A stretch of DNA of 32,949 nucleotides from Pirellulales bacterium (lineage in GTDB: Bacteria; Planctomycetota; Planctomycetia; Pirellulales; JADZDJ01), in NCBI GenBank assembly GCA_035499655.1, contig DATJYL010000007.1, positions 1 through 32,949 of the forward strand, given 5' to 3'. Numbering within the stretch: the stretch's first letter is position 1; each line of letters begins with the position of its first letter. Below, one piece after another: positions 1 to 32,949 of the stretch. Both the position numbers and the translations under genes were made by a program. The notes under the pieces are model-generated. The model had not been told where the DNA came from, made no database searches, and saw only the letters and a list, made by a program, of their open reading frames with translations.

Positions 1-89
1 TAGGCAGGCAAAGCACGTTGCGCAATTTCGACGGCCTTCCTGGCCAACGCCACCGGCGACCGCGTCATCGCACGTGTGGTTTCCATGAC
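1..89 (-). CDS. Possible N-terminus of a transposase, truncated by the window edge
   Basis: A minus-strand frame opens with ATG at 89 and stays open for 29 codons to the left edge. It begins METTRAMTRSP and continues with VALARKAVEIAQRALPA. The ending resembles, from memory, the N-termini of some DDE transposases common in planctomycetes, which start with a basic helix followed by an 'AQRALPAYS'-like phrase. There is no clear ribosome binding site before the ATG, and only a short piece is visible. The call is therefore tentative; the frame could also be open by chance. Confidence 0.27.
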
Positions 90-280
90 GCATTGATGTA
101 AACTGTTTTCCCATTGGAATCAATAGGGTTTCAACAAAGCCTTTTCATCCGTGTTCATCTGTGGCTAATTGATCCTGCTTCTTTGCCGTCACCCGCGAAA
201 ATCCGCGGTTCTTCGGTATCTGACTTCTCTGCGTCTCCGCGCCTCCGCGGTGAAAATTAGTCGGTGCGGTGAAAAAGTCG
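90..280. repeat. Intergenic spacer with repeat-like phrases
   Basis: No gene is supported here. The stretch 147-171 (CATCCGTGTTCATCTGTGG and flank) and the stretch 225-260 (CTCTGCGTCTCCGCGCCTCC followed by GCGGTGAAAATTA) are low-complexity phrases of a kind I recall as dispersed intergenic sequence in many environmental bacterial genomes. A further short phrase, CCCGCGAAAATCCGCGG, lies between them near 190-206. The spacer is downstream of both the peroxiredoxin gene and the possible edge gene. No second copy occurs in this window, so the repeat status rests on memory. Confidence 0.3.
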
Positions 281-832
281 TTATTTCTTCTCTGGCACGC
301 CAAGGTCTTTCAGCTTGGCCGCCACGCCTTCGCCGGCTTTTGCAGTGTCAATTTTTTTATCAATCACCGCGATCTTCCCGTCTTTGCCAATGTAAAAAGT
401 CCAGCGGTGCGCTCGGCCATTGCCGGCCAGCACGCCGTAGGCATTGGCCGTCGTTTGTTCCGGATCGCTGAGAATTGGATAATCCACGCCCAGCGATTCG
501 GCGAACGCTTTGTTGCCTTTGCTTTTTTCCGTCTTCTCCATGGGATCGACGCTAATCGCGAAATAGACGGCGTCGAATTTTTTAATGGCGTCGCCATCGT
601 CCTTCAACGACTTGCATTCCGCCGTGCAGCCCGGCGTAAACGCGGCGGGAAACCAGGCCAGCACCACCGCCTGTTTGTCTTTGTAATCGGCCAAATGGTG
701 CAATTGACCGTCGGAGCCTTTCAGTTCGAAGTCGGGCGCCGGCTCGCCGACTTTCAAATCCGCGGCGACCGTGGAACGAATAAGGCCAGACAGGCCGAAC
801 ATCGCAATCACGAAAATTGTCGAAAGTTTCAT
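281..832 (-). CDS. Exported peroxiredoxin (AhpC/TSA, BCP-like)
   Basis: This 183-residue protein is a thiol peroxidase that would reduce hydrogen peroxide or organic hydroperoxides. Residues 1-23 form a hydrophobic signal peptide ending in TVAA, so it is probably exported to the periplasm. The mature part begins with the family phrase KVGEPAPDFEL. The active site is PAAFTPGCTAEC, with peroxidatic Cys69 and a second Cys73 five residues later, the spacing of atypical 2-Cys bacterioferritin-comigratory-type enzymes. Pro62, Thr66 and Cys69 match the conserved PxxxT/SxxC pattern. The gene stands alone and points away from purH. The partner reductant is not evident nearby. Confidence 0.88.
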   Translation of the reverse strand: MKLSTIFVIAMFGLSGLIRSTVAADLKVGEPAPDFELKGSDGQLHHLADYKDKQAVVLAWFPAAFTPGCTAECKSLKDDGDAIKKFDAVYFAISVDPMEKTEKSKGNKAFAESLGVDYPILSDPEQTTANAYGVLAGNGRAHRWTFYIGKDGKIAVIDKKIDTAKAGEGVAAKLKDLGVPEKK

Positions 833-944
833 GGTGGGCTCCGTGGTGAGAAATTAGGTGGGTGGGACCGGCCGCATGTGCCGCCGGCAAGACCTACAAC
901 CTATCACGACGGACGACGAGAATCTATAACTAGCGGTAGGCGCG

Positions 945-1022
945 TAGTGGGCCAATTTGAACATAGCCCGACTGTGTCAGTCGGGAAAAGCGGCTGTCGG
1001 AATTTCAAATTGTCCCACCACC
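945..1022. repeat. 78-bp palindromic repeat, copy 1
   Basis: This is the first of three 78-bp copies in the window (others at 8815-8892 and 21201-21278). The ends are inverted: GTGGGCCAATTTGAA pairs with TTTCAAATTGTCCCAC with one mismatch. Inside is an 8-bp stem, CCCGACTG-TGT-CAGTCGGG. By eye it differs from copy 2 at 3 of 78 positions and from copy 3 at 8. The copy lies between the divergent peroxiredoxin and purH genes. It is non-coding in my reading, although a minus-strand frame runs through it. Confidence 0.85.
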
Positions 1023-1100
1023 CTGTAGGCGGCTGGCAGCAGGCGGAAGGCAGTTGAGGGGGAACAGAGTACAGACTGTTTAGCCGCGACCAGCAACCGA

Positions 1101-1126
1101 GCACGGTCGACGAGCGTCGACCGTGC
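1101..1126. repeat. Perfect 12-bp-stem hairpin upstream of purH
   Basis: GCACGGTCGACG at 1101-1112 and CGTCGACCGTGC at 1115-1126 are exact reverse complements separated by AG. The hairpin lies about 100 bp before the purH start and 78 bp after the 78-bp repeat. No T-tract follows on either strand, so it does not look like an intrinsic terminator. The rest of 833-1225 shows no gene. Confidence 0.7.
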
Positions 1127-1225
1127 GCAGGGCGGTAGCCTTAAATTTAGAGCGAGTGCACGCCAAATCGGCACCCACTTCAAATAATCCAGCGCGAAGC
1201 ATCCAACATAAACCTACCATCCCCC

Positions 1226-2887
1226 ATGAACATCATTCCCATCAAACACGCCCTGATTAGCGTCAGCGATAAGCTGGGGCTGGTCGAATTCGCTCGCGGC
1301 CTGGTTGCCCATAATGTGGAATTGTTCGCCTCCGGCGGCACACGCAAGCACTTAGAGCAGGCGGGCCTGGAGGTTCGCGAAATTTCCGCCTACACCGGTT
1401 TTCCCGAAATGATGGATGGCCGCATTAAAACGCTCCACCCGAAAGTCCACGGCGGCATTTTGTGCCGGCACGATCGCCCCGACGACCGCGCCGCGATGGA
1501 GCAGCACGGCATTGTGCCGTTCGAACTGGTTATCGTGAATTTGTATCCGTTTGAAGCGACCATCGTTCGGCCGGATGTAACCGATGCCGAAGCGATCGAG
1601 AACATCGACATTGGCGGACCCACGCTGATTCGCGGCGCGGCAAAAAATCATGCCTTCACGGCGGTGGCTACGTCGACCGAGCAATACGCCGGCATTCTGG
1701 AGCAAATCACCCAGCATGGCGGCGCCACGCTGGAGCTGCGGCGGAAATTGGCGGCGGAAGCGTTTGAATTGACCGCCCGCTACGATCGCGCGATTGCCGA
1801 TTATTTTGCAGGCAGCAAATTCCGCTCGGCCGGCGATGATCCTTCAGACCGCTTGGGAGAAGGGGGCATCGACGACCTGCCTCGACGCGGCGAAGGCGCG
1901 GAGCGCGGCACATTTCCGCCGGCCATTGCTCTGCACCTTCAGCGTCGTGAAGTGCTGCGATACGGTGAAAACCCGCACCAGAAGGCGGCCCTGTATGCGT
2001 TGCCTTCGGCATCAGGAAGCAAAGCGGGAACGAATTTGGTATCCGCCCATCAACTGCACGGCAAAGAACTGTCGTACAACAATTTGCTCGATTTGGACTC
2101 GGCGCTGGCCATTGGCCGTTCGTTGCCAGAGCCGGCTGCGGTTGTGATTAAGCACAACAATCCCTGCGGGGCGGCGACGGCCGATTCGTTGGCTACGGCC
2201 ATGCGGAATGCATTAGCGGGCGATCCGGTCAGCGCTTTCGGCGGCGTGGTGGGAGTGAATGTGCCCCTGGATGCCGCCACGGCCGATGTGCTGACCGAGC
2301 CTGATCGTTTCATCGAAGCCATTGTCGCGCCGCAATTCGAGCCCGCCGCTTTGGAAATTCTGACGACCAAGCCCAAGTGGAAAACCAATGTGCGTTTGCT
2401 GCAAGTGGGATCGCTGCATGGTCCGGTCGATCCGTGGCTGTTCCGGCCGATTGATGGCGGCTTTTTGTTGCAAGAAGCCGATATCGCCCCTGATCCGGAA
2501 GCCGAATGGCACGTGGTCACTACGCACCAGCCGACCGCTGCGCAATTGGCCGAATTAAAATTTGCCTGGGCCGTGGTGCGGCACGTCAAATCCAACGCGA
2601 TCGTGCTGGCGGCGCAGCGCATGGTGATTGGCGTCGGCGCGGGACAGATGAGCCGGGTCGATTCCACGCAAATTGCTTTGCAAAAAGCCGGGGCACGAGC
2701 CGCTGGCAGCGTGCTGGCTTCCGATGCATTTTTCCCGTTCGCCGATTCCATCCGGTTGGCGGCCGCCGCGGGCGTGAAAGCAGTCATTCAACCCGGCGGA
2801 AGCAAGCGCGACGACGAAGTAATTGCCGCCTGCAACGCCGCAGGCATAGCCATGATCTTCACCGGCCGGCGACATTTTCGACACTAG
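1226..2887 (+). CDS. purH: Bifunctional AICAR formyltransferase / IMP cyclohydrolase
   Basis: This 553-residue cytosolic enzyme performs the last two steps of de novo purine synthesis: formylation of AICAR by 10-formyl-tetrahydrofolate, then ring closure to IMP. The N-terminal MGS-like cyclohydrolase domain (about residues 1-190) shows FASGGTRKHLE, KTLHPKVHGGIL and NLYPFEATI. The C-terminal transformylase domain shows RYGENPHQKAALY, LHGKELSYNNLLDLDSAL and the catalytic KHNNPCG motif (Lys309-His310), and ends with the family tail QPGGSKRDDEV and FTGRRHFRH. The linker around residues 192-225 is longer and more polar than usual. There is no strong Shine-Dalgarno before the ATG. It is followed by trpC after a long hairpin; no other purine gene is adjacent. 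Confidence 0.97.
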   Translation: MNIIPIKHALISVSDKLGLVEFARGLVAHNVELFASGGTRKHLEQAGLEVREISAYTGFPEMMDGRIKTLHPKVHGGILCRHDRPDDRAAMEQHGIVPFELVIVNLYPFEATIVRPDVTDAEAIENIDIGGPTLIRGAAKNHAFTAVATSTEQYAGILEQITQHGGATLELRRKLAAEAFELTARYDRAIADYFAGSKFRSAGDDPSDRLGEGGIDDLPRRGEGAERGTFPPAIALHLQRREVLRYGENPHQKAALYALPSASGSKAGTNLVSAHQLHGKELSYNNLLDLDSALAIGRSLPEPAAVVIKHNNPCGAATADSLATAMRNALAGDPVSAFGGVVGVNVPLDAATADVLTEPDRFIEAIVAPQFEPAALEILTTKPKWKTNVRLLQVGSLHGPVDPWLFRPIDGGFLLQEADIAPDPEAEWHVVTTHQPTAAQLAELKFAWAVVRHVKSNAIVLAAQRMVIGVGAGQMSRVDSTQIALQKAGARAAGSVLASDAFFPFADSIRLAAAAGVKAVIQPGGSKRDDEVIAACNAAGIAMIFTGRRHFRH

Positions 2888-2892
2888 AATTG

Positions 2893-2952
2893 GTGAGGGG
2901 TGAGTTGTGAGTGGCACCTCTCATTCCTCACCACTCACTACTCACCACTCAC
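2893..2952 (+). repeat. Long imperfect hairpin between purH and trpC
   Basis: The left arm (2893-2914) and right arm (2931-2952) are each 22 nt. They are complementary at 20 positions and separated by a 16-nt loop. Both arms are built from GTGAG/CTCAC units. The structure starts 6 bp after the purH stop and ends 9 bp before the chosen trpC start, so in mRNA it would cover the region where a trpC ribosome binding site should be. It lacks a following T-tract. Confidence 0.75.
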
Positions 2953-2961
2953 TCCGCCGCC

Positions 2962-3741
2962 ATGTCTGTGCTCGACAAAATTATCGCCAGCAAACAGCGC
3001 GAAATTGAAGCCGCCAAAGCGGCCCAGACGGAAGCGCAGGTTCGGGCAGCCGCGGAAAAAGCCCCACCGCCGCGTAATTTCTTCGCTGCGCTCGCCGGCC
3101 CGGGGCCCATCAAGCTGATCGCCGAAGTCAAAAAAGCTAGCCCCAGCGCCGGCGTGATTCGGGCCGATTTCAAGCCCGTGGAAAGAGCCCGAATTTATCA
3201 GCAACACGGCGCGGCTTGTTTGAGCGTGCTGACGGATGAACCATTCTTTCAAGGCAAGTTGGAATATCTGCGCGACATTCGGGCCGCCGTGGCGCTGCCG
3301 GTGCTGCGAAAGGATTTCATTCTGGAAAAATGCCAACTGTACGAAGCACGTGCCGCTGGCGCCGACGCCGTGCTGCTCATCGCCGAGTGTTTAGACGATT
3401 GCCATTTGCGGGCCTTGCACAACGAGACGATTGCGCTGGGAATGACGCCGCTGGTGGAGTTGTACGAGCCGGCCAATTTACAGCGCGTGCTCGATGTCGG
3501 GGCTACTTTGATTGGCATCAACAATCGAGATTTGCACACCTTCAAAACCGATTTGGAACACACGCTCCGGCTGCGCGAGCAAGTGCCCGACTCGTGCATC
3601 CTCGTGGCCGAAAGTGGCATTCGCACCCGAGCCGACGTGCAACGGTTGGAAGCCGCTGGGGTGAATGCCATTTTAGTAGGCGAAACGCTGATGGCCAGCC
3701 CGAACATTGGCGCGGCCGTGGATGCGCTGTTACGAGATTGA
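2962..3741 (+). CDS. trpC: Indole-3-glycerol phosphate synthase
   Basis: This enzyme closes the indole ring in tryptophan synthesis, converting carboxyphenylaminodeoxyribulose phosphate to indole-3-glycerol phosphate. The protein is a 259-residue TIM barrel, the normal family length. Motifs in order are IAEVKKASPSAGVIRADF (catalytic Glu and Lys), SVLTDEPFFQG, LRKDFILE (catalytic Lys), LLIAECL, GINNRDLHTF, VAESGIRTRADV (catalytic Glu) and AILVGETLM. I chose ATG 2962 because the typical N-terminus SVLDKIIASKQREIE follows it. A GTG at 2911 in the same frame would translate the hairpin repeat into an atypical leader. No other trp gene is nearby. Its 3' end overlaps mutY by 12 bp, convergently. 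Confidence 0.95.
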   Translation: MSVLDKIIASKQREIEAAKAAQTEAQVRAAAEKAPPPRNFFAALAGPGPIKLIAEVKKASPSAGVIRADFKPVERARIYQQHGAACLSVLTDEPFFQGKLEYLRDIRAAVALPVLRKDFILEKCQLYEARAAGADAVLLIAECLDDCHLRALHNETIALGMTPLVELYEPANLQRVLDVGATLIGINNRDLHTFKTDLEHTLRLREQVPDSCILVAESGIRTRADVQRLEAAGVNAILVGETLMASPNIGAAVDALLRD

Positions 3742-4980
3742 ATCGATCATCTCGCCCCATAGCCGCGCTAATCTGCGGCCGGTCACGCACAAGGGATAAT
3801 CGTCCAAGGACGAGGGTTCAATCCAGCGCATTTCACTGTGTCCATTAGTGGAAGGAGCGAGGTTTCGAAGCCGGCCGGTTTTGCGAGAGTGGGCGACAAA
3901 ACAATCGAGTGTAATGCGAAATCGCGTAACGCTATGCCGCAGCGTGGCGAAATGCTTGGCATCAAAAATGATCACACCGGTCATTTGTCTCACGCGCTCG
4001 ATGATTTCTATTTTCCGCTGCGGCGTGACCATCCCGGCGTGCCGGGACGGCTTTTTGATTGTGTTTTTTTGTTTTCGCGGTTTGTTTGTTAATTGCTTCA
4101 TTGGAAATCGCGGGAAATCCCACAGGCCGGACCAGCGCTCGGCGGGACCGCATTTTCGCAGCAGTATTTTACCACGGCGAAATATGATCACCGCCGCCTC
4201 GCTCACGTTGATTACTTCCGGCTGCGGGCGCGGAGCAGGAATTTGATTCTGCCATCCACCATGCTGCGTAGGGCAAAGCTCCCGGAGCGGGCATTCGCCG
4301 CATTTCGGGTTTCGCGGCGTGCAAACCAGGCTGCCCAGTTCCATCAGCGCTTGATTCAGTTCGCCACTGCCGCGCTTGGTTAAAAAATCTTCCGCCGCTT
4401 GCCAGAGAAGTTGTTGTCCCGCGCGACCGGATACATCGCCACGATAAGCCAACAAACGGCACAGTAAGCGCACGGTATTGGCTTCCAATATGGGAGCGGA
4501 GATGTCGAAGGCGATCGATAAAATTGCTCCGGCAGTATAACGACCGATACCCGGCAGTTGCCGCAAAGTTTGTAGATCGTTGGGAAACGCGCCGCCATGC
4601 TTGGCCATGATAATTTTCGCCGCGGCGTGCATTTGCCGGGCGCGGCGATAGTATCCCAGGCCTTCCCATAACCGTAGCACTTGGTCTTCCTGTGCCGAAG
4701 CCAACGCTGCCACAGTCGGGAGGGCAGCCATGAATTTCGCATAATACCGTTCCACCGTGGCGACTTGCGTTTGCTGCAGCATGATTTCGCTGACCCAAAT
4801 GGCATACGGATCAGTCGTGCGCCGCCAGGGCAAATCGCGCGCATTGTGCCGATACCATTTCAACAGCCGGCGGCGGGCACGGTGCAGCCAACCGGACGAT
4901 GGAAGGCGATGTTTTGCTGCTATTTTTTCTCGCGCCGCAGGCATGAATATGAATGGAGAGTTTACCTGGCTCAGGTTCAT
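3730..4980 (-). CDS. mutY: A/G-specific adenine glycosylase with NUDIX-like C-terminal domain
   Basis: MutY removes adenine mispaired with 8-oxoguanine. The N-terminal HhH-GPD domain shows WVSEIMLQQTQV with catalytic Glu65 and the hairpin LPGIGRYTA at 142-150. The iron-sulfur loop is C220-x6-C227-x2-C230-x5-C236. The position of the usual catalytic Asp reads ILEANTVRLLCR, that is Glu166. The C-terminal NUDIX-like recognition domain begins at AAVIIFRRGKILL. Within it, after WDFPRFPMKQL, is a Lys-rich insertion whose DNA contains a GC-rich palindrome (4032-4047) also seen at 19238-19253. Total length is 416 residues, long for the family. ATG 4944 is an alternative start. The gene is convergent with trpC and divergent from the TPR-like gene. 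Confidence 0.94.
   Translation of the reverse strand: MNLSQVNSPFIFMPAAREKIAAKHRLPSSGWLHRARRRLLKWYRHNARDLPWRRTTDPYAIWVSEIMLQQTQVATVERYYAKFMAALPTVAALASAQEDQVLRLWEGLGYYRRARQMHAAAKIIMAKHGGAFPNDLQTLRQLPGIGRYTAGAILSIAFDISAPILEANTVRLLCRLLAYRGDVSGRAGQQLLWQAAEDFLTKRGSGELNQALMELGSLVCTPRNPKCGECPLRELCPTQHGGWQNQIPAPRPQPEVINVSEAAVIIFRRGKILLRKCGPAERWSGLWDFPRFPMKQLTNKPRKQKNTIKKPSRHAGMVTPQRKIEIIERVRQMTGVIIFDAKHFATLRHSVTRFRITLDCFVAHSRKTGRLRNLAPSTNGHSEMRWIEPSSLDDYPLCVTGRRLARLWGEMIDSIS
4032..4047. repeat. GC-rich palindrome inside mutY, terminator-like on the plus strand
   Basis: TCCCGGC and GCCGGGA form a perfect 7-bp stem around GT. On the plus strand it is followed by a T-rich run (CTTTTTGATTGTG then seven T), the form of an intrinsic terminator facing transcripts arriving from trpC. 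The 18-nt string ATCCCGGCGYGCCGGGAC is shared with 19237-19254 apart from one base. On the minus strand it encodes PSRHAGM within MutY. Confidence 0.65.
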
Positions 4981-5070
4981 GGGGGGTAATCGGTGGACGA
5001 ACCCGGCGCGGTAGTTTACGCTGCAAGGACCAAATTCTATCGCACTGGGAAGAACTATCCAGCGACTGCC

Positions 5071-5565
5071 GTGGCCAAGCGAAAATCATCTCGAAAACAG
5101 GGCGGACGCAAATTAAGCGTGTCGCAGGAGCCGGACGAATCGTGGAAATTGGTTCATCCGGGTTGTGCGCGGGCGCGCCAAGACGATTTGGAAGAAGCTC
5201 AAAAAATGATCGCGGCCGGAGAAACCGAAATTGCTCAGTACGAACTCCGCTGGCTGCTGAGCGAATGCCACAATTTTCTGGCCGCTCACAAATTGTTGGG
5301 TGATTTGGCCCTGGCGGCGGGGGATGTGCGCCTGGCACGGGGTCATTACGGTTACGCGTATCAGCTGGGCCTAGGCGCCATTCAACGCGGCGGCCAAATC
5401 AAATGCCTGCCATATCGGCACGAGGCCAATCAAGTATTTTTCGAAGCCGGACGTGGAGTGGCCGTATGTTTAATAAAAATGGGCCAGCGGCGCATGGCCC
5501 GGGAAGTGAAGGAGCGGCTGCTGCAATTGGATGCCAGCGATCCGCTGCAGTTGCGTGAACTGTGA
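5071..5565 (+). CDS. Small TPR-like hypothetical protein
   Basis: The protein is about 164 residues. After a basic N-terminus (AKRKSSRKQGGRK) it has a helical, repeat-like core. The phrases DDLEEAQKMIAAGETEIAQYELRWLL, HNFLAAHKLLGDLALAAGDVRLARGHYGYAYQLG and AVCLIKMGQRRMAREVKERLLQLD have the alternating small/aromatic pattern of tetratricopeptide repeats. I recall similar proteins with 'SWxLVHPxCAR' starts in planctomycetes. No catalytic motif, signal peptide or membrane segment is seen. The GTG at 5071 is preferred over the in-frame GTG at 4993 because family-like sequence begins there; neither has a strong ribosome binding site. The role is unknown, perhaps protein-protein contact. Confidence 0.72.
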   Translation: MAKRKSSRKQGGRKLSVSQEPDESWKLVHPGCARARQDDLEEAQKMIAAGETEIAQYELRWLLSECHNFLAAHKLLGDLALAAGDVRLARGHYGYAYQLGLGAIQRGGQIKCLPYRHEANQVFFEAGRGVAVCLIKMGQRRMAREVKERLLQLDASDPLQLREL

Positions 5566-5655
5566 AACGCGGCGCGCGGCGGCTAAAAACAAATCAAGAT
5601 GCTTCATCGATCCGACCACGTCCAACGGTCCCCGCGAACTTCGGCTGTGGGACTC

Positions 5656-6792
5656 TTACGAACCGGGCGGACTTTGGCTGATTTCCAATTCCGTGGTCCC
5701 TTTTTTAAAGTGCGGAACACCGGCGGCATACTCCACAAGCGACTTTTCGCGCATTTGTTTGGTCACTGCGGCGAGTAGATATTCCGACAGGGCCGGTTGC
5801 AGTTGGTCGCGCACCTCTTGCCAGGTTTTTGTGCCGGGCTTGACATCGGTTACTTTGATTAAGTGCACGCCAAAATTGGTGACGACCGGCGTGCTAATTT
5901 CGCCGGGCTTAATGGAAAAGGCGGCCTGCGAGAAAGACCCCGCCATCACGCCTTTGAGCGGAATAAAGCCCAAATCGCCTCCGCGGCTGCGGCTGGGTCC
6001 GGCCGAATATTTTTGAGCCGCGTCTTCAAAGGTAAGTTTACCGGCTTCGATATCATCGCGCAACTTCTGGGCTTGCTCCACCAGGGCTTTGGTAACCTCG
6101 GAATCGACGGCGCCTTCCGGTCGCAGCAGAATGTGACTGACGCGACGCTGCGTGCCATCGAACTGTTCGTGGAAACGATCGAACAACGTTTGCAACGATT
6201 TATCGGTGGTTTGTTGGTCGACGAATTTTCGCCAGCCCAATTCATATTCCATGGTTGCGTGCAGCGAGGCCTCGGTCTGATGGGTGCGCGCCAAAAAATC
6301 TTCCAGGTTGGAATTCTGCTGTTGCAGGGCCGTGCGCAAGCGTTCGACGGTGGCGGTTATCTCATCGACGCTGGGGGTCATTTTTTCCGCTGTTAGGAAT
6401 TGCTGAACGAGGGTGTGATCGATCAACTTCTGGAGCATGGTGGCTTCCACCGTGGGAAGCATGTCGGCGCCGATTTTTTGATTGTGCGCGACCTCGTCCA
6501 TCGCGCGCTCCACTTGGTTCTGAAAAATCGGCACACCGTTCACCCGTGCGATGACGGCTTGGGCCGCATCCTGCCCCGACGGCGACGGCAGCGGTTGGGG
6601 TTCAAGACTGGACATATCCGGGGGCGGAGGGCCTTCCAGCCCTTGCGCCAGAAGGCAGGCCGCGGTGAGAAATATCGCTCCCATGATCGTCACGACTTGG
6701 ATAAAACCAGCGGTGGAGATTGGAAAGCGATCAGTAGCCTGGGAAATGCCGACAACGGTTTGTTGGCTTCGATTCATGCTTGAAATAATCAT
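5656..6792 (-). CDS. Membrane-anchored or secreted parvulin-type peptidyl-prolyl isomerase
   Basis: The 378-residue protein resembles SurA/PrsA-type folding factors acting outside the cytoplasm. A hydrophobic segment at residues 29-50 (IQVVTIMGAIFLTAACLLAQ) serves as signal or anchor. A Pro-rich stretch follows, then a SurA-N-like helical region (VIARVNGVPIFQNQVERAMDEV through about residue 190). The parvulin domain covers about 217-315, with RRVSHILLR, a basic/Ser loop, RGGDLGFIPLKGVM, FSIKPGEISTPVVTNFGVHLIKV. The C-terminal helical tail resembles the EYLLAAVTKQMREK region of the family. An internal ATG six residues in (6777) is an equally good start. It is a single gene, divergent from the DUF1570 gene. 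Confidence 0.88.
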   Translation of the reverse strand: MIISSMNRSQQTVVGISQATDRFPISTAGFIQVVTIMGAIFLTAACLLAQGLEGPPPPDMSSLEPQPLPSPSGQDAAQAVIARVNGVPIFQNQVERAMDEVAHNQKIGADMLPTVEATMLQKLIDHTLVQQFLTAEKMTPSVDEITATVERLRTALQQQNSNLEDFLARTHQTEASLHATMEYELGWRKFVDQQTTDKSLQTLFDRFHEQFDGTQRRVSHILLRPEGAVDSEVTKALVEQAQKLRDDIEAGKLTFEDAAQKYSAGPSRSRGGDLGFIPLKGVMAGSFSQAAFSIKPGEISTPVVTNFGVHLIKVTDVKPGTKTWQEVRDQLQPALSEYLLAAVTKQMREKSLVEYAAGVPHFKKGTTELEISQSPPGS

Positions 6793-7029
6793 ACGTTTCA
6801 GGCTTCGTACCCTAATTTTTCAATCTTTTCTACCTTCAACGCGATAGATGCTGGCTGGAGGGTTCTCCACGCAACAAACGAGCAACCCACAGAACATAAC
6901 TTCATTTTAGACGCGCCCAGCCAGAGGTTCTAGCGCGCGGCCGTTCTAAGAGGAATTTACATTCTAAACTTGTATAGCCAAGGCCCGCGATGATGGGCCA
7001 TACCACCCGGGTCTATCCAGGACAATGGC

Positions 7030-8124
7030 ATGAATTATCGACTATTTTCCTTGCGGGCACTGGCGTCGTGTGTGGCCTGGGGATGGGCCGCTTTCATCTT
7101 TGCCGGTTCGTCACCCACGCCGATTACCATGGACGCCGTCGTCCACGGCCAACGTGTGGAAGGCATGCCGTTAACCTGGTCGAATACGAAAATGTATTTG
7201 CTGGGACGCGACGGGGCGATGACCGAATTCGCTCCCGGCGACGCTCAAGATTATCACAAAACCAGCGATGGCTTCAGCCCGTATCCACAAAACATGCTCC
7301 GCGGAATGCTCCAGCGCGAGTTTGGCCCGCAATACGAAGTCAGCGGCACAGGACATTTTTTGGTGGTGCATCCGAAGGGGCAAACGCAGTGGGCCGATCG
7401 ATTTGAACAAATGTATCGCTCCTGCGAAATGTATTTTGCGGTCCGCGGTTTCACGTTAAGCGATCCACAGTTTCCCCTCGTGGCCATCGTGTTTGCCACA
7501 CAGGACGATTTCCGACATTATGCGGCCAAAGATACGCTGCCCGCCGGCGCCGGCTTGTTGGGCTACTATTCGCCGTATACCAATCGGGTGGCGCTATTCG
7601 ACATTGGCGATGGCCGCACGTCCAACGCGCAATGGCAACAAAATTACGCCACGGTATTCCACGAAGCATCGCATCAAACGGCGTTCAATACGGGCATTCA
7701 CAACCGATGGTCGCCGCCTCCCCGGTGGGTGGCAGAAGGTTTGGGCACCATGTTCGAAGCGCGGGGCGTGGCTGATTCGCGCACATATCCCAGTCAGGCG
7801 GATCGCATCAACCGGGGCCGCTTGAACGACTTCAAATCACAACTGGCCAAACACACGCCCCAAACGTTGGCCGAAATGATCAGCTCTGATCGACAGTTCG
7901 AAAGCGATCCCATGAACGCCTATGCCCAAGCCTGGGCATTTACGTTTTTTCTCGTGGAAGAAATGCCGCGCGAATACGCCCGATATCTGCAAAAAACGGG
8001 CTCTCGGCCGGCATTCACTGCGTATCCTGCGGCCCAACGGCTAAAAGATTTCACCGATGTTTTCGGCGAAAACCTGGCCCTGCTCGACGCCCATTTCTTG
8101 CGGTTCATGAACGAGTTGAAGTAG
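7030..8124 (+). CDS. DUF1570 family protein, putative zinc metallopeptidase
   Basis: The 364-residue protein starts with a short basic stretch and a hydrophobic segment (about 8-26), so it is probably secreted. The core holds HEASH at residues 211-215, a HExxH zinc motif. It is followed by WVAEGLGTMFE with Glu236, a plausible third ligand or conserved glutamate of a gluzincin-like fold. The aromatic-rich phrases LLGYYSPYTNRVALFDIGDG and AYAQAWAFTFFLVEEMP are typical of DUF1570 proteins, abundant in planctomycetes, whose substrates are unknown. The length fits the family. The upstream gap (6793-7029) is AT-richer and probably holds divergent promoters for this gene and the isomerase gene. Confidence 0.82.
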   Translation: MNYRLFSLRALASCVAWGWAAFIFAGSSPTPITMDAVVHGQRVEGMPLTWSNTKMYLLGRDGAMTEFAPGDAQDYHKTSDGFSPYPQNMLRGMLQREFGPQYEVSGTGHFLVVHPKGQTQWADRFEQMYRSCEMYFAVRGFTLSDPQFPLVAIVFATQDDFRHYAAKDTLPAGAGLLGYYSPYTNRVALFDIGDGRTSNAQWQQNYATVFHEASHQTAFNTGIHNRWSPPPRWVAEGLGTMFEARGVADSRTYPSQADRINRGRLNDFKSQLAKHTPQTLAEMISSDRQFESDPMNAYAQAWAFTFFLVEEMPREYARYLQKTGSRPAFTAYPAAQRLKDFTDVFGENLALLDAHFLRFMNELK

Positions 8125-8332
8125 GAAATCAAAGGCGCGTCGGGGGCAACAAGCATGCAGGGCGAGGCGATCTGAAGATGTGGTCGGCGGCAAGTTGCGG
8201 CGCCGCCCCTGTCACACGGCAGCCAATTCGATTACAGTCTGTGAATCGCGGCGTGTGGGCCAAATTGGTCTTTTCAGGCACGTCGTGCGGCTGGTTCTGG
8301 CCTCACCTCACATCACAACATTAGAAAAATAG

Positions 8333-8695
<363 letters not shown>

Positions 8696-8781
8696 GTCCA
8701 CACGGGACGATCTACTCCCATGCGTGCAATCTAAATCTACACCCTAGCGATTGCTGCGCGAGAATTGGTCCGCCAACAAAT

Positions 8782-8811
8782 AAAGCACAGGGGTTGCAAC
8801 CCCTGTGCTTT
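8782..8811 (+). terminator. 30-bp perfect palindrome, intrinsic terminator after glnB
   Basis: The stretch 8782-8811 is an exact palindrome: AAAGCACAGGGG, centre TTGCAA, then CCCCTGTGCTTT. It is flanked by one more T on the right and lies 86 bp after the glnB stop. As RNA it gives a GC-rich stem ending in U's, so it probably ends the glnB transcript. Being symmetrical, it could also stop transcripts from the other side. The 78-bp repeat copy 2 starts 4 bp further on. Confidence 0.8.
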
Positions 8812-8814
8812 TGG

Positions 8815-8892
8815 TAGTGGGCCAATTTGAACATAGCTCGACTGTGTCAGTCGGGAAAAGCGGCGGTCGGAATTTGAAATTGTCCCACCACC
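8815..8892. repeat. 78-bp palindromic repeat, copy 2
   Basis: This copy has the same length and ends as copy 1, with 75 of 78 positions identical by eye. One change, CCCGACTG to CTCGACTG, turns a C-G pair of the inner stem into a T-G pair, which an RNA stem would tolerate. It directly follows the glnB terminator palindrome. Confidence 0.85.
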
Positions 8893-8935
8893 GGGCTTTT
8901 TGTTGTGTTGACGTCATCGACAGCCGAACCACTGA

Positions 8936-9157
8936 TTACGAATTAAACAGCCGATCGCACAGTGCATCGAATCGGCGACGCTGGACGGTGAGTAAAGCTT
9001 GGTCGCGCGCTTGGGTGTAAATTTGCGCTAGCGTGGTAAGCGAGCTGGCTGGCGAAAGCGGCGTCGTTGCAACCGCTGCTGAGGCGGCATGTTTGTGCGC
9101 CACGGTGAATCCTGGCGGCGGCATCGAAAACCGTCGCTGATGTTCGGTCATTTTCAT
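8936..9157 (-). CDS. Possible small protein, function unknown
   Basis: A 73-codon minus-strand frame starts at ATG 9157, with GGGGAAATGG upstream as a possible ribosome binding site; the third codon is a second ATG. The product has a polar, Ala/Ser-rich N-terminus. It ends with a basic amphipathic stretch, LAQIYTQARDQALLTVQRRRFDALCDRLF. No domain, signal peptide or membrane segment is recognised. The codon pattern and composition are compatible with a real gene, but nothing proves it. Confidence 0.42.
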   Translation of the reverse strand: MKMTEHQRRFSMPPPGFTVAHKHAASAAVATTPLSPASSLTTLAQIYTQARDQALLTVQRRRFDALCDRLFNS

Positions 9158-9566
9158 GCTACCATTTCCCCATAAATGAAGTCATTTTCTACATCTGCTA
9201 GCGTAATCAGGTTGCAAGCATGATCAACATGACCGTTTTAGTAATTATCGAATTTTTTCAATCCCGCGGCGAAAAAGGTTGGGTCGCACCGAGTAAAACG
9301 GTTGATTGGTAGCGTTTGCCGATACGACATGATTTACCTAGACCAAAAAACTTGTCTTGCTGTTTTTTTCTGCCGCGTCCTATATTACTGCAGTAGCGCT
9401 GACCCGTGGACCGGGAGGGTTTTACGCATTAATTTGGCGCGGCTCACTGGATTGACCAGAAGCGCGCCGCATGGTTAGGCCGGGCTCCAAGGCAAACAAT
9501 GCCGTTTTGCCGTGCTTTCGACACTTCGTCCAAGCGAAACGCCTGGCCTTCAGAAAGGAGCTTTTC
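9158..9566 (+). promoter_or_regulatory. Long leader and promoter region of the Cys-rich gene
   Basis: No gene is convincing in this stretch. A sigma-70-like promoter can be drawn: TTGCTG at 9357-9362, an 18-nt spacer, TATATT at 9381-9386. That would leave an untranslated leader of about 175 nt before the ATG at 9567. AGAAAGGAG at 9552-9560 is a strong ribosome binding site. The leader also contains ATG-starting frames that I did not accept as genes. Confidence 0.45.
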
Positions 9567-10046
9567 ATGTCCAGTGCAGTCTTAATGGAACGGTTTTCCG
9601 CTGGAGCACCGACCGCCAGCAGTCCCAGTCAGTCGTGGCAACCTTCGGGTTTTCCGGCTGCCGGGCCTTCGGCGGGTAACTGGTGTGTCGTGCCACGGTG
9701 CAAAGTGGAATTCGAAAAATGCACGGGTGGCTTCAAAATCCACTGTCGTTGCGAAGATGAGTTATCGTGCGCAACGTTGCAGAATTTGTGCCGCATGTTG
9801 TGCGATGGCTGCTGCAGTTGCTGCTGCACTCAAAATGGCATTCAGTGCTGCAATTGCACGTTTGCCAATTGCCATTGTAAGTGCGAGTACACCTCCGATG
9901 GTTGCTGCATCACCTGCACCAGCGGCGACAAGCAATGCTGCAACTCGCTGCAATGCTGCTGCGAATGCTGCTCCAAGTGCTGCGAAAACGGCTGCTGCTG
10001 CTACGTGTGCTTTAACGGCACCCCCGTATGCTGCGGCACGTGCTAA
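9567..10046 (+). CDS. Cysteine-rich protein, putative metal-binding or oxidant-responsive
   Basis: The product has 159 residues, 38 of them cysteine. The first 37 are Ser/Ala/Pro-rich and Cys-free. From NWCVVPRC onward cysteines come as CC, CCC, CxC and CxxC clusters (GCCSCCCTQNG, QCCCECCSKCCENGCCC, ending PVCCGTC). No export signal or membrane span is seen. Many clustered Cys suggest binding of several metal ions, as in metallothioneins, but the protein is longer and the spacing is not that of BmtA/SmtA. I have a vague memory of related 'NWC..PRC...CTGG' proteins in other bacteria; the function is unknown to me. ATG 9567 is chosen over 9471 because of the strong AGAAAGGAG site. The gene is single, with its own promoter and terminator. 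Confidence 0.82.
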   Translation: MSSAVLMERFSAGAPTASSPSQSWQPSGFPAAGPSAGNWCVVPRCKVEFEKCTGGFKIHCRCEDELSCATLQNLCRMLCDGCCSCCCTQNGIQCCNCTFANCHCKCEYTSDGCCITCTSGDKQCCNSLQCCCECCSKCCENGCCCYVCFNGTPVCCGTC

Positions 10047-10097
10047 GCAACCACTACTTGGAAGTTTGTCGACAAATTTCCACCGCGCATGCGAAAA

Positions 10098-10130
10098 CCC
10101 AGGGGCCCCAAGGCCCCTGGGTTATTTTTT
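10098..10130 (+). terminator. Intrinsic terminator after the Cys-rich gene
   Basis: CCCAGGGGCC (10098-10107) and GGCCCCTGGG (10112-10121) form a perfect 10-bp stem with a CCAA loop, followed by TTATTTTTT. It lies 52 bp after the Cys-rich gene stop and separates it from the convergent ATPase gene. Confidence 0.9.
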
Positions 10131-10163
10131 GCCCCGATCATGCTGACATCGCACACCGTCGAG

Positions 10164-10766
10164 CTACACACCGTCCAGTTCGGTATCGCCCCGGTGATGT
10201 CCGCCGCGCAGCAGTAGGGTCACTTCATTGCCCATTTCGTTGAACCGCACTTCATCCATGAACGAATACATCAACAGTAGGCCCCTGCCCGTGGGCCGCG
10301 ACAGTTCGCCGTCATCGATCACCAGCGGCGTGCACACGGCATAATCAAAGCCCGGACCTTCGTCGCGGATCACAAATTCCGCTTGGGCCGTGGAAAAGCT
10401 GGCCCGCACGTGAATGCAGCGGTGGCAATAGGGCGCCGCTTGTTGCCGCTGGAGAATCAACGGCGCTTGGCTGTGCGCAATCAGCTCGTCGCTGGCTTTC
10501 CGTAAATCTTGGGCCGAGAGCTCCAAATTACCGTGATAAAATGCGTTCAGCAGCGCCTCTTCCAGAGCAATGCCCACGTGCTTTTCCAGTGTTCCTTCAC
10601 ACAAATCGAATGCGGCGGCCCGCTCTCGCAAGTACTGTACCAGCGGATGAATTAAACTGGGGTCATTGTGCAGCGTGAAGTGCAACTGCATCTGATCCAG
10701 CGCCTCGTCCCAGGGGAACGAATCCGGGTCTTCTCCAGTCCGATTGGCGGAAAAAATGTGCGACAT
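10164..10766 (-). CDS. Anti-sigma-factor-type serine kinase / HATPase_c_2 protein
   Basis: The 200-residue protein carries a GHKL ATPase fold like RsbW/SpoIIAB. Boxes seen are LEEALLNAFYHGN (N box, Glu69 and Asn74 of this start), RDEGPGFD (G1 box) and PTGRGLLLMYSFMDEV (G2 box), with the final NEVTLLLRG strand. Such proteins usually bind a sigma factor or phosphorylate an anti-anti-sigma factor. No partner gene is adjacent, so the target is unknown. ATG 10766 is preferred because GGAAA lies 10 nt upstream; a TTG at 10811 in the same frame has no such site. It is convergent with the Cys-rich gene. Confidence 0.83.
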   Translation of the reverse strand: MSHIFSANRTGEDPDSFPWDEALDQMQLHFTLHNDPSLIHPLVQYLRERAAAFDLCEGTLEKHVGIALEEALLNAFYHGNLELSAQDLRKASDELIAHSQAPLILQRQQAAPYCHRCIHVRASFSTAQAEFVIRDEGPGFDYAVCTPLVIDDGELSRPTGRGLLLMYSFMDEVRFNEMGNEVTLLLRGGHHRGDTELDGV

Positions 10767-10892
10767 ACGATGGTTTCCTATCAACGGCCTCATAGCCATC
10801 ACCGCTTTCAAATTGCCGGCGCCTGAGAACAGGCGGTATCCCCAGACGCCGGCGGGGACGCGTCGATCATTTGGTTCTGACCTCGCGTGGCT

Positions 10893-11972
10893 CTAATAAT
10901 CAACGCCCGTAATTTCCAAACCGTCGGCCCGAGCAATCAACCGGGCCAGTTGACGAATGTCGATCTTGTCGCTGAGGAAATGCACCGATCCGTCCCCCAG
11001 CAAAATGTGCGCGCCGTTGACGTGAAAGGAATAAATCTCCGACGTTCCCTCTGAGAAATACGGCGCCACGTTGTACGTCGGATAATTCTCGCCATTAGTG
11101 CAATTCAACGGGCAGGGTCCGTTTAATTGCGAACCATCGTACAAAGATCCGTGCAAGGTCACGTCGGTGGCTGCTCGCGCCCAGCCGCCGCCATTTTGAT
11201 GAACCGTCATCACGTCGCCCGGGACCTGTACGCCGTTACGCCAAATATTAGGCCGGCCCGCAGATTCGGCATACATAATGGTATGCGACAAGCCATCCAA
11301 AGCGTCTTTCAGCCTGCACGTAGCGTTCTTCCGCATCAAACCGCTGTTGGCGCTTTTGTTGGTTGCATCCCAGCTGATGGTCGATTCATCAACAAGATTT
11401 TGAGCCGGCCGACCGGACGGCGAGGTCACGGTCGTGCCATCGCCCAAATCGGGATGCACCCCAACCACGGGACTATAATCGGTAACAGCTACTTCCGGTG
11501 TCCACACCGTGTGGCCAGAAGCGTCGGGCACTTGCGGATCGCCGTCGAGCCGATTCGGATCGAGCGGATCGGATGGGCACAACAGCGCCGGAATCGGCGT
11601 TTTGGTGACCACTAAATTCGCTCCGCCGGCCCCGCTGATGGCATCCCAGTTAATCGTGAAATCGTATTGCTGATAAAGCTGCGATTCTTCCAAAAACGGC
11701 AAAATCAACGTGAACCCGGAAATGCGCGGGGCGGTGGTCGAACCGCCGGGGCGTGTGCTGTCGGGTAATGTTTTTTTGGCGCTTTCGTAATTCAGCACCG
11801 CCAAGCCCAACTGCTTTTCGACATTGGCGCATTGGGTTCGCCGGGCGGCTTCGCGCGCCGCTTGCACCGCCGGCAGCAGCAACGCAATCAAAATGCCAAT
11901 GATGGCGATCACGACCAATAATTCGACGAGTGTAAAACCGGCGCGATTTCGAATGGAATAAAACTTTTTCAC
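10893..11972 (-). CDS. DUF1559 prepilin-like protein (H-x9-DG type)
   Basis: The 359-residue protein begins with a type IV prepilin-like leader: basic residues, then GFTLVELLVVIAIIGILIAL and the planctomycete-typical LLPAVQAAREAARRTQC. The leader would be cut by a prepilin peptidase and the N-terminus methylated. The C-terminus has HVNGAHILLGDG, the H-x9-DG signature of the family (His317). Such proteins occur in very high copy in planctomycetes; their structural role is poorly known, with pseudopilin or surface functions proposed. The start is GTG, with GGAG 8 nt upstream. The lipoprotein gene lies 90 bp upstream on the same strand, a frequent pairing in these bacteria, and probably shares its transcript. 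Confidence 0.94.
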   Translation of the reverse strand: MKKFYSIRNRAGFTLVELLVVIAIIGILIALLLPAVQAAREAARRTQCANVEKQLGLAVLNYESAKKTLPDSTRPGGSTTAPRISGFTLILPFLEESQLYQQYDFTINWDAISGAGGANLVVTKTPIPALLCPSDPLDPNRLDGDPQVPDASGHTVWTPEVAVTDYSPVVGVHPDLGDGTTVTSPSGRPAQNLVDESTISWDATNKSANSGLMRKNATCRLKDALDGLSHTIMYAESAGRPNIWRNGVQVPGDVMTVHQNGGGWARAATDVTLHGSLYDGSQLNGPCPLNCTNGENYPTYNVAPYFSEGTSEIYSFHVNGAHILLGDGSVHFLSDKIDIRQLARLIARADGLEITGVDY

Positions 11973-12062
11973 GACTGGGTCTCCGTTTCAGAAAGTCGTT
12001 GCGAAAATAAGGGAACTGCTTTCTCTCGCGGCGAAAGAAGGTGGACGGGAAACACAATAAAT

Positions 12063-12554
12063 TCACTTCAACACAATGGGCGTTAACTCGTTCTTGCCGG
12101 CCACGATGGTCACTTTCACCGGCGAAGTGCCCGGCTTGCTATATTGCGGCGGCAATAAATTGGGACTGAGCACGGGATCGCCGTCGGGGCCTTTAATCGT
12201 TTTGTGCCACTCAACGGTGAGCACATAATCGCCTTCCGGCGCGCCATCATTGGAGTTGTAACTGCTTAACTCAAACGTGCCGTCCGGTTGCACCTGAGCA
12301 CGAGGCACCACCACTTGGCCGTTGGGTGCTTTCAAGTCTGACTTGGAATGCAGCGCCACGTACGCTCCCTGCGGCGCCGCCCCTTTGAAGCTGACTTTTC
12401 CCACGACCGGATACGCCGTCAGCAAATCTTGTGGCCCGCTGGAACCACAGCCTGCGGTAGACAACACACAAATGGCCGTTAGTAGCCACGTGGCTTTGTG
12501 CCTTACTGTGAACGAACGGAATGAAAAACCCTGCCCCTGCAACTGGCCACACAT
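12063..12554 (-). CDS. Lipoprotein with transthyretin-like / carboxypeptidase-regulatory-like fold
   Basis: The 163-residue protein has a basic N-terminus, a hydrophobic stretch (TWLLTAICV) and the lipobox LSTAGC, so Cys36 would be lipidated. The rest reads as a beta-sandwich: YPVVGKVSFKGAAPQGAYVALHS, VQPDGTFELSSYNSNDGAPEGDYVLTVEW, then a C-terminal strand after KVTIVAGKNELTPIVLK. The 'GkVxfkG.P..ga.V.l' and 'DGtF.l.....dGap.GdY.vtv' phrases are typical of short planctomycete lipoproteins encoded beside DUF1559 genes. AGGGAG 8 nt before ATG supports the start. No enzymatic role is suggested. Confidence 0.85.
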   Translation of the reverse strand: MCGQLQGQGFSFRSFTVRHKATWLLTAICVLSTAGCGSSGPQDLLTAYPVVGKVSFKGAAPQGAYVALHSKSDLKAPNGQVVVPRAQVQPDGTFELSSYNSNDGAPEGDYVLTVEWHKTIKGPDGDPVLSPNLLPPQYSKPGTSPVKVTIVAGKNELTPIVLK

Positions 12555-12963
12555 TATTTAGCTCCCTGATTAAGTTAGTAATCTTTGAAATACATCGAAA
12601 ATATCCACTGCAGCGAACTACGAACCGAACACGCCCACAGCGCGACCCTTCGAACGGTTGCTCAAGAACCAACCTGCCCATGCTGGCCAATTTCCGGCCG
12701 GCACCGTTGGTTAAAACAGAATGGCGTCAACAACATGTAAGAGTCATGGCTAGCCGCACGTTTCCTTGTGCCTTTTGAAACGCACCTCTGGCTGGTCCAG
12801 TCAGCGACGCCGATGAATGTTCAACCAGCCTCTCACGCGCGTGAGTCGGCCTTCGAATAAACTGCTCAAATTCAATTGGGCCAGCGATTAAACGCTGCCC
12901 TGAAATGTTCTGGTTTTTTTCGTTCGATAATTAATGCAAACTCCGTGCCAACAAATTTGCAAT
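12555..12963. other. Intergenic region with small palindromes
   Basis: No convincing gene is present. CTCACGCGCGTGAG at 12832-12845 is a perfect 14-bp palindrome. GGGCCAGCG (12878-12886) and CGCTGCCC (12893-12900) form a stem with a one-base bulge and a short loop, 64 bp beyond the end of the YezD-like gene. On the plus strand it is followed at distance by TTTTTTT (12914-12920), on the minus strand by an A/T-rich stretch. It may end the sulfate operon transcript, but weakly. The promoter of the lipoprotein gene should lie near 12560-12620. Confidence 0.45.
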
Positions 12964-13155
12964 TCAACGTAGTCTCCGTTTTTCGGTTCGTTCGATCTGC
13001 ACCACCACGCCATCTTGCACCACGATCGATACGACACCAAATCGCAACCCCCGCAGCGCTTCTCGAATTTGCTCCATCGCCAATTCCATGGCATTAACAT
13101 GATTCGTCGTGGACGCGGAATTTAATTCGCCGTGCGGCGGGGTTGAGTTCGACAT
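12964..13155 (-). CDS. YezD-like small protein (DUF2292)
   Basis: The product has 63 residues. Its C-terminal half, MEQIREALRGLRFGVVSIVVQDG and VVVQIERTEKRRL, matches the pattern of the small YezD/DUF2292 family (I.e.LrglryGsVtivVqdGrVvqIErtEK). The biochemical function is not known; I recall that relatives often sit next to sulfate-uptake or sulfur-assimilation genes. ATG 13155 with AAAGGA 9 nt upstream is preferred over the ATG at 13176. It lies 67 bp after cysA on the same strand and is probably the last gene of the sulfate operon. Confidence 0.78.
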   Translation of the reverse strand: MSNSTPPHGELNSASTTNHVNAMELAMEQIREALRGLRFGVVSIVVQDGVVVQIERTEKRRLR

Positions 13156-13222
13156 AATTAGTAATCCTTTACGCACGGCCTGATTCCACTGGTTTACGTG
13201 CAGTTCTTGGAAAACGAATTGC

Positions 13223-14281
13223 TCAAATCACATAATCGGGCATAAACACGCGGACTTTCTTGGGCAAGACAAACACGGTGTCACCCGGCTTAAAATTTAA
13301 TTCGGCGTACCGATCCAGGCTCAAATCCACTTGAATGTCGGATTGCTGCTCGATGGACACTAAGCCAATGCGGGCGACCGAGCCGGTGGGATTTACCCGC
13401 CGCACTTGGGCCGCCAAACTAGGCACGCCGTTTTGCTTGAGCGCGATATCCAATTCATGGGGCCGCATGTAAAGCGTGGCGGCCTGTGGTTGGGCGTGCG
13501 GATAGGCGGGGTAATCCCATTTCAAATTGCCGACGACAGCGTGGCCATTTTCCACGCGGCCGTGGAACACGTTCACGTTCCCTAAAAAATCGATCACGAA
13601 CGGATTGGCCGGCTTGTCGAACACTTCCGCCGGCGCGCCCGCTTGTTCGACCCGGCCCTGATTCATGACTACCACGCGATCGGCCACTTCAAACGCCTCT
13701 TCCTGATCGTGCGTCACAAGGATGCTGGTCGTGTGAATTTCGTCGTGCAGCCGCCGCAGCCAGCCACGCAATTCCTGTCGCACTTTGGCATCCAGCGCTC
13801 CAAATGGCTCGTCCAACAACAGAACTTTGGGCTCAATCGCCAGTGCCCGGGCCAAAGCGACTCGCTGCCGCTGGCCGCCGGAAAGTTGCGAAGGATAGCG
13901 ATGTTCCATCTGTTCCAGCCGCACCAGGCCGAGCAATTCGCGGACCTTGTTTTGAATTTCCGTCTTGGACCGCTTTCGCACCCGCAGACCAAACGCCACG
14001 TTTTCAAACACGCTCATGTGACGAAACAACGCGTAATGCTGAAACACGAATCCGACGTTACGCTCGGCTGCCGCGCGATGTGTCACATCTTCGCCGTGGC
14101 AAATTACCGTGCCTCCGTCGGGCGTTTCCAATCCGGCTATCATACGCAGCAACGTCGTTTTGCCCGACCCGGACGGACCCAACAGTGCCACCAACGATCC
14201 GCCGGCAATCTCCAAACTGACGTTATCCACGGCAGAAAAATTGCCAAATTTCTTGGTGATGTTTTGGATCGAAATGCTCAT
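13223..14281 (-). CDS. cysA: Sulfate/thiosulfate ABC transporter, ATP-binding subunit
   Basis: This 352-residue ATPase drives import of sulfate or thiosulfate with CysT and CysW. It shows Walker [10 protein letters not shown] (35-43), the Q-loop QHYALF, signature LSGGQRQR (133-140), Walker B VLLLDEP, the D-loop GALDAKVR and switch His191. A C-terminal TOBE-like domain (residues about 230-350) contains MRPHELDI and ends with VLPKKVRVF. The start at 14281 leaves 25 bp after the cysW stop. An in-frame ATG at 14356 would add 25 atypical residues overlapping cysW. GGGAG lies 11 nt upstream of the chosen start. The family also transports molybdate and similar oxyanions, but the operon points to sulfate. 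Confidence 0.94.
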
Positions 14282-14306
14282 GGTGCGGCGCGCTCCCGTT
14301 TTCGGG

Positions 14307-15230
14307 TCACTGAATGTGAATGTTTTCGGCTGCCTGTTCGCTAATCCCGGTGGCAACGGCGACTGCCGCCAGTTGTCGGCGAGTTTTCCGCTCCAGCCAA
14401 ACTTTTAACCCCAACGTGACCAACGCCAGCAGTGTAAGCAGCGAGGCCAACGCAAAGGCGTCGGCATCGTTGCCTTGCTCCAGCAGTTTTTGCACTTGCA
14501 GCGGCATCGTCGTGGTTTGGTTTTCGATCCGCCCCGACACCACGTACACGGCGCCAAACTCGCCCATCGCTCGGGCGTTGCACAAAATCAGGCCGTACAG
14601 CAGACCCCATTTGATGTTGGGCAGCGTCACACGCCAAAACATTTGCCAACTGCTCGCGCCCAGGCTAATTGCGGCGGTGTCTTCCTCGCTGCCCAGCGCC
14701 TCCATCACAGGAATCAACTCGCGGGCCACAAACGGCAGCGTGACAAACGTGGTCGCCAGCACAATTCCCGGCAATGCAAACACAACGTGAATGTCCATCT
14801 TTTGCAGCCATGGCCCCAAATAGCCCAAGCGGCCAAAAATCAGCATCAACATCAGCCCCACGACCACGGGCGAAATGGAAAACGGCAAATCGATCAGCGT
14901 CGTCAGCACCGTGCGGCCTGCAAAGCGAAATCGTGCGATCAGCCATGCCGCGGCGATGCCAAACAGCGTATTGAACACTACGGCAATGGGCGTGACGATC
15001 AACGTCAGCTTGATGGCGTTAAGCGTCGCGGGGTTGCTAACCAAGCCGGTCCAGTACGCGGCGATTCCATTTTCCAGCGCCGAGTAAAAAATCAGCGCCA
15101 CCGGGCCGACAATCAATACGCCCACGACGTTCAGCGCCAAGCCAATCAACACGCGGCGGGCAACAGCCGATTCGTGCCGTGCGGCAGCGGTAACGTGAGC
15201 GGAAGTAAGCGTGGCGACGGCGTTAGGCAT
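14307..15230 (-). CDS. cysW: Sulfate ABC transporter permease
   Basis: The 307-residue inner-membrane subunit has about six hydrophobic helices. The cytoplasmic EAA loop, [29 protein letters not shown], contacts CysA. The phrase [17 protein letters not shown] is typical of sulfate permeases, and [16 protein letters not shown] fits CysW. The gene starts inside the last codons of cysT (8-bp overlap), which indicates translational coupling. The C-terminus is basic and cytoplasmic. Confidence 0.93.
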
Positions 15231-16083
15231 AATGGCGTCGGCTCCTCCGCTCCAGCACGTTGATCAGGGCCAACATGCCAAACGACATGGCCAGCAACAC
15301 CAAAGCGATTGCCGTCGCCTCGGCATACGAATTTTGTTCCAGCTTCGAAACAATCAGCATCGGCGCAATTTCCGTTTCGCCTTGCTTATTGCTCGAGACG
15401 AACACGACCGAGCCGTATTCACCAATCGCCCGCGCAAAAGATAATGCAAAGCCCGTAATCAGCGCCGGCTTAAGCGTCGGCAAAATCACGCGCCAAAATG
15501 TTTGCCACCGGCTGGCGCCCAGCAGGGTAGCGGCTTCTTCGGCGTCGGCTTCCATGCTCTCCAGCACCGGCTGAACGGCCCGCACGGCAAACGGAAGACC
15601 AATGAATATCAGCACCAATACAATGCCCAGCCGCGAGTAGGTTCCGTGAATTCCCAAGGGCACCAAAAACCGGCCGAACCAACCGTTTTGGACATACAAC
15701 GCCGAATACGCCAAGCCGGCCACGGCCGTGGGCAGCGCCAGCGGCAAATCAACTAGCGAATCGACCACGCGCTTGCCGGGCCACTCGTAGCGCACCAGCA
15801 CCCACGCAATTAGCAAACCCAACAGCGATGTCACCGCGGCGGAAATAAAGCTGGCGCTGAAAGTCAGAAAATAAGCCGACCGGGCCCGCGAAGTCCACAC
15901 GGCGGCCCAAAACGCCGCGGGGCCTAATTGCGTAACTTTCCACAAGCAGGCCGCTAACGGAATCAATAGCATCACGCTCAAGTAAATGAGCGTGATGCCT
16001 AGCGTTAAACGGAATCCCGGTAGCGTGCGATTCACAAAAAATCCCTTGCCTTTTTGCCTGTGGTCATGCATCATTGAATGCAA
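15223..16083 (-). CDS. cysT: Sulfate ABC transporter permease
   Basis: The 286-residue membrane protein is the partner permease of CysW (also called CysU). It has an N-terminal cytoplasmic segment and about six membrane helices. Family phrases are LPLALPTAVAGLAYSALY and the EAA loop EEAATLLGASRWQTFWRVILPTLKPAL, then ARAIGEYGSVVFVSSN, a marker of the CysT group. It begins 8 bp after the sbp stop and overlaps cysW by 8 bp, so the four sulfate genes form a tight operon. Start codons at positions 1, 4 and 5 of the frame are all possible. Confidence 0.93.
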   Translation of the reverse strand: MHSMMHDHRQKGKGFFVNRTLPGFRLTLGITLIYLSVMLLIPLAACLWKVTQLGPAAFWAAVWTSRARSAYFLTFSASFISAAVTSLLGLLIAWVLVRYEWPGKRVVDSLVDLPLALPTAVAGLAYSALYVQNGWFGRFLVPLGIHGTYSRLGIVLVLIFIGLPFAVRAVQPVLESMEADAEEAATLLGASRWQTFWRVILPTLKPALITGFALSFARAIGEYGSVVFVSSNKQGETEIAPMLIVSKLEQNSYAEATAIALVLLAMSFGMLALINVLERRSRRHYA

Positions 16084-16091
16084 ACGCGGTA

Positions 16092-17207
16092 TTATTTCTT
16101 TTCCGAAATTTGATCGAACAGCGCGCCGTCATTGAAGAACTTCTGGTAGGCGTCGTCCCAATCTTTGGCCACTGCGGTAATGCCGAATAATTTGATCGGC
16201 GGGAAACGGTCCGCAAATTTTTGCCGATCCCCTTCGCTATTGGGCCGATAAAAATGCTTGGCGATCATCTGCTGCGCCACCGGCGTGTACAAAAATTCCA
16301 AATAGGCTCGGGCCGCGTCAACCGTGCCGTGTTTCTTCACGTTTTCGTCAACCCAGGCCACCTGCGGCTCGGCCTTGAAGCTAACCGGCGGATAAACAAT
16401 TTCCAGTTCGCCTTTGGAATCTTGCACTTCTTGCTGCCCTTCGTTCTCCCAAGTCAGGTGCACGTCGCCGATGCCTTTTTTCGAAAACGTCATCGTCGCT
16501 GCGCGGGCTGCAACATCGAGCACCGGTACCTGCTGATAAAGTTTGGTAACAAAGTCCTTGGCCTGGTCTTCGGAGCCGCCGCGAGTGACCACCGAACCCC
16601 AGGCTGCCAAAAAGCTGAGTTTGCCGTTGCCCGATGTTTTGGGATGCGGCGTGATGATTTGCACGTCCGGCTTCACCAGGTCAGGCCAATCGTGAATCTG
16701 TTTCGGATTGCCCTTGCGAACGACGAACACAATGGTGCTGTAGTATGGCAACGAATTTTCCGGCAACCGTTTTTCCCAGCCTTCTGCAATTAAGCCGCTG
16801 CGGCGAATCAAGTCGGTATCGGGCCACATGGCCAGCGTCACGACGTCGGCTTCCAGGCCATCGTTCACTGCGCGAGCCTGGCTGGAAGAACCGCCGTGCG
16901 ATTGTTTGATCGTTACCTTGCGGCCGGTATCGCGCTCGTAGATCTTGCCGAACTGCTCATTGATGTCCTGCCACAATTCCCGTGTCGGGTCGCAAGCCAC
17001 GTTCAATAGTTCCACCGGGTCGGTGTTCGCCGCAGGCTTGTCGGCAGCAGCGGCCACTCCAGAAACGGCGCTGCCGCAGTGGATCGCGCCGCTGATCAGT
17101 GCGGCCAGAAAAAGCGAAAACGAAAACACAACAGCAGTAGCGCGGCCGGTGCGTGCCATGGCAGTATTCCAACTAGCTGGGGTTTGAATATCGCGATTTC
17201 GGCCCAT
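16092..17207 (-). CDS. sbp: Periplasmic sulfate-binding protein
   Basis: This is the solute receptor of the sulfate transporter. A hydrophobic signal (about residues 26-47) and an Ala-rich linker precede the mature domain, which begins LLNVACDPTRELWQDIN. Both family signatures are present: KQSHGGSSSQARAVNDGLEA followed by DVVTLAMWPDTD, and PHPKTSGNGKLSFLAAWG. Later phrases VLDVAARAATMTFSKKGIGDVHLTWENE and the C-terminal FPPIKLF match sulfate-binding proteins rather than molybdate ones. An internal ATG at 17159 gives a more compact signal peptide and is a reasonable alternative start. It is the first gene of the operon, divergent from the sigma-54-type regulator, with a shared 221-bp gap. Confidence 0.93.
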   Translation of the reverse strand: MGRNRDIQTPASWNTAMARTGRATAVVFSFSLFLAALISGAIHCGSAVSGVAAAADKPAANTDPVELLNVACDPTRELWQDINEQFGKIYERDTGRKVTIKQSHGGSSSQARAVNDGLEADVVTLAMWPDTDLIRRSGLIAEGWEKRLPENSLPYYSTIVFVVRKGNPKQIHDWPDLVKPDVQIITPHPKTSGNGKLSFLAAWGSVVTRGGSEDQAKDFVTKLYQQVPVLDVAARAATMTFSKKGIGDVHLTWENEGQQEVQDSKGELEIVYPPVSFKAEPQVAWVDENVKKHGTVDAARAYLEFLYTPVAQQMIAKHFYRPNSEGDRQKFADRFPPIKLFGITAVAKDWDDAYQKFFNDGALFDQISEKK

Positions 17208-17428
17208 CCGTAGTGCCGACAGAGTTCATAGCTACTGAAGCACACCTTGTGCCGGCGAAAAAAACGTTTGTTTCTGCTAGCACTGGTCATGGTTTTAATA
17301 AAATAGGTGATCAATAACGACAATAACCGTTGTATTTAATAGATACCCGTGATAAATTATGGACTTGTATCCGTTAAATGTGATGGATAAATGTCGCCGG
17401 ATGGCTGTGATCTGCCCCCATCGATTTC
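17208..17428. promoter_or_regulatory. Divergent promoter region, sbp versus activator gene
   Basis: This 221-bp region is A/T-rich, especially 17290-17360 (AATAAAATAGGTGATCAATAACG). It must carry the promoters of the sulfate operon (-) and the regulator (+). I could not place a -24/-12 site with the required GG-N10-GC spacing. No operator is obvious beyond short inverted motifs such as AACG/CGTT near 17318-17333. Confidence 0.4.
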
Positions 17429-19102
17429 ATGGAACGTTACAGCAAAATTCTGTTGGATGTGTGGCGAGAAGCGTGCCGGCACATAGAGATTGCCGAGGCT
17501 ACCGATCTGATTACACCGTTGATTTTGCGCCAGTTGCCGTTGGACCAACTGGTTTTGCGGATCGTTGATTTAGAACGGGGCGTGGTCGATACGGTTGCAG
17601 CAACTGCGCGCGATCATCGTCGCCCTAAGTCGCGCTTGCGCAGCGAGTGCACTCCGGATGCCATCGATCGCTTGTTTCAGTGGTGTCGGCGAGGTGAAGT
17701 ATTGCACGACAGCACCGAGGCGTTGCAAGAACGGCTGCCCGGTCTGCTACCGGAAGACGTCGCCGGCGACATTCTGGCCGGACCATTGAATACCGCGGAA
17801 GGGCCTTCCGGTGTACTCGTGTTCGTGGCTACATCGACACGTTTATTTACTGCCGAACACGAGGAATTGCTCAAAGTGTTGGTGGAGCCTTTCACGGTGG
17901 CTTTGGAGAACGATCGCCGATTGCGTGAATTGACCGCTTTGCGTGAAAAAGTGGAAGCGGAAAATCGCTCGTTGCTAACCAAGCTGGGCCGTAATGATTT
18001 GAGCGACGCCATTGTCGGCGTGGAATCGGGGTTGCGAGGCGTCATGGACCGCGTCAGTCTCGTGGCGCGAGCCGACATTCCGGTGCTGATCCTCGGCGAA
18101 ACCGGTTCCGGAAAGGAAGTGCTGGCGCGGGCCATTCACAAGCAATCGCGGCGCGACAACGGACCGTTTTTGCGGGTGAATTGCGGAGCGATTCCGCCGG
18201 AATTGGTCGATTCTGAATTATTCGGCCACGAACGTGGAAGCTTTACAGGCGCCACGGCTTTACGAAAAGGATGGTTCGAGCGGGCTGATCGCGGCACGCT
18301 GTTTCTTGACGAGTGCGGCGAACTGCCCCCGGCCGCACAAGTGCGACTTTTGCGCATTTTGCAGGATGGCACGTTCGAACGTGTCGGCGGCGAGCGGCAA
18401 ATTCATGTCGACGTGCGGGTCGTGGCGGCAACGCATCGCAATTTGCAAGCCATGGTTGGCGAAGGAACATTTCGGGAAGATTTATGGTATCGGCTGGCGG
18501 TTTTTCCCATTCATTTGCCGCCGCTGCGTGATCGGCCGGAAGATATCGCCGCTTTGGCCGCTCACTTTGCGTTGCGGGCCGCAAAAAGGTTCGGACTGCC
18601 TGCCCGCACCCCAACACCCGAAGATGTAAACTTACTGGCCAAATACAATTGGCCGGGGAACGTGCGGGAACTGGCCAGCGTGATTGAACGAGCGGCGATC
18701 CTGGGGAACGGCCTGAAATTAGATGTGACGACGGCCTTGGGAGTCGTACCTCAAACCAGCTTTTCTGAATCGGCTTGGCCGCAGCTTTCATCGCCCACTT
18801 CACAATTCTCGCCCCTTCCTCGCGACTTTTCACTTCCATCTGCTCAAGCCGCAATCCAGGAATCACATTCACGGCCCCAGGCTTCTCGAATCGCGTCGAC
18901 TAGGCCCATTGCCGATTTTTCGCCGCTCGATTCCGCCATGCGCCAGCACATCGAAGCGGCTTTGCAGCGGACTCGCGGCCGAATCGAAGGTCCGCACGGC
19001 GCCGCCAAATTGCTGGGCATAAACCCGCATACACTTCGTGCCCGGATGCGCAAACTCAAGATTAATTGGCGCAATTTCCGACCAGCCGAGGATGTAGTGT
19101 AA
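17429..19102 (+). CDS. Sigma-54-dependent transcriptional activator (GAF-like, AAA+, Fis-type HTH)
   Basis: The 557-residue regulator has an N-terminal GAF-like sensor region (about 1-165), a short coiled-coil (165-186), and an AAA+ domain starting DAIVGVESGLRGVM. Walker A is GETGSGKE (223-230), the sigma-54 contact loop is GSFTGA (270-275, Ser in place of the usual Ala), and Walker B is GTLFLDEC. Arg-finger and sensor phrases are FREDLWYRLAVFPI, LPPLRDRPEDI and NWPGNVRELASVIERA. After a low-complexity linker (about 445-505) a Fis-type helix-turn-helix ends the protein (GAAKLLGINPHTLRARMRKLKI). The layout recalls FhlA/NorR-type activators without a receiver domain. The ligand is unknown. It may control the divergent sulfate genes, but this is only positional. 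Confidence 0.93.
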   Translation: MERYSKILLDVWREACRHIEIAEATDLITPLILRQLPLDQLVLRIVDLERGVVDTVAATARDHRRPKSRLRSECTPDAIDRLFQWCRRGEVLHDSTEALQERLPGLLPEDVAGDILAGPLNTAEGPSGVLVFVATSTRLFTAEHEELLKVLVEPFTVALENDRRLRELTALREKVEAENRSLLTKLGRNDLSDAIVGVESGLRGVMDRVSLVARADIPVLILGETGSGKEVLARAIHKQSRRDNGPFLRVNCGAIPPELVDSELFGHERGSFTGATALRKGWFERADRGTLFLDECGELPPAAQVRLLRILQDGTFERVGGERQIHVDVRVVAATHRNLQAMVGEGTFREDLWYRLAVFPIHLPPLRDRPEDIAALAAHFALRAAKRFGLPARTPTPEDVNLLAKYNWPGNVRELASVIERAAILGNGLKLDVTTALGVVPQTSFSESAWPQLSSPTSQFSPLPRDFSLPSAQAAIQESHSRPQASRIASTRPIADFSPLDSAMRQHIEAALQRTRGRIEGPHGAAKLLGINPHTLRARMRKLKINWRNFRPAEDVV

Positions 19103-19142
19103 TCGGCGCCCGACTGTGATTTAGAGCATCGGGTACATCGGA

Positions 19143-19282
19143 TAGTGGGTCAGTTTGATCGACCGGAAATGTAGCGACCCCGGCGCGCCGGGGTCCCCAG
19201 CCGTTTTTTCAGAGATTGGTGCGTCCGCGGCTGAAGATCCCGGCGCGCCGGGACATCTGCATTTCAAACTGACCCACCACTA
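19143..19282. repeat. Larger relative of the 78-bp repeat with two GC palindromes
   Basis: The ends TAGTGGGTCAGTTTGA and TTTCAAACTGACCCACCACTA are related to those of the 78-bp copies and form a perfect terminal stem (GTGGGTCAGTTTGA). Both arms differ together from the 78-bp family. The interior holds GACCCCGGCGCGCCGGGGTC at 19176-19195 and TCCCGGCGCGCCGGGA at 19238-19253, each a perfect palindrome. CAGCCG and CGGCTG, lying between the two palindromes, can also pair. Confidence 0.75.
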
Positions 19283-19362
19283 TACACCGGCCGGGAATGG
19301 GCAGTCGGCCATCTTTCTGTAAAATAGCGGCAAGCCATCGCAACTTGAAGGCTAAACCTTGA

Positions 19363-19480
19363 GCCGTGCCCTAGACTTTGGCATCGGCACGGCGACTGGC
19401 TGCTGAGCGGCCAGCACGGCGGGTCGTATGACGCCAGGGCACTGGAAGTCACCCTGCAAGACCAAGTTCACTCACTGGAG
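19363..19480 (+). promoter_or_regulatory. Hairpin-rich leader before the monooxygenase gene
   Basis: Several short stems can be drawn: GCCGTGCC (19363-19370) with GGCACGGC (19386-19393), CTGGC with GCCAG around 19397-19415, and CCAG-GGCA-CTGG near 19434-19445. CAGGG with CCCTG offers an alternative pairing. The gene's ribosome binding site GGAGAGGAT follows. This may be a structured 5' untranslated region, or simply GC-rich spacer. Confidence 0.3.
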
Positions 19481-19493
19481 AGGATCGTGATCG

Positions 19494-21191
19494 ATGAATC
19501 CATTATCGAATATCCCTTGCGATGCACTGATTGTCGGCGCCGGCCCCGTGGGCCTGACCATGGCCTTGGAACTGTTGCGACGGGGTTTGAAATGCCGAAT
19601 TATCGATTTGAACGCCGCTCCCACCGATAAATCGAAAGCGCTGGTGCTGTGGGGTCGGACGCTGGAATTGCTCGATCACGCCGGCGTGGCCGACGATTTC
19701 GTCTCGACCGGCATGTGGGCCCAGGGCGCCCGCATGTTTGGTGGCGGTAAAGAACTGCTGCACGTGGAAATTCATCGTGACGACACCGCCTTTCCGCGCC
19801 CGCTCATGATTCCGCAAAACGAAACGGAACGCGTGCTCACGGAAAATCTTCAGCGTCACGGCCTGCAAGTGGAGCGGCCAGTGGAACTTGTGAAGTGCGT
19901 GGACCAGGACGATTGTATTTTGTCCACGCTTCGGCATGCCGACGGACACGAGGAACAACTGACCAGCGCTTGGCTACTGGGCTGTGACGGCGCCCACAGC
20001 ACCGTGCGCAAGCAACTGGGCATTGAGTTTGCCGGCGAATTTGAACCCAACGACTGGTTGCTGGCCGACGTGCACGTGGACGGGCCGATATCTCCAGACG
20101 AAATTAGCGCCTACTGGCACCGCGACGGAGTGGTGATTTTTTTCCCATTCGCTCCCAACCGTTGCCGGGTCATTGCCGATTTGGGCAAAGCGCCGGGAAC
20201 CGAAAAGCCGCCCGATCCAACCCTGGCCGAAGTGCAGGCGCTTGTCGATCAACGCGGACCAGCGGGCGTGAAATTGCACGATCCGGTCTGGTTATCGGGC
20301 TTTCGAATTCACGAACGCAAGGTGAACGAATATGGGCGCGGCCGCGCGTTTTTGTGCGGCGATGCGGCACACGTTCACAGTCCCGCCGGCGGGCAAGGCA
20401 TGAACACCGGCATGCAGGATGCTTTCAATTTGGCCTGGAAATTGACGTTGGTGCACCAAGGCCGCGCCAAGCGGTCGCCGCTGTTGGAAAGTTACACCCA
20501 GGAACGCAGCGCCGTGGGCGAAATGGTGCTGCACGACGCCGGCATGTTTACCCGTGTGGCGATGCTGCGCAATCCCATGCTGCAATTCCTTCGAAATCAT
20601 GTGATCTCCCTGGCCGGAAAACTTACGGCCGTGCAGGAACGGGCCATCGCCACGCTGACCGAAATGGCCGTCCATTATCCAAATAGCCCCCTGAACGGCG
20701 ACGACCCCGGCAGCGCCTGGGGTGATGAAGTGAAAGCCGGAGATCGATTGCCCGATGCCAATGTGCGCGATGCACGAACCGGAAACGCGGTGCGCCTGCT
20801 GGAATCAATGCGGGGAACACAACACACACTATTGTTGCTGCCGGAAACCAGCGATTCCGGCACGATTGTAGAAATGGTCAACCAAGCCCAGGTTTTGGCT
20901 CACGAATTTGGAGATGTGCTGCGGACCATAATGGTAACGCCCGGCAATTCCGCGGTAACGCCGGAAGCCGCGGTTGCGGCGGTATTGGTCGACATCAACC
21001 GCCAAGTGCAAAATCGGCTGGGGCTAAGTGGACCGGCCATCGCTGTCGTGCGGCCGGATGGGTACCTCTCCTTCCGAGGACACGCCCAATCGTGGACCAA
21101 CTTGCAGCAGCATTTGACGCAGTATTTAGTGCCCGTCAACCGGCAAACATCGGTCAATGCCCTGGACGGTACAACTCCGCAAATGGTATGA
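19494..21191 (+). CDS. FAD-dependent monooxygenase (group A, aromatic hydroxylase-like)
   Basis: The 565-residue cytosolic flavoenzyme would hydroxylate an aromatic or polyketide-like substrate using NAD(P)H and oxygen. FAD contacts are visible as the N-terminal dinucleotide motif IVGAGPVGLTMALELLRRG (14-32), the DG motif LLGCDGAHSTVRK, and the GD motif RAFLCGDAAHVHSPAGGQGMN with TGMQDAFNLAWKL after it. The C-terminal part (about 400-550) resembles the thioredoxin-like domain of PHBH/MhpA/phenol-hydroxylase relatives. GGAGAGGAT upstream supports the ATG. No catabolic neighbours are present, so the substrate is unknown; the nearest gene downstream is infA, separated by repeat copy 3. Confidence 0.9.
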   Translation: MNPLSNIPCDALIVGAGPVGLTMALELLRRGLKCRIIDLNAAPTDKSKALVLWGRTLELLDHAGVADDFVSTGMWAQGARMFGGGKELLHVEIHRDDTAFPRPLMIPQNETERVLTENLQRHGLQVERPVELVKCVDQDDCILSTLRHADGHEEQLTSAWLLGCDGAHSTVRKQLGIEFAGEFEPNDWLLADVHVDGPISPDEISAYWHRDGVVIFFPFAPNRCRVIADLGKAPGTEKPPDPTLAEVQALVDQRGPAGVKLHDPVWLSGFRIHERKVNEYGRGRAFLCGDAAHVHSPAGGQGMNTGMQDAFNLAWKLTLVHQGRAKRSPLLESYTQERSAVGEMVLHDAGMFTRVAMLRNPMLQFLRNHVISLAGKLTAVQERAIATLTEMAVHYPNSPLNGDDPGSAWGDEVKAGDRLPDANVRDARTGNAVRLLESMRGTQHTLLLLPETSDSGTIVEMVNQAQVLAHEFGDVLRTIMVTPGNSAVTPEAAVAAVLVDINRQVQNRLGLSGPAIAVVRPDGYLSFRGHAQSWTNLQQHLTQYLVPVNRQTSVNALDGTTPQMV

Positions 21192-21200
21192 TTAGAACGG

Positions 21201-21278
21201 TAGTGGGATAATTTGAACATAGCCCGACTGTGTCAGTCGGAAACAATGGCTGTCGGGATTTCAAATTGTTCCACCACC
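21201..21278. repeat. 78-bp palindromic repeat, copy 3
   Basis: The copy begins 9 bp after the monooxygenase stop. By eye, 70 of 78 positions match copy 1. The outer arms are less paired than in copies 1 and 2, and the inner stem keeps CCGACTG/CAGTCGG. The infA frame is open through it, so automated annotation could extend infA into the repeat from a TTG at 21213. Confidence 0.83.
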
Positions 21279-21356
21279 ATTAAAACCGTGGGGAAAGTCA
21301 GGGGAGTTAGAAGCTTTCGATTTAGTAAGCATTCCGCAAGCGTTAGGTCCCAGCCG

Positions 21357-21587
21357 ATGGCCGACGAAAAACAAAAAGAAGAAGCGCTCGAAGTCGACGG
21401 CGTGGTCACGCAGGCGCTGGCCAACACTCGCTTTCGAGTGCAAATCGAAGGGGGCCATTTGGTCACGGCTCACGTCGCCGGCCGGATGCGGAAAAACTTC
21501 ATCCGCATTGTTCCGGGTGACCGGGTAAAAGTAGAACTCTCCCCCTACGATTTGACGAAAGGCCGCATTACCTTTCGGGAACGATAA
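21357..21587 (+). CDS. infA: Translation initiation factor IF-1
   Basis: This 76-residue single-domain S1/OB-fold protein binds the A site of the 30S subunit during initiation. Family phrases are [62 protein letters not shown]. Family members are about 72 residues; ATG 21357 gives the normal N-terminus, while upstream in-frame starts would translate repeat copy 3. There is a weak AGG about 10 nt upstream. The gene is outside any ribosomal-protein cluster. Bacteria of this kind may carry more than one infA, so it need not be the only copy. Confidence 0.93.
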
Positions 21588-21915
21588 AGCAGAAATCGCT
21601 TTCTTGGCGATTGTACGCGAAATAGGCCGCCTCTTGGCCCCATACGCGGATTAAATGATTGCGGCAATTGAGTTTGTGATTGCTAGCAAATGTCCAGGCC
21701 CCGCAGCGACAAGGTCGCGTATCCCATCGTTCGGAAAAGCCGGCCACTAGCGATTTTTCATAATTTCGTTAAAACCGTTGCGCGATTAGCAAGGTATTGT
21801 TACGTGTGAGTCTGTTTCCGCGTGTCCTGGTATCTTGCCCAACAGGCGCCACGGCTCTCAAATGCTCCAGGCCGTCAAATCATCGAAACAACATTTCTTC
21901 GAGGAGATTACTGAC
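21588..21915. other. Intergenic region before the large secreted-protein gene
   Basis: No gene or clear terminator is seen. AATCGC (21594-21599) and GCGATT (21607-21612) form a small stem without a T-tract just after infA. The A/T-rich part around 21755-21800 probably holds the promoter of the next gene, but I cannot place -35/-10 boxes with confidence. GAGGAG at 21901-21906 is the ribosome binding site of the next gene. Confidence 0.4.
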
Positions 21916-23658
21916 GTGAACAAAACGACATTTTTTAAACCTCAGCAATGGATTACGGCCGCGGCGATGTCGGCCATTTTCTTGGCGGGCGCGGCCTTTG
22001 CACAGGCTCAAACTGCAAAACCCGTGATGGTGGTTTCGCTGCCCAGCGTGGACGAGCTGCTGGCTAATGTTGATTTTCTGGGTCAACTCGGCGGACAACC
22101 CAACGCTTCGATGATGATCAACGGGCTGATTCAGGCGTATACCCAGGGCCAAGGGTTGAAGGGGTTGGATAAATCCAAGCCATTGGGTTTTGTCGTCGGG
22201 ATTGCCGACGATGGCTCGTTCGCTCCAGCCGTTCTCATTCCCGTGACCAGCGCCAAGGATCTCGCCGGCACACTGGCCATGATGCATTTAACGGCTCCGG
22301 CGCAGGACGAAGGGGGCGTGATGAAACTGACCGCGCCCAACGGCATGGATTTATTTGTCCGCGAGCAAAGCGGCTGGGCATTTGTCACCCAGGCCAAAGA
22401 TACGCCGCTGCCATCGGACGACCCCATGAAACTAATGGCCGGGATCAATCCCGATTACGATTTGGGAATTCGCATTCTGCTGCAAAACGTACCGGAAGAA
22501 AAGAAGAAATCGCTGATTGAACAGTTCCGTGGATTCATGGAATTTGCCGCCGCCGCCCAGCAGCGCCAACAGGGCGCCGATAACCCGTTTTCGACCCTGA
22601 GTCAGAAGAATTTGGAACAGCAAGTGGCGGCCATCGAACAGCTTTTGAACGAAGCTAATCAAATCACCATCGGCTGGAAAATCGACCGGGCTGCCAAGAA
22701 CACGTATTTGGATTTTAGTGTGACCGCGGTTCCCGGCTCTCAGCTCGACCAATGCATGAAGCAAATGGCGAGTGGGACCACGAACTTTGCCGGTTTCATC
22801 ATGCCGGATTCCGCCTTGACTTTGAATTTCAGTGGGAAAAACTCGCAGGAAAACATCGACCAGACCCTAACCACTTTGGAGCAACTGAAAGGCAAAGCCG
22901 AAGAGGCCATCGATAAGGATCCCGATTTGGCCAACGATAAGCGCGACAGCGTAAAGCAAGTGCTGCACGAATTCCTGGACGTGGCCGAGAACACGGTCAA
23001 GGCGGGTAAGTCCGACGGCGGCGCGGTCGTGCAAGTGGGGGCCGGCAAGTTTCAAGCCGCTGCGGGAGGGTTTGTAGCTGACGGTCCGGCACTGGAAAAA
23101 GCCGTTAAGGACGTCCTCACTTTGGCTCAAGGCGAGCCGCAATTCACAGAACAGGCCACCGTGAAACTCGACTTGGAAACTTACAAAGATGTGCATTTCC
23201 ATCAAGTCAGCGTGAAGTTGCCGGAGGAAGCCGGCGACGACGCCAAGAAAATTTTCGGCGATACAGTGGATATTTACTTCGGCGCCGGCCCGCAAAACGC
23301 TTATATCGCGGCGGGCAAAGGCAGCTTGGATTTGGTGAAAGCCGTCATCGATCACTCCGCTGCCGAACCAAACAAGGCCGTTCCTCCACTGCAAATGAGT
23401 ATTGCCTTGACTCCCATTGCCGATTTTGTCGGTTCGCTTAACGATGCTCAGGCCGCGGCCGGCGGGGCAGCCTTTAGCCAAGCCCTCAGCCAGACGCCGG
23501 GCAAAGATCACGTAACGCTCAATGCTCATCTCATTCCCAATGGTTTTACTTACCGTTTAATGGTTGAAGAAGGTGTGCTGAAGGCGATTGGCGCCATGGC
23601 GACTCATACCGGCGGACCCGGCGGGCCTGCAGGAGCGCCCAGCGGCCCCAATAACTAA
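21916..23658 (+). CDS. Large secreted protein of unknown function
   Basis: The protein has 580 residues from GTG 21916, which follows GAGGAGATTACTGAC, a strong ribosome binding site; the longer frame from 21835 lacks one. The signal peptide ends AGAAFAQAQ, so it is exported. The mature part has repeating motifs such as LPSVDELLANVDFLGQLGG, KSKPLGFVVGIADDGSFAPAVLIPV and LEQLKGKAEEAIDKDPDL. It ends in a Gly/Pro tail (GGPGGPAGAPSGPNN). No enzyme motif, Cys pair or membrane helix is seen in the mature part. The style resembles conserved planctomycetal secreted proteins with DUF-type beta-alpha modules. It is a single gene with its own terminator. Confidence 0.8.
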   Translation: MNKTTFFKPQQWITAAAMSAIFLAGAAFAQAQTAKPVMVVSLPSVDELLANVDFLGQLGGQPNASMMINGLIQAYTQGQGLKGLDKSKPLGFVVGIADDGSFAPAVLIPVTSAKDLAGTLAMMHLTAPAQDEGGVMKLTAPNGMDLFVREQSGWAFVTQAKDTPLPSDDPMKLMAGINPDYDLGIRILLQNVPEEKKKSLIEQFRGFMEFAAAAQQRQQGADNPFSTLSQKNLEQQVAAIEQLLNEANQITIGWKIDRAAKNTYLDFSVTAVPGSQLDQCMKQMASGTTNFAGFIMPDSALTLNFSGKNSQENIDQTLTTLEQLKGKAEEAIDKDPDLANDKRDSVKQVLHEFLDVAENTVKAGKSDGGAVVQVGAGKFQAAAGGFVADGPALEKAVKDVLTLAQGEPQFTEQATVKLDLETYKDVHFHQVSVKLPEEAGDDAKKIFGDTVDIYFGAGPQNAYIAAGKGSLDLVKAVIDHSAAEPNKAVPPLQMSIALTPIADFVGSLNDAQAAAGGAAFSQALSQTPGKDHVTLNAHLIPNGFTYRLMVEEGVLKAIGAMATHTGGPGGPAGAPSGPNN

Positions 23659-23705
23659 GCCTTGGTTTGACGATTGCTCTGCCTTAAATTTCAATTGATT
23701 TTTCG

Positions 23706-23737
23706 CAGCCCGGTTGAAAAACAGCCGGGCTGTTTTT
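23706..23737 (+). terminator. Intrinsic terminator after the secreted-protein gene
   Basis: CAGCCCGG (23706-23713) and CCGGGCTG (23725-23732) form an 8-bp stem around an A-rich loop, followed by TTTTT. It lies about 50 bp after the stop codon. Confidence 0.88.
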
Positions 23738-23939
23738 GCGCTATGACGCAGCCCCGCTGAAAACGACTGGAGAAGAGTTGTTTTCATGGCCGCGGCATGC
23801 CTTTTCAGCCCAGGGCGCAAGCGATTACACTCGCAGGTATGAATTCCGTTAGCGCACGTTGAAACGAACCAACGGCTGCAGTGGCCTGTCGAATCATCAT
23901 GCAGCCATCCAGCTAAAATTTCTTCACCCACCATTCGCC

Positions 23940-25226
23940 ATGCCCACTGCTTCGCGGTTTTTACCTCTGCGCACTGAAATTGCCGGCCTGTCCGTCAACA
24001 AACTCGCTGAACAGTTTGGCACTCCGACATTTGTGTACGACGCCGCAAAAATTATCGAGCGGATTAACGATTTGCGAGCGTTCGACGTGATTCGCTACGC
24101 CCAAAAAGCATGTTCCAACATCGCCATTTTGCACTTGGTGCGCCGCGAGAAAGTTTTCGTCGACGCCGTCAGTGCCGGCGAAATTCACCGGGCGTTGGCC
24201 GCCGGTTATCCGGCTGCGGCTGCCGATTTACACGCGCCGCCACCCTTGGTTTACACCGCCGATATTTTCGATCGTGAATCGCTGGAACTGGTCGTTAGTA
24301 AAAATATTCACGTCAATTGCGGCTCGCCCGACATGATCGATCAATTGGGCCAGCGTGCACCGGGGCGGCATATTTCGCTTCGGATCAATCCGGGATTCGG
24401 GCATGGCCACAGCCAAAAAACTAACACCGGCGGCGAGCAATCGAAGCACGGCATTTGGCACGCTGACGTGGCCGACTGCCTGCGATGCGCGGATGCACAC
24501 GGACTGGGCGTCACCGGACTGCACATGCACATTGGTTCCGGTACCGATTTAGAGCATTTAAGCCACGTTTGCCAGGCGATGGAAAAAACAGCGCGCGAAG
24601 TGGGCCGCAGCATTACCAACATCAGCGCCGGAGGCGGATTGCCGGTGCCGTATCGGGCCGACCAATCGTATGTTGATGTCGCGGCATATTATCAATTATG
24701 GAACCAGACTCGCAAGAAATTGGAAGACGCGTTTGGCCACAAAATCACGCTGGAAATTGAACCAGGACGGTATTTGGTCGCAGAGTCAGGTTATTTGATC
24801 GCCGAAATTCGCGCCATCAAACGGATGGGCGGCAATACGTTTTATTTGCTCGATGCGGGGTTCAATAATTTGGCGCGGCCGATTTTGTACGGAGCCTATC
24901 ATCCCATGTCGATTGTGCCGCACAGCGGCAGCGGATCCGACCGAGCATTGCACGATGTCGTTGTGGGCGGTCCGCTGTGCGAATCAGGCGATATTTTCAC
25001 GCAAGAAGAAGGGGGCTACGTTTGCACTCGGCAATTGCCACTGGCCGAAGTTGGAGAGAAATTGGTGTTGGAAGTGGCCGGAGCGTATGGCTTTGTCATG
25101 AATTCAAACTACAATGGCAAATACTTGGCCGCCGAAGTCCTCCTGCGTGACGGCAGAGCTGATGTGATACGTGCACGACAGACCTTTGATGATTTGATCC
25201 GCGGTGAAACGATTCCGCAAAATTGA
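23940..25226 (+). CDS. lysA: Diaminopimelate decarboxylase, E. coli-type
   Basis: This PLP enzyme makes lysine from meso-diaminopimelate. The 428-residue protein shows VIRYAQKACSNIAILHLVRR with PLP Lys56, then INPGFGHGHSQKTNTGGE and SKHGIWHAD, HMHIGSGTD, SAGGGLPVPY, EIEPGRYLVAESG and GGPLCESGDIFTQEEGG, then AYGFVMNSNYN. These phrases match, from memory, the E. coli LysA group much better than the more widespread bacterial LysA group with YAVKAN. ATG 23940 gives the expected N-terminus; the frame is open back to 23859. There is no strong ribosome binding site. Its 3' end abuts or overlaps the next gene. Confidence 0.95.
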   Translation: MPTASRFLPLRTEIAGLSVNKLAEQFGTPTFVYDAAKIIERINDLRAFDVIRYAQKACSNIAILHLVRREKVFVDAVSAGEIHRALAAGYPAAAADLHAPPPLVYTADIFDRESLELVVSKNIHVNCGSPDMIDQLGQRAPGRHISLRINPGFGHGHSQKTNTGGEQSKHGIWHADVADCLRCADAHGLGVTGLHMHIGSGTDLEHLSHVCQAMEKTAREVGRSITNISAGGGLPVPYRADQSYVDVAAYYQLWNQTRKKLEDAFGHKITLEIEPGRYLVAESGYLIAEIRAIKRMGGNTFYLLDAGFNNLARPILYGAYHPMSIVPHSGSGSDRALHDVVVGGPLCESGDIFTQEEGGYVCTRQLPLAEVGEKLVLEVAGAYGFVMNSNYNGKYLAAEVLLRDGRADVIRARQTFDDLIRGETIPQN

Positions 25227-25290
25227 TGCGAAATCGTTCCCGGGCCATGCCGTTCTTTTCTGGTTGACTCCTCAATCGTTTGATGCACTT

Positions 25291-27003
25291 ATGGTCGACG
25301 CAAAACCCGCTCGGCGCGGCTCCTTCTTTGCTCAGCCAAAGTACAAGCTGGAGTTGTGGGGACCGCTTGTGCTTTATCTGCTGGTCGCCGCTTGGCAAGC
25401 TCATCGCCTGCCCGACAACCTTAATCCCGACACGATTCCGTTTTTGCGGAACGCGGAATACATTCTCCAGGGCCGCCTGAGTGATTCCGTTTCCGGCTAT
25501 TGGAATCCGCTGTATACCTGGTCTATTGTGCCGCTGGAAAAGCTGGGGGTCGACGCGGTTTATGCAGCCAAAATCGTAGTGATTGCTTGGGGTTTGCTGG
25601 CGGTGTTGGGCTCTTATTGCTTTCTCAGAGGACTCGTCAAAAAGGTGACTTGGACCGGCGCCGCGGCGTTGTTGATCGTGGCGATCGATCTCGGTTTTTT
25701 TGCAGCACGATATCTGCAACCCGATTTGATTTTATCGGCCTGCTTGTTGTTCTACGTGGCCTTGACATTATCGCCCAATCTTCCAAAGCAGCCCTGGCGA
25801 CAAATAGCCGCGGGAGCAGCGGCTGGATTTGCGTACCTGGCAAAATCGTACGCCTTTCCGTTCTTTTTGGCGCACTATACATTGACGGTGCTGCATGACT
25901 ACTTTACGGCCAAATCACCTCGCTGGCCCGCGCAATATATACGCACCTGGCTCGTGGGATTATTGACGTTTGGTGTCCTCGCAGGGCCTTGGATAGGAGT
26001 GCTGACTGAAAAATATGGGCATTTTACCGTCTCGACTTCGGCCGGCATTCAACATGCTCTTGTGGGTCCGCCCGACGTCGATCGCACACATACTTGGGAT
26101 CGCAAGCTATATTCGGTGCCTGAGGGGCGCATATCAATGTGGGAGACGCCAGAGGATACGCCTTACCATTATTGGTCGCCGTTGGAGAGCCGAGCCAACT
26201 TTGTTTACCAAATCAAGTCTTTCTTGGCTGCGGCCTCTAAGCTGATCAAAGAGATCGATATCTTCGATTTATTGTCCATGACTTTGGTGGCGCTGGTCTT
26301 TACTCCGCTGATGCTTTTGCGTCCAGGTTCGGCCGAAAGCCGCAGAAAGGCGGAATGGGTGCTGGGCACAATCGCATGTTACTCAGCTGGGTTTATGCTT
26401 GTGTTTGTTCAATGGCGCTATATCCACAGCTTTCTGTTTCCCATTTGTTGCGTGTTTTGCCTGGCGTTTAGTTTGAGGATGATGTGGCGCATGGCCGCCC
26501 GATCGAACGTCGGCGCTCGTGCCAAAAACGTCATGGTGGCCCTGGCAATTCTATCGTTCTTCGGAGGAACTTGTGCCCGATATGCGCTTGCGCCGCCAGA
26601 ACTTCACGAGGGCAGCCATCAGCAGCGTGATTGGGCCCAACAACTCCGTGAAGCAGGCGCGCAAGGATCGTTAGCTGCCCTGGACACGAATTCTTCCGCA
26701 TATGTTTTGTACACGTGCTACTACCTTAACCTCCCCTTTTCCGGGGCGGTGGACCCGAACGACCTCGCGAAACAAGATGTGCATGTCGTGGAGCGTGCGC
26801 TAAAATTGGTTGGGGTGCGAACCTTACTGGTGCCCGTTGATGAGCAATGGAAGTGGTTTTGCGATCAGACATCGTGGAAGCACTTGACGACGCTCAAAGC
26901 GCCGACAATGTCCATGGAAGTTTACGTCGCCACGGATCATGCGGCTCAGGCAGATCGCTCAGGAAATTTCCACGTCCTTAAGTCCCAAGTCTCGAGTCAA
27001 TGA
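25291..27003 (+). CDS. Multi-pass membrane glycosyltransferase-like protein (GT-C type)
   Basis: The integral membrane protein has 570 residues from ATG 25291, or 599 from a GTG at 25204 overlapping lysA by 23 bp. It has about 9-10 hydrophobic segments. After the first helix comes NPDTIPFLRNAEYILQGRLSDS followed by VSGYWNPLYTW, an extracytoplasmic loop resembling the acidic catalytic loop of GT-C/PMT-like enzymes that use polyprenyl-phosphate sugars. A soluble C-terminal part (about the last 110 residues) follows the last helix. It may transfer or flip-couple a sugar for a cell-surface polymer; donor and acceptor are unknown. It faces the GT2/nucleotidyltransferase operon and overlaps the kinase-HAD gene by 45 bp tail-to-tail. 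Confidence 0.75.
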   Translation: MVDAKPARRGSFFAQPKYKLELWGPLVLYLLVAAWQAHRLPDNLNPDTIPFLRNAEYILQGRLSDSVSGYWNPLYTWSIVPLEKLGVDAVYAAKIVVIAWGLLAVLGSYCFLRGLVKKVTWTGAAALLIVAIDLGFFAARYLQPDLILSACLLFYVALTLSPNLPKQPWRQIAAGAAAGFAYLAKSYAFPFFLAHYTLTVLHDYFTAKSPRWPAQYIRTWLVGLLTFGVLAGPWIGVLTEKYGHFTVSTSAGIQHALVGPPDVDRTHTWDRKLYSVPEGRISMWETPEDTPYHYWSPLESRANFVYQIKSFLAAASKLIKEIDIFDLLSMTLVALVFTPLMLLRPGSAESRRKAEWVLGTIACYSAGFMLVFVQWRYIHSFLFPICCVFCLAFSLRMMWRMAARSNVGARAKNVMVALAILSFFGGTCARYALAPPELHEGSHQQRDWAQQLREAGAQGSLAALDTNSSAYVLYTCYYLNLPFSGAVDPNDLAKQDVHVVERALKLVGVRTLLVPVDEQWKWFCDQTSWKHLTTLKAPTMSMEVYVATDHAAQADRSGNFHVLKSQVSSQ

Positions 27004-28023
27004 ATGAGCAATCGCCCGAATTTCGTTATTCTTGGAGTCATTGATCAAATGCCGGGGTCCAATCGGCAAGTCGCAAATTAGTTGGTCAAATTCGACGCCC
27101 AGGGTCCGCAGTTTGTTTAGCACGCCGCTAATATTCGATTGAGTTCGCGAGGTGGTCAAGATGACCATATAACCTTGGCTACGAAACTTTTTCAATTTTT
27201 CCACGGACCCTTCGATTAATTCCAGGTCGTCGCCCGTGGGCGAAGGAACCGGAACATGCTTGACCAGCGTTCCATCGAGGTCGCAGAAAATCGTGCCTTT
27301 TCGAATCGGCTCCGGTTTGCGCACGTAAATTGGCACAGGAATATGGGTCACGTCGGAAAAATCTGGATAGACGCCTAACTGACCCTCGGAATCGCAAGCC
27401 ACCAACCGATCGGAAAACCGCTCCCGACAGGTACGAAGAAATATATTTTCGCTGTACGTGGTAATCAAAAAACGCGTGGCAATGTCCGGCACGGAGCGCC
27501 GTTTGGAATCTTTACGCAGGGTGCGTTCCAGGCAGACGTGGTCAGGCGTGTTAACAATAATGATGATATCCAGAGTTGGAAGCGTATCCAGATTTCCGAG
27601 AATGCAGTTCTCGTAGAGAATGACGCCGTGTTTCATCGGCGGCAAGGTGACATCCGCGGTTTTGCCTCCTGTCAGCCGGTCGTAAGCGTTAGGAATATGG
27701 ACGGCTTGGCCATTCTTGAAGGCCGTCAAATCTTTGAAAATTGCGCCGAAATCCCACCAATTGAACTGGTTGATGGCGTTCAGATAAGCGTTGATTCCGG
27801 CCAGCCATTTTTCACGCAACAACTCTCGGCGACCTTCCGAATCAAGAATAAAACGCCAATCGCCGGAGTAAGCTGCGTTTTCTACATGGGCCGCAGTTAG
27901 ATCATCGGAAATTTTCTGCACCAATGTGGTTTTGCCCGCTCCGGCTCGTCCGCAAATGCCAACCAGGAGCCGCAAACCTTCTGCTTCTCGAAAGCGGTGA
28001 AGAATGTAATCAGTAATCTGCAT
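26959..28023 (-). CDS. P-loop (uridine-kinase-like) and HAD phosphatase fusion protein
   Basis: The 354-residue protein has two halves. The N-terminal half is a P-loop kinase: Walker A GRAGAGKTT (25-33), then YSGDWRFILDSEGRRELLREKW, FKDLTAFKNG, and IIIIVNTPDHVCLERTLRKDSKRRS, resembling uridine kinase/phosphoribulokinase folds with a lid region. The C-terminal half is a HAD domain: IFCDLDGTLVKH (Asp248 nucleophile, Asp250), motif II ILTTSRT, and the end motif LINDSKNNE. Thus it could phosphorylate one compound and dephosphorylate another. ATG 28023 lies inside the last codons of the upstream nucleotidyltransferase (ATGCAGATTACTGA, 14-bp overlap), which favours it over 28065. It is probably a sugar or alditol activation enzyme for a surface glycan. 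Confidence 0.8.
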   Translation of the reverse strand: MQITDYILHRFREAEGLRLLVGICGRAGAGKTTLVQKISDDLTAAHVENAAYSGDWRFILDSEGRRELLREKWLAGINAYLNAINQFNWWDFGAIFKDLTAFKNGQAVHIPNAYDRLTGGKTADVTLPPMKHGVILYENCILGNLDTLPTLDIIIIVNTPDHVCLERTLRKDSKRRSVPDIATRFLITTYSENIFLRTCRERFSDRLVACDSEGQLGVYPDFSDVTHIPVPIYVRKPEPIRKGTIFCDLDGTLVKHVPVPSPTGDDLELIEGSVEKLKKFRSQGYMVILTTSRTQSNISGVLNKLRTLGVEFDQLICDLPIGPRHLINDSKNNEIRAIAHSLTRDLGLKDVEIS

Positions 28024-28768
28024 CCAAGTACCTTCGTGTTCTGGCCAGCGACTCTTCCGTTCCAAATTCGAACATGCTCGACACAGGCGCCGCTAACGTC
28101 CGGATGACCTTGACGTAGTTGCGAATCACATCTCGTGTATAATCCAGGTCTCCCAAGGTCGACTTGGAGGAGGCTTGGCTATAGGCGATTGCTTTCAACA
28201 ATGTCGTATTGTGGCAAATCGCGGTGCCGGTAAAACCGTTATCCCGAATCGATTCAGGATCTGTATTGGGCACAATATCGGAAACCACCCCTTCTTCGAC
28301 CACCGCCAGCGTGCGATATGTATCCAACACGGCCTCCGCACTTCCTGGTTTACAGATCACAATAGTGTCTGTATCTACCGAAAATTGGTCGGCGAATATG
28401 AAATCACAAAACGTCACAATGGTGGGATGCCTGCAGGATGCGTAGTCCAACGCATACAAAAAAGAGGCTCCCGGTCCGCAAAGCTCGGAAACACTTTCAC
28501 GACTAAAAAACATGGCAGGAGCTGTATATCTTCCCCGGACGTAATTTTCCAACAAATCGGCGCAGTAACCGGAGGCAATAATCATTCTCTCCGCGACGAA
28601 CTGAAACTTACGAATCGTGTAATCGATCGCTCTGGCCTGACCGACATTCACCAGCGCTTTAGGAATGAAGTCGGTCTCCGGCTGCAAGCGACGGCCCATA
28701 CCTGCGGCCAAGATGATTACGTTGAACTTGATGTTCGTTACACTGAATAAGGGAGCATCCATCAGCAT
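28010..28768 (-). CDS. Nucleotidyltransferase (sugar- or choline-phosphate type)
   Basis: The 252-residue protein has the nucleotidyltransferase start FNVIILAAGMGRRLQPETDFIPKALVNVG, with the G-x-G-x-R loop, Pro30 and catalytic Lys37-like residue. TIVTFCDFIFADQF carries a metal-binding Asp (Asp122). This family joins a phosphorylated sugar, polyol or choline to NTP to make an activated donor. Within the operon it sits between a GT2 and a kinase-HAD protein, so kinase, activation and transfer could be consecutive steps. GGAG 9 nt upstream lies in the end of the GT2 gene, 3 bp away. Several in-frame ATGs near the start make the exact N-terminus uncertain. Confidence 0.83.
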   Translation of the reverse strand: MLMDAPLFSVTNIKFNVIILAAGMGRRLQPETDFIPKALVNVGQARAIDYTIRKFQFVAERMIIASGYCADLLENYVRGRYTAPAMFFSRESVSELCGPGASFLYALDYASCRHPTIVTFCDFIFADQFSVDTDTIVICKPGSAEAVLDTYRTLAVVEEGVVSDIVPNTDPESIRDNGFTGTAICHNTTLLKAIAYSQASSKSTLGDLDYTRDVIRNYVKVIRTLAAPVSSMFEFGTEESLARTRRYLDADY

Positions 28769-28771
28769 AAC

Positions 28772-29491
28772 TTAACTCCGCTTGCGACTTAAAATCCGCT
28801 TGATATTCCAAACATAGAGCCCTGCCATCGTCCGCACAACCGAGCGAATATTCTTCATTTTAAAAATCTTGGTTTCGCCGCCGCCGGGACGTTCGGTATG
28901 AATCGTCGGCACTTGTACATAAGTATTTCCTTCTTTAATGGCTTTAATCAATAATTCGGCCTGAAAACCGAATCCGTCGCTGCTGGCATTCAATTGCCGA
29001 AGCCACGCGGTTTTATGGATCTGTAGCCCATTGAAATACTTGAGTCGCATGCAGAACAATATGTTCATCGTCGTCGTGTAAGCGAACGATATTCCGCGCC
29101 GCGTCCAGCTGCGGGCTGCGGGATTGGCGATATACCCGCAGATCACTTCGGCCTCGCCCACATGCGAGAAGAAATTGCTCAGCGTATCTTTGTCAAATGC
29201 ATTGTCACCATGCACCATTACCGTGTAATCTTTCGTGGCTTGTCGCCGCCCATCGTGATAGCTGGCTCCAAAGCCCCATGGTTTATCATGTGAGAGGACT
29301 CGAATGCGGGGATTCTTGCCAATGTTAGCCTGAATAATTTCTAGCGTCTGGTCCGTGCTTCCGTCGTTAACAATGATGATTTCGTAATCATCAAAATGTT
29401 TCTCGGCCGCATACGTTACAGAATCTATCGAACCTTGAATATTGCCTGCTTCATTCAAAGCCGGAATTACTACACTAAGCGAATGTTCCAT
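28772..29491 (-). CDS. Family 2 glycosyltransferase (DPM1-like)
   Basis: The 239-residue GT-A protein begins HSLSVVIPALNEAGNIQGSID. It shows the nucleotide-binding Asp in IIIVNDGSTDQT (Asp43), and a DxD-like acidic site, VMVHGDNAFDKDTL (Asp96). GFGFQAELLIKAIKEGN and VPTIHTERPGGGETK follow the ED-type and basic regions of polyprenol-phosphate sugar transferases. A hydrophobic C-terminal stretch may touch the membrane. It would move a sugar, perhaps onto a lipid carrier. ATG 29491 with AAAGG 8 nt upstream is preferred over 29518 and 29569. It is the first gene of the minus operon. Confidence 0.87.
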   Translation of the reverse strand: MEHSLSVVIPALNEAGNIQGSIDSVTYAAEKHFDDYEIIIVNDGSTDQTLEIIQANIGKNPRIRVLSHDKPWGFGASYHDGRRQATKDYTVMVHGDNAFDKDTLSNFFSHVGEAEVICGYIANPAARSWTRRGISFAYTTTMNILFCMRLKYFNGLQIHKTAWLRQLNASSDGFGFQAELLIKAIKEGNTYVQVPTIHTERPGGGETKIFKMKNIRSVVRTMAGLYVWNIKRILSRKRS

Positions 29492-30285
29492 CAGGATGCC
29501 TTTGTCTTTGGTCTCCATGTGGAAAGCATTAGGGTTTGGAAAGCCTGATGCCATCGAAAGCCAGAGCAATCCACCGGCGTCTGACGAAGAGTGCGGTCCC
29601 TTCAGAGCTGCCTTTGATTGACTGCGCAGTTACGAATGGATTTAAGCAAGATAAGCTTCGTTCGCCAAGGCGCGCCGTGTTTCGTCCCTATCGCGTCAAC
29701 AGCTTCAAGCAAGCCGCTCGCCACTTCGGCCAATTCCAGCAATCCACCTCTCGATATCCCTTCTAACAAACTCATTATGACACAGGCTCTCACAACTTGC
29801 AAATGACCAACTGTGACGGTTATAGCAGTGTTTATCGAGTAGTTTATTAGGGGCAAACTGAACGCATATCTTTATAGTGATTGTTCGATGAGAAGCCGGT
29901 AATCGCCTGATTAGAGTTTTGATTCCGCTGATCAACAAGACTGAACCGGTGGGCCGTTGTTGCTTCCCGCGGTGCTCATTGTTTTTGTGAACGACTACAT
30001 CCGTCCGAGCCGGTGGTGTTGATTTGCATCGACAGGTTTTTGCGATCTGTCCCTTTCGTGAAAACGATCGATAAAGGGATCTGACCCTTGTTTTTGCTTA
30101 ACGAGCCTGGAGCTCTACTGCGAAGCAAAGAAAGCTAAACGGCAAGGAAATTCACGGACACCTGTGCTGAAATTTACGGTCATTCCGTCCTTGGCTGGAA
30201 CCCGATTTGTATCTATGATTAGGTTGTGAATCCTCAGACAGGTTGTACTCTTCCAGGCAAAATCTAGGCGTTACGGATTACTGCG
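29492..30285. other. 794-bp intergenic region, no established gene
   Basis: A minus-strand frame (29602-29856) could give an 84-residue product ending with MSLLEGISRGGLLELAEVAS and then GLLEAVDAIGTKHGAPWRTK, perhaps a small gene or a remnant; it has no ribosome binding site and I do not call it. The A/T-rich part 29760-29870 could hold promoters for the GT2 operon. A small repeat-like hairpin lies at 30044-30095. The ferredoxin promoter should lie in 30190-30270. Confidence 0.45.
30044..30095. repeat. Small REP-like element with direct and inverted repeats
   Basis: GATCTGTCCCTT (30044-30055) is repeated directly as GATCTGACCCTT (30078-30089). CCCTTT (30051-30056) also pairs with AAAGGG (30073-30078). 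AAGGG-ATCTGA-CCCTT followed by GTTTTTG resembles a terminator. I recall similar 'AAAGGGxTCTGACCC' units as dispersed palindromes in other bacterial genomes. No second copy is in the window. Confidence 0.55.
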
Positions 30286-30681
30286 ATGGCCAAACAAGGA
30301 CCCCGGAAAAAGCTGCCTAAGGAATTGGCCGTCATCAATGCCGACAACTGCACCGGCTGCGAAGCCTGCTTGGAGGTCTGTCCCGTTGATTGCATCGTGA
30401 AGGTGCAGCAATACGACCAGTTTCATAACCTGCAAAGTTTTTGCGAAATCGATTTGGAACGCTGCGTCGGGTGCGAAGTGTGCGTCCACATTCCGGGAAA
30501 AAAATCCAATCCTTACGATTTGAAAGTTTGCCCTTGGGACGCCATCGAAATGGTCCCCACCGAGCAAGTCGCCCAAGTCGTGGCACAAATCGGCGGACCG
30601 CCGCAGTACATTCATGCCAATTGGGATCGCCTGGTGGGCACCGCGCAACACCTGGCGGAATTGAAAGCTGCAGCAGGCTAA
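30286..30681 (+). CDS. 2[4Fe-4S] ferredoxin-type protein
   Basis: The 131-residue electron carrier has a first cluster motif C22-x2-C25-x2-C28-x3-C32-P (CTGCEACLEVCP). The second motif is C60-x2-C63-x2-C66-x15-C82-P, that is, with a 15-residue insertion before the last Cys. Extra cysteines are Cys36 and Cys53. A C-terminal tail of about 45 residues is unusual for a bacterial ferredoxin and may be a docking helix (VAQVVAQIGGPPQYIHANWD and on). The protein lacks signal and membrane segments and is probably cytosolic. Its redox partner is not indicated. The start ATG lacks a clear ribosome binding site but fits the basic N-terminus AKQGPRKKLPKE. Confidence 0.86.
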   Translation: MAKQGPRKKLPKELAVINADNCTGCEACLEVCPVDCIVKVQQYDQFHNLQSFCEIDLERCVGCEVCVHIPGKKSNPYDLKVCPWDAIEMVPTEQVAQVVAQIGGPPQYIHANWDRLVGTAQHLAELKAAAG

Positions 30682-30773
30682 TCGCCTCAATCGCCGCCGC
30701 GAAAAAAACTTTCACTTAGCCCCCGGGCTTGCCCGGCGCTTATTGGCGCTTACCGCACAAGTAACGGGGCGAA

Positions 30774-31157
30774 TCACTGCGTGCCGCATTCGGGCGCAAC
30801 CGTCACCGTTTTGCCCGTGGCCGAATTGGGAATCAAGCACAAAAACCGCATCGGCTGCGAGCCCGTGTTGCGAAACTGATGCACCTCGTTGGGTTGCACA
30901 AATACCACGTCGCCGGCGGTCAGCTTGTGCTGTTTGTCGCCTTCGCTCACCACGCCGCTGCCAGAAAGAATGAACACTTCGTGTTCGTAATCGTGGCTAT
31001 GTCGAGGCGTGTAACCGCCGGGCGCAACTTCAAACTCGCGCATTGCGAACGTAGGTGTGCCGTCCGATTCGCTCAATAGCCAGCGCACCGAGCACGCATG
31101 CGCCCCAGGCATTTCGACCGGTTTGGAAAGAACCGCTTCAGATGCGTTCACTTTCAT
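30774..31157 (-). CDS. Single-domain cupin protein
   Basis: The 127-residue protein has a beta-barrel cupin fold. Motif 1 reads PGGYTPRHSHDYEHEVFILSGSG, giving His-x-His and a Glu as likely metal ligands. Motif 2 reads AGDVVFVQPNEVHQFRN with the third His. The metal and substrate are unknown; such small cupins may be dioxygenases, isomerases or sugar/oxidant-binding proteins. ATG 31157 with GAGGAAACC upstream is chosen; a longer frame to 31400 would overlap the membrane gene. The start overlaps the upstream stop codon in ATGA, so the two genes are translated together. Confidence 0.86.
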   Translation of the reverse strand: MKVNASEAVLSKPVEMPGAHACSVRWLLSESDGTPTFAMREFEVAPGGYTPRHSHDYEHEVFILSGSGVVSEGDKQHKLTAGDVVFVQPNEVHQFRNTGSQPMRFLCLIPNSATGKTVTVAPECGTQ

Positions 31158-31441
31158 GGTTTCCTCGATGATTTTATTCGTTTGCCGCGGTAGTGGTCGA
31201 GCAGGATGGCCGCCAACGACACGGCCACCAAAAGGGCCACCTCCACGCCCAATATTATCATCCCGTAGCGATCCAGAAAACTCATCAAAGGATGCTGCGG
31301 TGCATCGTTGGTGGCCAAATTCAAGCCGCGATTGCCCCGCAATAACAGCAGCCCGTAGGCGCATGCAGTAACCGTGAACGCCACCCCGAATACAGCACAC
31401 AGAAAATAAAACGGATTAATGGGTTCTTTGAATTTTACCAT
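31154..31441 (-). CDS. Small two-helix membrane protein, unknown function
   Basis: The 95-residue protein has two hydrophobic helices: NPFYFLCAVFGVAFTVTACAYG (about 9-30) and IILGVEVALLVAVSLAAILL (about 62-81). A polar loop lies between them and the tail is basic and cytoplasmic (YRGKRIKSSRKP). No domain is recognised. It is divergent from the HemX-like gene and co-translated with the cupin gene (ATGA overlap). No ribosome binding site is evident. Confidence 0.7.
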   Translation of the reverse strand: MVKFKEPINPFYFLCAVFGVAFTVTACAYGLLLLRGNRGLNLATNDAPQHPLMSFLDRYGMIILGVEVALLVAVSLAAILLDHYRGKRIKSSRKP

Positions 31442-31573
31442 CGGGCAAAAACCACATGTGACGACAAATTTTCGGCCTATTAGCGGCCCTTACGTTATCT
31501 TGCCCAACAGCCACCTGCAACCGATGATAAAGGAATCGGGGCGGCCAATCCATATTCCCTGCGTTTGATTTCA

Positions 31574-32452
31574 ATGGCGTTCATTTCCGGTATTTCGGTG
31601 CTTTGCTTTGCGGCCAGTTATTCGCTGGTGCTCGCGCTGGAAATCATGCGCATATTATTCTGGCGCGGTTTGCGTCCCATGGTGATCGTCGGATTCACGC
31701 TGGTCGGTCTGCTGGCACATACCCTGTATTTGGCGAACCGCGCAATCACTGCCAGCGGCACGCCCCTTTCCAGCGCTTTCGATTGGTATTTATTGGGCGC
31801 CTGGGGCTTAGTCGTCGTGTATCTGTATTTAAGCTGGTATCATCCCAAATCGGGGTTGGGACTGTTTTTGTTTCCGTTGGTGTTGGGATTGATTGGGCTG
31901 GCCAAATTTGCCAGCCGCGAGCCCTTTCCACAATCGCACGCCGGGCAAATCTGGGGAGCTATTCACGGCGTGTTTTTGCTATTGGGATTGGTGGCCGTCG
32001 CCGTGGGATTTGTGGCTGGGTTGATGTATTTGATTCAATCTTATCGATTAAAACACAAATTGCCGGCCACTGGCCGCTTGCGGCTGCCTAGCTTGGAATG
32101 GCTGGAACGGGTGAACAGCCGGGCGATTTTGATTTCGGTGCTGATGGTGGGTGTGGGCTTCGTCAGCGGCATCGTCCTAAACACGGTCTCGCATCACAGC
32201 AAAATTGACGAAGTGCCCTGGACCGATCCGGTCATTTGGAGCACGGCTTTGATGTTCGGTTGGCTCTTGGCGGCGGCGGTGTTTAGCATGGTTTATCGGC
32301 CCGCTCGTAGCGGACGCAAAGTGGCTTATTTGACGGTGGCAAGTTTTGGCTTCTTGGTCCTTGCCCTGGGCGTGCGGTTGCTTTTGCCCAGCGAGCATCG
32401 TACGCCGCGGGTCGAAAGCGGACAGACTTCCTCGCCGGAGGTTTGGACATGA
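31574..32452 (+). CDS. HemX/CcsA-family membrane protein
   Basis: The 292-residue protein has about eight hydrophobic helices. The CcsA tryptophan motif (WGxxWxWD) is absent, which favours the HemX-like branch over cytochrome c assembly proper. The central helix region WGAIHGVFLLLGLVAVAVGFVAGL resembles CcsA/HemX. ATG 31574 is preferred; the frame begins with a TTG at 31565. The stop overlaps the hemA start in ATGA, so it is co-translated with hemA. In bacteria where HemX is beside hemA it lowers GluTR levels, and this context suggests a similar role here, though it is not proven. Confidence 0.8.
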   Translation: MAFISGISVLCFAASYSLVLALEIMRILFWRGLRPMVIVGFTLVGLLAHTLYLANRAITASGTPLSSAFDWYLLGAWGLVVVYLYLSWYHPKSGLGLFLFPLVLGLIGLAKFASREPFPQSHAGQIWGAIHGVFLLLGLVAVAVGFVAGLMYLIQSYRLKHKLPATGRLRLPSLEWLERVNSRAILISVLMVGVGFVSGIVLNTVSHHSKIDEVPWTDPVIWSTALMFGWLLAAAVFSMVYRPARSGRKVAYLTVASFGFLVLALGVRLLLPSEHRTPRVESGQTSSPEVWT

Positions 32453-32949
32453 AGCTCCAGATGGTCGGTTGCAGTCATCACAATGCGTCGCTGGAAGTGC
32501 GGGAACGGCTGGCTTTTAGTCCCGCTCAAGTGGCCTTGGCGCTGGAACAATGGCGACTTTCGTATCCGACGACCGAAGCGGTGCTCCTTTCCACTTGTAA
32601 CCGCGTGGAGTTGTACACCGCGGCTGACGATCCGGCGGCCGCGCCGTCCGATCAGCAAGTCAAACAATTTCTGGCCGAGTTTCATAGCTTGCCGCTGCAC
32701 CAAGTGTTCGACGATTTGTTCGAACAATCGGGCGAAGGGGCCGTGCGGCATTTGTTCACGGTCGCCGCCAGCCTGGACAGCATGGTGCTCGGCGAATCGC
32801 AAATTTTGACCCAAGTGAAGCAGGCCTATCAACTGGCAGCGCAGCAGGAAAGCGTGGGACCCATTACTCACGACGTTTTTCAGCGGGCCCTCCGTGTGGC
32901 CAAGCGCGTGGCTGCGGAAACCTCCATCAACGACCGCCGCGTCAGCATT
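32449..32949 (+). CDS. hemA: Glutamyl-tRNA reductase, C-terminus cut by window edge
   Basis: This enzyme reduces glutamyl-tRNA to glutamate-1-semialdehyde, the first step of the C5 tetrapyrrole pathway. The 167 visible residues show VGCSHHNASLEVRERLAF, the catalytic-Cys motif LLSTCNRVELY (Cys50), HLFTVAASLDSMVLGESQI followed by LTQVKQAY, and the start of the linker to the NADPH domain (RVAKRVAAET, NDRRVS). All are typical of HemA. ATG 32449 overlaps the preceding stop in ATGA. GGAGG at 32437-32441 is a good ribosome binding site inside the HemX-like gene. Confidence 0.95.
   Translation, partial: MKLQMVGCSHHNASLEVRERLAFSPAQVALALEQWRLSYPTTEAVLLSTCNRVELYTAADDPAAAPSDQQVKQFLAEFHSLPLHQVFDDLFEQSGEGAVRHLFTVAASLDSMVLGESQILTQVKQAYQLAAQQESVGPITHDVFQRALRVAKRVAAETSINDRRVSI

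Follow-up and report, generated by a model that had tools for sequence, protein, structure and literature searches.

Within the window, i.e., the whole stretch of 32,949 nucleotides analysed here, three genes on the reverse strand encode a GT2 glycosyltransferase, a nucleotidyltransferase (NTase) and a protein in which a P-loop kinase is joined to a HAD phosphatase. They follow one another so closely that a gap of 3 bp (28769-28771) separates the first two, and the last two overlap by 14 bp (28010-28023). The sequence-only reading had described such a tightly linked trio, and the frames, their spacing and their Pfam matches bear it out. On the opposite strand the frame of a membrane protein overlaps the 3′ end of the kinase-HAD gene by 45 bp (Table 1).

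Table 1. Features of the locus, with positions in the window and the basis for each assignment
Feature	Positions	Strand	Basis
Inserted block	25208-30178		blastn against a same-genus genome (G392), tblastn gene order, GC content
Putative GT-C-like integral membrane protein	25291-27003	+	frame open from 25204, ATG at 25291; hydrophobic segments; relatives match PMT_2/PMT
Kinase-HAD fusion, 354 aa	26959-28023	-	from ATG; Pfam; L043 fusion 56% identical
Kinase domain, predicted phosphoribulokinase / uridine-cytidine kinase fold	27322-28023	-	predicted structure
HAD phosphatase domain, motifs DxDGT, TxxR, R...ND	26959-27321	-	invariant motif residues, predicted structure
Sugar-phosphate type NTase, MurU/HddC/LicC-like	28010-28768	-	Pfam, NCBIfam, PDB relatives; L043 57% identical
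GT2 glycosyltransferase, GtrB/DPM1-like	28772-29491	-	PF00535, phrog_841; longest frame 28772-29569, ATG at 29491

What ties the facing gene to the trio, as had been suggested? Comparison with a genome of the same genus (G392) places all four in one insertion of 4.97 kb. In that genome lysA and the ferredoxin gene are ~230 bp apart with nothing between them, as seen from tblastn gene order. By blastn the stretch concerned aligns to window positions 24501-25207 (79%) and 30179-30682 (81%), and between 25207 and 30179 only pieces of chance length align to it. The GC content of the insert is 0.508, as against 0.549-0.575 in the measured flanking stretches. Direct repeats clearly marking the insert ends were not found there, nor was a tandem repeat; the genome has one copy only of the 609 bases that lie left of the ferredoxin promoter, and a plasmid search gave no match. 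A role in defence was also considered, and dropped as PADLOC returned no match.

In a Zixiibacteriota MAG (locus L043) the same operon is present, with its overlaps and its fusion, the identities being 49% for the GT2, 57% for the NTase and 56% over 353 residues for the fusion. As operon, overlaps and fusion recur in another phylum, the arrangement is more than chance. Co-conservation of the genes, on which the earlier proposal had been declared open to refutation, is found: the NTase accompanies the kinase in all nine kinase loci (the window, L031, L034, L035, L038 and L043-L046; the NTases of L035 and L038 are 93% identical), and the whole trio is present in L043. NTase, HAD and kinase are separate adjacent genes in four phage contigs, Tetrasphaera phage TJE1 and three from IMG/VR, and besides the adjacent HAD gene each of the four has a putative transferase, an SDR resembling nucleotide-sugar epimerases and a methyltransferase of FkbM type. 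No HAD of the window family was found within the searched flanks of three alphaproteobacterial loci that do have the kinase and the NTase, so that the HAD step is not universal. Magnetovibrio blakemorei MV-1, which can be grown in culture, is among the carriers of the kinase.

Nor is this a general planctomycete system: the fusion is carried by one of 57 relatives, and is matched over both domains in one of 392 genomes of the phylum, in each case the window's own genome. Weak fusion matches in 42 other planctomycete genomes, none of which covers both domains among the matches listed, were set aside, as were weak matches, with E no better than 3e-8, in the phylum to which L043 belongs and the class to which L046 belongs, where at most 21 and 7 candidates respectively were scored per genome and rare members may be missed. 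Viral contigs searched with the fusion alone, and genome contigs scanned with the NTase alignment, gave no match; a scan of genome contigs with the trimmed kinase alignment gave four loci.

The N-terminal part of the fusion matches PRK in Pfam (PF00485, 4.4e-8, residues 21-176, 33.6 bits against a cut-off of 22). In a model of the whole fusion (pLDDT 81.8) the kinase is predicted to have the phosphoribulokinase/uridine-kinase fold (Z 18), with VIA superposing it on 9qko_A (Z 18.2, 2.4 Å, 175 aligned) and on UCK2 1uej_B (Z 17.9, 2.8 Å, 184 aligned). UCK2 residues D84, H117 and Q184, which we take to line the nucleoside pocket, correspond in the HMMER alignment to N85, a gap and R184, and N85 and R184 are invariant in nine of nine kinases. 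Because these pocket residues are replaced or gapped, a nucleoside seems an unlikely acceptor. Basic residues R65, K72 and R184 are invariant in the kinase alignment. The best matches of the kinase are PRK, UCK and PanK, with Pnkp1 (4xrp) at Foldseek rank 43 when the whole-fusion model is the query; the VIA match list for the kinase includes no PNK-type kinase, which excludes nothing.

The C-terminal part matches Hydrolase_3 (5.2e-6, residues 245-306). Its motif residues D14, D16, R90 and D95 are present in 30 of 30 aligned members, and T57 in 29 with S in the other, so that by alignment HAD motifs I (DxD), II (T/S) and III/IV (basic plus acidic) can all be recognised. The model of this domain, from an alignment mostly of viral proteins, has a pLDDT of 94.1, and its best fold match is phage AfhF (9iqw; Z 11.6, 2.4 Å, 105 aligned, 12% identity). 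At the level of sequence the HAD profile has no match to AfhF at E 0.1, and HAD profiles have none to RB69p051; among named PDB enzymes Pnkp1 is best (7.5e-11), followed by GmhB, with T4 PNK further down.

Is the fusion, which the sequence-only reading could not place in a named pathway, of a known kind? T4 PNK and Pnkp1 are P-loop kinases joined to a HAD phosphatase, and the HAD domain has its best PDB sequence match in Pnkp1, so the architecture as such is known. What stands is the unfamiliarity of a kinase of PRK/uridine-kinase type within it; literature searches brought up no description of such a fusion or such a pathway.

The NTase matches NTP_transf_3 (1.2e-9). Its best NCBIfam match, MurU (3.8e-9), is at 36.3 bits far under the cut-off of 370, and no NCBIfam family cut-off was reached. 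PDB relatives include LicC, HddC, PntC and inositol-1-P cytidylyltransferase. A choline-like group, one of the substrates earlier entertained, is not borne out, LicC being but one of several such relatives and no family cut-off being reached.

The GT2 matches PF00535 (8e-25) and GtrB-like phrog_841 (4.3e-18). C-terminal membrane helices are typical of GtrB-type polyprenyl-phosphate GT2s; the window protein shares their GT2 domain but is without those helices, no hydrophobic segment exceeding the Kyte-Doolittle threshold. The membrane protein has no PMT-type Pfam match of its own. In an alignment of eight members PMT_2 is matched by two, PMT by one and Glyco_transf_22 by one; that alignment includes the membrane protein beside the L043 operon, for which no BLAST relation to that of the window was found. 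Support for the putative GT-C label comes only through relatives. Systems for comparison are GtrB/Gtr-type O-antigen modification and ArnC/ArnT, which likewise have a GtrB-resembling GT2 beside a GT-C-like membrane protein; the window differs in that no GtrA-like flippase gene was noticed in the insert, in its GT2 without a hydrophobic segment and in having its own NDP-sugar genes.

On balance we favour, with modest confidence, a horizontally moving four-gene cassette that would lead from a phosphorylated sugar through an activated sugar to a membrane glycosyltransferase. We infer the following reactions and their order. The PRK/uridine-kinase-type domain would phosphorylate C1, the anomeric position, of a distally phosphorylated sugar to give a 1,n-bisphosphate, and the fused HAD would remove the distal phosphate to leave the sugar-1-phosphate, the fusion being in effect a two-step stand-in for a phosphomutase. 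The NTase would then make an NDP-sugar, the GT2 would transfer the sugar onto polyprenyl phosphate, and the GT-C protein would carry it from there to the final acceptor. The phosphorylate, trim, activate and transfer scheme of the sequence-only reading gains support, with NTase and kinase kept together in nine of nine loci. That the kinase would act first and the HAD second fits the best HAD fold match, AfhF of phage HY126, being named D-arabinose 1,5-diphosphate phosphatase in PDB 9iqw, and fits the succession of HddA and GmhB.

HddA is a GHMP kinase and AmgK is APH-like, in contrast to the P-loop PRK-type kinase of the window. It speaks against the favoured route that PRK-type kinases are known for acting on primary rather than anomeric hydroxyls; the want of a HAD in the searched flanks of the alphaproteobacterial loci, of a HAD sequence match to AfhF at E 0.1 or to RB69p051, and of a clear GmhA in the genome count against it too. 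According to PMC10680097, the GDP-D-glycero-D-manno-heptose pathway has HddA as C1 kinase, then the HAD phosphatase GmhB for the distal phosphate, and HddC as NTase. That logic of kinase, HAD and NTase is shared, HddC-like proteins and GmhB being among the PDB relatives, but the insert is without the GmhA of that pathway. In phage RB69 the genes for an arabinose-5-P isomerase, an NTase, a kinase and a HAD stand in a row, and the authors of PMC6024577 put forward, as speculation, a part in making UDP-arabinose. The adjacency of NTase, kinase and HAD in this module, which is of the type for arabinosyl-hydroxymethylcytosine, is as in the window. However, the RB69 kinase is APH-like and in one 561-residue protein with the NTase, whereas the window kinase is PRK-like and HAD-fused with the NTase a separate gene, and the window has a GT2 and a GT-C in place of a DNA glycosyltransferase. 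By analogy the best reading is a route following the logic of RB69/AfhF and of HddA/GmhB/HddC with another kinase family.

Could the HAD act first on a sugar phosphate, with the kinase then acting on C1 of the free sugar ahead of the NTase? This, which we think unlikely, is the order in muramic-acid recycling, where the three roles are identical and, according to PMC5371407, the HAD enzyme MupP dephosphorylates MurNAc 6-P ahead of AmgK and MurU. MurU is also the best NCBIfam match of the NTase, albeit far under its cut-off. That recycling system differs in its APH-like AmgK and its step order. Against the HAD acting first, the invariant R65, K72 and R184 of the window kinase would suit a phosphorylated acceptor, and the closest HAD fold is a bisphosphatase. 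Somewhat less likely still is that the kinase yields a polyol or primary-alcohol phosphate (glycerol, ribitol, ethanolamine-like) and the NTase a CDP-alcohol, with the HAD a side or proofreading activity. The primary-hydroxyl preference of PRK-family kinases would suit this, as would LicC, PntC and inositol-1-P cytidylyltransferase as NTase relatives, but the transferase is a GT2 of GtrB/DPM1 kind, not of LicD, TagF or CDP-alcohol phosphatidyltransferase type, and the phage loci add a nucleotide-sugar epimerase. Nucleic-acid end repair, in which a Pnkp-like kinase-phosphatase would swap 3′ for 5′ phosphates, has the T4 PNK layout of P-loop kinase then HAD and the HAD similarity to Pnkp1 and T4 PNK in its favour, but is highly improbable given a PRK/UCK-like kinase domain and, as partners, a sugar NTase and a GT2 with no ligase or methyltransferase of Rnl/Hen1 kind adjoining.

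To return to the route with the kinase acting first, viral loci found by HAD alone have an NTase-profile match in the same ~10-kb locus in 44 of 80 cases. There were 45 such matches, of which eight were left out of the alignment: L127 (window-type NTase), L161, L099 and L142 (copies), L097 (minus strand), the second match of L155, L156 (short) and L153. In the 38 proteins aligned (37 from HAD loci, plus L032) the APH-type kinase signature HGD...N is invariant, and 28 match APH. From these alignments the three roles appear to be kept there with a kinase of the unrelated APH type. In L101 and L144 the block continues with an isomerase resembling GmhA and with transketolase halves, which points to sugar-phosphate chemistry; on the other side, SIS_2 is found in only three of 50 viral records searched. 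Which sugar might it be in the window? Our guess is the phosphate of a pentose or a heptose. A definite assignment to heptose was rejected because GmhA is wanting: a GmhA-like profile has no match in the window, and the genome, its assembly 97% complete, has no clear GmhA, the single SIS_2 match (PF13580, 1.4e-5) being in a 408-residue frame.

Rare sugars serve phages and bacteria for the protection of DNA and the coating of cells, and the activation route is often obscure. The cassette is related to phage gene sets and probably shifts a phosphate between the two ends of a sugar, which can then be activated and joined to a partner at the cell surface; its kinase type looks new. It is possible, though we put it only tentatively, that the PRK/uridine-kinase type is a third independently recruited family of anomeric sugar-phosphate kinases, beside GHMP and APH, fused to a bisphosphate phosphatase in two bacterial phyla as a one-protein phosphomutase stand-in within a cassette shared by phages and bacteria. 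If so, the short list of kinase families able to set up sugar-1-phosphates would grow by one, the R[FW]LITxYSE kinase with a neighbouring NTase would be a marker for finding such pathways, a compact enzyme for the production of activated sugars would be to hand, and the forms that one module takes in phages and in bacteria would be linked.

The three tightly linked genes that the sequence-only reading had described, for a transferase, an NTP-activating enzyme and a P-loop kinase joined to a HAD phosphatase, are confirmed where it had placed them, with the 3-bp gap and 14-bp overlap present in the window sequence. Pfam assigns them as GT2, MobA-like NTP transferase (NTase), and phosphoribulokinase (PRK) plus HAD within one 354-residue protein, whose gene overlaps that of the convergent membrane protein by 45 bp. 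The further proposal, that together they could phosphorylate, trim, activate and transfer an unusual group, is partly supported.

Coordinates of the block and of features noted in related loci
Locus	Position	Strand	Feature
Window	25291-27003	+	GT-C-like membrane protein
Window	26959-28023	-	kinase-HAD fusion
Window	28010-28768	-	NTase
Window	28772-29491	-	GT2
Window	29570-30178		609 bases between GT2 and ferredoxin promoter, no clear gene; single copy in own genome, missing from G392
Window	near 30045-30090		palindromic-looking short stretch inside the 609 bases
L045 (Alphaproteobacteria)	11324-16491		kinase/NTase pair adjoining Gfo/Idh oxidoreductase and NeuB-cupin protein; also PseF-like cytidylyltransferase
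L046 (Magnetovibrio)	4870-8449		kinase/NTase pair adjoining Gfo/Idh oxidoreductase and NeuB-cupin protein
L046	225-821, 1745-2645		transposase-like frames (by eye) either side of kinase gene
L031 (Tetrasphaera phage TJE1)	5986-6333		HAD gene between orf9 and orf10, unannotated in GenBank record
L101 (viral)	4989-9737		operon: HAD, cupin, NTase-APH kinase, GmhA-like isomerase, split transketolase
L144 (viral)	4917-9711		same operon
L166 (viral)	4986-8680		same operon type; NTase-APH kinase noted for L101 and L144 only
L032 (marine virus AG-345-E15)	2394-8226		APH-like kinase, NTase-HAD fusion, SDR, second HAD, cupin, NTase-kinase
L206 (RB69)	7709-8095		RB69p051, labelled phosphoheptose isomerase yet with HAD-like motifs

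How local is this arrangement? Among 57 relatives the kinase is present only in the contig's own genome, and the GT-C protein there and in G121 (30% identity); the same-genus genome G392 lacks both. G392 has hemA, ccsA, cupin, ferredoxin and lysA in the window's order, with 230 bp from lysA to ferredoxin, and in blastn its match to the window breaks off at 25207 and resumes at 30179, so that the GT-C, fusion, NTase and GT2 genes fall within one inserted 4.97-kb block, of GC 0.508 versus 0.549-0.575 around it. The lysA regions compared came from three relatives, of which G392 alone is informative, as the G393 contig stops near lysA and the lysA-region stretch of G421 gave no match to ferredoxin.

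A kinase pattern run on genome_contigs gave four bacterial loci. One, from a Zixiibacteriota MAG, has the window's kinase-HAD fusion along with GT2 and NTase genes, and in the three from Alphaproteobacteria kinase and NTase flank a large protein, a TIGR04372 glycosyltransferase in both loci scanned (L044, L046). A NeuB-like gene is farther out in L045 and L046 (by eye in the latter), and the kinase/NTase pair there may serve to activate a further sugar within a cluster for nonulosonic acid; the transposase-like frames around the Magnetovibrio kinase gene, read by eye, hint at mobility. In unrooted trees of nine sequences, window and Zixiibacteriota split from the rest with 100% support, whether combined, kinase or NTase. 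Strong matches were confined to the source genomes among 132 (L043 group, that of the MAG) and 385 (L046 group) genomes, at limited scoring depth, and the family is sparse.

Phages have members too. By tblastn two pieces of TJE1 together cover 82% of the query, its NTase, HAD and kinase genes being overlapping and in that order, and alignment-based scans of IMG/VR gave three further contigs, one with a large-terminase-like frame (read by eye) near the module. All four share SDR, FkbM-type, NTase, HAD, kinase and putative transferase genes.

These three roles also recur in other viruses. From 487 confirmed candidates in a HAD scan of viral loci 80 loci were examined, and 44 had an NTase-profile match in the same locus. 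Thirty-eight NTase-type proteins were aligned (37 from those loci, plus L032), leaving out eight profile matches (L127, L161, L099, L142, L097, the second in L155, L156, L153); their C-terminal halves have invariant HGD...N and D...R, and 28 match APH. Next in L101 and L144 come a GmhA-like protein (TIGR00441 7e-27 and 2e-22, both short of the cut-off) and a transketolase in two halves. The frames recognised in L166 are HAD, cupin, GmhA-like and the first of the transketolase pair, its middle frame giving no match to the NTase profile. Such operons look as if the viruses encode a path that converts sugar phosphates into an NDP-sugar, and in L032 the same components are fused in a different order.

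In the model of the fusion (pLDDT 81.8) the kinase domain resembles PRK with Z 18.2 (2.4 A over 175 residues) and the uridine-cytidine kinase UCK2 with Z 17.9 (2.8 A over 184 residues). Invariant in 9/9 kinases are K31, D55, D61, R65, K72, N85, W89, W90, E138, R167, R176 and R184, as is the motif T188-x-Y190-S-E192. UCK2 D84, H117 and Q184 align by HMMER with N85, a gap and R184, and for the catalytic aspartate, D55 or D61, HMMER alignment and predicted strand end disagree. The HAD domain, modelled alone with 30 sequences (pLDDT 94.1), has as best fold match the phage D-arabinose 1,5-diphosphate phosphatase AfhF (Z 11.6, 2.4 A, 105 residues), then 1xpj (10.5), GmhB 3l8h (9.8), Pnkp1 (8.8) and T4 PNK (8.6); by sequence Pnkp1 is first (7.5e-11), then a staphylococcal phosphatase (1.5e-5), with 1xpj and GmhB about 2e-4.

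RB69 has arabinose-5-P isomerase, NTase, kinase and HAD consecutively. Profile A12 matches its p052 and p053 (2.5e-17 and 6e-11, set of 8 proteins) and A9 matches p053 weakly; HAD profiles gave no match to p051. PHROG 1238, which the window HAD matches, is also named phosphoheptose isomerase. In the literature, p053 together with p052 is reported to form a single protein of 561 residues, with speculation by the authors on UDP-arabinose (PMC6024577), p051 is listed with a polynucleotide kinase phosphatase domain (PMC8056088), and phage Thanatos is reported to have a UDP-xylose pyrophosphorylase, the authors stating that the RB69 homologue's function could not be found (PMC12838424).

What might the window proteins do? 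The kinase domain would place phosphate onto C1 of a sugar phosphate, the HAD domain would remove the distal phosphate and the NTase would activate the resulting sugar phosphate. This kinase family is not known in such a role. As PRK phosphorylates C1 of a pentose-5-phosphate, a pentose phosphate is a fair first guess for the substrate, and as the GT2 resembles GtrB and relatives of the membrane protein resemble PMT, the carrier is likely a polyprenyl-phosphate sugar. The comparisons suggest a common plan: phosphate onto C1, distal phosphate off, activation. MupP, AmgK and MurU have the same roles in another order (PMC5371407), and for heptose HddA, GmhB and HddC provide C1 phosphate, distal removal and activation (PMC10680097). 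A single window protein would combine the C1 kinase and distal phosphatase roles, the first two of the plan.
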